Below the pieces are notes generated by a model. It did not search any database. It was given only the letters and a program-made list of their open reading frames with translations, and had not been told where the DNA came from. From positions 1 to 64,000 of the forward strand of contig NZ_JAIBES010000015.1 in the NCBI RefSeq assembly GCF_019459305.1: DNA of 64,000 bases, given 5' to 3'. Position numbers and translations under genes: made by a program. This document shows, piece after piece, positions 1-64,000 of the stretch. Positions within the stretch are counted from its first letter, which is position 1. Each line of letters opens with the position of its first letter. This stretch comes from Sphingopyxis sp. (GTDB taxonomy: Bacteria > Pseudomonadota > Alphaproteobacteria > Sphingomonadales > Sphingomonadaceae).

Positions 1-67
1 CCCCCCCCCCCCCCCCCCCCCCCCCGCCCCCCCCCCCCCCCCCCCCCCCACCCCCCCCCCCCCCCCC
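1..67. repeat. Near-pure cytosine homopolymer at the sequence edge
   Basis: Sixty-seven bases are all C except a G at position 26 and an A at position 50. A run this long at the very first base is most easily explained as an assembly or read-end artefact. A real G-quadruplex-forming tract cannot be excluded. No coding function is assigned. Confidence 0.8.
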
Positions 68-73
68 ACAACC

Positions 74-117
74 GGCCCCATCCTCACCGCCCCCCAAGAT
101 GCCCCGAGGATGGGGCC
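74..117. repeat. 12-bp inverted repeat in the leader of the parB-like gene
   Basis: GGCCCCATCCTC at 74-85 is perfectly complementary to GAGGATGGGGCC at 106-117, with a 20-base loop. It ends 19 bases before the chosen ATG. It could be the terminator of a gene lying to the left, an operator, or a leader structure controlling the ParB-like gene. There is no T-tract on the right side. Confidence 0.5.
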
Positions 118-136
118 ACCCAACGGAGTAAATGAC

Positions 137-1966
137 ATGAAACTTGACCATATCGCCCTTGACCGGCTTTCAATCTCTCCCGCCAATATGCGGAGCGGCA
201 AGAAGCCACCCGACATTAGCGGCATTCTGCCATCCATTCGCGCGCGCGGCATTATCATGCCGCTATTAGTGCGGCCCAACGGTAGCGATACGACATTCGA
301 GATTGTGGCCGGAAGCCGCCGCTTTCTCGCCGCACAAACCGTGGCGAACGAAAACGGCGTTGCCGAGCCGTTGCCGTGCGCGATCATGGAGGCGGGCGAC
401 GATGCCGCCGCGCTCGAAGCCTCGTTGATCGAGAACCTTGCGCGGCTTGCGCCCGACGAGGTGACGCAGTGGGAGTCGTTCACGCGGTTGGTCAAAGAAG
501 GCCGCAGCGTGGACGAAATTTCCATGACGTTCGGGATGCCCGAACTGACGGTCAAGCGCATCTTGGCGCTTGGCAATTTGGTGCCGCGCATCCGCCAGCT
601 ATACCGCGCCGAAGAAATCGACGCGACCAGCGTTCGCCATTTGACGATGGCGACCAAAGCCCAACAGAAAACATGGCTGGCGCTCTATGACGACCCGAAT
701 GCGTCCATCCCCAAGGGCCACCAGTTGAAGGCATGGCTGTTCGGCGGTGCATCCATATCAACCAGCGTCGCGCTGTTCGACCTTGAAACCTATCAGGGCC
801 GTATCGTCAAAGACCTGTTCGAGAAGGGCGGCTATTTCGGCGATGTGCGCGAGTTCGAGGACGCGCAGCGCGCGGCAATCGAGGAACGCAAGGCGGCCTA
901 TATCGCGGACGGGTGGAGCGATGTTGTTATCTTGCCCGATGGACAATATTTCCACCGCTACGAGTTTGCCGCCACGCCGAAGCGCAAAGGCGGGCGGGTC
1001 TATGTGGCGATTGCCCATAATGGCGAGGTGGCGTTTCAAGAAGGTTATCTGACCGAGCGCGAAGCGAAGCGCATCGCCAAGGGCGAATCGCCCGATGCAA
1101 CGACCAAGGCCAGCCGCCCCGAAATCACCGCAGCCATGACCAGCTATATCGACCTGCACCGCCATGCGGCGGTGCGGTCGGCGCTTGCCGCCAATACCGG
1201 CACGGCGCTGCGCGTCATGGTTGCCCATGCCATTTGCGGTTCGCCCTTATGGCGGGTGGACGTGCAAAGCCAGCGGTCGCGCAACGATGCCATTACCGAG
1301 AGCATTGAGGGCAGCGTTGCCGAAGCCCGCTTCGACGAGCGCCGCCGCGCAGTGCTTGGCGTGTTGGGATTTGACCCCGATGAGCCGAGCGTCACTCTGG
1401 GCCATGAACCGAGGAATGGCGTGAGTGGACTGTTCCAGCGATTGCTGGAATTGCCAGACGCGGTTGTCATGGAGGTGCTTGGCGTCGTTATGGCCGAGAC
1501 GCTGGCCAGCGGAACCGGCCTTATCGAAACCATCGGCCTTCACCTTGGCGTCAAGATGGCCGACTATTGGGTGGCCGATGATGCCTTTTATGGACTTGTC
1601 CGTGACCGCGAGGTGTTGACCGAAGTGTTGCGCGAGGTTGGCGGCGATACCGTGGCGCAGGCCCATGCCGCCGAGAAGGGCAAGACGATCAAGTCAGTCA
1701 TCAATGATTATCTGACCGGCAGCAATGATCGTATCAAGGTCGAGCAATGGGTGCCGCGCTGGATGGCGTTTCCGCCATCGGCTTACACGCAGCGCGGCGG
1801 CGTGGCGACGGTTGCCGCCGCCAGTCGTGCCGCATGGCTGGCCGAACCCGAAGTGCCGCTCGACCCCGACCCCGCCGCTGCCGGAGCGGCGGAGGTGGCA
1901 GAAAGCAGCGAAGCCGAAACCGCCGACGCACTTGAAGAGGTCGAAGAGCAACGCCTTGCTGCGTGA
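137..1966 (+). CDS. parB: ParB/RepB-type nuclease-domain partition protein
   Basis: This is a 609-residue protein of the plasmid ParB-like family. The N-terminal ParB/sulfiredoxin-fold domain carries GSRR at about residues 59-62 and ENLAR at about 100-104, matching the family's arginine patch and second motif. A helix-turn-helix-like stretch follows at roughly 125-155. The long C-terminal part is typical of the large plasmid versions. I chose ATG 137 over the in-frame ATG at 110 because GGAG at 125-128 sits eight bases upstream. In related proteins the domain binds centromere-like DNA and acts as a CTP-dependent clamp for segregation, but no ParA is visible here. A strong hairpin follows the stop. 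Exact role (partition or regulation of the element) is inferred. Confidence 0.85.
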   Translation: MKLDHIALDRLSISPANMRSGKKPPDISGILPSIRARGIIMPLLVRPNGSDTTFEIVAGSRRFLAAQTVANENGVAEPLPCAIMEAGDDAAALEASLIENLARLAPDEVTQWESFTRLVKEGRSVDEISMTFGMPELTVKRILALGNLVPRIRQLYRAEEIDATSVRHLTMATKAQQKTWLALYDDPNASIPKGHQLKAWLFGGASISTSVALFDLETYQGRIVKDLFEKGGYFGDVREFEDAQRAAIEERKAAYIADGWSDVVILPDGQYFHRYEFAATPKRKGGRVYVAIAHNGEVAFQEGYLTEREAKRIAKGESPDATTKASRPEITAAMTSYIDLHRHAAVRSALAANTGTALRVMVAHAICGSPLWRVDVQSQRSRNDAITESIEGSVAEARFDERRRAVLGVLGFDPDEPSVTLGHEPRNGVSGLFQRLLELPDAVVMEVLGVVMAETLASGTGLIETIGLHLGVKMADYWVADDAFYGLVRDREVLTEVLREVGGDTVAQAHAAEKGKTIKSVINDYLTGSNDRIKVEQWVPRWMAFPPSAYTQRGGVATVAAASRAAWLAEPEVPLDPDPAAAGAAEVAESSEAETADALEEVEEQRLAA

Positions 1967-2634
1967 CGGAAGTGCGGGCGTAACAACGCCGCCCGCACCT
2001 TGAGCGCGACCAAGCCCCGTCCGGCAAAACCGGATGGGGCTTGAGTGCTGTGTCATAGGTCAGGCGGAGCGGCAGGAGCCTATCGGATGATGCAGATGCC
2101 AATCTTCACCCACAACCATAAAAGCGGATCGGCGTATGGCGGGATGCAGTGCTGACGGAACCTGTCGCGTCTGTCCGGCGGTTGTGACCAGCAGGCCGCA
2201 ATAGGCAGGCACCGAATCCGGCGCGACGGGGCGTTTTCAGTTACGCCGCCGTTGGCAGAACGCCGTGCCCGTTCCCAGCAAGTCCAAGCTGTCGGTTTCG
2301 CAGGACGAGTGCGTCAGCCCGACATTGAACGCAACAACCGACCCTCGCCAAATCTCCTAATGGGTAACGGCCAGAACCGCGCTCACCCACGGCCTCGTCA
2401 ATGGCTTTGGTTGGCAGGGGACGGCTACGCCTCTTGCCCCTTGCTGCAACGGTGCAGCCCAAAGTTTCTTCCCCTGGGCGTTCCGCCCATTCCTCGCGGA
2501 ACCAAGAATCTTCGTTCTGCACCGTCCTCCACTGCGTTGCGGCCCTGCGGGTGCAGCAGCGCAAACCCCTGCCTTTAACCAGCCATCGAGACCGCGAATG
2601 AGCGCGGGGTTCGACCAACATAAGGAGAAGTATC
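1967..2634. other. Intergenic region between parB-like gene and DUF736
   Basis: About 670 bases without a convincing gene. It begins with the hairpin at 2012-2042 and ends with the DUF736 ribosome binding site (AAGGAG just before 2635). Several open frames cross it on both strands, but none has a recognisable protein pattern or a good start signal. It could hold a promoter, a centromere-like site or a small RNA; I see no clear repeat array. Confidence 0.5.
2012..2042 (+). terminator. Hairpin terminator after the parB-like gene
   Basis: The arms 2012-2024 and 2030-2042 pair over 13 positions with one G-U pair and a five-base CAAAA-type loop. It begins 45 bases after the stop codon. The T-tract is short, so it is a strong hairpin but an imperfect intrinsic terminator. 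Confidence 0.6.
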
Positions 2635-2961
2635 ATGGCAAATATCGGCACATTCAAAAAGTCCGGCGACACCAACTACACCGGCGAAATCGTCACGATG
2701 AGCTTGCAGAAGAAGAACGTCACCATCGTCGCCGAGGAAGCAAGCGACAACGAAAACGCTCCTTCGCACCGGGTGTTCGTCGCCAAGGCCGAAATCGGCG
2801 CCTGCTGGCAGAAAACCTCCAAGGAAGGCCGCGACTATCTTTCAATCAAGCTCGACGATCCCAGCTTCAACGCCCCGATCTTCGCCAGCCTGTTCGCCGA
2901 TGAAGATGGCAAGGCATATAACCTGATCTGGTCACGCGCCCGCACCTCGAACGGCAACTGA
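2635..2961 (+). CDS. DUF736 family protein
   Basis: A 108-residue protein with the characteristic DUF736 start (MANIGTF) and a compact beta-rich sequence ending in a short polar tail. DUF736 proteins are small single-domain proteins of unknown biochemical role. They occur almost exclusively on conjugative plasmids and integrative elements of alphaproteobacteria, often beside partition or transfer genes. The start is supported by AAGGAG close upstream. It is monocistronic, followed by its own hairpin at 2972-3004. The family call is secure; function is unknown. Confidence 0.9.
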   Translation: MANIGTFKKSGDTNYTGEIVTMSLQKKNVTIVAEEASDNENAPSHRVFVAKAEIGACWQKTSKEGRDYLSIKLDDPSFNAPIFASLFADEDGKAYNLIWSRARTSNGN

Positions 2962-2971
2962 CCACCGCACT

Positions 2972-3004
2972 AAAGCCTCGCCCGGTTCTGCCTGGCGAGG
3001 CTTT
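2972..3004 (+). terminator. Intrinsic terminator after DUF736
   Basis: AAAGCCTCGCC (2972-2982) pairs perfectly with GGCGAGGCTTT (2994-3004) around an 11-base loop. The right arm ends in TTT. It lies 10 bases after the DUF736 stop and marks the end of the left backbone block. Confidence 0.75.
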
Positions 3005-3056
3005 GTGGTGTTCAAGTATTTAAATACCGTCCCATGCAACAATAATTTGACGCTGA

Positions 3057-3740
3057 CTAAGCGAGGGGAAATGCAGCGGCGAAGCACTGGTGGCCGCGTG
3101 ATGTGAAAGTAATCACCCGCGAGTTGGTGTTGTGACGGACCCATTTGTCTTCGATCATATGATCAAGCAACGCCCGTCCAAGACTGCCGGCAAGATGCGT
3201 TTTGCGTTCGCTCCAGTCCAGACACTCCCGGCAAAGTGGCGTGCGGCTTGCTGAGAGCTGCCCCAAATCTATTCCAAGGCCTTCGGCAAACTCGCGGCCT
3301 TGCAATGATAGCGACAATCCCGAAGCCTTAATGTTCAGATACCCTCGCCGGATCAGGCTTTCGTACAACTGTACACCTGCAGAACCTGCCAGATGATTGT
3401 AGCATCGCCGTGCCGCCCGAAGCGCTTCATCGCGTGGCCCCGTGCGGGTGCGCAGGTGGCCACTGTCTGCGGCAAGGCCCATAAGGACTTCGATAGCTTC
3501 TGCTACCTTCGATGAAGCCAGCTCAAAATATTTGTGCCGCCCCTGCTTGCGCGCTGCGACCATGCCTGCGCCGAGCAACTTTGACAGATGCGCACTGGTT
3601 GTTTGTAGCGTGACCCCCGCTTCCTGGGCCAGCTCTGAAACGGTCAACGCCTTTCCCGCCATAAGCGCGGTCAGAATGTTGGCGCGGGCTGGGTCGCCTA
3701 TGAGCGCAGCAACATTTGCAATGGCAGGTCCTTCTTTCAT
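3057..3740 (-). CDS. ArsR-family winged-helix transcriptional regulator with C-terminal extension
   Basis: A 227-residue protein. The N-terminal ~90 residues form an ArsR winged helix: the DPARANIL start of helix 1, then the recognition region around residues 34-60 (VSELAQEAGVTLQTTSAHL). A C-terminal domain of about 120 residues contains four cysteines, two of them in LCREC near residue 174. The gene is divergent from the NIPSNAP gene, with about 75 bases between starts, so it probably controls that operon. The C-terminal half is found in a subset of ArsR proteins whose ligand is not established; metal or thiol sensing by the cysteines is only a possibility. Confidence 0.85.
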   Translation of the reverse strand: MKEGPAIANVAALIGDPARANILTALMAGKALTVSELAQEAGVTLQTTSAHLSKLLGAGMVAARKQGRHKYFELASSKVAEAIEVLMGLAADSGHLRTRTGPRDEALRAARRCYNHLAGSAGVQLYESLIRRGYLNIKASGLSLSLQGREFAEGLGIDLGQLSASRTPLCRECLDWSERKTHLAGSLGRALLDHMIEDKWVRHNTNSRVITFTSRGHQCFAAAFPLA

Positions 3741-3814
3741 AGTTCGGCCATAGGCGAAGCATAGGTGCGAGGCAATCTGCTAGACGGAGTGTCATCAGCC
3801 ATAAAGGACTTCAC

Positions 3815-4144
3815 ATGATTACCTGCTTCATCAGATATGAGATCGACCCGTTCAAAGTCGAGGCGTTCAAAGAATATGCCCGCAACTGGGGTGAGGCCAT
3901 CCCGCGCTGCGGTGCCGACCTTGTCGGCTATTTCGCGCCGCATGAAGGCTCGGCGACGACCGCGTTTGGCGTCTACAGCATCGAGAGTCTTGCCGCCTAT
4001 GAGGCATACCGCGAACGCCTTCGCAATGATCCGCTTGGCCGGTCCAATTATGAATTTGCCAAAGCTGAGCAGTTCATCCGGCGTGAAGACCGTATATTCT
4101 GCAAACTGGCCTCCGCGCCGCATGGCCAGTTGATCAAGCCATGA
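3815..4144 (+). CDS. NIPSNAP family protein
   Basis: A 109-residue single-domain protein whose opening ([12 protein letters not shown]) and later pattern fit the NIPSNAP family of dimeric alpha+beta barrel proteins. Members are small and cytoplasmic, without an established enzyme activity; some sit in catabolic clusters. It starts 13 bases after an AAGG ribosome site. Its stop overlaps the start of the next gene (ATGA), so it is translationally coupled to the ABM protein. The divergent ArsR gene suggests substrate-responsive control. Confidence 0.85.
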
Positions 4145-4485
4145 TCGCGGTATTGTTCGAAGTGTGGCCTGCCGAGGGCAAGACGCGGCATTATCTCGAT
4201 CTGGCTGCTGCGTTGAAAGAGGAACTGATACAGTTGGATGGTTTTGTGTCGATTGAGCGCTTCGAAAGCTTGTCGGAGCCGGGCAAACTTCTCTCGTTAT
4301 CCTTTTTCCGCGACGAGGAGGCTGTTGCGCAATGGCGGAACTCTGCCTGGCACCGCGCAACCCAGTCCAAGGGACGAGGCGGCGTTTTCTCCGATTACCG
4401 GCTCAGGGTCACGCATGTTCTGCGGGACTATGGTCTGACCGATCGAGCGCAAGCCCCCGATGACAGCCGTGCCGCGCATGGTTGA
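4141..4485 (+). CDS. Antibiotic biosynthesis monooxygenase (ABM) domain protein
   Basis: A 114-residue protein of the ABM fold, a second dimeric ferredoxin-like barrel directly after NIPSNAP and overlapping it by four bases. Visible features are the conserved FVSIERF strand and the helix with W-R-x(4)-H near residue 66. ABM proteins include quinol-forming monooxygenases and heme-degrading enzymes, but many are uncharacterised. The C-terminal tail (residues 98-114) is polar and probably disordered. A DUF1289 peptide follows seven bases downstream, so this is a three-gene operon. Confidence 0.8.
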
Positions 4486-4491
4486 AACAGA

Positions 4492-4626
4492 ATGAAACCT
4501 ATCCCATCGTCCCCGTGCAGAGAAATTTGCGCACTAGATACCAGCGCTAACGTCTGCACCGGCTGCGGTCGCACACTTGGCGAGATCGCCGAATGGGGGA
4601 GCGCGACCGCCAGCCGCCCGCATTAA
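4492..4626 (+). CDS. DUF1289 family small protein
   Basis: A 44-residue gene with the diagnostic DUF1289 pattern: C-x(3)-C at residues 9-13, then CTGCGRTLGEIAEW at about 22-35. The three-to-four cysteine arrangement suggests a small metal-binding knuckle, but the family has no defined function. It begins six bases after the ABM stop, consistent with a shared transcript with NIPSNAP and ABM. It is shorter than the usual 55-75 residues because the tail ends soon after the W. Confidence 0.8.
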   Translation: MKPIPSSPCREICALDTSANVCTGCGRTLGEIAEWGSATASRPH

Positions 4627-4746
4627 ATAGTGCGGCGATCTTCGGCCCGCATGGGAAGCACGGGTTCGCATCCAGCCTGAAACGTCAAACCTTCAAGCGC
4701 ATCCAAAGCCCCTTATTGTCAGAAGTACAAAGCCGCTTTGGGTGCG

Positions 4747-4841
4747 TTTGTCTTAGGGGGTTTGTCTGATTTGTCTTTAATGCAGGATATGCCTAGCGGC
4801 GCGTGTTGTCTTACATTGCCCTTGTTTCACTGACGTTTCAC
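4747..4841 (+). other. Short direct repeats upstream of the mobilisation genes (oriT candidate region)
   Basis: In the 227-base gap before the MobC-like gene, TTTGTCT occurs at 4747, 4761 and 4770. GTTTCAC occurs at 4824-4830 and 4835-4841, 11 bases apart. Repeats beside relaxosome genes often mark the transfer origin or the accessory-protein binding site. No nic sequence is recognised, so this is a candidate only. Confidence 0.3.
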
Positions 4842-4853
4842 CGGGCATGATTG

Positions 4854-5408
4854 ATGGCGACAAATCCATTACCGAACACCGCGACGCTCACCATTCGGCT
4901 CGACGCCGATGCGCTTGTGGCGTTCGACAGCTTCGCGGTCGGTCGTGGCGGACGAAGCGCAGTGTTGCGGCAGATGATCGAACAGACGGTGCAAGAGACA
5001 GCCGGTCGTCCCTTCATTGACCGCCCCGAAGGCGCAGCGAGCAATCGTGTTTCGGTGCGGTTTACCGATGTCGAGATTGCGGTGATCGCGCACCGCGCAT
5101 CGCAGCGTTCGACCGATCGCGCCGGGTGGATCAAGGCATTGGTGCGCCGTCACCTCGCGTTGAAGTCGCGGGTTGATGACGGCCTGCTTGCCGAACTGGC
5201 GCCGATCAGAATGCAGTTGCTGCGTATTGGCCGCAATCTCAATCAGGCGATGAAGGCCGCCAATGCGTCCATGCTCGAAACTGGCGACAAGCAGATCGAA
5301 CCCGAGCTGCGGCGGATCGCTGACATGCGAATGGAAATCTCCGAGCAGGTGACAGCCGTTGGCGATGCCATGCGCGGCGATGCGAGCTACTGGACGGTCG
5401 CGGATTGA
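4854..5408 (+). CDS. MobC-like relaxosome accessory protein
   Basis: A 184-residue protein. The N-terminus (about residues 8-45) resembles a ribbon-helix-helix DNA-binding module (LTIRLDADALVAFDSFA). The C-terminal half carries IRMQLLRIGRNLNQ near residue 120, the MobC signature of helix pairs seen in relaxosome proteins. The stop TGA overlaps the relaxase ATG (TGATG). MobC-type proteins help the relaxase open the origin of transfer. An in-frame TTG at 4851 is an alternative start. Assignment rests on the RIGRNLNQ motif and the adjacent relaxase. Confidence 0.75.
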   Translation: MATNPLPNTATLTIRLDADALVAFDSFAVGRGGRSAVLRQMIEQTVQETAGRPFIDRPEGAASNRVSVRFTDVEIAVIAHRASQRSTDRAGWIKALVRRHLALKSRVDDGLLAELAPIRMQLLRIGRNLNQAMKAANASMLETGDKQIEPELRRIADMRMEISEQVTAVGDAMRGDASYWTVAD

Positions 5409-6460
5409 TGGGCCTGGAATCCGCCTTGTGGGAAGCTACCCGTCCAGCGTTTCGGGTGCGTTATATCCATGATCCCGCCAGCACGCCGCGCGTTCCGCTC
5501 TATGCCAGTTATGGTTTTGCCACCGCCCTGACCGCGCGGGCCAAGCTGGCACGGATTGTGCGCAAGGCATCCGAGGTCGTGGTCAAGGTTACAGGTCGGC
5601 AACGGGGTGGTGTCCACGTCAAAGCCCATCTTGAGTATATCGGGCGCAAGGGCGAAGTGGGCATCGAAACCCGCGATGGCGAAATCCTGACAACCAAGGA
5701 AGAGGTTGCCGAGCGCGCGGCGGAGTGGAGCGATACGCTTCAATGGCGGTCGCGGCCTACGGTGTCATCGGTGTCACTTATCTTCTCAATGCCCGAAGGC
5801 ACCGACCCCGACAAAGTGCTTGGAGCTGTCCGTGCGCTGGCCCATTCAGAACTGAGCGACAACCATGATTATGTCCTGGCGCTCCATACCGACACACCGC
5901 GCCCGCATGTCCATCTGACGGTGCAGGCCGAGGGGCTGGATCGCACTCGGTTCAATCCCCGTCCGATTCAGCTCAATCGCTTCCGCGAACGCTTTGCCCG
6001 CGAGTTGCGCGCACGCGGTGTTGCCGCCGAGGCAACGCCGAGGCGCGCGAGAGGGCAAGGGATTGCCGGATCGAGCATGGCGTTGGTCAAATTGCGGGCG
6101 CGGCTGCGAACCGAGGGGACTCGCCAGATTACCCAATCCGACCGCCGCACCAACGAGCAGGCAATTGCCGTCGCTAAGGGCCAGGATCAATTACCGCCGT
6201 TCATCGCAGCCGGCACATTCCGATGGCAGGAGATACGCCGTGCCTATGAACAAACTGCCGCTGCGCTAGACGCTACCGGGCAGACCGAAGACAGGGAGCT
6301 CGCCAAGGATGTTCGCACCTTCCTCGACAAGCATCAGGGTATGAATGCGACGCCCGAAGTTTTTGCGGCACAATATGCACGGATAATCGCCGCTGACCAA
6401 AGCAAGGCCGCAATACCTGCACCTGATCGACCTCCCAACGACCGAGGGCGCGAACGGTGA
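5408..6460 (+). CDS. Relaxase / mobilisation nuclease
   Basis: A 350-residue relaxase with the metal-binding histidine motif HTDTPRPHVH at about residues 156-165. An upstream conserved stretch, HLEYIGRKG near residue 75, is where the catalytic tyrosine region of MobA/VirD2-like relaxases lies. The enzyme would nick oriT and stay covalently bound to the 5' end. The C-terminal 130 residues are basic and lack a helicase or primase. It is coupled to the MobC-like gene by a one-base overlap. The VirD4/VirB11 genes at the other end of the window could supply the coupling protein and channel. Confidence 0.8.
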   Translation: MGLESALWEATRPAFRVRYIHDPASTPRVPLYASYGFATALTARAKLARIVRKASEVVVKVTGRQRGGVHVKAHLEYIGRKGEVGIETRDGEILTTKEEVAERAAEWSDTLQWRSRPTVSSVSLIFSMPEGTDPDKVLGAVRALAHSELSDNHDYVLALHTDTPRPHVHLTVQAEGLDRTRFNPRPIQLNRFRERFARELRARGVAAEATPRRARGQGIAGSSMALVKLRARLRTEGTRQITQSDRRTNEQAIAVAKGQDQLPPFIAAGTFRWQEIRRAYEQTAAALDATGQTEDRELAKDVRTFLDKHQGMNATPEVFAAQYARIIAADQSKAAIPAPDRPPNDRGRER

Positions 6461-6486
6461 GAGGATTAGGTGGCTCGCTGCTGGAT

Positions 6487-6683
6487 TTAACTATGCCCGA
6501 CCAGCATCCAAACGGCCATCGCGATCATCATCAGATTCTCAGTTAGCGAGATTAAGCCCAGCGGCACGTTGCTGTCACCGCCGACGCAAGCGCATTTGAG
6601 TTCGCGTTTGTCGATATATACCGCTTTGAACACCGACACAGCACCAATCGTGCCGATAAATAGCGCAACCGGTTGAACTGCGC
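6487..6683 (-). pseudogene. C-terminal fragment of a MauE/DoxX-like redox-associated membrane protein
   Basis: On the minus strand a frame without its start reads into ELKCACVGGDSNVPLG and LTENLMM before a stop at 6487-6489. This is the C-terminal signature I associate with MauE/DoxX-type redox-associated membrane proteins. No start lies within the homologous part. The frame abuts a second fragment of opposite strand, so it is a truncated remnant. The family name is given with moderate certainty; the right edge (6683) is approximate. Confidence 0.5.
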
Positions 6684-6917
6684 GACGTCGCGGTAGCCGC
6701 TTTCTTTGGGGTGGCAGTAGTCGGCCTGGAGTTTGGCTTTGTCTCCGCTTTCGGACTGGGCTGGTCGATCAACACAACCGCGACTATAGTCACGATCGCT
6801 CCAGCGGTCCTGTCTCTGCCGATCGGCTGGTTCACCATTCGCGAGAGCCTGTCCTGGGTAATTGGCGCCGGTCTGGTTCTTTGCTGTTCAGGACTCTGGC
6901 TGATGGCCCAACGATAG
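6684..6917 (+). pseudogene. C-terminal fragment of an EamA-type (drug/metabolite) transporter
   Basis: An open frame of about 78 residues holds two or three hydrophobic segments, with PIGWFTIRESLSW typical of the last EamA repeat, and ends LMAQR. The N-terminal eight membrane segments are missing and no ribosome site precedes it. It ends nine bases before the EthD gene and probably was co-transcribed with it in the parental locus. Its left edge touches the MauE-like remnant, marking a deletion or recombination junction near 6680. Confidence 0.55.
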
Positions 6918-6926
6918 GAAGATCGC

Positions 6927-7259
6927 ATGGAAATGATCAGGATTACGATACTCTACCCCGCCTCGGTGGGGGCGCGGTTCGACATGGACTATTATCTTGG
7001 CGTCCATGCGCCGCGGGCACTTTCGCGACTGGGTGGCGCCGTTGAGAGCTTCACCGTCGATGTCGGCATTCATGCCCCGCCGATGTCCGAGCCACTGTTC
7101 GTAGCGGCAGGACATTATCTGTGCGCATCCGCAGAAGAGTTCATGGCGGCATATCTGCCCCATGCAGCTGAATTGCAGGCCGATGTGGCGAACTACACCG
7201 ACATCAAACCGATCATTCAGGTCTCAGAGGTGAGGTTAGTGATTCCTGCTCAGTCTTAA
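6927..7259 (+). CDS. EthD family protein
   Basis: A 110-residue protein with the EthD pattern: an early strand ITILYP, then FDMDYYLGVHAP at about residues 19-30 in place of the family's F-D-xx-YY-xxxHxP. EthD proteins are small dimeric alpha+beta barrels that occur with oxygenases, such as those of ether degradation, but have no proven activity. Its 3' end overlaps the end of the convergent cysteine-rich gene by four bases. Together with NIPSNAP and ABM it is the third dimeric-barrel protein within 4 kb. Confidence 0.85.
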   Translation: MEMIRITILYPASVGARFDMDYYLGVHAPRALSRLGGAVESFTVDVGIHAPPMSEPLFVAAGHYLCASAEEFMAAYLPHAAELQADVANYTDIKPIIQVSEVRLVIPAQS

Positions 7260-7498
7260 TCACGCTTGTCCGCTGCCATCTGCGCCCTGACGGCCTTCTG
7301 GCACGATTCCGAAGCTTTCGAAAGGTTAGCGCGCAGGCAAACGCGCATCTTGTCCTGATCGCGCGCTGAAAATTCGGTAGGGCAAAGCTTCTGCATGTCA
7401 GAATAGCAGGCCATGCGAACTGCGAACTGAGCGTTTGCAGGCGCAGAGGCCCCTAATGTGGCGGCGCCAACAACGATAAAATAAACCAGTTTCTTCAT
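7256..7498 (-). CDS. Small secreted cysteine-rich repeat protein
   Basis: An 80-residue protein with a clear signal peptide (MKKLVYF...ANA, cleavage about residue 23). The mature part holds cysteines near residues 31, 39, 54 and 66, in the C-x(7)-C...C-x(11)-C spacing of the GLG1/Cys-rich repeat. It is periplasmic by inference. GGAG precedes the ATG. It is the last gene of the long leftward sulfide operon, 50 bases after the preceding stop. No function is known; the paired cysteines could form disulfides or bind thiol/metal. Confidence 0.75.
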   Translation of the reverse strand: MKKLVYFIVVGAATLGASAPANAQFAVRMACYSDMQKLCPTEFSARDQDKMRVCLRANLSKASESCQKAVRAQMAADKRD

Positions 7499-7548
7499 AA
7501 TAGTCTCCAGCTAATCGGTAACGTGTCGGCTGTGAAAATCCTTCGGAC

Positions 7549-8313
7549 CTATTTTGCAAAAGACGATATTTGGGTAACGCCTGAATTGCCGGTCTTTAGA
7601 TTCCGGGCGGTGACGTAGAGGATATAACGGCCCTTCATCGGAGCAGTTATCTGCCCAGCATAGCTACCGGGAGCTTCAACAAAAGCAAGCGGGGCGACAG
7701 CAATGCTGCTGCCGCGCTGCCAGGCAGAGACCTCAACATAATAATCCTTGGCATCCCACAGGCCTCCAGGCGTGATTGGGCAGCCGCACATCAGCTCGAC
7801 TTTGGCGGTGACGGCGATGCTTTTGACGCCATCTCCCTTGTCCAACTCAACCAGTCTCGCTGTCGGGCTGATCGCGAGGCCCGGCAGTTCCACTACCCAT
7901 CCGTCACCAATGTTGATAGGCTGGCCTGGCATGACCCATCGTTGCGAGACAATGCGGATTGTCGAGCCGGGCTTTGATTTGGGTCCGCTAACCTCCAGAT
8001 CGACCAATGTGGGCTTGCTTATGTCGACCCGTGTGACGAAAGCAGCTGCGTCCGAGGTCGAGCGCAACGGGCTGCGACCACTGGCTTGCATGATGAGCTT
8101 GGTGTCGCCCGTTCCGCCTTTCGTAATGCCGCGCGCGAGTATCCGACGCGTGTTGGCATCGCGCAGAACAATCTCGGCTCCGCCCATTGAATCCCCGATG
8201 AATTTAGCGTCCTGGCTGATCACGCGCACGACGACCTCGGTCGGCTCGGCGCGCAGCGTGGCGGAAAATACCGCTGCCGAAAGAATAAGGAGAGTTCTGA
8301 TCGCCATGCGCAT
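7549..8313 (-). CDS. Uncharacterised exported protein of the sulfide/bd-oxidase operon
   Basis: A 254-residue protein with a signal peptide (about residues 1-22) and a largely beta-strand mature part. A CGCP motif lies near residue 176, followed by WDAKDYYVEVSAW; the two cysteines are the only ones. I recognise no named domain. It starts 23 bases after the DUF2474 stop with AAAGG upstream, so it belongs to the bd-oxidase transcript. A periplasmic or membrane-associated role in oxidase assembly or persulfide handling is possible but unsupported beyond context. Confidence 0.7.
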   Translation of the reverse strand: MRMAIRTLLILSAAVFSATLRAEPTEVVVRVISQDAKFIGDSMGGAEIVLRDANTRRILARGITKGGTGDTKLIMQASGRSPLRSTSDAAAFVTRVDISKPTLVDLEVSGPKSKPGSTIRIVSQRWVMPGQPINIGDGWVVELPGLAISPTARLVELDKGDGVKSIAVTAKVELMCGCPITPGGLWDAKDYYVEVSAWQRGSSIAVAPLAFVEAPGSYAGQITAPMKGRYILYVTARNLKTGNSGVTQISSFAK

Positions 8314-8336
8314 CTATTGTACCTTTCAGGGGTGCT

Positions 8337-8441
8337 CTATTTGATCCAATAGCGGATGATACTCGCGACGATACCGAGCGCGCCGACGCTCATCACCCAA
8401 ATCGTGATCAACCACAGCAGCTGTTTCGCAGACTTGGGCAT
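8337..8441 (-). CDS. DUF2474 small membrane subunit of cytochrome bd oxidase (CydX-like)
   Basis: A 34-residue peptide starting MPKSAKQLLWLITIW with a single transmembrane helix, too short for routine gene finders. DUF2474 peptides are encoded directly after cydB in cyanide-insensitive-type bd oxidases and correspond to the small stabilising subunit (CydX/CydH-like). The ATG overlaps the cydB stop by one base (TGATG), so it is translationally coupled. The family is recognised by length, position and the LLWLITIW-x(6)-ALG pattern. Confidence 0.85.
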   Translation of the reverse strand: MPKSAKQLLWLITIWVMSVGALGIVASIIRYWIK

Positions 8442-9445
8442 CAATGATACCCGTCACTTCCAACTTTACCGCGAAAGACCCAGTAGGACCAGGCGGTATA
8501 GGCGAGGATAACCGGCACAAGCAGGCCTGCCCCCACCAGCATGAACAATTGGCTTTCGTAGGGGGCTGCCGCATCCCAGATTGACAGGCGTGCCGGAATA
8601 ACATTGGGCCAGATCGAAATGCCAAGCCCGATCAGGCACAGACCGAAAAGAGCGAGCGCCCAGAAAAATGGCTGCGCATCTTTTTGTTTCGCCAAACTCC
8701 GATAAAACAGAAAGGTAACGATAAGCGTCGCCAACGGGATCTGGGCGGTTGCGAGCACGCTCGGGAAGGTGAGCCAACGTGTGTAATATTGTGCCTCCAG
8801 CGTCAGCGTTGCCATGCTAATTACGCCAATGGTCAAAAGCAGAACAATGCAGAGCCGCCCGGCATAAGTGACCGCTTGCCGCTGCAGACCGCCTTCCGTT
8901 TTCCAGTTAAGCCAGCACGCACCGAGCAGTGCGTAGCCGACCATCAAGCCGACGCCAGTGAGAATGCTGAAGGGCGACAGCCATTCCCACCAGCCCCCGG
9001 CATAACCGCGGCCCTTGATCGTGATCCCTTGCAGGAGGGCACCAAGCGCGACCCCTTGCGCGAATGTTGCAATTGATGAGCCAGCGGTAAAGGCGCGGTC
9101 CCAGATTTCGCGGTGGTTTGGGTCTCGCCAGCGGAATTCGAACGCCACACCGCGCAAGACAAGCCCTAAAAGCATGGCAATCATTGGCGCATAAAGCGCG
9201 GGCAAGATGATGGCATAGGCGAGCGGAAAGGCTGCAAGAAGTCCGCCGCCGCCCAAGACCAACCAGGTTTCGTTGCCGTCCCAAACAGGCGCAATGCTAT
9301 TCATTGCCTGGTCGCGGTCGGGGCCAACTTTGAAGAAGGGAAAAAGGATGCCAATGCCCAGATCAAATCCGTCCATGATGACATAGAACATGATCGCAAA
9401 GCCGATTATGCCCGCCCAGATGACGGTAAGATCAAAGCTCATCAT
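8441..9445 (-). CDS. cydB: Cytochrome bd ubiquinol oxidase subunit II
   Basis: A 334-residue integral membrane protein with about eight hydrophobic segments and the family hallmarks YVIMDGFDLG near residue 25 and WDGNETWLV near residue 56. It pairs with subunit I to form the heme-containing quinol oxidase of the inner membrane. Its length (about 335) fits the cyanide-insensitive (CioB) class. The start overlaps the cydA stop; two adjacent ATG codons are possible (9445, 9442). Such oxidases tolerate sulfide, cyanide and NO, which fits the surrounding genes. Confidence 0.95.
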   Translation of the reverse strand: MMSFDLTVIWAGIIGFAIMFYVIMDGFDLGIGILFPFFKVGPDRDQAMNSIAPVWDGNETWLVLGGGGLLAAFPLAYAIILPALYAPMIAMLLGLVLRGVAFEFRWRDPNHREIWDRAFTAGSSIATFAQGVALGALLQGITIKGRGYAGGWWEWLSPFSILTGVGLMVGYALLGACWLNWKTEGGLQRQAVTYAGRLCIVLLLTIGVISMATLTLEAQYYTRWLTFPSVLATAQIPLATLIVTFLFYRSLAKQKDAQPFFWALALFGLCLIGLGISIWPNVIPARLSIWDAAAPYESQLFMLVGAGLLVPVILAYTAWSYWVFRGKVGSDGYH

Positions 9446-10848
9446 GCGGGTTGTCCTTCGATGACCGCAGGCGCAGGCGTAATCCCGGCGGCGCGCGTCG
9501 GGGTGCCGTCAAGACCGGTCTCATGCGCCTCGGGTGGTTTGGCCATCAGTTTGAACAGATACCAGACACCAGCGCCGAATACCGCAAAATAGACAATCAC
9601 AAAGGCAAGCAGTGAAAAAGCCACAGCGGGTGCGTCAAGTGGCGAGGCTGAATCACTGGTGCGCAGCAAACCGTAAATGGTCCAAGGTTGACGGCCCACT
9701 TCGGTCGTAATCCACCCGGCGAGTACGGCAATGAACCCAGACGGCCCCATCGCAACCGCCGCCTTGTGCATCAGCGGCCAGTCATAGAGCTTCTTGCGCA
9801 TCCGAGCGAGCAAGCTCCACGCCCCAAGCCCTAGCATGGCAAAGCCCAAACCGACCATCACGCGGAACGACCAGAAAACGATGCCGACCGGCGGTTCATC
9901 GGCGTCGGGAATAGTGTCGAGACCCTTCATCGGCGCGTTGAGATCATGTTTGAGGATCAACGACGAAGCCTTGGGAATCTCGATGGCATAATCAACGCGT
10001 TTTTCTTTGCTGTTGGGAATGCCGAACAAAATCAACGGCGCACCTTCGGGGTGGCTTTCAAAATGTCCTTCCATCGCCATGACCTTGGCGGGTTGATGTT
10101 CAAGCGTATTCAGCCCGTGCATATCGCCAAGGAATATTTGAACAGGGGCAACAATTGCCGCCATCCACATTGCCATCGAAAACATTGTGCGTGCGCCGGG
10201 ATTGGCGCGGTCCTTCAGCAAATGCCACGCACCGACCGCGCCGACCGCAAAGGCGACGGTCAGATAGGCAGCAGTCACAGTGTGAAGCAGGCGATACGGG
10301 AAGCTGGGATTCCAGATGATGTCCCACCATCCGGCGAGCGGGACAAACTGGCCGACATCATTGATTGTGTGGCCGACGGGCGTTTGCATCCAGCTGTTGA
10401 CGGAGAGAATCCAGAACGCTGAAATGAAAGTGCCGAGTGCGACCGCGCAGGTCGCCATGAAATGCAGCTTACGCCCTACCTTGTTGATCCCGAACAGCAT
10501 CACGCCGAGGAAACCTGCTTCAAGGAAAAATGCGGTCAGTACCTCATAAGCCATAAGTGGCCCGATCACCGGACCTGCTTTATCGGAAAACACCGCCCAG
10601 TTTGTGCCAAATTGATAGGACATGACGATGCCCGAAACCACGCCCATGCCAAAGACGATCGCAAATATCTTCAACCAGTAACGGAAGAGGTTCGCGTAAA
10701 CACCCTTGCCGGTTTTGAGCCACAATCCCTCCAACACCGCAAGATAGCTGGCAAGCCCAATGGAGAATGCGGGGAACAGGAAGTGGAAGCTTATCGTGAA
10801 AGCAAACTGGATGCGGGCAAGAACAATTGCGTCTAAATTGTCAAACAT
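9442..10848 (-). CDS. cydA: Cytochrome bd ubiquinol oxidase subunit I (short Q-loop, CioA-like)
   Basis: A 468-residue protein with nine predicted membrane helices. The N-terminal FHFLFPAFSIG contains the histidine ligand region of heme b595. The periplasmic quinol loop is short and the chain is under 480 residues, as in cyanide-insensitive oxidases. GRQPW near residue 379 is the conserved C-terminal motif. Nine bases separate it from the DoxX gene, placing the oxidase inside the sulfide operon. Bd oxidases reduce O2 to water with quinol and are little inhibited by H2S, allowing respiration while sulfide is present. Confidence 0.95.
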   Translation of the reverse strand: MFDNLDAIVLARIQFAFTISFHFLFPAFSIGLASYLAVLEGLWLKTGKGVYANLFRYWLKIFAIVFGMGVVSGIVMSYQFGTNWAVFSDKAGPVIGPLMAYEVLTAFFLEAGFLGVMLFGINKVGRKLHFMATCAVALGTFISAFWILSVNSWMQTPVGHTINDVGQFVPLAGWWDIIWNPSFPYRLLHTVTAAYLTVAFAVGAVGAWHLLKDRANPGARTMFSMAMWMAAIVAPVQIFLGDMHGLNTLEHQPAKVMAMEGHFESHPEGAPLILFGIPNSKEKRVDYAIEIPKASSLILKHDLNAPMKGLDTIPDADEPPVGIVFWSFRVMVGLGFAMLGLGAWSLLARMRKKLYDWPLMHKAAVAMGPSGFIAVLAGWITTEVGRQPWTIYGLLRTSDSASPLDAPAVAFSLLAFVIVYFAVFGAGVWYLFKLMAKPPEAHETGLDGTPTRAAGITPAPAVIEGQPA

Positions 10849-10857
10849 AGAGTCACC

Positions 10858-11301
10858 TTATCTTTCTATAACCTTATCGAGCGCATAAGCGCCAGGCCCG
10901 CGCGCCCAAAAGAACAGCAGCGCGCCAAGAATGGCGATATTCTTAAACAACGGGCCAACATGTGATGTGTCGGGCACGACGTGAATGGCGATGGTGACGG
11001 GGACAAGGGTCACAAACAGCACTAACGCCGAAATGCGGGTCATCCATCCCAGTGCCAGCGTCAACCCTGCCGCAACAAAAGCGATTCCAGACAACCAGAG
11101 CAATAGAGACGGGTCGCCGATCATTGCGACAGTGCCAGCCCAAGGTGACTCTACCATCCTGTCGAGCATCATCTGGTGCTGCCCAAAATGTCCCAACCCG
11201 CCGATGATAAAAATTAGACTGGTCAACACACGGAACACAAGGTCCACAATGGCGGCCGTTTTTGACCCGGGTGCTAACAGCCTCTCAATTTTACGTATCA
11301 C
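10858..11301 (-). CDS. DoxX family membrane protein
   Basis: About 147 residues with four hydrophobic helices. GGLGHF at the end of the first helix is the DoxX motif. DoxX proteins are small quinone-linked or redox-associated membrane proteins; some function with thiosulfate or thiol oxidation. The chosen GTG start overlaps the SulP stop by four bases (GTGA on the coding strand) and has GAAAGGGG upstream; an in-frame TTG seven codons earlier is possible. Position between SulP and the bd oxidase suggests a link of sulfur oxidation to the quinone pool. Confidence 0.8.
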   Translation of the reverse strand: MIRKIERLLAPGSKTAAIVDLVFRVLTSLIFIIGGLGHFGQHQMMLDRMVESPWAGTVAMIGDPSLLLWLSGIAFVAAGLTLALGWMTRISALVLFVTLVPVTIAIHVVPDTSHVGPLFKNIAILGALLFFWARGPGAYALDKVIER

Positions 11302-13064
11302 ATAATGCCCCTTTCGGCCCAAGGACCACAGACCAGAGGCTCATCGCCAGTTCCATCATCGAGGATCAATGCACTAAAAGCTTCGTTTTGCGACAAATAC
11401 ACCTTGCCACTCAGATCATGGAGCAGGTGCGAACGCTGCAGCGCATCCATCACAGGACCCTTCACCTCGGACAAATGAAGCTTGACGCCAGCGTCGGCGA
11501 GACGGTGATTGATCGCCTCCAGACTTTCGAGCGCCGATGCGTCAATCGCATTGACCGCCGAGCACATCAGAATGAGGTGCCGTAACTTGGGGTGCTCGGA
11601 GACCTCCTCCAGAACAAATTCTTCAAGCCAGCGGGCATTGAGATAGCTCAGTCCTTCGTCGATGCGGATCGTAAGAATATGCGGAACGGTTTGCACCTGG
11701 TGGCGTTTCACATTGCGGAAATGCTCGGTGTCAGGAACCCGACCGACAATCGCTGCATGTGGACGTGAGGCTCGCCACAAGAAGAGCGCTAAACTAAGGC
11801 CCACACCTGCAATAACGCCAGGCTCAACGCCTATAAGCAACGTCACCGCGATGGTTGTGGCCATTGCAGCAAAGTCCGGCTTGGAATATCGCCAAATGGC
11901 CCGCGGTGTTTTATAATCGACGAGGCTCAACACCGCGACAATGATTGTGCCCGCCAGTGTGGCAATCGGCAGCGAGGCGAGCAATGGCGTCAAGAAGAGC
12001 GCCGCCAGCAAAATGCCAATAGCGGTGAACGCGCCTGCTGCCGGTGTTTCGGCACCTGCATCGAAATTGACGACCGAACGCGCAAACCCTCCAGTTACCG
12101 GATATCCCCCTGAAAACGCCGCAGCGACATTGGCTGCCCCGAGCCCAATCAATTCCTGATCGGGGCGGATTCGCTGGCGCTTTTTGGCGGCTAAAGTTTG
12201 GGCAACCGAAACGGATTCGACAAAGCCGATGATACTGAGCAGCAGGGCAGGTATCGCCAACTGCTGCCAGAGTTCTGCATTGAACAACGGCATGGTAAAT
12301 GGCGGAAGGCTTTGCGGGATAGCGCCCACTACTTTGACACCCTTGGCTTCCAAATCAAACGCGATGACCGCGAGAATCGATAGACCAACAGCGACGATTG
12401 GTCCTGCCTTGGCCACTAGGTCGGCTGGACGTGCCGCAAGCCCCATATGAACCAATAAAGGTTTGAGACCTTTTCTTACCCAGAACAGGAAAGCGGTGGC
12501 AATGACACCAATGGCAAGCGTGTAGGGATTTGTATCCTTTGCGTTCTCGATCAATGTTGTGACAAGCTCAGGCATAGCCTCACCCGATGCCTTGATACCA
12601 AGAACAGATTTTAGCTGGCTGGTGGCGATGATAATGCCGCTCGCAGTGATGAAGCCGGACACCACAGGATGAGATAAAAGGTTCGCCAGAAAGCCAAGTC
12701 GCAGCACGCCCATGACCATCAGGATCACACCTGAAAGTAATGCCAGTATAAGGGTTGCAGCAATAAAGTCAGGGCTTCCCGGCGGGGCAACAGCGCTCGC
12801 CGCGGTAAGCGTCATCAGTGATATCACCGCTACTGGCCCGACCGCGAGCGCGCGGCTGGTTCCGAACAACGCATAAGCAATAATAGGAAGAATCGAAGCG
12901 TAGAGGCCAATCTCCGGCGGCAGCCCGGCCAGCATGGCATACGCCAGACTTTGCGGAATCAACATGATCGTGACGATCGCCGCTGCCACGAGATCGTTAG
13001 TCAGCGTTACGCCGCCATAGCCACGCCCCCATTCAAGGATTGGAAGATATTGCTTCAATTGCAT
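11298..13064 (-). CDS. SulP family anion transporter with STAS domain
   Basis: A 588-residue transporter. Residues 1-430 hold the SulP membrane core; the N-terminal signature PQSLAYAMLAGLPPEIGLYAS is at about residues 38-58. A cytoplasmic STAS domain occupies about 445-560. SulP members carry sulfate, bicarbonate or related anions. In this operon export of sulfite or sulfate, or uptake of sulfate, is plausible; direction cannot be read from sequence. It starts six bases after the fused oxidoreductase gene. Confidence 0.9.
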   Translation of the reverse strand: MQLKQYLPILEWGRGYGGVTLTNDLVAAAIVTIMLIPQSLAYAMLAGLPPEIGLYASILPIIAYALFGTSRALAVGPVAVISLMTLTAASAVAPPGSPDFIAATLILALLSGVILMVMGVLRLGFLANLLSHPVVSGFITASGIIIATSQLKSVLGIKASGEAMPELVTTLIENAKDTNPYTLAIGVIATAFLFWVRKGLKPLLVHMGLAARPADLVAKAGPIVAVGLSILAVIAFDLEAKGVKVVGAIPQSLPPFTMPLFNAELWQQLAIPALLLSIIGFVESVSVAQTLAAKKRQRIRPDQELIGLGAANVAAAFSGGYPVTGGFARSVVNFDAGAETPAAGAFTAIGILLAALFLTPLLASLPIATLAGTIIVAVLSLVDYKTPRAIWRYSKPDFAAMATTIAVTLLIGVEPGVIAGVGLSLALFLWRASRPHAAIVGRVPDTEHFRNVKRHQVQTVPHILTIRIDEGLSYLNARWLEEFVLEEVSEHPKLRHLILMCSAVNAIDASALESLEAINHRLADAGVKLHLSEVKGPVMDALQRSHLLHDLSGKVYLSQNEAFSALILDDGTGDEPLVCGPWAERGIM

Positions 13065-13070
13065 CGCGCG

Positions 13071-14651
13071 TTACGCCGTTGCTATCATGTGCGGATTTAC
13101 CATCCACTCACGTCCTTTGAGCATCCCGTGCCAATATATCGGCGGTAAAATTGTGTCCTTCAGAAGCCACGAAAGCCGCGAGGGCCTTGTGCCGTCGATC
13201 AACCAATTCGGGAAGCTGGGCAGCAGCTTGCCGCCATAGCCAAATTCAGCAAGGATGATCTTGCCGCGCTCAACAGTCAAAGGGCAGCTACCGTATCCGT
13301 CATAGTCGGCGACGGGTGGTTTACCTTCGAGTGCGGCCAAAACATTGACCGCGACTACGGGGGCTTGTTTGCGCGCGGCCGCCATTGTTTTCGCATTTGA
13401 CGCCGAGCAGGCATCGCCCAAGGCGAAGACATTGGGGTAACGTACATGCTGTAATGTCGCCTCATTGACCTCGATAAAACCGCTGGCGGCGGCAAGAGGG
13501 CTGTTGCGCACAAAGTCTGGCGCGACTTGCGGAGGGACGACATGGATCATGTCGAACTTTTCCTCGACCCGCGTGACAGTGTCTCCATTTTTCTGTTCGA
13601 ATGTAGCGATTTTGGCGGTGCCGTCGATTGCAACCAGCTTGGACTCAAAGTTCAAATGCGCTTTGTAGCGTTCTACATATTCCATGAGCGCGGGGACATA
13701 GGCAGCGACGCCGAACAAAACTGCGCCCGTGTTGTGGAATTGCACATCGATGTCACCAAGCACGCCTGCGCGTTCCCACGCACTGCACGACAGATACATT
13801 GATTTTTGCGGGGCACCCGCACATTTAATCGGCATGGGGGGCTGGGTGAACAGCGCGCGACCGCGCTTCAAATCCTTAACCAGGCGGTTGGTATAAGGTG
13901 CCAAGTCATAACGGTAGTTTGACGTTACGCCGTTCTTGCCGAGTGCTTCGCTCAAACCCGAAATGGCGTCCCAATCGAGCTTGACGCCAGGACAGGCTAC
14001 CAGCACCCGGTAGGACAGGGCGCTACCATCGGCGAGGAGCACCTGGTTATCCTCGGGCGCAAAACCAGAAGCCGCCTTTTTGATCCAGTCGACACCCTTG
14101 GGCATGACTGACTTTTCAGTACGCTTGGTGAATTCAGCCGAGAAAATGCCCGCACCAACCAACGTCCATCCAGGCTGATAATAATGCTCTTCTGATGGCT
14201 CGATAACAGCGATCTTCAATTTGCGATTACGATTGAGGAGGCTGGCCGCTGTCGCGATGCCGGCGCTGCCGCCGCCAACGATGACCACATCATAGATTAT
14301 GCTCGGCACTGCCACGGGCGCGGTCGTTTTCGCCATTTCCCAAATTTTGCCACTGCGCGCGCCTGAGCGGCAATAGGCCAGTATGGGTTTTGGCAATTCC
14401 GCCAGTTTGTCTGCCATCAAAACTGCATCTGCCGGTGTCACGCCAGTCGACATGACCGGCACATAAGCAAAGGCAAGGCCTTCCTTTTGTGCAGCTGCCC
14501 TGACTACAGCTGCATCGGGTTGGTCGTCTGCTTCGCCATCGGGGCGATTGCAGATTATCGATTTGAAGCCCTGCGCGGCTGCTATGGCAAGTTCAGCAGG
14601 TAAAATTTGAGGCGAGACGCTGAAATCTGCCGATAATGTTTTGATGTCCAT
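13071..14651 (-). CDS. DUF442 (phosphatase-like) fused to SQR-type FAD oxidoreductase
   Basis: A 526-residue two-domain protein. Residues 1-110 form a DUF442 / protein-tyrosine-phosphatase-like domain with CRSGARSG at about 94-101 (catalytic cysteine loop). Residues 120-526 form a sulfide:quinone oxidoreductase-like flavoprotein with the dinucleotide motif VGGGSAGIATA at about 125-135 and a later GDACSASNAK segment. SQRs oxidise sulfide to persulfide and pass electrons to quinone. DUF442 is best known fused to a persulfide dioxygenase (BLH); here it is fused to the SQR and the dioxygenase is separate. ATG 14651 follows GAGGA; GTG 14654 is an alternative. Confidence 0.88.
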   Translation of the reverse strand: MDIKTLSADFSVSPQILPAELAIAAAQGFKSIICNRPDGEADDQPDAAVVRAAAQKEGLAFAYVPVMSTGVTPADAVLMADKLAELPKPILAYCRSGARSGKIWEMAKTTAPVAVPSIIYDVVIVGGGSAGIATAASLLNRNRKLKIAVIEPSEEHYYQPGWTLVGAGIFSAEFTKRTEKSVMPKGVDWIKKAASGFAPEDNQVLLADGSALSYRVLVACPGVKLDWDAISGLSEALGKNGVTSNYRYDLAPYTNRLVKDLKRGRALFTQPPMPIKCAGAPQKSMYLSCSAWERAGVLGDIDVQFHNTGAVLFGVAAYVPALMEYVERYKAHLNFESKLVAIDGTAKIATFEQKNGDTVTRVEEKFDMIHVVPPQVAPDFVRNSPLAAASGFIEVNEATLQHVRYPNVFALGDACSASNAKTMAAARKQAPVVAVNVLAALEGKPPVADYDGYGSCPLTVERGKIILAEFGYGGKLLPSFPNWLIDGTRPSRLSWLLKDTILPPIYWHGMLKGREWMVNPHMIATA

Positions 14652-14673
14652 CACGATTCCTCAATCCTAGTTA

Positions 14674-15084
14674 TTATATTTTCGCAAATCTGTGCACGAT
14701 CATTCCGGCCAGCATGGCAACCACAAAGACAAGCGCAGGACCTGTCGCGAGCGCCAGATCGGCAATTGCTGGACCGGGACATAGCCCACCAATTCCCCAG
14801 CCTGCGCCAAAGAGGACAGCACCGATTGCAAGCTTGCTGTCAATCTTGCTCGTTCCCGGTAGATCAAATGTATCGCAGGCAACCGGCTGCGCCATGCGTT
14901 TCTGGAAGACCCAAGCGATCGCCATCGGGAGGATGGCTCCGCCCATGACAAAGGCGAGTGTTGGGTCCCAGTTTCCTGCAATGTCGAGAAACGCCTGGAC
15001 GCGGGCAGGATCTGACATACCGGAATAAGCAAGCCCCGCACCGAATAGCAGGCCAGACATCAAGGCAATGACGTGGCGCGCCAT
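14674..15084 (-). CDS. DUF6691/YeeE-type half transporter, subunit B
   Basis: A 136-residue membrane protein with four hydrophobic segments and the invariant GGLCPGPAI at about residue 97, the cysteine motif of the YeeE/YedE sulfur-transport family. Two such half-size proteins (this and 15329-15769) normally act together as a thiosulfate or persulfide-related importer or exporter (PmpA/PmpB type). The ATG 15084 lies one base after the DUF2892 stop; earlier in-frame starts would overlap that gene. Confidence 0.85.
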   Translation of the reverse strand: MARHVIALMSGLLFGAGLAYSGMSDPARVQAFLDIAGNWDPTLAFVMGGAILPMAIAWVFQKRMAQPVACDTFDLPGTSKIDSKLAIGAVLFGAGWGIGGLCPGPAIADLALATGPALVFVVAMLAGMIVHRFAKI

Positions 15085-15085
15085 A

Positions 15086-15286
15086 TTATGATTTCCCACG
15101 CGTCGAAAGGCCGAATGGCAAATATAGCGGGCAGGTTCCGAAAAGGCTGGTTAGCGCAAAAGCGACGGCGCCAATCCCGAGCACGATCGCCAAGGTTCCA
15201 GAAAGAAGGCCCATGAACCATGCCGCAGCGATCGCAGCGACAACAACCAGACGGAGCAGACGGTCTAAGCGGCCCATATTATTCAT
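15086..15286 (-). CDS. DUF2892 (YgaP membrane-domain) protein
   Basis: A 66-residue protein with two hydrophobic helices and the FGTCPLYLPFG ending typical of DUF2892, the membrane part of the rhodanese YgaP without the rhodanese. It opens with the usual MGRLDRLLR after a short leader. It lies between the two YeeE-type halves. Such proteins commonly accompany persulfide genes and may pass sulfane sulfur at the membrane through the conserved cysteine; this role is inferred. Confidence 0.85.
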   Translation of the reverse strand: MNNMGRLDRLLRLVVVAAIAAAWFMGLLSGTLAIVLGIGAVAFALTSLFGTCPLYLPFGLSTRGKS

Positions 15287-15328
15287 CGCCGTGTCCTCTC
15301 AATTTTGGAGTACATTCAAACATCTTAA

Positions 15329-15769
15329 TCACAGTATTCCGGCGGCGCGCATCACGCCCACCGTTGCCAAGCCGCTTCCCATGAACATTGCGGTTGCGGC
15401 TAACGATCGTCTGGAAAGCCGCGACAAACCGCACACACCGTGACCGCTTGTGCACCCGGAGCCCATCCGCGTTCCGAAACCCACCAGCAAACCTCCAATC
15501 ACAAGCGGTAGCGGTGATGCCGGAAAGCTGACGGCGACTGGGCCGTTGAAGAACGCGACGAGCGCGGCACCAAGCGGCAAGCCGATAATGAAGGCGATTG
15601 CGATCCCGCGCGGCGCGCCGGTATCCGCTATTCCTGTCGCCCGCGCCGCCATGCCGCTTACCCCGGCAATGCGGCCCAAGCCCAAAAGCATGATCGCCGC
15701 AGACACGCCTATCAGGATTCCGCCGATCAGCCCCTCAACAGGCATCGCTTGAGGAAAGCCGGGCAGCAT
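15329..15769 (-). CDS. YeeE/YedE-type half transporter, subunit A
   Basis: A 146-residue membrane protein with four hydrophobic segments. The signature GSGCTSGHGVCGLSRLSRRS lies at about 103-122, containing the cysteines that bind thiosulfate sulfur in the YeeE family. Its ATG overlaps the stop of the dioxygenase gene (TGATG). With DUF6691 it should form the two halves of a sulfur-compound transporter in the inner membrane. Confidence 0.88.
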   Translation of the reverse strand: MLPGFPQAMPVEGLIGGILIGVSAAIMLLGLGRIAGVSGMAARATGIADTGAPRGIAIAFIIGLPLGAALVAFFNGPVAVSFPASPLPLVIGGLLVGFGTRMGSGCTSGHGVCGLSRLSRRSLAATAMFMGSGLATVGVMRAAGIL

Positions 15770-16686
15770 CAGAGAACATCCAACGGGATTTTGAGGAAGC
15801 GCGTTCCGTTGGCTTCCGGCTCAGGCAAATGGCCCGCGCGTATGTTGACCTGGATCGATGGCAGGATCAGCTTGGGCATTGACAGGGTTGCGTCGCGAGC
15901 ATCGCGCATCGTCACAAAGTCGTCCTCGCTTACGCCTTCGTGGACATGAACATTACCGACCCGCTGTGCGCCAACGGTTGTTTCCCAGGCAAAATTGTCA
16001 CGACCGACCGCTTTGTAGTCATGGCAATGGAACAGCCTTGTCTGGTCGGGTAGCTCCATTAGGCGGCGGATCGAACGAAAAAGCATCCGCGAGTCACCAC
16101 CAGGAAAGTCAGCGCGCGCGGTCCCGTAATCCGGCATGAATAAGGTGTCACCCGTAAACACTGCGTCGCCAACGACATAAGCAAGGTCGGCGGGAGTATG
16201 GCCGGGAAGGTGAAGAACGGTCGCTTTGATCTCACCAATATGAAACTGGTCTCCGTCTTCAAAAAGATGGTCAAATTCAGAGCCGTCTCGTGCGAACTCT
16301 GTGCCCTCGTTGAAAATTTTTCCGAACACACTTTGAACGTGGATAATCTCACGACCGATGGCGATTTTGCCGCCGAGCTTGTTCTTTAAATAGGGGGCAG
16401 CGGACAGGTGATCGGCGTGCGCGTGCGTTTCGAGAAGCCAATCAACCGCAAGGTCCTTCTCCCCAGCATAGGCAATGATTGCGTCTGCCGAAGAGAAGGA
16501 CGTGCGACCCGAAGCGGCGTCATAGTCGAGCACGCTATCGATGATAGCAGCCCGCTTGCTCTCGGGATCGTGGACGACATAGCTGACCGTATTGGTCGGC
16601 TCGTCGAAAAATGATTTGATAACGACGCTATCCGACGGCGTTGCCGCAATCTGCGCTGATGCTTGCTGAATTACCGAGTCGGTCAC
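15769..16686 (-). CDS. ETHE1-like persulfide dioxygenase (MBL fold)
   Basis: A 305-residue metallo-beta-lactamase-fold protein with THAHADHLSA at about residue 89 (HxHxDH) and GHTPADLAYVVGDAVFTGDTL at about 163-183, the second iron-ligand histidine region and aspartate of ETHE1-type enzymes. These non-heme iron enzymes oxidise glutathione persulfide to sulfite. It is the first gene of the leftward operon. The start is a GTG with AGGAG six bases upstream. The operator palindrome lies 24 bases before it. Confidence 0.88.
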   Translation of the reverse strand: MTDSVIQQASAQIAATPSDSVVIKSFFDEPTNTVSYVVHDPESKRAAIIDSVLDYDAASGRTSFSSADAIIAYAGEKDLAVDWLLETHAHADHLSAAPYLKNKLGGKIAIGREIIHVQSVFGKIFNEGTEFARDGSEFDHLFEDGDQFHIGEIKATVLHLPGHTPADLAYVVGDAVFTGDTLFMPDYGTARADFPGGDSRMLFRSIRRLMELPDQTRLFHCHDYKAVGRDNFAWETTVGAQRVGNVHVHEGVSEDDFVTMRDARDATLSMPKLILPSIQVNIRAGHLPEPEANGTRFLKIPLDVL

Positions 16687-16710
16687 CAGTATCTCCTGAT
16701 TAATTCATGT

Positions 16711-16727
16711 TTACATAAACTATGTAA
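16711..16727. promoter_or_regulatory. Palindromic operator between the divergent sulfide operon and peroxiredoxin-bigR genes
   Basis: TTACATA (16711-16717), spacer AAC, TATGTAA (16721-16727) is a perfect inverted repeat in the AT-rich 105-base gap between the divergent starts at 16686 and 16792. Symmetric AT-rich sites of this kind are bound by SqrR/BigR repressors. An overlapping smaller palindrome, GTTTA-CA-TAAAC, is at 16709-16720. Binding by the protein encoded at 17421 is inferred. Confidence 0.65.
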
Positions 16728-16791
16728 TATACTATCTACGCTGCGTCAATAGGATCGCGATGACAGCAAATCGAAAAAGCAGGATGACATT

Positions 16792-17424
16792 ATGACCGAG
16801 GCAATTGTGCAGTCGATTTCGCCGATAAGGATGGGGGATAAAGCTCCCGATTTTCGGGCGCGAACGACGATGGGAGAGAAATCGCTCGCTGATTTTCGTG
16901 GGCAGTGGCTCATTTTTTTTTCGCACCCAGCCGATTTCACTCCGGTCTGCACTACTGAGTTTCTGGCTTTGGCAAGGGCCGTGGATCGGTTTGAAGCGGC
17001 GGGATGTGCACTACTCGGCCTCTCTGTGGACAGCCTCTATTCCCATCTGGCTTGGGTCCGCGCGATTGAAGATCAGCATGGGATAAAAATACCGTTTCCC
17101 ATAGTTGAAGACCCGAGCATGGCAGTGGGCCGCGCCTATGGCATGATCGATGAGACAGCCGTTGATAGTACAGCGATCCGCTCAAGCTATTTTATCGACC
17201 CCGAAGGCGTTGTGCGGGCATCAACATGCTATCCGCACAATGTTGGCCGCTCGGTTGCTGAAATGCTGCGACTGCTCTGCGCATTGCAAGCCGTTTCCGA
17301 CGGCAAGGGGCTTACACCTGAAGGTTGGCAAAACGGTGACCCATTGCTTGCTCTTCCGGCAGCTACGCTCTCAGAGATGCTCCCTGGGCAGGGCTGGTTT
17401 TGTCAGAAAGTCGAAACCAAATGA
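16792..17424 (+). CDS. 1-Cys (Prx6-type) peroxiredoxin
   Basis: A 210-residue peroxiredoxin with the peroxidatic motif PADFTPVCTTE; the catalytic cysteine is C53. The length and long C-terminal part fit the Prx6/AhpC-like 1-Cys group. It reduces peroxides; some members also react with per- and polysulfides, which would fit the neighbours. It is divergent from the persulfide operon and overlaps the regulator gene by four bases (ATGA), so the two are co-transcribed and probably autoregulated. A second homologue of different sequence lies at 43329-43958. Confidence 0.92.
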   Translation: MTEAIVQSISPIRMGDKAPDFRARTTMGEKSLADFRGQWLIFFSHPADFTPVCTTEFLALARAVDRFEAAGCALLGLSVDSLYSHLAWVRAIEDQHGIKIPFPIVEDPSMAVGRAYGMIDETAVDSTAIRSSYFIDPEGVVRASTCYPHNVGRSVAEMLRLLCALQAVSDGKGLTPEGWQNGDPLLALPAATLSEMLPGQGWFCQKVETK

Positions 17425-17819
17425 AGGCGCTCTTTGAGAGCCGTGCCCATGCCGTGGTCGCTGCAGACAAACTTAAAGTCTATGCACAGCCGCAAAGGCT
17501 AATGATCCTATCCTGCCTTCTGCGCGGCGAGCATACGGTGAGTGAGATTGATGCTGTAACGGGCATAGGTCAACCCGCGCTTAGTCAGCAACTGGCCGAA
17601 CTGCGCCGAAACGAACTTGTTAGAACGCGTCGGGTGTCGAAACAGATTTGGTATGATCTTGCTGATGACAAAGTGCGTCTCTGCGTGCGCAGCATGGAAG
17701 TCATACTGGGCGATAACCACGATCTCGAAGTCGCATTGGGTGAGGTAATCACTTCCCCTCCTTTGAAAAAGGACATCAAACGTCCGGCTGGAGCAGCCAG
17801 TTTTGTCAAAATTCTCTGA
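17421..17819 (+). CDS. bigR: SqrR/BigR-type persulfide-sensing ArsR repressor
   Basis: A 132-residue winged-helix protein. From ATG 17421 the two key cysteines are C32 (in LSCLLRGEH, helix before the HTH) and C88 (in RLCVRSME, C-terminal helix). These positions match the cysteine pair that forms a tetrasulfide bridge in SqrR/BigR. The recognition region is GQPALSQQLAELRRNELV at about 50-67. It should repress the divergent sulfide operon until persulfides oxidise the cysteines. The start overlaps the peroxiredoxin stop; a TTG at 17400 is possible but has weaker support. Confidence 0.85.
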   Translation: MKALFESRAHAVVAADKLKVYAQPQRLMILSCLLRGEHTVSEIDAVTGIGQPALSQQLAELRRNELVRTRRVSKQIWYDLADDKVRLCVRSMEVILGDNHDLEVALGEVITSPPLKKDIKRPAGAASFVKIL

Positions 17820-17853
17820 TCGAGCGCTCGGCTTGAAGCTGTTGATGCCGCAA

Positions 17854-18570
17854 ATGAGCAAGCGCTGCATTCACGTGCAACACGTGCCCAATGGAGGGTG
17901 GCGCAGGAAGCTTTTGGCCCCTTTGCTGATCAGCGCATTTCCAGCACATGCGTCCGCTTCTGAACCTGATACCGAATATTGGGCGGGTGTGTCCGCTTCG
18001 GGTTCGATAGGCGGTCACTGGCTTGGCTCGGCAGAAATATCGGTCCGTTCTGATGATGCGCAGATGCGGCAACCCACGACCGTTCTCCGGCCAATGATTG
18101 GCTATCAATTGCATAAGAATGCAAGTGTGTGGATAGGCTATACCAGAGTTGAGCAGCATCCTGACAACGGTTCGCAGATTGCGGAAAATCGGTTGTCCCA
18201 ACAGGTGAGTTTGAACTTGGGGAAAATTGGCAATGCTCATTTTTCTGCGAGAACGCGGATCGAGCAACGGTCTTATGAGAAGGTTCATGGCACTGCTTGG
18301 CGTATCCGGCAGCAACTCAGGCTGGCGATGCCTCTTCAGTCTGACCGGGCTAGCTTCATCATATCGACAGAGCCATATTTTACGCTCCGTACAAATATCT
18401 CAGGCAGCAATAGCGGGTTAGAGCAATGGAGAAATTTCATCGGCGTCAATGTCCCCGTGACGAAAAGCGTAGCGCTCGAAGCTGGATATCTCAATCGGTA
18501 CATCAAACGCCGCAACGCGCCGAACCGGGTCGACCACATTTTCCCCGTCACTCTTTCGTATCGCTTTTGA
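17854..18570 (+). CDS. DUF2490 outer-membrane-type protein
   Basis: About 238 residues with a signal peptide (basic WRRK then hydrophobic LLAPLLISAFPAHASA). The mature beta-rich protein has alternating aromatic and polar residues and ends in YRF, a terminal aromatic typical of outer-membrane barrels. The pattern fits DUF2490, unstudied outer-membrane proteins. It follows the regulator closely on the same strand. The start is uncertain: TTG 17803 and ATG 17845 are in frame, and no strong ribosome site is seen. Confidence 0.7.
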   Translation: MSKRCIHVQHVPNGGWRRKLLAPLLISAFPAHASASEPDTEYWAGVSASGSIGGHWLGSAEISVRSDDAQMRQPTTVLRPMIGYQLHKNASVWIGYTRVEQHPDNGSQIAENRLSQQVSLNLGKIGNAHFSARTRIEQRSYEKVHGTAWRIRQQLRLAMPLQSDRASFIISTEPYFTLRTNISGSNSGLEQWRNFIGVNVPVTKSVALEAGYLNRYIKRRNAPNRVDHIFPVTLSYRF

Positions 18571-18628
18571 TGGCCATTGCGAAGAACGTGATGGGCATAG
18601 CAAGGCGGCCCTGGAAAGGAGAGTGATG

Positions 18629-19882
18629 ATGCCATTCACCAACCACAAAGACCGGGAAGGGGTTGTTTCCGAACTGCATCTGCGCCGAATGCCTGCGTTG
18701 GCAGCGCCGTTGCGGATGATTCAGATATTGCGGGTTGTAGCATCTGATGATCGGGCGGTTGAGGCCTTGCATGTCGCGGCCATGCCGATCGCGCAAACAC
18801 ATATCAGACAAAGTGACCGCCATGTTGATGGTTGCAGCAACGAGGGTATCGAATTTCTTTGGGAGCAGCAAAGCGAAGCAAGCACAGCAACAATCATTCT
18901 TCCGGGTGCCGGCATACACCCATTTGTTGTAGCAGAGCATGAAAATGCTGCGATGAACTGGCTATATGAAGCGCCCGGTGAAGTGCTTCGCGCCATTCGT
19001 ATCGAGATTGTCGAAGATGACCTAATAGCGGACGCCATAATAAACGAAGACATTTTCGAGCGGGACAATCTGGTGAGTTGCCGCGTACCTGGCGGAGCGC
19101 GCTTCTGGTCGGACTTCAAACTCGGCCAAGATGGATTCGGCCGTTTGCTGGTCGCCGCCAACGGTATGTCAGCCTTCGATCTGGGCAGGGCTGTGCAACG
19201 CTTTCAGGAATTGGGGAATTATCGCAACCTGGCTCTGCTGGGGTTAAAAGTAACGCAGACGAACAGCCCTGAACTAGCCGTCCGTGAGGCTAAGTTGCTT
19301 GAGATTAGCGAAAAGATCGTGGTCGCCGACCACGACGACCTGCTCCTTGACGCACTCATCGATCTTGCCGCGCGCACGACTGCTCTGAATGCGCAAACAG
19401 CGTACAGGATGAGTGCCACAGAGGCATATAGCGAAGTCGCGCTGCACCGATTGCACGCACTGCAGGCCGAACCCATAGCGGGTTATCAAACGCTGGCGGG
19501 CTTTACCGAAAGGCGGCTGCTCCCCGCTGTAAAGACATGCCGCTCGTTTGGGATCAGGCTTGAATCATTGGCACAGCGTATTGAACGAGCAACTGCGCAG
19601 CTCAGAACGCGAATAGAAATGCGCATTCAAAATCAAAATAGCGAGATGCTTGCGTCGATGAACGAGAGCTCTGCGCGCCAGTTGAAACTTCAGCATCTGG
19701 TGGAAGGCCTGTCGGTGGTTGGTGTAAGCTATTATGTGGTGGGGCTCATCGCCTATATGGTCAAAGCTGTTGACCCAGTGTTAGTGGGTATTGATTCCAA
19801 CCATATCGTAGCATACGCGACGCCCGCAGTTATTATGGTTGCGTGGTTCTATCTGCGTCGCCGCATGAACAGGACGCGATGA
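18629..19882 (+). CDS. DUF3422 family protein
   Basis: A roughly 417-residue protein recognised as DUF3422 from overall pattern: an N-terminal region with repeated short strands, a central helical part, and two membrane helices near the C-terminus (about residues 365-385 and 395-410) ending in RRRMNRTR. DUF3422 proteins are inner-membrane anchored and of unknown function. AAGGAG at 18616-18621 favours ATG 18629 (or 18626). It follows DUF2490 by about 60 bases on the same strand. Confidence 0.75.
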   Translation: MPFTNHKDREGVVSELHLRRMPALAAPLRMIQILRVVASDDRAVEALHVAAMPIAQTHIRQSDRHVDGCSNEGIEFLWEQQSEASTATIILPGAGIHPFVVAEHENAAMNWLYEAPGEVLRAIRIEIVEDDLIADAIINEDIFERDNLVSCRVPGGARFWSDFKLGQDGFGRLLVAANGMSAFDLGRAVQRFQELGNYRNLALLGLKVTQTNSPELAVREAKLLEISEKIVVADHDDLLLDALIDLAARTTALNAQTAYRMSATEAYSEVALHRLHALQAEPIAGYQTLAGFTERRLLPAVKTCRSFGIRLESLAQRIERATAQLRTRIEMRIQNQNSEMLASMNESSARQLKLQHLVEGLSVVGVSYYVVGLIAYMVKAVDPVLVGIDSNHIVAYATPAVIMVAWFYLRRRMNRTR

Positions 19883-20145
19883 TGGTTAGAAAAGCGGCGG
19901 TAACGGGACACCATTTAGACGTTTTCAGCGATCAGTACCGAAGCATCCAAGCCCCACGCCGGGATTTTTCCGTCATTGGTAAAAAAACAGGTCGCGATAC
20001 CGCATTTTTAGAAAATACGGAACGCAGCCCAGCTTCAGCTTTTGCGTGTCTCCACCAAACCAGCTGTTTGAATGATCCAAAACGCTTTGCCACCGCCCAT
20101 GTCACCAAAACGTCTCCGCGCCTCGGTGTTTGGGGAGTAACAGCT

Positions 20146-20574
20146 GTGGGTGATTTCAAACCCGAACATGTGGCTGAAGAACCCGCCCCAATGCTGCCGG
20201 TTCACCAGAAGATAACGGAACATCTCGCCGCCGAGCGCACTTTTCTCGCATGGATAAGGACATCGGTAGCGATCATCAGCCTTGGCTTTGTAGTAGCCAA
20301 ATTCGGCTTGTGGCTGCATGAGCTTGCGAGCCGATTTGACCCAGACCTTAAAACGTCGGGAACAGGAGCATCACTACCCATCGGGGTCAGCATGATGGTT
20401 TTTGGTAGTCTAATTGCCATATTGGCTGCGTGCCATTTCTTTTTGATCGAGAGGGCAATCGAGCGCGGCGACTTTAAATCCAACCGGCAAATGGTCATTG
20501 GGACGTCAGCCGGGATCGTCCTGCTATCGGTCGCCATCATTGGCTATCTTGTACTCACAACAGTCTATTTATAA
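20146..20574 (+). CDS. DUF202 (YidH-type) membrane protein
   Basis: About 142 residues. The DUF202 signature LAAERTFLAWIRTSVAIISL begins near residue 26, followed by two further hydrophobic helices near 80-100 and 115-140. DUF202 proteins are small inner-membrane proteins of unknown role. The frame is open back to 19843, inside DUF3422. I chose GTG 20146 because GGGGAG lies eight bases before it; ATG 20191 is the alternative. The upstream open part has no protein-like pattern. Confidence 0.8.
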   Translation: MGDFKPEHVAEEPAPMLPVHQKITEHLAAERTFLAWIRTSVAIISLGFVVAKFGLWLHELASRFDPDLKTSGTGASLPIGVSMMVFGSLIAILAACHFFLIERAIERGDFKSNRQMVIGTSAGIVLLSVAIIGYLVLTTVYL

Positions 20575-20639
20575 TCGATAGAGGGTGGCGCCCTATCTCG
20601 TGGCGTTCTGTAGGTCTGGTGCCACATGGAATAAACCGA

Positions 20640-20987
20640 TTAACTTTGTGCGCGATAGGCCTTGAGGCCACCAGCTATATATTTCGCATTTTTATATCCC
20701 ATTGCTCGCAGGGTGTCAGCGGACAGCGCGCCGCGATTGTTGGCATTGCAGTAGCACAGGATGGTCGTATCAAGATCGGGCACTACGCCTTCAATGTTCA
20801 TTTCAAGTTTACCCCGGCTCACGTTGACTGAACCTGCGATATGATCAGCTTGGTGCTCCTCGCTGTCTCTGATATCGACGAGCACAGCTCCGTGAGCGAC
20901 AAGATCGCTGACATCCTCGGCTGCAACGCCCGACACACGAGCCTGCGCTGCATCAGCGAGATCCTGAAATTTTTGAGTGTAGGCCAT
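20640..20987 (-). CDS. Single-domain rhodanese
   Basis: A 115-residue rhodanese-like protein with the active-site loop CNANNR (catalytic cysteine at about residue 81, arginine five positions later) and DIRDSEEHQADHIAGS near residue 38, the CH2A motif. It would transfer sulfane sulfur to thiols in the cytoplasm. GGAG precedes ATG 20987. It stands alone between two convergent/divergent neighbours and adds to the sulfur-handling theme. Its transcription start must lie in the 20988-21271 gap shared with the divergent MFS gene. Confidence 0.9.
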   Translation of the reverse strand: MAYTQKFQDLADAAQARVSGVAAEDVSDLVAHGAVLVDIRDSEEHQADHIAGSVNVSRGKLEMNIEGVVPDLDTTILCYCNANNRGALSADTLRAMGYKNAKYIAGGLKAYRAQS

Positions 20988-21271
20988 TATTGCTCCGTCT
21001 TCGTTCGTGTCGTGGAAAGTGCGCGCTATTAGACTGAACCGAACTCCCAACGTCAACTGCACAACGCGGATTAGGGATCGATATATGCGAGTGTGGCCGA
21101 ATTAGCCAAATACTGCAATTGAAGCACGAATGTTGCGCCCCTCAGTCACACCTTTCATCCTTTAGGCCGGGGATTATCAGACGACTTTGGTTTGCCTTTG
21201 CTGATCAATATTGCCTCGTTTTATCCGCCGCATGGCATAAAGGATATGAAAATAGTTAAAAGGCACACGCA

Positions 21272-22519
21272 ATGGCTCTTCAACAGGCAACGATCAAACT
21301 CGGGATAGTAGAGAATCTTCCTCAATTTGCTTTGCTCGTCGTTATAAACGCATTTGTCGGGGGGATGATCGGTATCGAACGATCAATCCTACCAACGCTC
21401 GCCGAAGTCGAGTTTGGCTTAGCCGAGCGAACCGCGATCTTGTCGTTCATCGCAGTATTTGGCGTCACCAAGGCCTTCTCCAATTACGTCGCCGGGCGGC
21501 TAGGGGACAGATGGGGCCGCAAGCCAGTTCTGATCGCTGGCTGGATCATTGCTGCACCTGTGCCGTTTCTGCTGATGTGGGGTCCCACCTGGACCTGGAT
21601 TATTGTAGCAAATGTTTTCTTGGGCGTCAGTCAAGGTCTTACTTGGTCCACCGCAGTCATCATGAAGATCGATCTTGCGGGCCCAAAAAATCGCGGCCTT
21701 GCAATGGGACTCAATGAATTTGCGGGATATTTCGCAGTCGCTGCCTCGGCTTGGGCTACGGGCTATATCGCCGTTCGATATGGCCTGCGGCCCGAACCCT
21801 TTTATCTCGGCGTCGGCTTCGTCGCCGCAGGCCTGCTACTGTCGATCCTCGCGGTTCGCGAGACCCGGTCGCATATCGCAGTCGAAGTTGCGTCGCATGT
21901 TGCGGATACGGATGGCCAATATAGCGAAGCCGAGATATTCAAACAGACGACTTGGCGTGACCGAAATCTCTCCTCGGCTACGCAAGCGGGGTTAGTCAAC
22001 AATCTGAACGATGGCATGGCTTGGGGTCTGTTCCCGCTCATTTTTGTGGCAGCTGGGCTGAATCTGTCGCAAATTGGCATCCTCGCTTCAATCTATCCGG
22101 GGGTTTGGGGCGTCGCTCAATTGATTACTGGAAGCCTATCTGATCGTATTGGCCGCAAATGGCTTATTGCTGCAGGCATGTGGGTCCAGGCTGGTGGCAT
22201 CTTGGTCACGGCGCTATCGGCTGGTTTTGGGCTATTTGCTGTTGGTGCAGTACTCTTGGGTCTCGGGACTGCGATGGTCTATCCGACTTTGCTTGCCAGC
22301 ATCGGCGATATCGCCCACCCGTCGTGGCGCGGGTCTGCGGTTGGCGTATACCGGCTATGGCGCGACCTTGGTTACGCCTTCGGTGCGGTGATTGCAGGCG
22401 TTGTTGCCGACTATTTCGGGCTATCGATGGCTGCCATCGTCGTTGCCAGTCTTACCTTCCTGTCTGGTTGCATTGTGGCAATCCGGATGAGCGAGACGCT
22501 GCGCACGCCAGCGCATTAG
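21272..22519 (+). CDS. Major facilitator superfamily transporter
   Basis: A 415-residue transporter with twelve predicted helices. The MFS loop motif GRLGDRWGRKPVL is at about residues 79-91, and the repeated SDRIGRKWL loop is at about 291-299. The substrate cannot be read from sequence. It is divergent from the rhodanese and overlaps the end of the convergent methyltransferase gene by four bases. Codon use looks like its neighbours. Confidence 0.88.
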   Translation: MALQQATIKLGIVENLPQFALLVVINAFVGGMIGIERSILPTLAEVEFGLAERTAILSFIAVFGVTKAFSNYVAGRLGDRWGRKPVLIAGWIIAAPVPFLLMWGPTWTWIIVANVFLGVSQGLTWSTAVIMKIDLAGPKNRGLAMGLNEFAGYFAVAASAWATGYIAVRYGLRPEPFYLGVGFVAAGLLLSILAVRETRSHIAVEVASHVADTDGQYSEAEIFKQTTWRDRNLSSATQAGLVNNLNDGMAWGLFPLIFVAAGLNLSQIGILASIYPGVWGVAQLITGSLSDRIGRKWLIAAGMWVQAGGILVTALSAGFGLFAVGAVLLGLGTAMVYPTLLASIGDIAHPSWRGSAVGVYRLWRDLGYAFGAVIAGVVADYFGLSMAAIVVASLTFLSGCIVAIRMSETLRTPAH

Positions 22520-23382
22520 GCTTTGGCCGGCACCAGCAAGGCCTTGGCGGGCATCATGACACCCGAAGTTGGCTTGTAGTATTGAGCAAACAGCGCCAGC
22601 AGTTCCTTCTCGATCCGCAAGCGCAACCCAACATCCTCCTCAGCAAGGTGGCTTGCAAATGCCATCGATGACATAACAAACCGAACAGCATCGTCGGGGG
22701 AGGCGTTTGCGCCACCGATGGGAAGTAGCCCAATCCATTCGATGATCTCAGCATCTTCGAATCCACCGGAAAGCAATATCTCCCTCAAATAATCACGCTC
22801 TCCATAGGCAAATGGACCTGGGGCACGTGGCTCGGTTGGGGGAAGATCAATATGCGATCGCACCACGCCTATCATCTCCATCATCCAGGCGTTTTCCTTG
22901 GGGAGCGCCCAGACGGCGAGATCGATTTTGCCGCCCAGCTTGACCATCTCATGAAGATTGAAAAAGGCAGCCTTTGGTTCGCCAAAAAACATGCTTCCAA
23001 ACCGCGAGAACAGGCGGTCAAATGGTGCTTGCTCGAGTTTTGCTGTCGCTGCATCCGCGCAGATAAAGCTCGTGTTGTTGGCGTGGACCTTTTCCGCGCG
23101 CGTGCGCGATGCTTGAATCAGGACCGGCGAGATATCGAGGCCTGTTACGAATCCACTTGATCCGACTTCTTGCGCGATCGCAATTGTCGTTCCGCCTCCT
23201 CCGCACCCGACGTCAAGGACGTGTTCGCCGGGCTTGAATGCCGCATGATCAAGAAGCGCTGTTCCAATCGGTGCAATCATGCTCTCGAACCGGTCCAGAT
23301 TGGCAAGCCATTTGACCCCCATTTCACCGGCCCAATCTTCAGCCTTTAGTTCATCAGGCGCATGTAGATCGGATTGTTGCAT
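22516..23382 (-). CDS. SAM-dependent class I methyltransferase
   Basis: A 288-residue protein with motif I VLDVGCGGGGTTIAIA at about residues 55-70, an acidic residue GLDIS at the end of strand 2 and the post-motif ICADAATAKLEQAPFD. This is the usual small-molecule methyltransferase (Methyltransf_25/11) layout. The substrate is unknown. It has no operon partner on its strand. Confidence 0.88.
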   Translation of the reverse strand: MQQSDLHAPDELKAEDWAGEMGVKWLANLDRFESMIAPIGTALLDHAAFKPGEHVLDVGCGGGGTTIAIAQEVGSSGFVTGLDISPVLIQASRTRAEKVHANNTSFICADAATAKLEQAPFDRLFSRFGSMFFGEPKAAFFNLHEMVKLGGKIDLAVWALPKENAWMMEMIGVVRSHIDLPPTEPRAPGPFAYGERDYLREILLSGGFEDAEIIEWIGLLPIGGANASPDDAVRFVMSSMAFASHLAEEDVGLRLRIEKELLALFAQYYKPTSGVMMPAKALLVPAKA

Positions 23383-23515
23383 TTGAATGGAACCTCAAAG
23401 TTAAACCTATGTTACGAATCTGCTATAAAAAGTGAGTTAGCAAGGTAATTTGCATTGAGACAATCGAGGGAACGCCTACGATCAATCCAAAATGTAACAT
23501 TAAGGAGCCTTCAAA

Positions 23516-24064
23516 ATGAAATCGCGAGCTTTTCTTATCCTTGCCTCCATTGCTGCGGTTTCGGCCGCACCGCTCACTGCATCTGAGGGTAGCTTTAAAA
23601 AGGGACCAGTATTCACCGAATTCGGACCCGTCGCACCCGTGGAAGGCGCATTGACCGTTCCATCCACAACTGCGTTCAAAGTGGCGTTTGATGTCGCCGC
23701 ACCAGCAGACGCTGGGAAGCTCAATCGGACAATTGAAAGCGCTGCACGCTTTATCAATATGCATGTAGCGGCCGGCATCGACGAAAAAAATATCGATCTG
23801 GCCATTGTAGTGCATGGCGGTGCCGCGCTCGACTTGACGACGGCTAATTTTTATTCCGCGAAAAAGGACGGTGCTCAAAACGGAAATATCGAAGCGATAC
23901 GCCAGCTCCAAGCACACGGGGTCAAGCTCTACCTTTGCGGTCAGAGTGCAGCCGCACATGGTATTGCAAAGTCCGATCTCCTACCCGGTGTGGAAATTTC
24001 GTTGTCAGCAATGACGGCGCATGCTGTGTTACAGCAGCAAGGATATACGCTAAACCCGTTTTGA
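23516..24064 (+). CDS. Exported DsrE/DsrF-like protein
   Basis: A 182-residue protein with a signal peptide (about 1-22) and a DsrE-fold domain. The conserved cysteine is in LYLCGQSAAAHG at about residue 141, and LAIVVHGGAA near 101 is the strand-loop pattern of the family. DsrE proteins bind or relay sulfane sulfur; secreted versions are poorly understood. The 133 bases upstream lack a gene and should hold its promoter; AAGGAG precedes the ATG. It converges on the broken glycosyltransferase gene. Confidence 0.85.
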   Translation: MKSRAFLILASIAAVSAAPLTASEGSFKKGPVFTEFGPVAPVEGALTVPSTTAFKVAFDVAAPADAGKLNRTIESAARFINMHVAAGIDEKNIDLAIVVHGGAALDLTTANFYSAKKDGAQNGNIEAIRQLQAHGVKLYLCGQSAAAHGIAKSDLLPGVEISLSAMTAHAVLQQQGYTLNPF

Positions 24065-24090
24065 GCGAATATGGTGCATCTGGTCAAAGG

Positions 24091-25467
24091 CTAGCCGACC
24101 GGGCAGTTATAAATTCCATCACTTCCTCGCTTGGCCGAGACCTGAATTTTATTGGTATCGCCCATTCCTATTGTCAGCACCGTCTCCATCCGTTGAAGAG
24201 CGCTGGTGCCAGGTCGTTTGGGAAACAGCGGCGGACCGATTGGCAAGGGTAGGGATATTGTCGTTCCTACTACATCCTCAAAACGCGCAAGCGAGGCTTC
24301 AGCAAGGCGCGACCAAATCATCGTCCGGCCAAGCGTATAAGTGCGTCTGCACCATGCCAGCAAGGAATTGGGGTCGGCAAACAGACTGTTGATGGCGGAG
24401 CTGAACCCTGCACTATCTCCGAAACCGACCAGGCGTCCCAGCCCGCTAGCAAGCAATTTGCGGGCTTGAACATAGGGCGTCGAGACTATTGGCTTGCCCA
24501 ATCCCACCGCATAAGCGAGCGTGCCTGATGTCACCTGCGCCCAGTTGAGTTACGGCGTCACGTAAACATCGGCGGCGGCAAAATAATCGAGCACGTCTTC
24601 GGTATTGAAAAAGGCATCGATGAAGCGAACATAGTTTGTCATGCTCAGGTCTTCGGCGAGCGCAATCAGGGACTCTCGATAGGACTAGCCATTTTGCGCG
24701 ATGCAATGCGGATGCGACGTACCAAGGACAAGATAAAGTGCGCCGGGATTTCGCGCGATAATATCCGGCATCGCAGCGATCATCGTCTCGATTCCTTTCC
24801 CGAGCGAAAGCAAGGCGAAGGTCAGGATCACATCGCAAGTTTCAAGGCCCAGCTTCACCTTCATCGATGTAGTAGATGTGAATGGCCTGTCCGGTATCCC
24901 GTGAGGAACGACCACGACTTGATCCGGGTCTGCTCCATAGGGTTCGAGTAGAATCATCCGCGCGGCATCAGCCATGACGATGATCGTCTCGCAACCGTCC
25001 ATCAGCGCCAGCGTTACACGCCTCTAGTCAGGATCAGGCTCGGCCAGAACGGTATGAAGCGCGACTGCTACTGGCACCTTCATCCGGCCTATCAGGGACA
25101 GGATATAATCACCTGCTCTGCCGCCAAATATGCCGAACTCGTGCTGAATCCAGATCATATCAGCGCCGCTCGCCGTAATGCCGCGGGCGGCGCGTGCATA
25201 GGACGCCAACTCATCTTGGTTTATCAACCCACTGATGCGATCTGGGTAAGCATAATGTTTGCCCGGATCGTTCAGCGCCCAGATATCGACCTTAATGTCG
25301 GGATAGCGCAGTGCCATCGCTTGGGAGACATCAGTGGTATAAGTCGCGATGCCACACCGCCGCGGGAGATGGTTGCCGATCAACGCGATATGCCTTACGC
25401 GATTGCGGTCTGGAACAGAGATTTCGAATGCTAGTCTAGGTTCCTGAGCAGGCGGCGTAGTTTTCAT
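24091..25467 (-). pseudogene. Glycosyltransferase family 4-like gene broken by three in-frame stops
   Basis: One continuous minus-strand frame reads as a glycosyltransferase: NHLPRRCGIATYT near the start, ILTFALLSLGKGIETMI in the middle and TSGTLAYAVGLGKPIVSTPY (donor-binding part) later. It is interrupted by TAG at 25024-25026, TAG at 24685-24687 and TAA at 24550-24552. The reading frame resumes at once each time, without indels. Family context suggests these replaced Q or E, E and Y codons. The C-terminus also diverges soon after SALQRM, where relatives continue into another domain. It is downstream of, and overlaps by four bases, a small ORF at 25464-25613. Confidence 0.75.
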
Positions 25468-25613
25468 TGGCTAGTCGTTCGAAGAATTGCGGTTTTGCTA
25501 CCTTTCGCCTTGGCCTTTTGCAGCCAACCCAACCATTCCTGATAGCGAGGTCGTTCGCCCACAATCCGTATTGGCACGTATTTGCTAGCGTCGAGCCATG
25601 CATGCTTCAACAT
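25464..25613 (-). CDS. Small uncharacterised ORF coupled to the broken glycosyltransferase
   Basis: A 49-residue ORF, rich in basic and aromatic residues (RPRYQEWLGWLQKAKAKG), whose stop overlaps the glycosyltransferase ATG (ATGA). The frame stays open and protein-like upstream to about 25646, where a frameshift would be needed to reach the ATG at 25640-25642. It may therefore be the remainder of a slightly longer gene damaged by a small indel. I do not recognise a family. Confidence 0.4.
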   Translation of the reverse strand: MLKHAWLDASKYVPIRIVGERPRYQEWLGWLQKAKAKGSKTAILRTTSQ

Positions 25614-25649
25614 GCCTTGTTCTGGGTTGCCCGCATCACGTCCATTGGC

Positions 25650-26066
25650 TCAGCGCCGTAGCCGGGCGACCACAGTGACAAAGAAGGCCGCTGACCAGCC
25701 GAGTAGCAGAACGCCGTTGACTCCTTCAATCGCCCCGACAACGCGTCAACGTTTAACCATGTCGGCATCGTCGAAACCGATCCCGGCATAGGTGATCGTT
25801 GAGTAATACGCCGCAGCCTCAAGATCAGCGACCGCCCCGAGCAGCAGATAGACAGCGCCGTAAAGCCAATTCTCGATGCCGTGAAGCGTGAACAGCGCCA
25901 ATACGATTGCGAGAATGAGAACAGCATGTCGAAGCGAGAAATGGTGATGTGCTTCGGTTTTGCTCGGATCGAACCGCAAAACTCTGGCAAGCATGGCAAT
26001 GCCAGCGCCATGCATCAGTACGGTGAGCACCACCATCACCGTTGCAAGGGCCAGCTGATCAAACAT
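25650..26066 (-). pseudogene. Two-helix potassium-channel-like protein with an in-frame TGA
   Basis: The frame starts MFDQLALATVMVVLT and holds several membrane helices, with YYSTITYAGIGFDD near residue 90 resembling a degenerate channel selectivity loop (TxxTxGYGD type). A TGA at 25746-25748 interrupts it. The same frame continues through RVVGAIEGVNGVLLLGWSAA, the typical last helix, to a stop at 25650. The nonsense codon probably replaced W or R. It sits between the DUF2892 remnant and the small ORF, all on one strand. Confidence 0.7.
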
Positions 26067-26072
26067 CCAGCG

Positions 26073-26249
26073 CTATGGTTTCGCGCAACTGTTCATTCCG
26101 AAAATGGAGTAAGCCGGACATCGCCCGACCAAGCCGGTCACCAGGGGAATGAGTCCGATCCAGCCAAGCTGGGTCTGCGGGCCAATGAAGACCAGCGCAA
26201 TCGACGAGTGGAACAGCGCATCCTGTATCCGTATTGTCCCTGATGTAGC
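26073..26249 (-). pseudogene. Degenerate DUF2892 gene
   Basis: A minus-strand frame contains LVFIGPQTQLGWIGLIPL, GLVGRCPAYSIFGMNSC and a stop at 26073-26075, a good match to the C-terminal helix and cysteine of DUF2892 proteins. No clean N-terminal MxxNVGxxDRxLR start is present; the frame is open back to a TGA at 26250. It lies seven bases before the channel-like start. An N-terminal divergence or indel is likely, so I call it a remnant. Confidence 0.55.
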
Positions 26250-26325
26250 TCACTCTTTGGTCCGACTAGACTTCAATCCTATTCAACAGCCACCTCTCCA
26301 AGGTCGGCTTGCTAGGAGACAGAAA

Positions 26326-27141
26326 TTGAAATCGGTACTTCTTCACGTTCAAGACGATGATGGCATGGAATCGCGTTTACAAACAGCATTGTCAATTGTC
26401 CGATCTTCAAACGGGCATCTTTCATGTCTGCATGTTACCCCGATCAACGCCTATGTCGCTTTTGATAATTTCGGCGGTACGTTCGTGATGAATGACATCA
26501 TGAAGGCGCTTGAAGAGCAAGAAGCCAGAATGAGGTCCAAGATTGAAGCGCATCTGACCCATGAGGACGTTGCTTGGTCCTATGATCAGACAACTTCGGA
26601 CGCTACCCACGCGCTGGTCAGTCACGGAGCACTCGCTGATATCATCATCGTCGGAAGGTCGCGCCACAGCCAAATCGCAGCCTATCCCGCCTTGGCCATG
26701 TTTGGTGACTTATTGAAGGCGTCACGCACACCCATCTTGGTGCAACCTGAAGGAAACAAAGGCTTGGACCCGGTTGGCACGGCGGTTGTCGCGTGGAACG
26801 GCAGTTTCGAAGCCGGTAACGCTCTGCGCGCTGCACTACCGCTTTTGCAGCAGGCGTCCGCTGTACATATTGTCGCAATCGACGAAGCAAAAGATCTCGA
26901 TTTTCCGTCGCTCGATGCGTCTGAATATCTTTCTCGTCACAATATTTCGTCGGAAGTGATTAGTGACAGCAAGGGTTCGTATACGGTTGCCGAGAAACTT
27001 GTCGCGACGGCTCAGACACTCGATGCCAGCTATCTGGTCATGGGGGCTTACGGTCATAGCCGCGCACGCGAATACTGGTTCGGGGGTGTAACGCGAAGCA
27101 CGCTTGTTGAATGTCCGGTTCCGCTTATCCTGTCGCGCTAG
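26326..27141 (+). CDS. Tandem universal stress protein (UspA family)
   Basis: A 271-residue protein with two Usp domains (about 1-140 and 145-271). The second carries MGAYGHSRAREYWFGG, the ATP-binding G-x(2)-G-x(9)-G pattern. The first has IVGRSRHSQ but a weaker motif. It probably works as a stress- or hypoxia-induced cytoplasmic protein. The start is a TTG (26326) with AGGAG at 26314-26318 seven bases ahead. The longer frame from 26149 has no protein-like pattern. Its end overlaps the first candidate start of the next gene, which I moved downstream. Confidence 0.85.
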   Translation: MKSVLLHVQDDDGMESRLQTALSIVRSSNGHLSCLHVTPINAYVAFDNFGGTFVMNDIMKALEEQEARMRSKIEAHLTHEDVAWSYDQTTSDATHALVSHGALADIIIVGRSRHSQIAAYPALAMFGDLLKASRTPILVQPEGNKGLDPVGTAVVAWNGSFEAGNALRAALPLLQQASAVHIVAIDEAKDLDFPSLDASEYLSRHNISSEVISDSKGSYTVAEKLVATAQTLDASYLVMGAYGHSRAREYWFGGVTRSTLVECPVPLILSR

Positions 27142-27170
27142 AGCAAACAATCAGTTCAGAGGCCATCGGC

Positions 27171-28727
27171 ATGAAACCATTGGAAGTCCTCTTTCACGGG
27201 GCAGCAGGAACCGTCACCGGCTCGTGTTTTGAAATTCGAAGTGAAAGCAAAGTCATCATTATCGACTGCGGGATGTTTCAGGGCACGCGCACGCTGGAGG
27301 CGCTCAACCATGAGAAGCTACCCTTTGACGTGTCGGCAGTCACTGCAGTTATCCTGACCCATGCCCATCTCGACCATAGCGGACGATTGCCCTATCTGGT
27401 CGCAAGCGGATGTAGGGCCCCTATCTGGACCACTGAACCAACCGCCGACATCATTGAGCCCCTGTTGCTGGACTCAGCAAAACTCCAAGTGGCCGATGCA
27501 GAGCGTCGCAACCAGAGACCGGATCGGTTGGGGTTTGCTCCCTTTGTGCCGCTTTACACTGCTGACGATGTAGCCACATGTCTCGGTCAGACTCGTGAAG
27601 CCATGTATCGTACTTGGAACGACCTTGGCGATGGTGATGGCTTCCGGCTTTGGGATGCCCGACACATTGTTGGATCGGCATCGGTTGAACTTAGACTGTC
27701 CGGCGTGCGGATATTGTTCTCGGGCGATATTGGCGGTGGGTCTGCTATACCGTGTCCATCGGTCGAACTGGGTGGTTATGACCATATCATTTGTGAATCC
27801 ACTTATGGCAACCGCCACCGCGCGCCCGTTTTGATTAGCGACCGCCGCGAACAGCTTGCTGTACATGTCGAGGACGTGCTGAAGCGCGGGGGTAATCTTT
27901 TGATCCCGGCCTTCGCGGTTGAACGGACACAGGTTATTCTGGAGGACCTTGCTTCGCTGTTTGAAGCGAAGCGACTGGGCTCGATTAGTGTCTTCGTCGA
28001 CTCCCCGCTTGCCGAGCGTATCACACGTGCAACGTTGCGGCATCGACACGGTGGTTTTGATCTGATCGATCATCCCAATATCAGGTTCGTGCATGATACC
28101 GCAGAATCGAAGAAGTTGAACAGCATAACCGGCGCAGTGATCATAGCCGGGTCGGGAATGTGCCAAGGCGGGCGCATCCGGCACCATTTGCTTCACAATT
28201 TGCCTCATCCCAAGGCACGGGTGTTGTTTGTTGGCTTTCTCGCTCATGGGACGCTTGGTGCTGTCTTGCGAGATGGCGCCCATCATGTTCGGATTTCTGG
28301 AAATGACGTTCCGGTTCGTGCCGAGGTCAAGGCACTTGAGTCCTATTCGACACATGCAGATCGTTCGGCACTGCTTGAGTGGCTGATAGCACGCGCGCCA
28401 GTTTCCGGTTCTATTTTTCTTGTCCACGGCGAAAATGAGTCACTCTCAACCTTGGCAAATGATGTCAGGGCGACGACTGGTTTTGGTGCGGTGATCATCC
28501 CTGAGCTTGGCAGCGCTTGGGAACTAAGGCCTGGGCGGGTCGCTCAAAATGTCGGAGCACCACGCGCTGATGCCAAAGCTCTAATCGCCCCGCAGGATTG
28601 GGTTTCTGGTCTCGCCGACATTGAATCCGGCCTTGGAGACAGGCTGCGTGCTTTGCCCTCCGATGCTGCTCGCGAACGCGCTGTCGCGTCGATCCAGCGC
28701 GCGCTCGAACGCGTTGAGGGACAATAA
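27171..28727 (+). CDS. MBL-fold RNA-specificity-domain protein (CPSF73/YSH1-like)
   Basis: A 518-residue protein. The MBL core has THAHLDHSGRLP at about residue 61 and FSGDIGGG near 184. The beta-CASP insertion spans about 225-340, followed by GSGMCQGGRIRHH near 327 and the C-terminal histidine region THADRSALLEWL near 395, the RNA-specificity motif. Bacterial homologues are predicted exonucleases or endonucleases acting on RNA, often co-encoded with USP and low-oxygen stress genes. ATG 27171 is favoured by AGAGG upstream. Confidence 0.88.
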   Translation: MKPLEVLFHGAAGTVTGSCFEIRSESKVIIIDCGMFQGTRTLEALNHEKLPFDVSAVTAVILTHAHLDHSGRLPYLVASGCRAPIWTTEPTADIIEPLLLDSAKLQVADAERRNQRPDRLGFAPFVPLYTADDVATCLGQTREAMYRTWNDLGDGDGFRLWDARHIVGSASVELRLSGVRILFSGDIGGGSAIPCPSVELGGYDHIICESTYGNRHRAPVLISDRREQLAVHVEDVLKRGGNLLIPAFAVERTQVILEDLASLFEAKRLGSISVFVDSPLAERITRATLRHRHGGFDLIDHPNIRFVHDTAESKKLNSITGAVIIAGSGMCQGGRIRHHLLHNLPHPKARVLFVGFLAHGTLGAVLRDGAHHVRISGNDVPVRAEVKALESYSTHADRSALLEWLIARAPVSGSIFLVHGENESLSTLANDVRATTGFGAVIIPELGSAWELRPGRVAQNVGAPRADAKALIAPQDWVSGLADIESGLGDRLRALPSDAARERAVASIQRALERVEGQ

Positions 28728-28833
28728 AGGGTTTCACATAGGGATGGTTCCCGATTTTGCAGGGCCAGAAACTTGGTCAGACACGCACGATTAGGTTGAA
28801 ACCAGATCGCCCTCAAGATCAAGGAGAATAGTC

Positions 28834-29484
28834 ATGAAGACCGACAGTCAATTGCAACAGGACGTGGTGGATGAACTGCAATGGGAACCGCGCGTCGACC
28901 ACGCCAATATCGGTGTTGCCGCCTAGGATGGCGTTGTAACGCTGTCCGGCTTTGTCGCCAGATATACCTCCAAAATTGCCGCCGAAAAGGCCGCGCGTCG
29001 CGTCAAGGGTGTGCGCGGCCTTACTGAAGAAATCGAGGTTCGCTTACCGAGTGACCCCAAGGCATCTGACCCAGAAATTGCCAAACGCATTGCTGACATG
29101 TTCGACTGGAGTGTAACAATCCATCGGGACATGATCGCGGTGAAGGTTGAGCATCGTTGGGTTACACTGAGCGGCACGGTAGATTATCACTTCCACCGCC
29201 AGTCAGCCAAAGATCTTGCGTCACGCATCACCGGCGTCAAAGGCGTGACCAACCTTGTCGAAGTCAAGACGCGTCCGTCGCCGAGCGATGTGAAGGATCG
29301 GATTGTGGCCGCGTTCAAGCGCAATGCCGATCTGGACGCGAGCACGATCACCGTTATGACCGATGGCAGTACCGTCAGGCTCGGTGGCCAAGTCCACGCT
29401 TGGTACGAGCGCCAGATTGCAGAGCGTGCGGCTTGGGCTGCTCCAGGCGTTAATCGCATTGAAGACAACATCACCGTTATCTAA
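28834..29484 (+). pseudogene. Triple-BON-domain protein with in-frame TAG after 30 codons
   Basis: From ATG 28834, preceded by AAGGAG, the frame encodes the start of a BON domain. It meets TAG at 28924-28926, then resumes immediately as DGVVTLSGFVARY and continues through three BON domains to 29484. The missing residue is normally K, E or D. Without the stop it would be about 216 residues. A GTG at 29011 could restart translation and give two intact BON domains. BON proteins bind membranes and appear in stress regulons. Neighbours are USP, the MBL nuclease and FixLJ. Confidence 0.75.
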
Positions 29485-29677
29485 CTTCCGATTTTTCTTC
29501 ATTCGATACGAGGGGAAGGGGCGGGCCGCACTCATCAACGCGTGCGGGCCCATATATATCTATGGGGGTTCCGGTGGGGCGATCGAGAGCGGGATTGCGG
29601 CTTTCGCCCATATTGGGATCACAGCCGTAGATATCAGCACGATAGCCGTGTAGCGTCAAAGCAGGAGGTCGAGTCTA

Positions 29678-31207
29678 TTGGTTGGAAGCGAAATGGGATT
29701 TAGCCACGCGGACTATCTAAGCGCGATGGTCGCCACGCTGCCCGAGGCGATGGTTGTGGTCAGCCCTGATCACCAAATTGTCGATGTGAACCCGGCCTGC
29801 CTCGCGATGCTTGGCGCCACCTCAGTTGACGATATCCCTAATCGCTCGCCACTGTCGATCATCGCTATTCGTAGCCTTCCCAAATTTCGCAATCATTTTC
29901 TGGCAATTCTCGGCAATGACACATCGGGCATTGGCGCACCGCTTTTAATGGAACTGAACACGCTCAACGGCGGTACCAAGCAGATTGAATGCCGCATGGC
30001 TCCCCTCAAAAGCTCTGAAGGTGACATCATCGCGGTTATCGCAACAGCCCGCGACGTGAGCCGCCGAGAGGAGGCGCTGAAAGCGGCGGCCGATGGCGCT
30101 GCACTATTACAAGCCATACTCGCAACGGTTCCCGATGCGATGGTCGTGATTGACGAGCATTGCCTGATTACTTCCTTTAGCGCCGCCGCAGAAAAGCTGT
30201 TTGGTTTCGCCGAAGCCGAGGTTCTGGGGCTCAATGTCAACATGCTGATGCCTGAGCCACACAAGACCATACATGATGGCTATATCCAGCGCTATCTTCA
30301 AACCAGCGAAAAACGGATCATTGGCATCGGGCGCACGGTCGAAGGGCAACGCCGCGACGGGACGGTTTTCCCGATGGAGCTATCCGTTGGCGAAGCGCGC
30401 ACGGGTGAGCACCGTGCTTTTACTGGTTTCATCCGTGATCTGACCGAGCGCCATGCGACCGAGGCGCAGCTGAACAAGGTTCAATCCGAACTGATCCACG
30501 CGTCACGCCTCAGCGCGGTCGGCACGCTCGCCTCGGCCCTCGCCCATGAGCTTAACCAGCCGCTCACAGCCGTCGCCAATTATGTTTCCGCTGGGCGCGA
30601 TATGGTCGGCGGGGACAAGCCTGAAACTCAAGAAACGCTACGCGAGGCCTTGGATGAGGCGGCGAAGGAGGCAATCCGTGCGGGGCAGATTGTGCGCCGC
30701 CTGCGCGATTTTGTGTCCAAAGGGGAACTCGATATGCAAAATTTGTCGCTCGGCAAGCTGATCAACGACGCGACCACGCTAGGTCTGGTCGGTGCACGTG
30801 AACAAGGAGTCGAATGGTGGATCGACATTGATCCCGACATCGACAATGTTCTGGCTGACCGCGTGCAAATACAACAAGTGATGGTCAATTTGATGCGCAA
30901 TGCGATCGAGGCCATGCACAAATCTACGACCAAACATCTGACCGTGAGAGCGCGCGGACATAAACAAAATCAGGTTGATATTTCGGTATCGGATACCGGG
31001 CATGGCCTCTCTGATGAAATGGCAGGGCAATTGTTCCAACCCTTTGTCAGTTCTAAGGCACAGGGCATGGGCCTGGGCCTGTCGATCTGCCGCACTATCG
31101 TAGAAGCGCATGGCGGGAAACTGTCGGTCGCGCCCAATCCCGACGGCGGCACCATATTCCGTTTTACGCTAACGCGCGTTTCAAGGGAGAGCCAAAATGA
31201 CGACTGA
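29678..31207 (+). CDS. fixL: FixL-type heme-PAS oxygen-sensing histidine kinase
   Basis: A 509-residue kinase with two PAS domains (about 15-130 and 142-260), a dimerisation/phosphoacceptor helix with ALAHELNQP (H290) and a C-terminal HATPase. The second PAS has HDGY at 199-202, with the proximal heme histidine H199, and arginines R205 and R219 at the positions of R206 and R220 in Bradyrhizobium FixL. The [13 protein letters not shown] strand is also FixL-like. O2 binding would switch off the kinase. TTG 29678 has AGGAGG nine bases upstream; ATG 29693 is an alternative. It overlaps fixJ by 11 bases. Confidence 0.9.
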
Positions 31208-31847
31208 AAAACTAATACACATTGTCGATGATGATCATGCTGTCCGCCGGTCAGCAGCGTTTATGCTGAAGCACGCCGGCTACCGCGTGGCATCCTACAT
31301 TTCGGGCGTCGCATTCCTGAAGGACGCAAAGCATGCCGAGCGCGGCTGCGTACTGCTTGACGTTCGCATGCCGGAAATGGACGGACTGGAAGTTTTGCAG
31401 GAAATGAACACGATCGGGATCGATATGCCAATCGTGATCCTCACCGGTCACGGCGATGTCGACGTCGCGGTCAAAGCGATGCGTGCCGGGGCGGTCAACT
31501 TTATCGAGAAGCCCTATGAAAAGGAAACTTTGCTCTATGCGATTGAGGAGGCCATTAGTCGGCTTGACCGAAATCATGACAAGGATTTGAAGGCTGGTGA
31601 AGCCAGGGTGCGTCTGGCAAGCCTTACCGGGCGTGAACATGATGTGCTCGACGGGCTAGTCGCAGGATATCCGAACAAAACCATCGCCTTTGATCTCGGG
31701 ATTTCACCACGTACGGTCGAGATCTACCGAGCAAATATGATGGAGAAGCTCCGCGCGCGCAGTCTGTCCGAAGCGCTCCGTATTGCTTTTGCCGCTGAAG
31801 ATGGTTCGGAACCGGTTCTGCATATCCCAAGCGTCTCTGCGACCTAG
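31197..31847 (+). CDS. fixJ: FixJ-type response regulator
   Basis: A 216-residue regulator. The receiver domain (about 5-120) has the acidic pocket at DDD 11-13, phosphoacceptor D55 in [11 protein letters not shown] and K105 in FIEKPYE. The LuxR/FixJ HTH (about 145-205) contains LTGREHDVL and [18 protein letters not shown]. It overlaps the fixL stop. In rhizobia FixJ activates fixK and respiratory genes under low O2. No fixK/fnr gene lies nearby here, so targets may be chromosomal or local (for example hemA and bd oxidase). Confidence 0.92.
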
Positions 31848-32008
31848 TTTAGCGCAGGCTTGGGATGGAAACGCAGTAGCGACGCAATGGCACACAACGA
31901 TGTGAATAAATCGCGCTGTTGCGCCAATCACTGTTCAACCGATTGAATCGGCTATTCGGCTTTCGCAATCCACTTCACGGAACCGAAATACCTGTTTCTT
32001 GACACAAG

Positions 32009-32455
32009 CTATCGCGCGCTATTTTGTCTTGCCCAGCTCACAATTGATGCGGTCGACATCACACCGGACTGGCGTACAATTTCCTTGCCCTTGGAGAACA
32101 GGATCAGTGTGGGAAGAGAGCGAATGGCAAAACGAGCAGCGATTGTTTGTTCGGCCTCTGTGTCGAGCTTGCCCAGACGCATAAAGGGCTCAAGCTGCGC
32201 TGCAGCCTCAGCGAAAGCGGGCGCCATGTGCCGACAGGGGCCGCACCAGCCTGCCCAGAAATCGACGAGAAGTGGTATGTCGCTCTTGGAGGCATGGGCA
32301 TCGAAGTTTGTGGGCGCCAAGACAACAGGCTGCTTGCCAAAAAGCATCGATCCACAGCGGCCACATTTACCCCCTGCATTGAGCTTCTCGCGTGGAACCC
32401 GGTTGAGCGTTCCGCACGCTGGGCAGGCAATATTTGTCGCGTTGGTTTGTGTCAT
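32009..32455 (-). CDS. trxC: Thioredoxin 2 (TrxC) with N-terminal zinc ribbon
   Basis: A 148-residue protein with a zinc-ribbon start, cysteines 11, 14, 31 and 34 (CPAC...CGRC), followed by a thioredoxin domain with the redox centre WCGPC (C71, C74) and a cis-proline RSLPTL. TrxC reduces disulfides and is typically induced by oxidative stress; the zinc ribbon tunes its redox response. It is on the minus strand, convergent with fixJ, and next to the damaged SQR gene. Confidence 0.93.
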   Translation of the reverse strand: MTQTNATNIACPACGTLNRVPREKLNAGGKCGRCGSMLFGKQPVVLAPTNFDAHASKSDIPLLVDFWAGWCGPCRHMAPAFAEAAAQLEPFMRLGKLDTEAEQTIAARFAIRSLPTLILFSKGKEIVRQSGVMSTASIVSWARQNSAR

Positions 32456-32574
32456 GGATACAACTCTTATATGTCAACCGGGCACGCAGGAAGCCAAGTT
32501 AAAATCACAAAATGAAAGCGGGATACCATTGTCAACAATGCCTCGTTTCTGAAGTGGAGTAGCGCGTCGACAGT

Positions 32575-33895
32575 TCAACGCGCCAACATTGAGCTGCTCT
32601 CGTCGGTTTTCAACTTTTCAAGCCCGATCAGTTTGAGCGCCAAACTCTCATAAAAGGGCTCGCTTTCACCCTTTCGAATCTTGCGCAGAAAATACTTCTC
32701 GAACCCAATCTTTCCAAGATGCACCCATCGGCCGTGACCTGACCAGTTTCGATTGTGGGGGCGGTATCTGGGGCTCAGCGATAAAAGCGACCCCATTGTC
32801 GCCAAAATCGGCCAGGCACAATGCGTTCCAAGTCGCCTGTGCACTTGGCTCTTACCCGTTGACCAGCGACTCCAGATTATGGGCTATGGCAGTCGCCATG
32901 CTTTCGATCATGAAGCAGGTCTTGGGGACGCCGACTGGAACGGGTGTTGGTCCCGTTGGCGGTATTGCAACACAGACGCCAAGCGCGAAGATGTTGGGGA
33001 AGGTCTTGCTGCGCTGATACTCGTCAACCAGCACAAAGCCGCGAGGGCTGGTCAGGCCTTCAATGCCGAATATTGCCGGGATGCCGCGAAAGGCGGGGAG
33101 CATCATGGCATATTTGAAAGGCACGTCATGGGTCTTACAAACCGCGCCATCGGGTCCGATCTCATCGGCATGCAGCATGTTGGGTTCGACCGACGTAGTT
33201 TTCGCATTGGTTGTCCACTTTATGTGGCGTTCACGGAGTTCGCTTTCGAGCACGGATTTGGTATCACCGACACCGTCCAACCCGAGACGCCCGACATAGG
33301 GTTCGGGCGTCACCAAGGTGATCGGCACGCGGTCGCGGATTTCGCGGCGGCGCAGCTCAGTGTCGAGGATCATCACAAATTCATAGACCGGACCAAAACA
33401 GGATGCGCCCGGTGCCGCGCCAACGATGATCGGGCCGGGATCCTTGCAGAAGCTCTCAAACGCCTTTGCTGTGTCTTCGGCATGCGCCGTCTTGCAAACA
33501 GATACCGTGTAGCCGCCATCCAGGCCAAGGCCGGTAATTTCGTCAAAGGCAAGGTCAGAACCAGTCGCAATCACGAGATAGTCATAGGCGACTGATTGAC
33601 CATCGTTGAGTTTAACGCGGTTCTCCGCTGAATGCAGTCGTTTTCCGCTAGGGGTTGTAAACGCGATCTTTTGTTTCTCGAAGACAGGGGAGAGTTTGAC
33701 TTGCACGGCGTCGGACGTGCGCCAGCCGATCGCAACCCAGGGATTGGAAAGCAGGAAGGAGAAGCGTTCACTATCGGAGATCACCGACACATGCGCCTTG
33801 CCTTGAACCGCTTCCATTATTTCAAAGGCCGCAATCGTGCCGCCAAGGCCTGCGCCCAAGATGACAATACGCGGCAGTGCAGATTGGTTTGACAT
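32575..33895 (-). pseudogene. Sulfide:quinone oxidoreductase-like gene with a nonsense codon and a frameshift
   Basis: The first 347 residues read as an SQR-type flavoprotein: ILGAGLGGTIAAFE near residue 11, PNIFALGVC and VPKTCFMIESMA near the end. TAA at 32852-32854 then interrupts it. The same frame continues TWNALCLADFGDNGVAFIAEPQIPP, the expected next part. A one-base insertion in a five-G run (32757-32761, C on the coding strand) moves the final FEKYFLRKIRKGESEPFYE segment to another frame ending at 32575. Without these it would match the usual ~430-residue family length. The N-terminal 347-residue product may still be made but lacks the membrane-binding C-terminal helix. Confidence 0.8.
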
Positions 33896-34103
33896 CGTTC
33901 ATTGCCTTGATTGTTCGCCGCAGTGGCGATGATTGTCTGGCCTGCGCCAACGGCGTGCCCCCTGTAGGCCACCGGATGTCCGCACCCCTAATGGCAGCTA
34001 GCTGTCGAACCCTAGCGCAGGAAACAAGTACAATGACAGCCCCTTTTCTAGGAATGTGCGGACTCGGAGGAGGCGTTACGGCCCGCAATTCTTGCATCTG
34101 TCT

Positions 34104-34625
34104 CTAATAGTAGACACTATAGACGACCTGAAGAATCTCGCCGGTGGTCGTATTGACGAGCAGGGCGTCATCGCCATAGCGCACCCAAACATAACCCAGC
34201 GGCGGGATACGCAAATTGAAGAGCCAGAAGTCGCTTATCCAATAGGTCCGGGTCCAAAAAAGCGTCGGAAGGATGTCGCCGTAAATCCAGCGGTGAGAGT
34301 ACCAGCCCTGCGGCCGGACATAGGTGTTCCAACGATAGCGTTGGGCCGACTGGTAGTTGTGGCGATACGTCTTTGGATCAGCTTCGCGTCGGCGCTGTTC
34401 AAGATTGGGGGGGCGCACCCCTGTCCGGTATGTGGGTGGCGTTCGGTCACGCGTCACCGGCGGAGTATCGCGATGACGCTGGGCATGAGCTGGCGGGGCG
34501 CTACTGCGCGGCAACGCTGGCGCGTTGCCACGCGACTTTTGCTGTCCTGACGGTTGCGCTTGGGCTTGCGCCGACAATAGAGCAGCAATTGCCAGAACAG
34601 CAAGTGAAGTTGTAACAGGTTTCAT
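34104..34625 (-). CDS. RcnB-like periplasmic protein
   Basis: A 173-residue protein with a signal peptide (about 1-23), a disordered basic/proline-rich middle (about 25-85) and the RcnB domain at the C-terminus (YVWVRYGDDALLVNTTTGEI near 145-164). RcnB proteins are periplasmic and affect nickel/cobalt homeostasis in Escherichia coli. Many proteobacterial relatives are of unknown metal specificity. It is on the same strand as the EF-hand gene 42 bases upstream and may be co-transcribed with it. Confidence 0.85.
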   Translation of the reverse strand: MKPVTTSLAVLAIAALLSAQAQAQPSGQQKSRGNAPALPRSSAPPAHAQRHRDTPPVTRDRTPPTYRTGVRPPNLEQRRREADPKTYRHNYQSAQRYRWNTYVRPQGWYSHRWIYGDILPTLFWTRTYWISDFWLFNLRIPPLGYVWVRYGDDALLVNTTTGEILQVVYSVYY

Positions 34626-34667
34626 AGCTTTTCCTTAGTGCGTTGTGGAATGAGATTGGGTTCGAAT

Positions 34668-35252
34668 TTACCAGCCCCGATGGAACTGCTGCAATTCTCG
34701 CACGGTTATCTGGCCGTCATCATTTCCGTCGGCGTCGAGATAGTTCATTTCGCCGAAGTTCATATATTCGGTGCGCGATACAGCGCCATTGCCATCACCG
34801 TCCATCAGCCTGAATCTCTCAGCTTTGCGGGATTGGGCTCGCTCTTCGGCGCGCTGCCGTTGGGGACTCTGCCCACTGCTTCTGGGACCCGGGCCGAGTC
34901 GAACCGCCTGAAATTCTTCAAGCCTGAATTCGCCATCGCCATTCGAATCAAGCGCTTTGAACGAGGAGTCATGCCATTGTTGAAACTCTGGCCGGCTGAG
35001 GCTGCCATCACGATCACGATCAAAGACACGGACGCGATCCTGTGTTCCAAGATAAACATTGTCCAGGTCCCGCAGGCGATCTTGATCAGGCGTCTGCATG
35101 CGATCCTGCACACGGTCGACTTGCCCTGCCGGAGGGGTCGGGCGAGAAGGCGCAGACCGACCGCCGCCTTGGCTCCATGCCGGGGCAGTCAGCGCAAATC
35201 CCATTACAGCGGCAAAGCTCACAACAGCTCTTTTTTTACGAACTGAAATCAT
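34668..35252 (-). CDS. Secreted EF-hand calcium-binding protein
   Basis: A 194-residue protein with a signal peptide (about 1-28) and at least four EF-hand-like loops: DRDRDGSLSRPE (about 77), DSNGDGEFRLEE (about 102), DGDGNGAVSRTE (about 151) and DADGNDDGQITVRE (about 173). The last has an extra residue relative to the canonical loop. It probably binds Ca2+ in the periplasm. The middle linker (about 118-142) is basic and Q/R-rich. It precedes the RcnB-like gene on the same strand. Confidence 0.88.
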   Translation of the reverse strand: MISVRKKRAVVSFAAVMGFALTAPAWSQGGGRSAPSRPTPPAGQVDRVQDRMQTPDQDRLRDLDNVYLGTQDRVRVFDRDRDGSLSRPEFQQWHDSSFKALDSNGDGEFRLEEFQAVRLGPGPRSSGQSPQRQRAEERAQSRKAERFRLMDGDGNGAVSRTEYMNFGEMNYLDADGNDDGQITVRELQQFHRGW

Positions 35253-35391
35253 CTGTTTTCTCCATTTAAGGGCATCACAAACTGCAGACCGCGCGAAGGA
35301 GCCGGAATTTGTAATTTCGGACTTAATCGATCTGAGCCATTGCTGCGCTTGATCGAATTCCTAAACTTCGTCTCACTGGAGCAGAGTTCGA

Positions 35392-35400
35392 GGGGGGGGG
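35392..35400 (+). repeat. Nine-G homopolymer upstream of the cytochrome b gene
   Basis: Nine consecutive G bases lie in the 293-base gap between the divergent EF-hand gene (start 35252) and the cytochrome b gene (start 35546). The rest of the gap shows no gene. A poly-G run in a promoter region can vary in length, but a sequencing origin is equally possible. Confidence 0.6.
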
Positions 35401-35545
35401 AGGTAAACAACCGCCCCAGCAAGACACCGCCGCTTTTAGCTGAGCCCAAATCATAATATATAAGGTTACATACGTAGTTTTGGCCCACGAATTATGTGGC
35501 ATCTGGAGTGATATTCTTTGCCATCCAGCGCGATTGGAGTTTCTA

Positions 35546-36298
35546 ATGTCCCACAGCGACCACATCCCTCAGGCCGGACGCATTCTTGTTTGGGATTTGC
35601 CACTGCGGCTCTTTCATTGGTTTCTTGTGGCAGCCATTGCTGTGGCATTTCTCTCAGCGGAAGAGGGTAGCGTGCTTAATCAGTGGCACATCGCGTCTGG
35701 ATGGGTCGCTGCCGTTTTGATTGCTTTTCGCCTTGTATGGGGCTTTGTTGGAGGCGAGCACGCCCGTTTTTCAGGCGCGTTCAAAGGTGGCGGGCTTGCC
35801 GTCCATATCAAGGAGATGTTCCGCTTAAAGCCGGAGGCAACGCTTGGTCACAACCCGGTGGGCTGGATTGCGTCATTCCTTCTGATCGTCGTAAGCGGGA
35901 TTACAATCGCAACGGGGGCTCAGCTTGTGACAGGCGGAGCGATGGCCAGTGAAGATCTCCACGAACTTGTCGGATGGAGCCTGCTGGCTCTCGTCGCGCT
36001 CCATGTCGCAGCGGTTGCTTTGATGTCAGTTCTGACGCGCGATAATCTGGTACGCGCGATGATTGTCGGTTCAAAGTCAGGCGCGCGCCATAGTGCATTT
36101 AAAAGCGCACGCGCACCATCACTTTTCGCCTATATGGCCGGGCTGGCAGCGATTGCGAGTGCAATTTGGGGTGTCATCACAATTGATCCACAGGCATTCA
36201 TGCCGCGCACAACGGAAATGGCTGAGATTGAAAGTGGTGAGACTGATGAAGTAGAAATGCTCAGAGAAGAATCGTCTGTTGAGGAAGTAGACAAGTAA
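35546..36298 (+). CDS. Cytochrome b561/b6-type membrane protein
   Basis: A 250-residue protein with four core helices plus a fifth near the C-terminus. Histidines suited to heme b coordination occur in RLFHWFL (about 24), NQWHIASGW (about 48) and near residue 137 and 152 (DLHELVGW, LHVAAV). It is the b-type cytochrome of the Ni/Fe-hydrogenase/cytochrome b561 group, usually partner to a soluble cytochrome c or oxidoreductase. The C-terminal 45 residues are acidic and unusual for the family. ATG 35546 follows a GGAG; the longer frame from 35480 is not supported. Confidence 0.82.
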   Translation: MSHSDHIPQAGRILVWDLPLRLFHWFLVAAIAVAFLSAEEGSVLNQWHIASGWVAAVLIAFRLVWGFVGGEHARFSGAFKGGGLAVHIKEMFRLKPEATLGHNPVGWIASFLLIVVSGITIATGAQLVTGGAMASEDLHELVGWSLLALVALHVAAVALMSVLTRDNLVRAMIVGSKSGARHSAFKSARAPSLFAYMAGLAAIASAIWGVITIDPQAFMPRTTEMAEIESGETDEVEMLREESSVEEVDK

Positions 36299-36387
36299 GG
36301 ATCAAGATAAATTGTGTCTTTTCATCATTTTGACGAGAAATCATGACCAGTTCGGTTCTAAAGCGGCGAGGTTTGAGAGGAATACAT

Positions 36388-36807
36388 ATGTGTTATTATA
36401 TAATGACAACGCTGCATAAAGAGTTTGATGAGGCCATCAATCTCACTGAGGCCGCACTCAAGGCTGAAGGGTTCGGCGTGATAAGCCGCATTGATATCCA
36501 ACAAACGCTCAAGGCAAAGATCAGTGTTGATTTTAGACCTTATGTCATTCTCGGTGCCTGCAATCCTGCATTGGCGCATGAAGCGCTGCAGCTGGAAAGC
36601 AAAGTAGGGTTGATGCTCCCCTGCAATGTGATCGTACAGCAAGTGAAGGACGGCGAGATCGAAGTCGCCGCGATTGACCCGGTCGCCGCAATGCAAGCCA
36701 TTGAGAACCCGGAATTGACTAAGGCTGCTGCTGAGGTTCGCGCAAAGTTGGCACGCGTAATCGACAGATTAGCGACCGATCAGACAACAGCTTTTGCCGA
36801 GCAATAA
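36388..36807 (+). CDS. DUF302 domain protein
   Basis: A 139-residue single-domain protein with the DUF302 core: GFGVISRIDIQQTLKAKI near 27-44, GACNPALAHEAL near 57-68 and the cysteine in MLPCNVIV near 79. The family forms small homodimers of unknown activity and is common in respiratory or metal-stress clusters. It starts at ATG 36388 behind GAGAGGA. It follows the cytochrome b gene by about 90 bases on the same strand, so co-transcription is possible. Confidence 0.88.
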   Translation: MCYYIMTTLHKEFDEAINLTEAALKAEGFGVISRIDIQQTLKAKISVDFRPYVILGACNPALAHEALQLESKVGLMLPCNVIVQQVKDGEIEVAAIDPVAAMQAIENPELTKAAAEVRAKLARVIDRLATDQTTAFAEQ

Positions 36808-36974
36808 GAGTTTACGGCATTGTTCTACATCCTTTCAAACCACGAGCTGCGGCTCGCGTTCTTTGCTTTTTTTAATTTGCGATACAGCTTGATCACCTCG
36901 ACGCTGATGACCAGGCACGCCGCAACTCTTGATCGCTTGAGCGATTTGGACTTCTGCAGCCCAAAGGAAGTCCA

Positions 36975-38279
36975 ATGACGCCACAGAATTTTTATCGCGC
37001 AAAGCTAACCACGGCTGATGAGGCAATGGAGTGCGTCAGCTCCGGCATGAACCTAGCAATGGGAATGGCCGTCGCGGAGCCGCCTGCACTACTTGAAGCC
37101 TTGGCACGCCGGATCGAGGATGCAGGGATCGGCGATCTCAAATTATGGTACTTCCACTCTCTGGATGCCGCTGGCAATACAGTATTGCGGCGAGAGCTTC
37201 TCGATCGGCTGCGCCCGCACTGCATGTTTCTTAGCAGAATTGAGAGGGCGCTGATCAAGGATGATCCGTTGCTTGGCTCTTATGGACCGGTCGAATTTGT
37301 GCCGGTGGCGTTTAGTGCGTCGCCACAACTCCTGTCCGAGCGCGTGGACATTGACGCCTGCATCACCACCGTCTCGCCGATGGACCGCCACGGGTGGTTC
37401 ACGTTCGGGACCAGCAACGACTATACGTCCACAGCCGCGCGCAGTGCACGGAGGCTCGTTGTAGAGGTTAACCCAGCCATGCCCCGAGTATTCGGGGACT
37501 CGCTTCTCCACGTTTCCGAAGTTGATGCAATCGTCGAAAACAATACCCCGCTCCCGGAGATTACAAACGGCACACCAAGCAAAGCAGAGTTGTCGATCGC
37601 CAAAATCATCGCAGGCATGATCGATGACGGAGCCTGCCTGCAAATGGGAATTGGCACGCTTCCCGCAGCGGTCTGCACCCTATTGGAAGGCCGTAAGAAT
37701 CTAGGCATCCATACCGAACTGCTGACGCCAGCATTGGCAAAACTGATCCAGTGCGGCGCGGTTAGCAACAAGGCAAAGGCCACCTACAGGGGCCGGAGCG
37801 TATTCACGTTCGCGATGGGCGATGCATCCTTCTACGACTTCATTCACGACAATCCCGCAGTTTATTCCCTGCCGGTGAACATCGTCAATGATCCGAGGCA
37901 TATCTCGAAGAACGACAACGTCGTTTCGGTGAACGGCACACTTCAGATCGACCTAGGCGGTGCCTGCAATTCGGAACATCTTTTGGGACGGCAGTACAGC
38001 GGCTCGGGAGGGCAGCTCGATTTCGTCAGGGGTGCAACTGCATCGAAAGGCGGGAAGTCGATCATCGCCTGCCAGTCGACCGCGCTAGGCGGCACCGTAT
38101 CGCGCATCATCCCGATTCTCGACGGACCGGTCACCACGCCACGCAACGATACGCATATCATCGTCACCGAATATGGTTGGGCCGACCTTAAAGGCAAATC
38201 GATGAGCCAACGTGCCGATGCGCTGATTAGTTTGGCTCATCCCGGGTTCCGCGATGGGTTAGCCAACAGCGTGCGATAG
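36975..38279 (+). CDS. Acetyl-CoA hydrolase/transferase family (CoA-transferase)
   Basis: A 434-residue protein of the class I CoA-transferase family. The N-terminal half has GMNLAMGMAVAEPPALLEAL. The C-terminal half has INxLQIDLGGACNSE-type residues near 320-334 and GSGGQLDFVRGA near 341-352, which form the active-site/CoA part. It resembles 4-hydroxybutyrate/acetate CoA-transferases in length, but the acyl substrate is not determinable. It is a single gene; the preceding 167 bases are untranslated. The 218 bases after its stop hold no recognisable gene. Confidence 0.88.
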   Translation: MTPQNFYRAKLTTADEAMECVSSGMNLAMGMAVAEPPALLEALARRIEDAGIGDLKLWYFHSLDAAGNTVLRRELLDRLRPHCMFLSRIERALIKDDPLLGSYGPVEFVPVAFSASPQLLSERVDIDACITTVSPMDRHGWFTFGTSNDYTSTAARSARRLVVEVNPAMPRVFGDSLLHVSEVDAIVENNTPLPEITNGTPSKAELSIAKIIAGMIDDGACLQMGIGTLPAAVCTLLEGRKNLGIHTELLTPALAKLIQCGAVSNKAKATYRGRSVFTFAMGDASFYDFIHDNPAVYSLPVNIVNDPRHISKNDNVVSVNGTLQIDLGGACNSEHLLGRQYSGSGGQLDFVRGATASKGGKSIIACQSTALGGTVSRIIPILDGPVTTPRNDTHIIVTEYGWADLKGKSMSQRADALISLAHPGFRDGLANSVR

Positions 38280-38497
38280 CGTTCATATGTCCACAAGACG
38301 CGCCGGAGTGCTTGTTGCTGGCACAGCTAAAGACGCTGAATCCGGCGATCGCAAACACGCTCGAAGTGGCAGGCCTGCGCCAAGATGGGCTTGATCAACC
38401 GCAATTGTCACGACCGGCATACGCAAATAATGCTTCACCCCCATCGCCTGAACCTACCGGCGTCAACCGGTCTGTCATTCGGTTTTAGGTCCGGCCC

Positions 38498-39259
38498 TTA
38501 GACATCAAGAATTTCCACAAGGCCGGTATCAAGATCATAATAGGCCGCTACGACATTCAGCTTGCCCGCGCTGCTAGGGGCCGCGAATGCAGGGTCCGGC
38601 GTGTTTTTCAATCTCTTCGCGACGCGTTTTGCATGAATTCTAGCCGCCGTTTCAATCAGATCATCGCCTGGCTTGAGGTTCGCCTTTGCGTCAATCACGG
38701 AGGGTATGATTGGTTCTACCAAGGGACCAAGTGAACCCGGCAGGGCGACATTGTCCTTGAGGACGGCTGCTGCAGCCTTCACAGCCCCACACCGCTCATG
38801 ACCGAGTACAACAACCAATGGTGCGCCTAACACCGATACACCGAATTCCACCGAGCCTATTCCCGCTGTATCCAGATAATTTCCGGCTGTACGCACAACG
38901 AACAATTCGCCTAATCCTGCTCCGAACAATTGTTCGGGGCCAACTCGCGAATCTGAACAACATAAAATCACGGCGAAGGGTGCCTGAGAAGCCGCAATCG
39001 CAGCGCGTCGTTTGACGGAAATGTCCGGTTGGGTTGGTTGGTCTGCCGCGAATCGGCGATTTCCTTCTTGCAACCGTTCAAGTGCCTGATTGGGGGTCAG
39101 CAGGGTCTTTCCATCTGCCTGAGGGACTGACGCCATTGGCGGCAGCAAAGCGCGCGGGTTTGATCCGGTCGCTGAGGCAGGGCTTGTTCCGAGCGCAAAT
39201 GCGCTGCCGACGGCAGCAAATGAAGCGGCCGATACCATATTCCGTCGCGTCATTTCCAT
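38498..39259 (-). CDS. Exported beta-class carbonic anhydrase
   Basis: A 253-residue protein. The N-terminus (MTRRNMVSAASFAAVGSAFALG) looks like a Tat or Sec signal, so the enzyme is probably periplasmic. Zinc ligands are visible: CCSDSRVG near residue 100 (cysteine and aspartate) and HERCGA near 154-159 (histidine and cysteine). It interconverts CO2 and bicarbonate. Most beta-carbonic anhydrases are cytoplasmic, so export is notable. It is encoded alone on the minus strand upstream of hemA's 3' end. Confidence 0.9.
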   Translation of the reverse strand: MEMTRRNMVSAASFAAVGSAFALGTSPASATGSNPRALLPPMASVPQADGKTLLTPNQALERLQEGNRRFAADQPTQPDISVKRRAAIAASQAPFAVILCCSDSRVGPEQLFGAGLGELFVVRTAGNYLDTAGIGSVEFGVSVLGAPLVVVLGHERCGAVKAAAAVLKDNVALPGSLGPLVEPIIPSVIDAKANLKPGDDLIETAARIHAKRVAKRLKNTPDPAFAAPSSAGKLNVVAAYYDLDTGLVEILDV

Positions 39260-39343
39260 GGCATGTCTCCTAAATTACAGTGATAGTCGGTCGCTAAATT
39301 CTGCCCTGGAGGGAATGCGAACACATGCTCAGGGCGCCATTCA

Positions 39344-40558
39344 TTACGCAACCATACGCAGCTCGCATCGGCTCCAAATCTCAACCAACGCATCCGTCAA
39401 CGCCCGCATCATCGCTTTGCTATGCGCTGGGCCCGGGGTGAAGCGGAGGCGTTCGGTGCCCCGCGGGACGGTAGGGTAGTTGATCGGCTGGACGTAGACG
39501 CCGTATTCGGCGAGCAATATGTCGCTGATCCGTTTGGCCTCGACGGGATCGCCGACCATCAGCGGCACGATATGTGTTGAAGAGTTCATGACGGGAAGGC
39601 CCGCATCGGCGAAGCATTGCTTGAGATAGGCTGCGGCCGCCTGTTGTGCCTCGCGTTCCTCGCTCGAAGCCTTGAGATGCCGGACACTCGCCAATACGCC
39701 TGCGACTAGCACCGGCGACAAGCTGGTCGTGAAAATGAACCCAGGCGCGTAGCTGCGGATCACATCGACGATCACTTTATCGGCGGCGATATAGCCGCCC
39801 ATGACGCCGAACGCTTTGCCCAGCGTACCTTCAATAATTGTCACGCGGTCGGCAACGCCATCACGCTCGGTAATCCCGCCGCCGCGTTCACCGTACATGC
39901 CGACGGCATGGACTTCGTCGCAATAGGTCAGCGCATTATAGGTGTCGGCAAGGTCGCATATCTCGGCAATTGGCGCGACGTCTCCGTCCATCGAATAGAC
40001 GCTTTCAAACGCGATCAATTTCGGCGAGTCGGGATCGTCTGCGCACAGCAGCTCTTCGAGATGCGCCAGATCATTGTGCCGCCACACGCGCTTCTCACAG
40101 CCAGAATTGCGAATGCCCGCGATCATACTCGCATGGTTGAGTTCGTCTGAATAAATGATGCATCCAGGCAAGATTTTGCCGAGCGTCGCGAGCGTCGCCT
40201 CGTTTGAAATATAGCCCGAAGTGAAGAGCAACGCGCCGTTCTTGCAGTGAAGATCGGCGAGTTCAGCTTCAAGATCGATATGGTAGTGCGTATTTCCGCC
40301 AATGTTGCGCGTACCGCCCGAGCCTGCGCCAACATCATGCAGCGCTGCTTCCATCGCCGCAATCACCTTGGGGTGCTGGCCCATCGCAAGATAGTCGTTC
40401 GAGCACCAGACGGTAATTGGTTTTGGCCCGTTATGCCCGGCAAAACAGCGTGCATTGGGATAGCTGCCCTTGTTGCGCAAAATGTCGATAAAAACGCGGT
40501 AGCGCCCTTCTCCGTGAAGCTTATCAATCGCTTGCGAGAATATCTTATCGTAATTCAC
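39344..40558 (-). CDS. hemA: 5-aminolevulinate synthase
   Basis: A 404-residue PLP enzyme making 5-aminolevulinate from glycine and succinyl-CoA, the first step of alphaproteobacterial heme synthesis. Diagnostic features are GSGGTRN near residue 79, ELNHASMI near 142, [12 protein letters not shown] near 212 and the PLP lysine in GTLGKAFG near 246. Length and sequence are normal. A plasmid copy would raise heme supply for bd oxidase, FixL and cytochromes encoded nearby. An FNR/FixK-like box lies 110 bases upstream. Confidence 0.95.
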
Positions 40559-40667
40559 ATCGTCATTCCTTTAAGGTTATGTCGGCTGCAGCACTCAAAC
40601 TTTGCTGCGGCTTCTTAACCCCATTTTCGGTCGAGATCAGTTTTCGACCAGTGACGGGCGCGACCAA

Positions 40668-40681
40668 TTGATTGAGATCGA
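40668..40681. promoter_or_regulatory. FNR/FixK-like box upstream of hemA
   Basis: TTGAT-TGAG-ATCGA differs at one position from the TTGAT-N4-ATCAA consensus. It lies in the hemA upstream region (hemA start 40558), the usual location for oxygen control of alphaproteobacterial hemA copies. The 50 bases between katG and this site carry no other signal. A single-mismatch match can occur by chance once or twice in 64 kb. Confidence 0.4.
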
Positions 40682-40731
40682 ATTTGGGCGGCTCACTAGT
40701 CTTCGTCGTTTTGGATGCAAACCGGCGAGGA

Positions 40732-43293
<2,562 letters not shown>

Positions 43294-43320
43294 GGGCGGC
43301 TCAACCTCTGCGAGCCGCCC
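43294..43320 (-). terminator. Intrinsic terminator of the second peroxiredoxin gene
   Basis: On the minus strand GGGCGGCTC pairs perfectly with GAGCCGCCC around a nine-base loop. It is followed by TTTT, eight bases after the stop at 43329. This is a textbook rho-independent terminator. Confidence 0.9.
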
Positions 43321-43328
43321 ATTGACCA

Positions 43329-43958
43329 TTAGTTGACGTTTGTCATACGCAGATAGGGACGAAGCTCTTCCCATCCGTTCGGGAACAGGCTTTTGGCTTC
43401 GTCGTTCGAAATAGAGGGAGGGATAATGACCTTATCGCCCTTGTTCCAATCCGCTGGAGTCGCAATGCGGTTGGCATCGCCTGTTTGCAATGCATCGATG
43501 ACGCGCAGAATTTCGTCAAAGTTGCGGCCCACACTCATTGGATAGGTCATCGTCAGCCGGATCTTCAAGGCTGGATCGATGATGAACACAGATCGCACCG
43601 CCTGAGTGTCGCTCTGCTGAGGATGAATCATGTCATAAAGCGTCGCGATCGCCAAATCGGGATCGGCGACAATAGGAAACTGCAGGTCGGTGTTCTGCGT
43701 GTCGTTGACGTCCGCTATCCATTTCAGATGCTCTTCAGCGGTATCAGTAGACAGGCCGAGTGGCTTGGTATTGCGCGCAGCAAACTGTTCTGCAAGTTGT
43801 GCGGTTCTACCCATTTCGGTAGTGCACACTGGGGTAAAATCGGCTGGATGGCTGAAGAAAAATACCCAGCTGCCCTTGGCCCATTCGTGCAAGTCGATCG
43901 GGCCTTTTGTCGTGTCAGCCGAAAAATTCGGCGCGGTGTCACCTATATGAATCGTCAT
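43329..43958 (-). CDS. 1-Cys (Prx6-type) peroxiredoxin
   Basis: A 209-residue peroxiredoxin with PADFTPVCTTE; the peroxidatic cysteine is C45. Length and the long C-terminal part fit the Prx6 group. It is distinct from the homologue at 16792-17424. Its neighbours are katG on one side and the cytochrome c' group on the other, so peroxide or peroxynitrite defence is likely. A strong terminator follows. The unusual double hairpin at 44007-44086 lies 48 bases before its start. Confidence 0.95.
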   Translation of the reverse strand: MTIHIGDTAPNFSADTTKGPIDLHEWAKGSWVFFFSHPADFTPVCTTEMGRTAQLAEQFAARNTKPLGLSTDTAEEHLKWIADVNDTQNTDLQFPIVADPDLAIATLYDMIHPQQSDTQAVRSVFIIDPALKIRLTMTYPMSVGRNFDEILRVIDALQTGDANRIATPADWNKGDKVIIPPSISNDEAKSLFPNGWEELRPYLRMTNVN

Positions 43959-44006
43959 TCTGAAATCCTTTTGAAGGGCTCATTTGTGGCTGAGCAGGGA
44001 CCAAAT

Positions 44007-44086
44007 GGTGCGAGGAACGGAACTGAGGGAAAGGGGGGGGGGCCGTTCCTCGCACCGGATAAGTGTCATTTTATTTAACACTTATC
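44007..44086. repeat. Two adjacent perfect hairpins, one with a ten-G loop
   Basis: GGTGCGAGGAACGG (44007-44020) pairs with CCGTTCCTCGCACC (44043-44056). The 22-base loop contains ten consecutive G (44033-44042). Next, GATAAGTGT (44058-44066) pairs with ACACTTATC (44078-44086) around an A/T-rich loop. They fill the gap between the cytochrome c' stop and the peroxiredoxin start, both on the minus strand. They could be terminators for cytochrome c' or a leader structure of the peroxiredoxin mRNA. Confidence 0.65.
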
Positions 44087-44163
44087 AAGCGGGATTTCTG
44101 ATTATCTGTAATCGTTTTTGCCACTCGCTACGCCAATACTAAACGATACAGGCGATGGACAGA

Positions 44164-44667
44164 TCACTTCGGATTCCTTTCAATGGCCTTGAAGCCGCTA
44201 TGACAAGCCGCACATTTCTGCATCCCACTGTTTAGTTTGCCTTGAATTTCAGCCATCGACGCAGTGTCAGCTGTCAGCGCAATGGCGCCAAAGGATTGGC
44301 GCAATCCTTGAGACAGCTGTGTGAATTCAGGCGGGGATTTTTGCTTCACGGCCTGCCCAAGCGGACTGGCCTTTCCCTTTGCAAGGCCGCTCGCCACTGT
44401 CTTTATCGTTTGTCGGTCGGCTGTGAGGCTGGCGTCCAGAATGGACTGGCTGCCGTTTAGAAATCCAAGCATTTCGCCACGGATATGCTGCCGTTCGGCA
44501 CCCGTAAATTCAACAGCCGTCCGTCCATCGTCAGCAATTTGCTCTGAAGCAGGCGCGTTTTCTATTACTCGATTTTCTCCAAATTGGATCATGCCGAGAA
44601 TGCCGGCGGCTACACCGAGCGGAAGTGCATACCAAAAACCGTTTCTTGCCAAATTACTACTCCTCAA
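44164..44667 (-). CDS. Cytochrome c' family protein
   Basis: A 167-residue exported protein with an N-terminal hydrophobic anchor or signal (about 9-28), a helical body and the heme attachment motif CAACH near residue 153, close to the C-terminus as in cytochromes c'. These four-helix hemoproteins bind NO and can protect against nitrosative stress. It is the last gene of a leftward group (small membrane protein, DUF2202, DsrE-like, cytochrome c') beside an NsrR-type regulator. Confidence 0.85.
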   Translation of the reverse strand: MRSSNLARNGFWYALPLGVAAGILGMIQFGENRVIENAPASEQIADDGRTAVEFTGAERQHIRGEMLGFLNGSQSILDASLTADRQTIKTVASGLAKGKASPLGQAVKQKSPPEFTQLSQGLRQSFGAIALTADTASMAEIQGKLNSGMQKCAACHSGFKAIERNPK

Positions 44668-44680
44668 TCGTTAATCGTCA

Positions 44681-45190
44681 TCAAAAGTTCAGGAACTTCT
44701 GATTCTCGAGCAAGATATATTCCGCAACGGCATCGGGCATGGCGACGCCGATCCCGTCGAGCAATGCCGCCTTGTCGAGGCTGCGATTGGGCAGATAGAT
44801 AGCGCAGACTTCAACCGCGACACCGTTTGCCATCAGATTTTGCAGCAACTTCTGCGGACTCATTCCTTTGGGCGCGAGCGGTGCGGTGGCACTTGCTGGC
44901 GGCGCCTTGAGGGCAAGGTCTCCGGCAGCGCTGCACAATAAGATACGAGGCTTCGCGCCTTTCTGCATCGCCGCATTGGTCAGAATGAGTGCCATCAATT
45001 GCGTCTGCGGGTCTTTGCTTGTCACAATCGTCAAAAGTGGCTGAGAGGGGCTTTCGTGCATGATGGGCTCCTTGGTCGCCGCAGTGTTGGCATGTGCCGA
45101 TGTCCCGAAAGTGATCAGGCTGAATGCGAAGGCGGTGAATGCCCAACGCGAGAGTGAAACGTTCCGTCCTGTAGACGTGGGTTGACACAT
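44681..45190 (-). CDS. Exported DsrE-like protein
   Basis: A 169-residue protein whose start (ATG 45190) is followed by a hydrophobic signal (WAFTAFAFSLITFG...AHA). The mature part resembles DsrE: TIVTSKDPQTQLMALILTN, then PRILLCSAAGDLAL and VEVCAIYLPNR with two cysteines spaced across the fold. It may bind sulfane sulfur or act with the neighbouring cytochrome. The next gene starts 13 bases on. A longer frame from 45280 overlaps the DUF2202 gene and is not favoured. Confidence 0.7.
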   Translation of the reverse strand: MCQPTSTGRNVSLSRWAFTAFAFSLITFGTSAHANTAATKEPIMHESPSQPLLTIVTSKDPQTQLMALILTNAAMQKGAKPRILLCSAAGDLALKAPPASATAPLAPKGMSPQKLLQNLMANGVAVEVCAIYLPNRSLDKAALLDGIGVAMPDAVAEYILLENQKFLNF

Positions 45191-45198
45191 GACTCCAA

Positions 45199-45753
45199 TC
45201 ACATTGATTCTCCTCGATTGCGTCCTTTGCCTTGACCCCTGCCGGAGCCACTGCCGATTTCTCCACCGCGCGCAACGCAACGCTGGAAGGCCGGTAGATG
45301 CCGTTCTGCAGAAGCATCCCGCAGGTTTTGCAGCACGATGCGAATTTCCGGGAAGTCAGCGACGATAGGCAGCAACTCTTCATCATAGAGCCGAACATTT
45401 TCAACTTCGGCCTCGACCCCGACCTGGCACAGCGCCTGCAGATCAAGTTTTGCAACATCCGGTGGCGCAAGTGCCGTATTTACGGGGACTGGCACGCCAT
45501 ATTTGGTATAAAGGCCAGTGAGCATTTCCATGTGGCGCTTTTCCGCGTTCACAATATTTGAAAAGGGACGTACCGCTCCAAACCGATCTAAAATTGCGGT
45601 ATAAGTGGCGAATGCAGCTTGTTCATCCGCCATCGCCCGGCCCATCGCTGTGATTACCTTGTCAGGAAGTTTCATGTTCTTGTCTCCTGTCGCTGCTGAA
45701 GTGCAGGCAGCGGTAGCCATTAAAAATCCGCCAATGATTGATCTGAAAATCAT
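45199..45753 (-). CDS. DUF2202 ferritin-like lipoprotein
   Basis: About 184 residues. An N-terminal hydrophobic segment ends in ATAAC (lipobox-like; cysteine near residue 18), giving a probable periplasmic lipoprotein. The helical domain has paired carboxylate/histidine motifs (MADEQAAFATY, EKRHMEML, VEAEVENVRLYDE, ERHLPAF) matching the DUF2202 ferritin-like family. A di-iron site is likely. The tail (about 165-184) is Gly/Arg-rich. AAAGG before ATG 45753 supports this start over ATG 45789. Confidence 0.82.
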   Translation of the reverse strand: MIFRSIIGGFLMATAACTSAATGDKNMKLPDKVITAMGRAMADEQAAFATYTAILDRFGAVRPFSNIVNAEKRHMEMLTGLYTKYGVPVPVNTALAPPDVAKLDLQALCQVGVEAEVENVRLYDEELLPIVADFPEIRIVLQNLRDASAERHLPAFQRCVARGGEIGSGSGRGQGKGRNRGESM

Positions 45754-45823
45754 CTTACAGCCTTTCTGTTTTGCGAGTTCCGCGTTCATGTCATATTCTC
45801 GAAAATGTGACGTTGATCAGCGA

Positions 45824-45988
45824 TCAACCAAAATTCTTCAGCGCGTAGAGAAGCGGAATCCAAATCAGCGACGTGGTCATCATGCCCTTGACCGTCTGAT
45901 AGGCAACCCAGACCCAGAAAAGCTCTTTCTTATGGTCTTTAAGCATAGCCAGTTTTTGCAGCAGGCCTGGTTTCCTTGTCTCTGACAT
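45824..45988 (-). CDS. Small membrane protein beside nsrR
   Basis: A 54-residue protein (MSETRKPGLLQKLAML...) with a basic start and one or two membrane helices (FWVWVAYQTVKGMM, SLIWIPLLYAL). I know no function. It is divergent from the nsrR-like gene and is the first gene of the leftward group. GAAGGA lies 10 bases before ATG 45988; ATG 45997 in frame is an alternative. A longer frame from 46114 has no protein-like pattern upstream. Confidence 0.6.
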   Translation of the reverse strand: MSETRKPGLLQKLAMLKDHKKELFWVWVAYQTVKGMMTTSLIWIPLLYALKNFG

Positions 45989-46084
45989 CGCAGGCATGTC
46001 CTTCGAATATTGCCTTTCCTCGCTCGCGGGCTTGGCGGCGCCTAAAAGTGCTATTTCAAATATCTCTTTACAGGCTGCCGTTCT

Positions 46085-46111
46085 AAAAGCAATATATATT
46101 TTATCACTTTT
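46085..46111. promoter_or_regulatory. AAAAG...CTTTT imperfect palindrome in the nsrR divergent promoter
   Basis: A 27-base AT-rich imperfect palindrome, AAAAG at 46085-46089 and CTTTT at 46107-46111, lies between the divergent small membrane gene and nsrR. NsrR and other Rrf2 regulators bind AT-rich inverted repeats, so autoregulation here is plausible. The inner bases match only partly. Confidence 0.35.
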
Positions 46112-46134
46112 CATCTGCCATCGGAGTTCTGATC

Positions 46135-46605
46135 ATTCGCCTGACCTCGTACACAAACTATGCCCTGCGTATCCTCATGTACTGTGCGTTACACCCGGAC
46201 CAGGTGGTCCGCATTGAAGACGTGTCAGCCGCCTACCGCATCTCCAAAGCCCATTTGATGAAGGCAACGCGGCAATTGGGGCAACTTGGCTATCTCGAGA
46301 ATATTCGCGGGCGCACCGGCGGTGTTCGTCTCGGCATGACGCCAGACAAGATTATCATCGGTGAAGTCGTTCGGCACACCGAGGGTGATTTGGCTCTGGT
46401 TGAATGCTTTGCACCAGCCACAAATCAATGCCCACTTATCGGAGTTTGTATGCTGACAGGTGTGTTCCAGCGCGGCTTACGCGCATTTTTGTATGAACTT
46501 GACCAAGTGAAATTGTCCGATCTCATCGGACCCGCGCCCGCTTTGCGAGCCAGACTGTCCGGCGGTTCGCGAGAGTCCGCCAAATATCGGCTGCCGGACA
46601 TTTGA
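46135..46605 (+). CDS. nsrR: NsrR-like Rrf2-family NO-sensing regulator with probable ATT start
   Basis: A 156-residue protein. The N-terminus reads (M)RLTSYTNYALRILMYCA, the conserved Rrf2/NsrR beginning. Three cysteines, CFAPATNQCPLIGVC, at about residues 90-104 fit the C-x(8)-C-x(5)-C ligand pattern of the [2Fe-2S]/[4Fe-4S] cluster that senses NO. No ATG, GTG or TTG stands at the homologous start. ATT 46135 has GGAG (46123-46126) eight bases upstream and gives the exact family N-terminus. ATG 46177 would remove the first DNA-binding helix. Confidence 0.82.
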   Translation: MRLTSYTNYALRILMYCALHPDQVVRIEDVSAAYRISKAHLMKATRQLGQLGYLENIRGRTGGVRLGMTPDKIIIGEVVRHTEGDLALVECFAPATNQCPLIGVCMLTGVFQRGLRAFLYELDQVKLSDLIGPAPALRARLSGGSRESAKYRLPDI

Positions 46606-46681
46606 GCATTCGCCGTCGCGCGGCGCGCTTGCGGTTTCTCATCGCACCGCGCGGATTTTAATCAGCCAGCAGCGAAACTTG

Positions 46682-48040
46682 CTACGTCCGCCCTACAGGT
46701 GTAGGAATAGTGACTCTTGCTAGCAGCCCGCCATCACGCGCTGCCGCCAAGGTTAAATCACCGCCGTAATCGCGGGCAATATCGCGAGCAATGGCGAGAC
46801 CCAGGCCCGACCCGCACCGGGGGTCGTCCAGCGTCGCACCAATAGCAAATACCGACTCATATTGGCTGGGCGCGATGCCCGGGCCATCATCGGTCACCGT
46901 CAGATCCACGGCATCACCGTGGAGTTCGTACCCGATCTCGACCACCGCGTTGGCCCATTTTCCAGCATTGTCGAGCAGGTTAGAGAGTATCTCGCTGAGA
47001 TCTTCTGGATCGCAGGCAATCTGCGGAGCATGCGACGCATTGCCTTTGACGTGAAAATCAACGGACGGATGGAGCCGCTTCATTGCCGCGATCAGCGGGG
47101 GCACAGCGTCCATCAGTTTTGCCGATAAGCCGACGCCGTGGCGCGAACCGCCCGACCGCGTGCGCGCAAGATGATAGTCGATCTGACGCTGCATCCTCTC
47201 GCTTTCGGCCAGAAATACCCTCGCGGATTTTGACGCAGCATCATTCTCGAGCATCCGTTCTGCTTCATCGGTTGTCACCGCAAGTGGCGTCCGTAGCGAG
47301 TGCGCCAAATTCCCTGCCTGGACGCGGCCGCGTTCAACGATAGCGGCGTTGCCGTTGGCATAGGCATTCAAATTGGCCACCACGAGTTGGATTTCATCAG
47401 GAAACACTCCTTCGAGCTGTCCGGTCTTCCCGCTATGAAGATCAGTAATGGCGCGCGCCAAGCGGGCAAAGGGTTTCAGTCCAAAAGTGATTATCGCCAA
47501 ACCGCTGCCGATAAGGGCGCAAGCCAGCAGCATCAGCCAGATGGATAGTTCCTGGGTAAAGTTCGATATGATCCGCTGCAAATGGCGTTGATCTGTCGCA
47601 ATGATAAACTGGAGCGGGGCGGCACCAGCGGTTTTCTTGATCGCGCCATAAGCAATTGTCGGGCCGGAGGGACCAGCCTCGATTCGATGCAGAATTTCCG
47701 GTGACCGCGCAATACCATCATCGAGCGATCCGCGCGTCATCGACCCTGATTTCAGGGTAACATAGCCCTCTCGCGTCACCTGCCAATAAAAGCCAGACAA
47801 TGGCACAGCGTAGCGAGGGTCGGACAATGGCCGGGAAAGGCGGGGATTTCCGCGTACGTCCAGTTGCGTTAGTCCGGCAAGCTCGCGGACGTGAACTTCA
47901 AGCTCTTCATGATATAAATCCTCCACATGTGCTGTGAAAAGACTGATCGCAGAATACCAAATAGCGCCTATTCCAATTGTGACCCAAAGCAGGATAGACA
48001 GCAGGAAACGCCCGCGCAGGCTGGTCAACGAAATTCTCAT
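46682..48040 (-). CDS. Sensor histidine kinase of a metal-responsive two-component system
   Basis: A 452-residue kinase: transmembrane helices about 13-35 and 165-187 flank a periplasmic sensor (about 36-164). These are followed by a HAMP-like linker, the dimerisation helix with AHSLRTP (H248) and a HATPase with NLLDNAGKWA and DDGPGIAP. The layout is the CusS/CzcS/PhoQ type. It overlaps the response regulator by four bases and is divergent from the RND efflux operon, so it likely senses copper or another metal in the periplasm. Confidence 0.9.
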   Translation of the reverse strand: MRISLTSLRGRFLLSILLWVTIGIGAIWYSAISLFTAHVEDLYHEELEVHVRELAGLTQLDVRGNPRLSRPLSDPRYAVPLSGFYWQVTREGYVTLKSGSMTRGSLDDGIARSPEILHRIEAGPSGPTIAYGAIKKTAGAAPLQFIIATDQRHLQRIISNFTQELSIWLMLLACALIGSGLAIITFGLKPFARLARAITDLHSGKTGQLEGVFPDEIQLVVANLNAYANGNAAIVERGRVQAGNLAHSLRTPLAVTTDEAERMLENDAASKSARVFLAESERMQRQIDYHLARTRSGGSRHGVGLSAKLMDAVPPLIAAMKRLHPSVDFHVKGNASHAPQIACDPEDLSEILSNLLDNAGKWANAVVEIGYELHGDAVDLTVTDDGPGIAPSQYESVFAIGATLDDPRCGSGLGLAIARDIARDYGGDLTLAAARDGGLLARVTIPTPVGRT

Positions 48041-48693
48041 TTCTCGAACCTATAACCAAGGCCGCGCAATGTTCTAATCCGGTCCTTGCCAATCTTTCGG
48101 CGCAGTCGGCTGATATGCGCCTCAATCGCATTATGGTCGCGTTCCGCCTCCAAGGCGTAGAGGTCCTCCAATATGTCGGTTTGCGAGAGAATATGGCCAG
48201 CGCGGCGCATGAACAGATGCAGCAAACCAAATTCCTTCCGGCTGAGTTCGATCATCGTGCCATTGATCGACACGCTGCGGGCGACCGGATCGAGAGCAAT
48301 CCCGGCAATGTCGAGAATCATCGGACTGCGCCCATCGCCGCGCCGCCACAGCGCATGAAGGCGCGCCAGTAATTCTTCAAAACGCACCGGTTTGACCATG
48401 AAATCATCTGCCCCGGCGTTGAGACCTTCGACCTTGTCACGCCAGTTTCCGCGAGCGGTTAAAATGAGGATTGGAACCCTGTCTCCCCTCGCACGCCAAA
48501 AACGCAAGAGCTCGAGGCCATCGCCATCGGGTAATCCGAGATCGAGAATGATAGCGCTGATCTGTAAAATATCGGGCCAAGACCTGGCATCTTGCGCCGT
48601 TCCGACGGTATCAACGGCAAATCCAGCTGTCGTCAGCCGTTCCGACAGGCGCCGGCGCAATTCCGCGCCATCCTCAACCAGCAGTACCCGCAT
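48037..48693 (-). CDS. OmpR/PhoB-family response regulator
   Basis: A 218-residue regulator with receiver (phosphoacceptor D51 in LDLGLPDGDG) and a C-terminal winged helix (about 130-215) with RKEFGLLHLF and HISRLRRKIG. It is the partner of the kinase and the first gene of the leftward pair. The 100-base divergent promoter contains TGTCAG direct repeats that are a likely binding site for it. Confidence 0.93.
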   Translation of the reverse strand: MRVLLVEDGAELRRRLSERLTTAGFAVDTVGTAQDARSWPDILQISAIILDLGLPDGDGLELLRFWRARGDRVPILILTARGNWRDKVEGLNAGADDFMVKPVRFEELLARLHALWRRGDGRSPMILDIAGIALDPVARSVSINGTMIELSRKEFGLLHLFMRRAGHILSQTDILEDLYALEAERDHNAIEAHISRLRRKIGKDRIRTLRGLGYRFEK

Positions 48694-48745
48694 ATCATTC
48701 TCACTCTAAAGGCAGCATTAACTTACACGATAAGCTGACGGCACA

Positions 48746-48770
48746 CTGACATTTGTCAGTCTTTTGTCAG
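48746..48770. promoter_or_regulatory. CusR/CopR-like box and direct repeats before the efflux operon
   Basis: CTGACA-TT-TGTCAG (48746-48759) is a perfect palindrome resembling the CusR/CopR box core TGACA-N2-TGTCA. A second TTTGTCAG copy at 48763 lies 11 bases after the first at 48752. Direct repeats 11 bases apart suit an OmpR-family dimer. The site is between the divergent response regulator (48693) and adaptor (48794) genes. Confidence 0.6.
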
Positions 48771-48793
48771 TTTGACCTGCGAAGGGCATCTTC

Positions 48794-49900
48794 ATGAACT
48801 CAAAACGCTACCTTATCGTCCTCGCCCTCCTCGTTATTGCAGGCGCATGGGGCTGGTGGGCACGTGATCGCGGCGAAGACAACGCGGCGACCTCAGCGCA
48901 AACCAAGGTGGCTCCAGGCGTATTGACAGCCAGCCAGATCAGTCGTCTCGGTATTAAGACTGCGGTCGCGATCGAGACCGATGCCACATCTTTGGGCTCA
49001 GTTCCCGCAATCGTCACCCTCCCGCCGGAGGCGCGGGTCGCGGTAACAGCCCCGTTCACAGGCTCGGTCATCAGGCTTTACGTTGTGGTTGGACAAGCGG
49101 TCAGGCGCGGACAACCGCTTGCCGTATTGCGCAGCCGCGAACCACTGCAATACGGTGCCGAGCTTGCTCGTGCACAGGCCCGTTTAGGGCTTGCACAGGC
49201 AAGTGCAGCACGCACGGGGCAACTCGCCCGGGAAGGCATTGTAGCCGGGGCAAGAGCAGATGAAGCACAGGCATCGCTCCGCCAGGCGCAGGTAGACGTT
49301 AGCGAAAACAACCGCGTTCTTGCTCAATCGGGCGCTGGCGCCAATGGCGAGATTGTGTTGCGCGCGCCCATTACGGGCCGATTGGCACTGATCAATGTTC
49401 AAACCGGTGGCCCCGTCGACGGAATGACAGCACCCTTCGTTGTCGAAAACGATGCGTCGTTCATGCTTGATCTACAACTGCCCGAACGGATGGCCAACAG
49501 TGTCTTCCCGGGTATGCAGGTTGAGGTTCCGGTACCCGGGGGCGCACCAATCATCGGCAGCGTGGTTTCGGTGGGAAGTTCGATCGATCCTGCAACCCGG
49601 TCAGTCCTCGCCAAAGCCCGGATCGGCGCTGCGCCGATGCTGGTCAGCGGAAAGAGCGTGATGGCGGTCCTCAAGGGTAAGAGCCAGATCCCCGGCACGA
49701 CCGTTCCGGCGGCCGCAGTCACACGGATTGGTGACAAGGATATGGTTTTCGTAAAAACCAGGACAGGCTTCGTAAAGCGCGTCGTCACGGTGTCGGGCCG
49801 AATCGGTGAGCAGGTTTTGATTTCCGGCGGTATCAAGCCTGGCGAGCATGTGGCGACCTCTGGAATTTCGGAACTCAAAGTCATTCTGAGTGAGGGTTAA
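48794..49900 (+). CDS. RND periplasmic adaptor subunit (CzcB/CusB-like)
   Basis: A 368-residue membrane-fusion protein with an N-terminal anchor helix (about 5-23), a barrel-sandwich/lipoyl domain (VTAPFTGSVIRLYVVVGQ near 77 and LRAPITGRLALINVQTGG near 194), and a helical hairpin between them. It bridges the inner-membrane pump and outer-membrane channel. No histidine- or methionine-rich N-terminal metal motif is seen, which leaves the metal undefined. It starts the three-gene CzcCBA-type operon (4, then overlapping by 4 bases). Confidence 0.9.
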   Translation: MNSKRYLIVLALLVIAGAWGWWARDRGEDNAATSAQTKVAPGVLTASQISRLGIKTAVAIETDATSLGSVPAIVTLPPEARVAVTAPFTGSVIRLYVVVGQAVRRGQPLAVLRSREPLQYGAELARAQARLGLAQASAARTGQLAREGIVAGARADEAQASLRQAQVDVSENNRVLAQSGAGANGEIVLRAPITGRLALINVQTGGPVDGMTAPFVVENDASFMLDLQLPERMANSVFPGMQVEVPVPGGAPIIGSVVSVGSSIDPATRSVLAKARIGAAPMLVSGKSVMAVLKGKSQIPGTTVPAAAVTRIGDKDMVFVKTRTGFVKRVVTVSGRIGEQVLISGGIKPGEHVATSGISELKVILSEG

Positions 49901-49903
49901 CCC

Positions 49904-52900
49904 ATGCTGCGGCGTCTGGTTGAGCAAGCTCTGGCCTTTCGACTGGCTGTAATCGGCATTGCATTGGCATTGGCCGCCTGGGGCGCTTGGTCTTTCATCA
50001 ATTTGCCGATTGATGCCTTTCCAGACATCAGTTCCACCCAAGTCAAAATCATTCTCAAGGCCCCTGGCATGACGCCCGAAGAGGTAGAAAGCCGGGTTAT
50101 CACGCCGATCGAGATGGAAATGCTTGGTATTCCCGATCAAGCAACTTTGCGCTCGGTTGCAAAATACGCGATTGCCGACATCACGATAGATTTCAAAGAC
50201 GGCACGGATATCTACTGGGCGCGCAGCCAGGTCGCAGAACGTCTATCCAACGTGTCGGGCGATCTTCCGGTCACGGTTGAAGGCGGCCTTGCTCCGATCT
50301 CAACGCCGCTCTCCGACATGTTCATGTTCACTTTGGAGGGACCGCAGACGCTCGCCGAAAAGAGGCGGGTGCTCGACTGGGTTATAAGGCCTGCGCTGCG
50401 CACGGTACCAGGCGTCGCTGACGTCAACGCGCTGGGTGGTTTTGTCGAGACCTTTGAAGTGCGGCCCGATAATGCCGCGCTCGCTGCCGCCGGCTTAACG
50501 ATCGAGGATCTGCGCGATGCAATCGAGAGCAGCAACCGCAATGACGGCGCGGGCCGTTTGAAGGTCGGAGAGGAATCGCTCATCGTCCGAGCCGTTGGCG
50601 CGGTGCGTTCGCTTGAGGATCTGTCGAGCGTCATCGTCCGCACAACCGCCGGCGCAGTCGTGCGGGTAGGAGACGTCGCCGCGGTCCGCACCGGCAGCCT
50701 GACGCGCTACGGGGTTGTCACGAAAAACGGCAAAGGTGAAGCGGTCCAAGGCCTTGTAATCGGTTTGCGCGGTGCCGATGCAAGCAAAGTCGTCGCAGGG
50801 GTCAAAACCCGGCTTGACGAGATCAAGTCCGCTATGCCGAAAAATATGAAGGTCGACGTTTTTTACGACCGGTCCGACTTGATCGGGCGCGCCGTGGGTA
50901 CGGTCGAACGGGCGCTGCTTGAAGCCACGGTGTTGGTCGTTATTTTGCTCTTGCTGTTCCTCGGCGACGTGCGCGCATCGATCATCGTTGCCGTCGCATT
51001 GCCCATGGCGGCGTTACTCACCTTCATCTTCATGCGCTCGATTGGCCTCACTGCTAATCTGATGAGCCTTGGCGGGCTCGCTATTGCCGTCGGCATCCTT
51101 GTCGACGGCGCGGTGGTAATCGTGGAGAATGTGGTCGAGCGGCTGTCCGACCCCAAGCACCATGCCCAGGGCAAGCTCCATAATGTGTTTATCGCAGCAG
51201 CTGAAGTTGCGACGCCTGTGGCCTCGGGCATGGCCATCATTGCTTTGGTTTTTCTTCCGCTGCTCACGCTGGAAGGTCTCGAAGGAAAGCTGTTCGCGCC
51301 GGTTGCACTCACCATTGTCCTCGCCTTGATGTCCGCGCTCGCGCTGTCACTCACGCTTATCCCCGTGCTCGCCTATTTTGGTTTGAAGCCGACCAAAGGG
51401 CATCATGAGCCTTGGCTGATGCGCCAAATTTCTCCGCGCTATGAAAGCGTTTTGAACAAGGCTTTCGGCAACCGTAAACTGGTCGCAAGCATCGCGGCTG
51501 GATCGCTTCTGGTGGCCGGCTTTGCCTATTCGGTGACCGGCAAGACGTTTCTCCCCACAATGGATGAAGGCTCCACACTGGTTCAGTTGACGAAGCTCCC
51601 GAGCGTCAGCATCGAGCACAGTGCTGCAGGTGATTTAAAGGTACAACAGGCAATATTGGCCAAAGTGCCCGAGGTTACGGATATTATCGCCCGCGTCGGC
51701 AGCGACGAGCTGGGACTTGATCCCATGAGTCCCAACGAGACCGACAGTTTCATGAAATTGAAGCCACGTGAAGAATGGCGCGTGGCCGATAAGGACTGGC
51801 TGAACGAAGAAATCCGCAAGGTCATGGATGAACTGCCGGGCATCGAGCCGAGTTTCACCCAGCCCATCGAAATGCGCATCTCTGAGATGTTGACGGGCGC
51901 GCGCGGCGACTTAGCGATCAAATTATTCGGCCCCGATCTGAACGAACTGTCACGGCTCGCGGGCCAAATCCAAACGCGCTTACAAAAAATCGATGGAACA
52001 ACCGAAGCAATGACGGTCGCCAATGATACTGTTGATTATCTGCAGATCGACATTGACCGTATGGCTGCTGGCCGCGCGGGCATGCCAATCGACATGTTGC
52101 AGGACATGATGCGGGCCGATGTCGAAGGCGTGCGAGCTGGTGTTGTTGCAGATGGCAATCGCCGCGTGCCGATACTGATCCGGGGTGCTGGCGGCGAGGG
52201 AGTGGATCCCACGACCTTTGTCGATCAAATGTATCGTTCGCCAACCGGCCAGCTGGTGCGCGCAAGCGACGTCGCCACCGTCGCACAGGTTGCCGGTCCG
52301 GTGAAACTCGAACATGAAAACGGCTCGCGCTTTGCGATGGTGCAGGCATTTGTTTCAGGCCGTGACCTTGTCGGCTATGTCGAAGAAGCCAAGGCTGACA
52401 TTGGCGTCAACGTAAAACTGCCACCTGGCTACCGGATTGTTTGGGGTGGGCAGTTTGAAAATCAACAACGCGCATCGGCTCGGTTGATGGTGGTCTTGCC
52501 ACTGGCGCTCATCCTGATTTTCATCGTCCTCTATGCAACGCTTGGATCGGTTCGTGCCTCGCTGCTCATCCTTGTCAACATCCCCTTTGCCATGGTTGGC
52601 GGGATGGTTGCGTTGGCCGTGTCGGGGGAATATCTCTCGGTACCGGCATCGGTTGGGTTCATCGCCCTATTGGGTATCGCGGTTCTCAACGGACTGGTGA
52701 TGGTCTCCTATTTTCGGCAACTCCGCCAGGAAGGCATGGCCCTGGCGCAAGCGGTCAGGATCGGCGCGGCGCGGCGCTTGCGGCCTGTCCTAATGACCGC
52801 AAGTATTGCAGCTTTCGGACTGGTACCCCTCCTGTTTGCAAGCGGTCCAGGCTCTGAAATCCAGCGGCCGCTTGCCATTGTAGTGATTGGCGGATTGGTT

Positions 52901-53014
52901 ACCGCCACGCTGCTCACGCTCATCCTGCTGCCTATATTGTATGAACGCTTCGGCGAGAGCTTGGCTGAACGCGAGGCCGGCGATCTCGCGCATCCAGCAG
53001 GAGCAGAAGAATGA
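49904..53014 (+). CDS. Heavy-metal efflux RND permease (CzcA/CusA family)
   Basis: A 1036-residue pump of the HME-RND family with two repeats of the membrane/periplasmic architecture. N-terminal FRLAVIGIALALA and the pore-region GILVDGAVVIVENVVERL at about 396-413 are typical of this group. Compared with CzcA's DFGxIVDGAVV segment the first aspartate is replaced (AIAVG), which is more like CusA. The substrate may therefore be Cu/Ag rather than Zn/Co/Cd. Neighbouring PCu(A)C, SCO and DUF2946 genes favour copper. It uses proton motive force. Confidence 0.92.
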   Translation: MLRRLVEQALAFRLAVIGIALALAAWGAWSFINLPIDAFPDISSTQVKIILKAPGMTPEEVESRVITPIEMEMLGIPDQATLRSVAKYAIADITIDFKDGTDIYWARSQVAERLSNVSGDLPVTVEGGLAPISTPLSDMFMFTLEGPQTLAEKRRVLDWVIRPALRTVPGVADVNALGGFVETFEVRPDNAALAAAGLTIEDLRDAIESSNRNDGAGRLKVGEESLIVRAVGAVRSLEDLSSVIVRTTAGAVVRVGDVAAVRTGSLTRYGVVTKNGKGEAVQGLVIGLRGADASKVVAGVKTRLDEIKSAMPKNMKVDVFYDRSDLIGRAVGTVERALLEATVLVVILLLLFLGDVRASIIVAVALPMAALLTFIFMRSIGLTANLMSLGGLAIAVGILVDGAVVIVENVVERLSDPKHHAQGKLHNVFIAAAEVATPVASGMAIIALVFLPLLTLEGLEGKLFAPVALTIVLALMSALALSLTLIPVLAYFGLKPTKGHHEPWLMRQISPRYESVLNKAFGNRKLVASIAAGSLLVAGFAYSVTGKTFLPTMDEGSTLVQLTKLPSVSIEHSAAGDLKVQQAILAKVPEVTDIIARVGSDELGLDPMSPNETDSFMKLKPREEWRVADKDWLNEEIRKVMDELPGIEPSFTQPIEMRISEMLTGARGDLAIKLFGPDLNELSRLAGQIQTRLQKIDGTTEAMTVANDTVDYLQIDIDRMAAGRAGMPIDMLQDMMRADVEGVRAGVVADGNRRVPILIRGAGGEGVDPTTFVDQMYRSPTGQLVRASDVATVAQVAGPVKLEHENGSRFAMVQAFVSGRDLVGYVEEAKADIGVNVKLPPGYRIVWGGQFENQQRASARLMVVLPLALILIFIVLYATLGSVRASLLILVNIPFAMVGGMVALAVSGEYLSVPASVGFIALLGIAVLNGLVMVSYFRQLRQEGMALAQAVRIGAARRLRPVLMTASIAAFGLVPLLFASGPGSEIQRPLAIVVIGGLVTATLLTLILLPILYERFGESLAEREAGDLAHPAGAEE

Positions 53015-54237
53015 AGATGCATCACCTTATCGCTATGTTGTTAGTAGCTTCTGCCCCGGTACTTGCCGAACCCGGCTTGCTGCCCGAACCGGCGGTGCGG
53101 GAGGCTCTTGATGCGCACCCCAGCGTCGAAGCCGCCAAGGCGCGGATTGGTGTTGCGAAAGCAGAAGAGCGCGCTCTGAAAGCGGGCCCGCACGAAGTTA
53201 CCGTATCGGGCAGTTATATCCGTCGTTCGGTCGATCGTGAAGGCGAGTATGACGAATATGATGCGACGCTCAGCCGCGCTGTCCGCCTGCCGGGTAAGGC
53301 ACGGCTCGATCGCAAGGCAGGTGCATTTGGCGTTGCCGCTTCGGAAAACCGCTTTGAAGACGCCCGACACCAAACAGCACTATTGCTTAACGAACTGTGG
53401 TGGGACTGGCTCGGTGCATCGGCTGAAACCGCTGTCGATCTGCAAAGTGTATCAAATTTGCAGCAGTCTTTGGACGGCGTGAAGCGGCGTGTCACCCTGC
53501 GCGATGCAGCACCCTTGGAAGCGGACCAGGCAGAAGCAGCATTGGGCACAGCCAGGCTCGCCGCTGCACAGTCAAAAGGCCGGGCCGACTTCGCACGCAC
53601 GCGTTTGATTGCACAATTTCCCAGCTTGGCGCTGCCCGATTTAGCAGTTGAGCTGTCTTTGCCCCAACAGCCACCAGGCGGATTTGCGCTGCTTCGCGAT
53701 CAAGTCATCGCCCGCAGCCATGAAATTGGCGCTGCAGAAGCCGAGGCGGCGCGCCTCGGCGTTGTTTCTGAGCGTGTTCGCCGGGACCGGATCGCCGACC
53801 CAAGCGTTGGCCTCAGGGTGTTTAGTGAGCGCAACGGCGCTGAACGCGGGGCAGGGCTGGTCTTGTCGATGCCGATCGGCGGCGGTCAACGCCGTGCGCA
53901 AGCGGACAAGAGCTCGGCAGAAGCAAGTGCAGCGCTTGCCGAGCTGGCTGCTGTCCGTTTCGACGTCCAGGAAATGGCTGATGGCGATCTCTCACGAGCC
54001 GAAGCGGGGCTGTCAGCATGGCGCCGGAGCCGTGAAGGTCTCGACGCGCAAGTGGCGGCTGTGCTCAAAATGCGGCGCGGCTATCAGCTTGGCGCGATCG
54101 ATCTGGCGGATCTATTGCTCGCTGAACGCCAGACGCATGATGCCTTTCGTTCAGAGGCGATCACGCGAACCGAAGCCATGCGTGCCATAACGCGCCTCAG
54201 AATTGACAGTCACAACCTTTGGATTGGCGACGAATGA
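53011..54237 (+). CDS. TolC-family outer membrane factor (CzcC-like)
   Basis: A 408-residue protein with a signal peptide (about 1-19) and the long helical TolC repeat structure rich in A, R and E. It forms the outer-membrane exit of the tripartite efflux pump. It overlaps the permease stop by four bases (ATGA). Sequence decline of the repeat is normal for the CzcC group. Confidence 0.85.
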   Translation: MKMHHLIAMLLVASAPVLAEPGLLPEPAVREALDAHPSVEAAKARIGVAKAEERALKAGPHEVTVSGSYIRRSVDREGEYDEYDATLSRAVRLPGKARLDRKAGAFGVAASENRFEDARHQTALLLNELWWDWLGASAETAVDLQSVSNLQQSLDGVKRRVTLRDAAPLEADQAEAALGTARLAAAQSKGRADFARTRLIAQFPSLALPDLAVELSLPQQPPGGFALLRDQVIARSHEIGAAEAEAARLGVVSERVRRDRIADPSVGLRVFSERNGAERGAGLVLSMPIGGGQRRAQADKSSAEASAALAELAAVRFDVQEMADGDLSRAEAGLSAWRRSREGLDAQVAAVLKMRRGYQLGAIDLADLLLAERQTHDAFRSEAITRTEAMRAITRLRIDSHNLWIGDE

Positions 54238-54286
54238 GAGAACTTGTGCTGACAACGACGATCGGTGCGACTAGGTAGCCGATCAG

Positions 54287-54697
54287 ATGTTATCGTTGCG
54301 CTCACTAATTTTTAAATATCGGATGCTTGCCCTCTTGTTGGTGGCAATGGCTCTTTGCATCAAGGCGCTCGTGCCACCGGGCTTCATGGTTACAGGCGCG
54401 TCCAAATTGCTGACGCTGCAGATTTGCGCTGATGGGTCAGGCAAAGCCATGACCACGACCATCGAGGTTCCGCTCAATAACTTACCGCAGAATGAACATG
54501 GAAAAACTGGCAAAGCCGATAGTCCTTGCGCCTATTCCGCTCTCTCGATGGCATCGCTGTTTGGCGCTTACGCAACCTTACTGGCGCTGGAACTCGCTTT
54601 TGTCCTTGCGTTAGGATTTGCCCCCGGCTTTGCATCCATATTCAGGCGCATAGCTTATCTCCGCCCACCTTTGCGCGGACCCCCGTCGGCCATTTGA
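54287..54697 (+). CDS. DUF2946 family membrane protein
   Basis: A 136-residue protein with an N-terminal helix (RMLALLLVAMALCIKALVPPGFM) and a C-terminal hydrophobic pair. A cysteine pair is in LQICADGSG and ADSPCAYSAL. DUF2946 proteins are small membrane proteins repeatedly found with copper resistance genes; function is unknown. It begins 50 bases after the TolC-family gene. Start ATG 54287 has weak ribosome-site support. Confidence 0.78.
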   Translation: MLSLRSLIFKYRMLALLLVAMALCIKALVPPGFMVTGASKLLTLQICADGSGKAMTTTIEVPLNNLPQNEHGKTGKADSPCAYSALSMASLFGAYATLLALELAFVLALGFAPGFASIFRRIAYLRPPLRGPPSAI

Positions 54698-54900
54698 ATA
54701 TTCAAGCAGATTTTTCGGAATCCGCTGATACCGCGCGGCGCTGTGCAAGGACGCAATCACGAATGATCTCCCGGCGCGGACGCTCGATATGCCAGCTTTC
54801 GGACGGGCAACATCGCGGTGCATTCGGCAACATTAATTCCTAACACCCACAGCGGAGCGAATTTTCGTATCGGGTGTTGCTCTACACAGGATACTATTTC

Positions 54901-55398
54901 ATGAAGATATTGAGTTCAATCACATTGGCCGCTGCTGCTGCGGTCATTCTGGCAGGCGCTGCGCCTGCTGAAACCAATCGCGCAAATACCCTTGTTATCA
55001 AAGATGGATGGACCCGCGAAACGGCACAGGGGCAGACCGCCGGTGGCGGTTTCATGGTAATCACCAATCAATCCGCACGCGCAGACCGGCTGATGACTGG
55101 GAGCTCAACTGCGGCCGCAGAAGTTCAAATCCACACGGTCTCGATGGATGGCGGTGTGATGCGAATGCGCCAACTTAGGGATGGACTTACCATTCCAGCC
55201 AATGGCGCAGTCACGCTCAAGCCAGGTAGCTTTCACATCATGTTGATGGGACTAAAACGACCCTTACAGCGCGGCATGACCGTACCGATCACGTTGCAGT
55301 TTGAACGCGCAGGTTCTCGGATCGTCCGGCTCGCCGTGAAGCCGGTCGGCGCAACTGGAGCGACTGGGGCGAAAGGTACGCATCATGACGGAGATTGA
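54901..55398 (+). CDS. Periplasmic copper chaperone PCu(A)C
   Basis: A 165-residue exported protein (signal peptide to about residue 24). The PCu(A)C copper site is visible as H-x(3)-M...M-x-M (IHTVSMDGGVMRMRQL near 79-94) and SFHIMLMGL near 116-124. It delivers Cu(I) to the CuA site of cytochrome oxidase together with SCO. Its C-terminal tail is basic and glycine-rich. ATG 54901 is favoured; the frame is open to 54874. It overlaps SCO by 14 bases. Confidence 0.88.
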   Translation: MKILSSITLAAAAAVILAGAAPAETNRANTLVIKDGWTRETAQGQTAGGGFMVITNQSARADRLMTGSSTAAAEVQIHTVSMDGGVMRMRQLRDGLTIPANGAVTLKPGSFHIMLMGLKRPLQRGMTVPITLQFERAGSRIVRLAVKPVGATGATGAKGTHHDGD

Positions 55399-56020
55399 TC
55401 CTGCAGCGACCACCAGCCTCAAAAATCTGCGCGTGCTTCTTTGGATTGTAGCCGGTCTGGCGGCGGTTATTGGCTTGCTTCTCTATGCTGGAAGCGCGCA
55501 AAAAAACATCCCGGCAAGCGACTATGCATCGGCCTTTGGTGGTCCGTTCGAGCTGACCGCCGCAGACGGATCCAAGGTTACGGATAAAACTCTGGCGGGA
55601 AAGCCTTATGCCATATTTTTCGGCTTTACCCGCTGTCCCGATGTCTGCCCCACGAGCCTCGCACGCATGGCAAGGCTCAGGCAGCAGCTTGGCGACGAAG
55701 GCATGAAATTCAACATCGTCTTCGTGTCGGTGGATCCTGAGCAAGACAAGCCAAGCGACATCGGCAGCTATGTGGAACTGTTCGGGACGCCAATCATCGG
55801 CTTGACGGGTGATGATACCCAACTCGCCCAGATCAAGAAGGGCTATGGTGTATATGCAAAGCAGGTGCCAATCAATCCGGCGCAACCGCAAGGCGACTAC
55901 ACCATCGACCATACTGCGGCGATTTACTTAATCGGTGCCAAGGGCGAGTTTGTCTCCACGATCGATTATCATGAAGCTGACAGCGTCGCCCTCGACAAAT
56001 TGCGGCGGCTGATCGCGTAG
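55385..56020 (+). CDS. SCO family copper metallochaperone
   Basis: A 211-residue protein with an N-terminal membrane anchor (about 14-34) and a thioredoxin-like domain. The copper ligands are C84 and C88 (CPDVC) and H176 (IDHTAAI), as in Sco1. It works in assembling the CuA centre or as a thiol oxidoreductase. Overlap with PCu(A)C shows the two are one unit. It ends before a hairpin at 56030-56080. Confidence 0.92.
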   Translation: MTEIDPAATTSLKNLRVLLWIVAGLAAVIGLLLYAGSAQKNIPASDYASAFGGPFELTAADGSKVTDKTLAGKPYAIFFGFTRCPDVCPTSLARMARLRQQLGDEGMKFNIVFVSVDPEQDKPSDIGSYVELFGTPIIGLTGDDTQLAQIKKGYGVYAKQVPINPAQPQGDYTIDHTAAIYLIGAKGEFVSTIDYHEADSVALDKLRRLIA

Positions 56021-56029
56021 AATCCCTGC

Positions 56030-56080
56030 CTGATACTGTCGTCGAATGAGCCAAGTGGGGTCTGACGTCGACGGTATCAG
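56030..56080. repeat. 12-bp inverted repeat after the SCO gene
   Basis: CTGATACTGTCG (56030-56041) pairs with CGACGGTATCAG (56069-56080) with one G-U pair. It lies ten bases after the SCO stop, in the 226-base gap before the convergent cupin gene. It may terminate the copper operon, but no T-tract follows. Confidence 0.5.
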
Positions 56081-56246
56081 ACGCTGGTCGGGCAGACTAT
56101 GCAAACACATTGCTGCACGCAGGTCCCGCAATATTTGATGGGGACCATCGACGGCGGGCATGCCGATCGCCGCGCATTTTCCAACTATGGGCATTTGCGC
56201 GTAGACTCAGCATTTGGCGCAGTCTCCCGTTTAGCGCCACAAACCC

Positions 56247-56642
56247 TTACTCTGTCGTCTTGCCATCAAAATGTTCATGATCTGCATTGGCGTCGGCGCA
56301 GGTCTTGTGGACAGTGCCATCAAGATGCTCGGGCGGGCCATAAATCGTATAGAGCCGTAGCGGTTCCTTGCCGGTGCTCACGACATTATGTCGAGCGCCC
56401 TGAGGCACGATTATCCCGTCTTCAGCCTTTACACGGTTACAGACGCCATCAATCCAGATTTCACCCTCACCGCCTTCGATGCGAAAGAACTGATCGCGAT
56501 TATCATGGATTTCATCGCCGATCTCGTCGCCGGGCAGAATCGCCATCACGACAAGCTGGAGATTGTGTCCCGTATAGAGCACCCGTCTAAAGTCATCATT
56601 CTCTTCGGTCAGACGCTCGATATTGTCGACTAGGCCCTTCAT
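56247..56642 (-). CDS. Cupin domain protein
   Basis: A 131-residue single cupin. The metal-binding cupin motif 1 is IHDNRDQFFRIEGGEGE near 44-60 and motif 2 is VPQGARHNVVST near 79-90. The tail is rich in histidine and acidic residues (HKTCADANADHEHFDG), which could bind metal. It is convergent to the copper operon. Function is unknown; metal-dependent oxygenase or isomerase activity is possible. Confidence 0.85.
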   Translation of the reverse strand: MKGLVDNIERLTEENDDFRRVLYTGHNLQLVVMAILPGDEIGDEIHDNRDQFFRIEGGEGEIWIDGVCNRVKAEDGIIVPQGARHNVVSTGKEPLRLYTIYGPPEHLDGTVHKTCADANADHEHFDGKTTE

Positions 56643-56695
56643 AATATTGTTCCTTTCGCGCTCTATCGGGCAATCTTGCCCCGAAGTGTATAAGC

Positions 56696-57439
56696 CTAGG
56701 CTTTTATGGCAGCCGTGCCAGCCTGCTTATGTGATGCCGCCGCCCGGGGCGCTGCCAGCTCTTCGATCGTTACCCCATCCCGAATATTATAGAGCCGCTT
56801 AAAGGTCGGGATAATTTTTTCATCATGGGTCACGACGATGATCGCAGTTTGAAATTGCTGGGCCATCGCATTGAGTAATTTGATGACCGCAAGCGCCCGT
56901 TCGCCGTCAAGCGGAGCGGTTGGTTCATCGGCGAGAATGACCGGTGGTTGGTTGACGAGCGCCCGGGCGATCGAAACACGCTGCTGCTCGCCCCCGGACA
57001 GCTGTGACGGCATCGCCTTTGCGCGGTGACCAACATCAAGCGCATCGAGCAAATCACGTGCTTCCTTGCGCGCAACCGCATTCGACTTGCCCGCCAACAT
57101 GGGCAGCAGGGCAACATTGTCCGTCACATCAAGGAAGGGGATCAAATAGGGGGCCTGAAAGATGAAACCGATCAGGTCGCGTCGTAACGCCCGCAAATCC
57201 TTCACTTTCCAGCCATCATCGTAAATCAGCCGATCGCCGATTGTCATCCGGCCAGACGTTGGTTCGATCACGGCTCCCAGACATTTGAGCAACGTGCTCT
57301 TACCAGAGCCCGATGGTCCAATCAGTCCGATCACCTCGCCTTGGGCCACCTCCATGTTGGCACCCCGCAGCGCATATACAGCTGTGTTACCCTCGCCATA
57401 TGTTTTGACAACATTTTCGATCAATATGCCGTTAGCCAC
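56696..57439 (-). CDS. ABC exporter ATP-binding protein (MacB/DevA type)
   Basis: A 247-residue ATPase with Walker A GPSGSGKSTLL near residue 41, signature LSGGEQQR near 144, Walker B VILADEP near 167 and the H-loop VTHD. It energises the FtsX-type permease of the preceding gene. GTG 57439 is preceded by GGAGGCAATCG and overlaps the permease stop by eight bases. It is the last gene of the TetR-adaptor-permease-ATPase set, similar to DevBCA-type exporters. Confidence 0.9.
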   Translation of the reverse strand: MANGILIENVVKTYGEGNTAVYALRGANMEVAQGEVIGLIGPSGSGKSTLLKCLGAVIEPTSGRMTIGDRLIYDDGWKVKDLRALRRDLIGFIFQAPYLIPFLDVTDNVALLPMLAGKSNAVARKEARDLLDALDVGHRAKAMPSQLSGGEQQRVSIARALVNQPPVILADEPTAPLDGERALAVIKLLNAMAQQFQTAIIVVTHDEKIIPTFKRLYNIRDGVTIEELAAPRAAASHKQAGTAAIKA

Positions 57440-58634
57440 CGATTGCCTCCGCAGGATCAATCTTCAGCGCGGCATAGATGGCAAGAATGCTGGCGAGCGT
57501 GCACACTAGCATGACTGCGGCAAATCCCTGAAGGGCATCCGATGAGAGCAAAAGGACATATTTCGGGAAAAAAGGCGCCCAGAACGTCGCTGCCACTTTA
57601 CCGACCACGAAACCGATCACCCCAAGACCCAATGCCTGCTGCAAGATCATGCCTGAAATTGTGCTATTACGCGTCCCGATCAGCTTGAGTACGGCAATTT
57701 CGCGGATCTTGCCGATCGTCATTGTGTAGATTATGAAGGCGACAATTGCCGCGCTTACAATGGCCAATATAACCAAAAACATACCGATCTGCCTCGCCGA
57801 ATTGGCGATTAGTTTCTGGACGAGAATCTCCTCCATCTCGGCACGGGTATAAACCGTCAAACGCTGCCACCGACGGATCGCGGCTGCGACCGTGTCGGGA
57901 TCTGCGTCCGCGTTTACTGTGACGAGAACGGCGTTGACATTATTGTTGGTCGACTGCGCGTTGTTGACGGCCTCTGCAACCGCAGGATTGCCGGGCGGGT
58001 TCAACACTGGGCTTGCTGCCGTTCGCGCACGTTGGCGCACGATTGCATCGCTATCGCGCTGATATTGTGCTTGCTGCGCATCTTTCAGAGACAGGAATAA
58101 CATCGGGTCACCACCCGATGAAACCATCCGGCTCGTGATCCCAACAATTCGGTATCTGTTGCGTCTGACCTGGACTTGATCGCCGATCGCAAACCCAGTC
58201 TTCTTGTCGGCGACGGCTTCATAATGGCCGCGGACAATGTGTCGCCCAGCGACGAGATGGGTCGGCTGCCCGGGTTCCCCCGGAGTCGCCATTTCCATAC
58301 CAACCACCATCACCCTGACATCTTTGTTGCGATGCGAGATCTGCATCGTCAAATAAGTGATGCCTGCGGCTTGAGCCACGCCGCGCATCGCGCGGATCGG
58401 GCGTTCGCTGTCTTCGGGCAGACTAGAGGGCTCGGCATAGGGACCCAGTGTATCGCGCTGGACGACCCAGAGATCGGCGCGGCTGTTGTCTAGCAAAGCC
58501 TGTGCGTCGTCGACCATACCGCGATAAACACCGGCCATCGTCAATGTAACGCCGATCAACAGTCCCAATCCGACGCCTGTAAAAATGAACTTACCCCATC
58601 CGTGCAGGACATCGCGGCTGGCAAGGTTGATCAT
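57432..58634 (-). CDS. FtsX-type ABC transporter permease
   Basis: A 400-residue permease with an N-terminal helix, a large extracytoplasmic MacB-like domain (about 40-270) and three C-terminal helices, starting with IGMFLVILAIVSAAIVAFIIY near 285. These proteins export lipids, heme-like compounds or drugs with an adaptor. It overlaps the adaptor gene by four bases. The substrate cannot be inferred. Confidence 0.88.
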   Translation of the reverse strand: MINLASRDVLHGWGKFIFTGVGLGLLIGVTLTMAGVYRGMVDDAQALLDNSRADLWVVQRDTLGPYAEPSSLPEDSERPIRAMRGVAQAAGITYLTMQISHRNKDVRVMVVGMEMATPGEPGQPTHLVAGRHIVRGHYEAVADKKTGFAIGDQVQVRRNRYRIVGITSRMVSSGGDPMLFLSLKDAQQAQYQRDSDAIVRQRARTAASPVLNPPGNPAVAEAVNNAQSTNNNVNAVLVTVNADADPDTVAAAIRRWQRLTVYTRAEMEEILVQKLIANSARQIGMFLVILAIVSAAIVAFIIYTMTIGKIREIAVLKLIGTRNSTISGMILQQALGLGVIGFVVGKVAATFWAPFFPKYVLLLSSDALQGFAAVMLVCTLASILAIYAALKIDPAEAIGG

Positions 58635-59812
58635 GGCAACTTGTCAACGACGGTGAACCGGCTGTTGGCAGACAAGGCAATTGCGCTGTGCATGATGATT
58701 TCGTCGCCCTTTGCCAATCCGTCCAGCACCTGTACCCAGCCATCGAGGCTCTGGACACCCAGTCTGACCGGGACAAATTGCAGGTTGCCGTTATGGATTG
58801 CCCATACTCCGTTCCGGCCATCGACACGGTGGACGGCTGCATTGGGGACAGCGAGAGTTTTTGCGCGGCGAGGTAAGGTGACGGTGACTTCAGCAAGTTC
58901 ACCGATCGAGGGCAGGGGAAGAGCGCCGCCCAGACTCACCTTGGCGAGCACTTCTTCGGTCACCGCGTCTGCGAGCGGCTCGACCCGTTCGATGCGTCCA
59001 GCACTTGGCTGATCGGGACGAGAGCGCAATATAGTCAAGGCCGACAATCCGGCTGCGATACCACCGGATTGGGTCTGGTCGAAACGCGCATTGATCCATA
59101 GTTCCGCGGGATCGACAATTTCAACTACGGGCTGGCCTGCCACAACCGTCGTTCCAGGTTCTGCCGCGCGCCGCACGACCAATCCCCCACGGGGGGCGAT
59201 GAGGCGTAGATTTGCCTTTTGCTCGATGAGCGCTGCCCTCTCAGAACCCAAACGGCCGCGATCCTGGGTCGCCGCCGAGCGGTTCGACTGGGCTGCGGCC
59301 AACGCTGCTTGTGCGGCCGCAAGCTCTTGTCGCCGCTGGTCGACCTGGGCGTCGGTGACCCAGCCGCCTAACTTAAGTTGCTCGGTCCGTGATGCCTGCG
59401 CGCGCGCCAGCGTTACGCGCGCCGCAGCGTCGGCGATTTGTGCTGTGGCTGCCTGCTCCAGCGCCGCTGACCGAGCCACACCGCTTTCGGCTCCCGCAAT
59501 TCGCTCATCAAGATCGATTGGGTCAATTTGTGCCAGCAATTGGCCCGCTTTGACCATGTCTCCGACGTCAACCGCGAGCATCGTTACCCTGCCGGAGGTC
59601 GTTGGACCGATTCTATGTGTGTAACGCGCTTCGACCGTGCCGATGCCAAAAAGTGCAGGCGCAATGCTGCGCTCCTCAACCTTCACGACAGTGACGTTGA
59701 TCGGTGCCAGCGGTCCGGAACGTAGCGCCACCCAGACAAACACCAGCAACAACGGAATGATGACCACAAGCACGGACAATGCACGACCGCTGATCGCAAA
59801 CGGTAGTTTCAT
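58631..59812 (-). CDS. HlyD/RND-type periplasmic adaptor of the ABC exporter
   Basis: A 393-residue adaptor with an N-terminal anchor (about 9-28), barrel-sandwich domain (near 65-95 and 200-225), an A/R-rich helical hairpin (about 105-190) and a beta-barrel. It links the ABC pump to an outer-membrane channel; a TolC partner is not encoded here and may be the one at 53011. It overlaps TetR by four bases and the permease by four, so the operon is translationally coupled. Confidence 0.87.
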   Translation of the reverse strand: MKLPFAISGRALSVLVVIIPLLLVFVWVALRSGPLAPINVTVVKVEERSIAPALFGIGTVEARYTHRIGPTTSGRVTMLAVDVGDMVKAGQLLAQIDPIDLDERIAGAESGVARSAALEQAATAQIADAAARVTLARAQASRTEQLKLGGWVTDAQVDQRRQELAAAQAALAAAQSNRSAATQDRGRLGSERAALIEQKANLRLIAPRGGLVVRRAAEPGTTVVAGQPVVEIVDPAELWINARFDQTQSGGIAAGLSALTILRSRPDQPSAGRIERVEPLADAVTEEVLAKVSLGGALPLPSIGELAEVTVTLPRRAKTLAVPNAAVHRVDGRNGVWAIHNGNLQFVPVRLGVQSLDGWVQVLDGLAKGDEIIMHSAIALSANSRFTVVDKLP

Positions 59813-60405
59813 ATCCGGACTCCGAGACTGGTCAGATACAGCGGAAATAGTCGCTGGGACATCGCCGACATTGAAGAAAAATCATCGGCCGCCATGGCCT
59901 GCATTACCATTCCCTGGATCATCCCCAACAACAATGTTGCCGCTGCCGCAAGGTCGATATGCTCCGAAATCAAGCCTAATTTGCGTGCAATTTCAATCTG
60001 TTCAGCAATCTTGTCCCGGTAACAGGCCATGAGCGTTTTAACCTGCGTCTTGGCAGGAGAATCGTTCCTGCGCTGCAATTCACCAAAAACGATCCGGGGA
60101 ACCCCAGGATAGGCAACGACAAAGGCGATATGCGCGTCGAAGATGATCCGCAAAGTTTGAATAGGATTGTCGCTGCCTTGACCTTCAAAGCGGCGAAGTC
60201 GTTCTTGCGATGTCCACCCCATCACGGCTGACCAAATTGCATCCTTGTCAGCAAAGTGCCGAAAAAGCGCGCCTTGTGTAACGCCCATATGAGCAGCGAT
60301 CTGCGCAGTCGTGATATCAGCAGGGTTTTGATCAGCCGCTAGCGCTATGACTGCCTGCACTGTGGCCGCGCGCCGTTCGTCCGCAGAGAGATGTTTGCGA
60401 GGCAT
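59809..60405 (-). CDS. TetR/AcrR-family transcriptional regulator
   Basis: A 198-residue repressor with the N-terminal TetR HTH (ITTAQIAAHMGVTQGALFRHFADKDAIW at about 31-58, split here from the ligand domain). The ligand domain is variable, so the inducer is unknown. As first gene of the ABC operon it probably represses itself and the exporter. The palindrome at 60410-60459 lies directly upstream of its ATG. Confidence 0.9.
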   Translation of the reverse strand: MPRKHLSADERRAATVQAVIALAADQNPADITTAQIAAHMGVTQGALFRHFADKDAIWSAVMGWTSQERLRRFEGQGSDNPIQTLRIIFDAHIAFVVAYPGVPRIVFGELQRRNDSPAKTQVKTLMACYRDKIAEQIEIARKLGLISEHIDLAAAATLLLGMIQGMVMQAMAADDFSSMSAMSQRLFPLYLTSLGVRI

Positions 60406-60409
60406 GGGG

Positions 60410-60459
60410 ATCCCTTACAAGAAAGATAGTAATTAGTCACTAGCTTTCTTGTAAGGGAT
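60410..60459. repeat. 16-bp inverted repeat upstream of the TetR gene
   Basis: ATCCCTTACAAGAAAG (60410-60425) is perfectly matched by CTTTCTTGTAAGGGAT (60444-60459). Inside it is TAGTAATTAGTCACTA, a TetR-operator-like core. The right arm covers the last codons of the truncated nucleotidyltransferase. It may be the TetR operator, a terminator of the upstream gene, or a scar of the integration that cut that gene. Confidence 0.6.
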
Positions 60460-60897
60460 GAGACCCACAAAGCGGCCTTGAGGCTTCCCGTCTTCAAAAT
60501 AGAGGCCAAGCTCTGTCGGAAGCTGGGCTTGAAATGCCGCGTCTAGAGTAATGCGTAGCATCGCCTCCGCGACGACACTGAGCAATGCGATGCCCTGTTT
60601 GCGGTCTTTGGTGTGTTTGAGCGGGTTCTGCTTGGGCTTATCCGACATCCAGAGTTTGTGCAGGGCAAACCAGCGGGGATCGGCTGCGATGATGCGGGCA
60701 GGGGATCCGTCACGGCAACCGACGACATGATCAACGGTTTGGCCAAGGAGGAGCCATCCCTGTTCAGGCAAAACGAGGGGACGCGGCTGGTCCTGGACGT
60801 TGAGCGTGCCGGAGCGTGACGGCGCGACCAACAACTCAACCTCATAGGCTTTGGCACTGCGCGCGTGAAAATCGCGCTCTGTGTTGATGGCATAAGG
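60433..60897 (-). pseudogene. N-terminally truncated GSU2403-family nucleotidyltransferase
   Basis: The frame is open from 60897 and reads AINTERDFHARSAKAYE, then LLVAPSR, VVGCRDGSPARIIA and RWFALHKLWMS, the C-terminal half of GSU2403-family nucleotidyltransferase-fold proteins, to a TAA at 60433. An in-frame TGA at 60898 and the abrupt change to the LPD7 gene region show that the N-terminal half is lost. The family is common on alphaproteobacterial mobile elements. Confidence 0.65.
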
Positions 60898-60934
60898 TCA
60901 GCTCGACGGCTTTGAGCATAGTGGGAAGCTCAGG

Positions 60935-61741
60935 CTACCGCGATCGCCCATCGCGCTGCAACACCTGTTCCCGCGTGATGTCGCGCACCCGCTGGGTTTG
61001 GCTGTTCCGCACTTGAACGACCGCGATGTTCTCACCCTTTGCGATACGAATAGCAACCTCCTGTCGTCTGGCCTCAACCTCCTTTGACGCCTTAACCGGA
61101 TCATCAGGGTATTTCACGCGGGCGATCGAAATGGTCTGGGCAACCAGACTTTGCGCGCGGCGCAGGTCAGGGTCACGCGCATTCTCCGCGTGGGACTGGC
61201 TCAAGAACCGATCGGAGAGGGCTTTGAGCTTGCTCAGGCCCTCTTCGGTCTGCGGTGCCTTTATCCCAGCTTTCTTCCCCTCGCGGCGCTTCTCGCGTTC
61301 GGCGAGCCTTTCGCGGAGACGGTCAGCTTCCGCTTGAACTAACTTGGATGGGGTATAGTTCTCGACGGCCAGCCCCTGCGCCGTGGCGGCGAGATATGCA
61401 GCTTTTTTGAACTTGTCGCCGCCACCCACCTTGATCGACGCCCAGCCATTCGCCTTGGCAATCCGAACGATGTCGGGCAGGGCGTCGATATTGCTGGTTT
61501 TGAGCCGGTCGCCCGCAATCCGCACAATCGGGGTTTTATCGTCCGAGGTGCGATAGAGTTTATTGCCGACGCGCAAAAATTTGCCCGTGAGATCATCGGT
61601 GATGGTGGGGGGCTCGGATTTGCGCTTGGGCTTTTCTGGCGCAGCCTTGGGAGTGATCGGCTTGGGCTTCACCTGTTTTGTAGGCATTGCTCGGCTGCGC
61701 CCCGAAGGCGCGCTTCCTTCAAGTTCATCAGCCATTTTCAT
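60935..61741 (-). CDS. LPD7 domain protein
   Basis: A 268-residue protein. A proline/lysine-rich leader (about 15-45) precedes the LPD7 domain (DDLTGKFLRVGNKLYRTSD near 50-68; IAKANGWASIKVGG near 95-108). A coiled-coil-prone basic segment (about 135-170) and a helical tail follow. LPD7 is a large-polyvalent-protein domain found in conjugation proteins, often relaxases, of plasmids and ICEs. It overlaps the virD4 stop and is the last gene of the transfer operon here. Start could be GTG 61744, ATG 61741 or ATG 61735. Confidence 0.75.
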   Translation of the reverse strand: MKMADELEGSAPSGRSRAMPTKQVKPKPITPKAAPEKPKRKSEPPTITDDLTGKFLRVGNKLYRTSDDKTPIVRIAGDRLKTSNIDALPDIVRIAKANGWASIKVGGGDKFKKAAYLAATAQGLAVENYTPSKLVQAEADRLRERLAEREKRREGKKAGIKAPQTEEGLSKLKALSDRFLSQSHAENARDPDLRRAQSLVAQTISIARVKYPDDPVKASKEVEARRQEVAIRIAKGENIAVVQVRNSQTQRVRDITREQVLQRDGRSR

Positions 61742-63563
61742 CACCTTCCTCTACGATTAAACTTGCATTACCGTTGCGATCCAGAGTCACTAGATCGGGA
61801 TTGAAGCTTGGATAATCTTCGGTGCGGATGTCTTCCGGCCTTATCGGATGCGCCGGGTTTCCTTCGAGTTCTTCAGGGGTCATGTCGCGGAATGGCGGGG
61901 GCGCAATTGTTACGACGGCCTGTTTTTCGATGGGCTGAACGATGGGTGCCGGAAACGCTCGATTCTTGAAGAAGCGGTTTTTGAAATAGAAAATCTTGCT
62001 GCCGACAATCGGCGGGATGCCGCCGCGCAGCAAAATCAGCTTGGTCGACGGGAATTGCATCAGCTCCTGCGGAAGCATCAGCGCGCGGCGCTGTTCCGAA
62101 ATGGATTTCGAGCGGTTGGCAAGCAGGCCGTTTATCGTGAGGGATCGGGTGACGCTCTCCTGCCCAACATAGCCGATGCGATCCGACAGCTCGTTGGCGA
62201 CCCGCAGTTCCTTGGGTGTGAAGGCCACTTCGACCCCGCAATTGGCGACGATTTCATCGGCTACATGCTCGCCGTAAACACCGCGCAATTGCGACCGCGA
62301 CTGGATCACGGGTAACAAGCGGATGCCGTAGCCCGCGACATACGAAAAGGCGCTGGCGAGCACCGATGCGCGGCCAAGCCGGGCAAATTCGTCGAGGATG
62401 ACCAGCACGGGAACTGGCGTCGCATCGCTCGGCAATTCCCGCACATTCAGGTCAATGAGCTGCTGGAAAAGCAGATTGTAGAGCGGGGCTATGCGGTCGA
62501 GTTCGTCAGGTGAAACACCGAGATAGATTGAAATGTGACGCTTGCGCAGATCGCGCAGATCAAAATCGCTCGCGGACGTTGCAGCGTCCACGAGAGGGTT
62601 GAGCCATAGACCAAGGACGTTGGTGATGGTCTTCTTGATGTCAGCAAAGCTGTTGTCGGAACCACCGGCAAAATCGGACAGTGCCGTTCGGCATCCTGTG
62701 GACAGGCTGAGTTTGGGATTGAGCAGCTCCTTTTTGAAGAAGCTGCGCGCATCGCCTTCGGTCAAATAGCGATAGATTGCACCCATCGTTAGCGGTTCGT
62801 CGCTGGTTTCAGCGAGCCACGCGCCGACACCGGCAAAGCCGGTGCGCGCGCCATTTGCCCAAAAGGCTTCGCCGCGTTCGGGCGCGATGAACAGCATTGT
62901 GGCGATCTTTTGCAGCTCAATTATCACATCATCGGGGTCGCTGCGGTCAATATAGGCGAGAGGATTATAGCGCGCGGTGCGCCCCTGCCGGTCAGTCGGG
63001 TTGAACAGAAAAACTTGCTGGCCGTAGTGCGCGCGGAATCCGGCGCTCGCATCGAAATTCTCGCGTTTGACGTCGAGAACGACGACGGAGCCAGCCCATG
63101 TCAGCAAATTGGGAATGACGATGCCAACGCCTTTGCCCGAACGGGTCGGCGCTTCGACAAGGACATGCTCGCTTCCACCAAAATTCAGGAAGCGCCTACC
63201 CTTGCGTCCAACGAGTATGCCCGAAGCCGAACGGAAACCATGCCGTTTGAGTTCGCGTTCATTGGCAAAACGTGCCGCCCCGTGGAGTGGTGCGCCACGC
63301 GCCCAAAGGGCATAAACCAGCCCGACAAGCAGCGTGAGACCGCCTGCCAAACCACCGGCCATCGCCTGTACTACATGCGGGTCGCCACGATAATACCAGA
63401 AAAATTGCGGTATTTTGAGTGGGTCATAGGCGGCGACGGGCAGGCCGAGGATCAGCCATCCGATCATGCTGGCAATCACAAGCGCGATTAGGCTGCCGAG
63501 CGGGATGGCGATTAAATATCGTGCTGCCCCGCCGTCAGGCGAGGTGCCTGCTCTCTGGGTCAT
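61728..63563 (-). CDS. virD4: VirD4-type conjugative coupling protein
   Basis: A 611-residue T4SS coupling ATPase with two or three N-terminal helices (about 13-85). Walker A is VEAPTRSGKGVGIVIPN near 135-151 and Walker B VLVILDEFARLG near 381-392. It recruits the relaxase-DNA complex to the VirB channel. The ATG overlaps the virB11 stop by 29 bases. It is intact, unlike several cargo genes. Confidence 0.95.
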   Translation of the reverse strand: MTQRAGTSPDGGAARYLIAIPLGSLIALVIASMIGWLILGLPVAAYDPLKIPQFFWYYRGDPHVVQAMAGGLAGGLTLLVGLVYALWARGAPLHGAARFANERELKRHGFRSASGILVGRKGRRFLNFGGSEHVLVEAPTRSGKGVGIVIPNLLTWAGSVVVLDVKRENFDASAGFRAHYGQQVFLFNPTDRQGRTARYNPLAYIDRSDPDDVIIELQKIATMLFIAPERGEAFWANGARTGFAGVGAWLAETSDEPLTMGAIYRYLTEGDARSFFKKELLNPKLSLSTGCRTALSDFAGGSDNSFADIKKTITNVLGLWLNPLVDAATSASDFDLRDLRKRHISIYLGVSPDELDRIAPLYNLLFQQLIDLNVRELPSDATPVPVLVILDEFARLGRASVLASAFSYVAGYGIRLLPVIQSRSQLRGVYGEHVADEIVANCGVEVAFTPKELRVANELSDRIGYVGQESVTRSLTINGLLANRSKSISEQRRALMLPQELMQFPSTKLILLRGGIPPIVGSKIFYFKNRFFKNRAFPAPIVQPIEKQAVVTIAPPPFRDMTPEELEGNPAHPIRPEDIRTEDYPSFNPDLVTLDRNGNASLIVEEGDENG

Positions 63564-64000
63564 AATAGATCTCCGTTACGCGAAATTCGCCGTCGGTTTT
63601 CTTGGTCTGGACAACGACATCGACGAGCATTTTGAGCAGCGCGCGAATATCGCCGCGCGCCAGATCGGAACCGCCGTCGCTTTCCTTGACCAGCAAGGTC
63701 AGTTGCTCGAACGCAAGTTCCGCCGAGTCTGCATGGATGGTCGTGATCGAGCCGGGATGGCCCGAGTTCACATTGCGCAGGTAGAAGAATGCCGTCCCGT
63801 CGCGCAGCTCCTGAAGCAAAATACGGTCAGGTCGCATTCGGAGAGCGCTTTCGAGCAAATGCTTTGCCGTGACATTCGCGGTGCCTTGACCGTCCTTGGC
63901 ATAAAGCATGTGAACGACATTCTTGTGCGGGACGATCAGTTCGCGCGTATCCTCAATCGTCAGTAACCGTTCCTCTGGCGGGATGAGCTGGATCAAGCCC
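63535..64000 (-). CDS. virB11: VirB11 ATPase, partial (start beyond the window)
   Basis: The C-terminal 155 or so residues of a VirB11-type traffic ATPase; the gene continues past base 64000. Visible are RMRPDRILLQELRD (Walker B-like region), GHPGSITTIHADSA (His box) and the C-terminal REVTEIYYD-type end. It energises pilus assembly and DNA transfer with VirD4 downstream. Its presence shows that a VirB/D4 T4SS locus lies to the right. Confidence 0.92.
   Translation of the reverse strand, partial: GLIQLIPPEERLLTIEDTRELIVPHKNVVHMLYAKDGQGTANVTAKHLLESALRMRPDRILLQELRDGTAFFYLRNVNSGHPGSITTIHADSAELAFEQLTLLVKESDGGSDLARGDIRALLKMLVDVVVQTKKTDGEFRVTEIYYDPESRHLA

Follow-up and report, generated by a model that had tools for sequence, protein, structure and literature searches.

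Haem-copper oxidases are poisoned by sulfide and bd-type oxidases tolerate it; because of that poisoning, a cell that burns sulfide needs a respiratory oxidase able to survive it. The plant-associated BigR operons (Xylella, Agrobacterium) contain an ArsR repressor, YeeE halves and a persulfide dioxygenase, a set shared with the locus described here, which lies in the window (the whole stretch of 64,000 nucleotides of Sphingopyxis sp. that was analysed). We know of no BigR operon that, like this locus, also contains a sulfide:quinone oxidoreductase (SQR), a bd oxidase or a peroxiredoxin, and to our knowledge the cydAB genes of E. coli, unlike those of the window, are not within any sulfide operon. 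This locus differs further from BigR operons in a regulator without the Cys pair and in a DUF442 domain that is attached to SQR instead of the dioxygenase. FisR/CstR operons (A. baumannii, S. aureus cst) resemble it in bringing SQR, dioxygenase and a TauE exporter together.

The yeeE-yedE-pdo2 (BigR) operon of A. baumannii shares with this locus an ArsR repressor, the YeeE halves and a persulfide dioxygenase, and the same source reports that sulfide induces cydAB and predicts a link between SQR and CydAB via quinone (PMC7315123). In A. baumannii, unlike the window, cydAB (A1S_1433-1434) occupies a locus separate from the SQR operon (A1S_1708-1711), and FisR is a sigma54 activator instead of an ArsR-family regulator. 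Loss of E. coli YgaV, a SqrR/BigR homologue, raises cydAB counts, a parallel to the control proposed for this locus (PMC9774250). In another sphingomonad, Sphingopyxis granuli TFA, anoxia induces the SQR/sulfurtransferase operons as well as cydAB, but there cydAB (SGRAN_0615-0616) is listed apart from SGRAN_0593-0601 (PMC6472365). The physiology that relates sulfide to bd oxidases is already known; what is new is the single operon and its sensing without the known Cys pair. No description of SQR and cydAB in a single operon appeared among the matches listed from the open-access literature. In the other cases compared, regulation joins separate loci, while here there is one unit, able to sit on plasmids.

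Layout of the operon and gene identities

17421 to 17819, plus strand: ArsR-family regulator with the SqrR fold; canonical Cys pair absent
16792 to 17424, plus strand: peroxiredoxin (AhpC/TSA), divergent from the operon; Pfam 119.6 bits, NCBIfam PRK13189 215.4 against a cut-off of 211
16744 to 16749, minus strand: TTGACG box, conserved; predicted -35 for the leftward promoter; TGCGTCAA in 41 of 59 intergenic regions
16711 to 16727, no strand: dyad TTACATAAACTATGTAA, operator-like; shares bases with the -10 predicted for the leftward promoter (16721-16726)
15769 to 16686, minus strand: ETHE1-like persulfide dioxygenase, MBL fold; Pfam Lactamase_B, PDB 9g8t E 2.9e-116
15329 to 15769, minus strand: YeeE/YedE sulfur transporter, half 1; Pfam Sulf_transp 38.2 bits
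15086 to 15286, minus strand: DUF2892 / YgaP-like_TM membrane protein; Pfam PF11127 60.7 bits
14674 to 15099, minus strand: YeeE/YedE half 2 (DUF6691); Pfam PF20398 141 bits
13071 to 14654, minus strand: DUF442 (BLH_phosphatase) sulfurtransferase domain fused to SQR (Pyr_redox_2); Pfam PF04273, human SQR E 6e-88
11298 to 13064, minus strand: SulP-STAS anion transporter; Pfam SulP and STAS, NCBIfam
10858 to 11322, minus strand: DoxX membrane protein; Pfam PF07681 38.4 bits
9442 to 10848, minus strand: CydA, short Q-loop type; Pfam 552 bits
8441 to 9445, minus strand: CydB; Pfam 325 bits, TIGR00203 above cut-off
8337 to 8441, minus strand: DUF2474, 34 aa; Pfam PF10617 32.2 bits against a cut-off of 26.6
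7549 to 8313, minus strand: 254-aa beta-sandwich protein with an invariant Cys-Gly-Cys; recurs near sulfide genes
7256 to 7498, minus strand: 80-aa Cys-containing protein (sec80); weak Cys_rich_FGFR match, below cut-off

The first-pass annotation had described twelve tightly packed leftward genes from 16686 to 7256, and this layout is confirmed: the intergenic gaps range from -25 to +50 bases (-1, 42, -14, 19, 6, -25, 9, -4, -1, 23 and 50 in transcription order). The family names it gave to the recognisable genes were recovered by Pfam above cut-off, but it had overlooked the peroxiredoxin between the operon and the regulator. We regard the identities of the genes, their order and its conservation, the clade of CydA and the presence of the dyad as established.

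The product of 15769-16686 is assigned to the ETHE1/PDO-type persulfide dioxygenases by the likeness of its MBL fold to solved dioxygenase structures (9g8t, 4ysk and 4efz, all at E <1e-107, and human ETHE1, 4chl, at 2.2e-15); the NCBIfam Blh model aligned over its dioxygenase part only (398 bits, below the full-length cut-off of 625). The predicted protein of 13071-14654 belongs to the SQRs, with the FAD fold and with KCAGAPQK and SCPL motifs that align with human SQR (E 6e-88) and carry what we take to be the two redox cysteines. The 34-aa DUF2474 protein is likely a small subunit, presumably CydX-like. Pfam gave no family above cut-off for the 254-aa and 80-aa proteins, both probably secreted, judging their N-termini by eye, and Foldseek returned for the former only poor beta-sandwich matches (TMq at most about 0.34, rmsd at least 13), from which no function could be assigned. 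No relative of sec80 was found across 79 SQR loci and doxX was present in only 3 of the 79; loci L003-L081 were picked by their likeness to the window SQR, and the counts for SQR loci, the CydA tree, regulators and peroxiredoxins are biased accordingly.

A regulator without the canonical cysteine pair

Translation of the regulator most probably begins at ATG 17421, so that its start overlaps the stop of the peroxiredoxin gene. Its fold is an ArsR winged helix like those of SqrR, HlyU and BigR, with CzrA and SmtB tied within 1 Z; residues 6-98 of the model superimposed on 16-108 of the 6o8k chain with 93 aligned positions and no gaps (Z 15.6, rmsd 1.7). The sensing cysteines of SqrR helices alpha2 and alpha5, which we take to be C41 and C107, correspond in this structural alignment to S38 and G104 (139-aa numbering), the former placement being recovered also by sequence alignment with SqrR and BigR. 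Rhizobium-type relatives have Cys at both positions. In the regulator group none of 49 rows had the alpha2/alpha5 pair, even with lenient scoring that is biased toward the known mechanism (C38 together with any Cys from 100 to 106), while 38 retained a displaced Cys95. Since this pair is the persulfide-sensing site of SqrR/BigR-type proteins (PMC10509353), and the NCBIfam BigR equivalog scored 75.9 bits against a cut-off of 155, the persulfide-sensing SqrR/BigR repressor named in the first-pass annotation is retained here only as regards its fold, and we rejected the plain SqrR/BigR label.

This group of regulators poses the question of how a repressor that lacks the familiar thiol switch could sense sulfur stress. 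The protein might still be an ordinary persulfide sensor in which Cys39 and Cys95 act as a shifted dithiol, a reading that we consider possible but doubtful: 20 of 36 Cys95-type rows, the window among them, have both cysteines, yet the other 16 have F, Y, L, R, S or A in place of Cys39 and nevertheless keep the operon start and the peroxiredoxin, and seven related regulators are devoid of any cysteine; locus L097 has such a cysteine-free homologue. A bolder and rather unlikely proposal is a two-protein switch in which the peroxiredoxin, presumably translated from one message with the repressor, would supply the thiol that reacts with persulfide or peroxide, and would then alter the Cys-poor, sometimes Cys-free, ArsR protein by relay or contact. 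The peroxiredoxin, presumably Prx6-like, conserves Cys53 in 75 of 75 aligned sequences, and its gene precedes that of the regulator in all but one of 64 rows, a set in which the window copy (L178) was skipped, L056, L061, L063 and one of L083 were set aside as far from a dioxygenase, and the duplicate pairs L012/L093 and L062/L100 persist (a second row set omits L178, L012, L100 and L056). If true, such a switch would be a sensing mode of ArsR proteins beyond the known dithiol and metal sites; no earlier description of a peroxiredoxin-ArsR relay was found among the matches listed from the open-access literature, RexT included.

Between the divergent genes, the dyad TTACATAAACTATGTAA recurred with at most one mismatch in 27 of the 59 intergenic regions, compared with 1 of 295 shuffled sequences, figures to be read knowing that the pattern was chosen after viewing the same 59 regions, several of them near-copies, and that the control was a home-made approximate dinucleotide shuffle. 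At the same tolerance it has a single site in the genome, which by itself is little proof, because the reversed pattern used as a control occurs once as well. The call of the leftward promoter rests on conservation and not on a plain consensus scan, which did not list it (4 sites against 5.7 expected). Such promoter-like sites occur at chance level, one of them inside sulP, and no minus-strand terminator-like site was found inside the operon gaps.

Proposed electron route and sulfur transport

The CydA and CydB of 9442-10848 and 8441-9445 are classed from their sequences as a cytochrome bd oxidase. Alignment to 6rko located H22, H189, M331, E102, E110, K255, E260, E383 and GRQPW in CydA, and the residues that we take to be haem ligands and quinol site are kept across 112 aligned CydA rows. 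The long Q-loop of the E. coli type is absent, E. coli CydA residues ~311-379 having no counterpart in the window protein.

We consider it probable that the cluster is transcribed as a single unit serving aerobic sulfide detoxification, controlled through the dyad, with SQR, dioxygenase and transporters handling sulfur and CydAB acting as the quinol oxidase. Its co-transcription, repression, signal and substrate flow we infer as follows. The ArsR-family repressor would bind the dyad at 16711-16727 over the leftward promoter and keep the operon off until sulfur stress lifts repression. SQR would then hand the electrons of sulfide to quinone, the DUF442 domain fused to it and the dioxygenase would convert persulfide to sulfite or thiosulfate, and YeeE/DUF6691 and SulP (TauE in relatives) would move the oxidation products. 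The short-Q-loop CydAB-DUF2474 would oxidise quinol with oxygen while the haem-copper oxidases are poisoned; such a sulfide-tolerant branch would matter because the host genome carries two PF00115 (COX1-family) genes. Since SQR and CydAB sit in one operon, the predicted route between them can be tested directly by gene deletion.

A different use of the same genes would be sulfur acquisition or lithotrophy, with energy drawn from sulfide and with SulP, YeeE and DoxX importing sulfate or thiosulfate instead of exporting waste. The SulP annotation reads sulfate permease, E. coli imports thiosulfate through YeeE proteins, and DoxX is part of the thiosulfate:quinone oxidoreductase of some archaea. 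We find this reading improbable, given that TauE/SafE proteins, named sulfite exporters, occupy the SulP slot in four of four scanned loci (L017, L029, L041 and L062) and on four plasmids, which by inference favours export.

Conservation of the linkage between SQR and cydAB

Along the lines of the detoxification unit, the first-pass annotation had suggested searching for the same gene order in other alphaproteobacterial plasmids, and the order proved to be conserved: sphingomonads and some of their kin carry close versions of the twelve-gene block, on plasmids as well as in chromosomes, and the same order appears in loci of Caulobacterales, Maricaulis and Rhizobium. In an evenly drawn sample of the order (SQR relatives at E <=1e-60), 19 of the 25 genomes with an SQR relative and CydA, counting the window genome, have cydA within 10 kb, co-directional with SQR and always downstream in all 19, which are not 19 separate events, as kin genomes share descent. 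In an evenly drawn sample of the class, 29 genomes hold the two genes; only 8 of them have the genes linked within 10 kb, and the operon order is confined to two, G019 and the genome of the window, each a member of the order. Among 54 similar SQR loci with sufficient flanking sequence, 26 lack cydA within 10 kb, and in three more the only cydA is distant and convergent. With 26 loci lacking it, cydAB is optional in such loci; "self-contained" was thus too strong for the proposed sulfide-survival package, although one physiological unit of SQR, persulfide dioxygenase, transporters and bd oxidase is supported.

The CydA of the window falls far from the second CydA of its host, in a clade where 24 of 26 rows are SQR-linked, a fraction inflated by the many rows fetched by SQR likeness, in a tree from which distant long-Q-loop rows (<44% identity) and short rows were dropped. 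Six order-sample genomes belong to this clade: four are linked, G031 has such an operon with SQR undetected and in G123 the gene is alone. The family is also found solitary, with 56 of 102 tree rows labelled unlinked.

That cydAB-DUF2474 is a captured passenger, co-localised but with its own promoter and serving low-oxygen growth, might be argued from its absence in 26 of the 54 loci, from the solitary members of its family and from the anoxia-induced cydAB of strain TFA apart from the SQR operons (PMC6472365), but we judge it improbable, in view of a doxX-cydA gap of only 9 bases, of the identical order and strand in 19 of 19 linked genomes and of two divergent arrangements plus a gammaproteobacterial operon (CydA 49% identical), which suggest repeated association.

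Returning to the detoxification unit, a megablast search of plasmids with the operon returned fragments only, and the protein search gave 75 records at E <=1e-100. Four plasmids were inspected (H9 and H12, among the matches listed, from the protein search; H1 and H2 from megablast). Three sphingomonad plasmids, among them pSA3 of the soil sphingomonad Novosphingobium resinovorum SA1, keep the operon order with TauE replacing SulP, and pMSHV carries cydAB-TauE-dioxygenase and peroxiredoxin-ArsR, with SQR absent there. The contig of the window also bears ParB-like, NikA-like (below the curated cut-off), relaxase and T4SS coupling genes.

Layout of the operon and its enzymes

The first-pass annotation described a twelve-gene leftward unit at 16686-7256, and we recovered all twelve genes there, all read in a single direction. 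Gaps between neighbours range from -25 to +50 bases, and a scan of the window placed no minus-strand terminator-like site in any of them. One transcript would span the twelve genes. Two genes add detail to this arrangement:

8337-8441, leftward, DUF2474 gene (34 aa), 1-base overlap with the cydB stop
16792-17424, rightward, peroxiredoxin gene, the first rightward gene, absent from the first-pass list

For the ArsR-family regulator the most likely start is the ATG at 17421, which overlaps the stop codon of the peroxiredoxin gene. Past the regulator lie DUF2490, DUF3422 and DUF202 genes (17803-20574), the first starting inside the end of the regulator, and the rightward message may run on into them; neither DUF2490 nor DUF3422 had a match in the loci fetched by SQR likeness.

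The dioxygenase matched the solved MBL-fold proteins 9g8t, 4ysk and 4efz (E < 1e-107) and human ETHE1 (E 2.2e-15). The SQR carries a DUF442 domain at its N-terminus and is matched by human SQR (E 6e-88), both cysteine motifs being present. The parts of the single-chain Blh of NCBIfam are here split over dioxygenase and SQR, the latter carrying DUF442. CydA keeps the haem ligands, the quinol residues and the GRQPW motif, and its Q-loop is short. Electrons would pass from SQR to CydAB, a route supported by two reports: sulfide induces cydAB in A. baumannii, where a quinone link between SQR and CydAB is predicted (PMC7315123), and an E. coli ygaV mutant shows raised cydAB (PMC9774250). The physiology of sulfide and bd oxidase is known in outline; what we describe, a single operon holding an oxidase lineage of its own, is a variant of sulfide operons already known.

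The 254-aa protein (7549-8313) has relatives in 17 of 296 genomes of the order (the window's own counted), some adjoining a dioxygenase, peroxiredoxin-ArsR, SulP-cydA or FccB-like gene. A Cys-Gly-Cys is invariant in the family, and the structure model is a confident beta-sandwich (pLDDT 90.7) for which a fold search gave no useful match. A gene for a Tll0287-like protein bearing a CxxCH motif also occurs in some versions of the operon, where it either precedes cydA or follows doxX and the 254-aa gene:

L009 (a relative locus), 10664-11272, Tll0287-like gene
L163 (another), 10650-11426, Tll0287-like gene

The regulator, its sensing site and the control region

The sensing site of the regulator is the most interesting part of the finding. 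The regulator would repress the operon and a signal would relieve this repression; identities, order, conservation and a dyad are the parts of the mechanism resting on the analysis itself. The regulator's assignment to SqrR/BigR holds for the fold, which is that of SqrR 6o8k (Z 15.6, rmsd 1.7, 93 residues aligned without gaps), but not for the canonical sensing cysteines: at the residue numbers that we take to be theirs in SqrR, the ungapped structural alignment places Ser38 and Gly104. The two cysteines of the window regulator are at positions 39 and 95.

Of the regulators close to a dioxygenase (64 rows, with two pairs of duplicates), 12 have the canonical pair by a lenient test, 36 are of the Cys95 type (20 with Cys39 too), seven have a single canonical cysteine and nine none of these types; seven proteins are cysteine-free. 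The regulator tree has few columns, a midpoint root and weak inner forks; one of its branches, with support 95, sets off 49 rows, the window's among them, and the canonical pair appears in 0 of these 49 (38 Cys95, nine none, two half). PMC10509353 places all known persulfide sensors of the SqrR/BigR family in a cluster with the alpha2/alpha5 pair. Departures from it are possible, since RexT, another ArsR protein, senses peroxide via a different pair (PMC8960804).

By script, 61 of the 64 rows have a same-strand peroxiredoxin upstream of the regulator, and two others (L031, L065) have one that an over-long ORF masked; in the single row lacking it (L088) the regulator has the canonical pair. Cys53 of the peroxiredoxin is conserved in 75 of 75. 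Simple replacement of the canonical pair by the peroxiredoxin is disfavoured, because 11 of the 12 canonical regulators are also accompanied by one. In several relatives the operon itself includes a second peroxiredoxin, distinct from the first (~38% identical), close to doxX, the 254-aa gene or cydA; the operon of the window showed none:

L009, 8803, second peroxiredoxin
L015, 6738-7412, second peroxiredoxin
L189, 759-1385, second peroxiredoxin

The control region contains a predicted operator-like site:

16711-16727, between the dioxygenase and peroxiredoxin genes, dyad TTACATAAACTATGTAA

In 27 of 59 dioxygenase-peroxiredoxin intergenic regions, a set with several near-copies, the dyad was matched with at most one mismatch (1/295 shuffles); 39 matched with at most two (4/295 shuffles), and in 20 the best match had at least three. 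The dyad is the sole site with at most one mismatch in the 3,971,920-base genome, where a reversed control pattern also has one; at two mismatches, about one site in the window would arise by chance. A consensus promoter scan did not list the predicted leftward promoter with the conserved TTGACG box; the dyad overlaps the hexamer spaced 17 bases from that box, a position that would suit a repressor site.

Linkage of SQR and cydA

The unit proposed in the first-pass annotation recurs in relatives and on plasmids. An even sample of 147 Sphingomonadales genomes (SQR places counted at E up to 1e-60) gave 41 SQR places, spread over 37 genomes, and 65 CydA places, spread over 62; 25 genomes held both. 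In 19 of these 25, the window's own counted, the two lay within 10 kb, always on a single strand with cydA downstream; by our estimate, chance would give fewer than one (20 kb in ~3.3 Mb), although the 19 are kin and hence not separate events. In an even sample of the class (289 genomes), 29 had both genes, in eight of them no more than 10 kb apart. Only two of the eight, the window genome and G019, showed the operon order, which was thus seen only within the order; two others were divergent (G225, G341) and four had gaps of 1.6 to 8.6 kb, with cydA upstream in two (G173, G395).

Likeness to the window SQR fetched 79 loci, of which 54 had enough flank. A co-directional cydA of at least 44% identity lies downstream in 25 of these, three have a distant cydA in convergent orientation, and 26 have none. 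Loci of Brevundimonas, Maricaulis, Rhizobium and Shinella in the fetched set also show the operon order, and the gammaproteobacterial locus L055 reads dioxygenase-SQR-SulP-CydA-CydB, its CydA just 49% identical. The cydAB module is optional, yet joined repeatedly. In four sphingomonads (L047, L059, L067, L068), distantly related (~30%) CydAB-like genes lie on the strand opposite to SQR and 2.6-3.5 kb from it, possibly an independent pairing.

When 102 short-Q-loop CydA proteins were placed in a tree, that of the window fell in a clade of 26 rows (support 96). Of these rows 24 are linked, a share inflated by the many rows from SQR-chosen loci; over the whole tree the linked label changes 19 times versus 33.7 when shuffled. 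Six order-sample genomes fall in this clade: four linked (G000, G080, G100, G131), one with cydA in such an operon where SQR was not detected (G031) and one with cydA alone (G123). The host's second CydA (47% identical) sits in a distant, mostly unlinked clade.

Plasmid versions and mobile context

Three plasmids are annotated with the operon order, all with TauE/SafE for SulP: one of Sphingobium sp. WTD-1 (typed conjugative), for which DUF2474 is not listed; pSA3 of N. resinovorum SA1 (typed mobilizable); and one of Sphingobium sp. CFD-1 (also typed mobilizable), which lacks DUF2892. A version without SQR is present on pMSHV of S. herbicidovorans. Pfam confirmed TauE in the SulP slot in 4/4 loci scanned. 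The exchange of one for the other in a single slot suggests that both export the end product. The contig of the window (88,001 bases) carries, within the window, genes for a ParB-like protein, a relaxase, a T4SS coupling protein and, at a score below cut-off, a NikA-like protein. A peroxidase-family (KatG-like) gene and an RND efflux pair (40732-42948 and 48794-53014) suggest an element with wider stress-resistance cargo.
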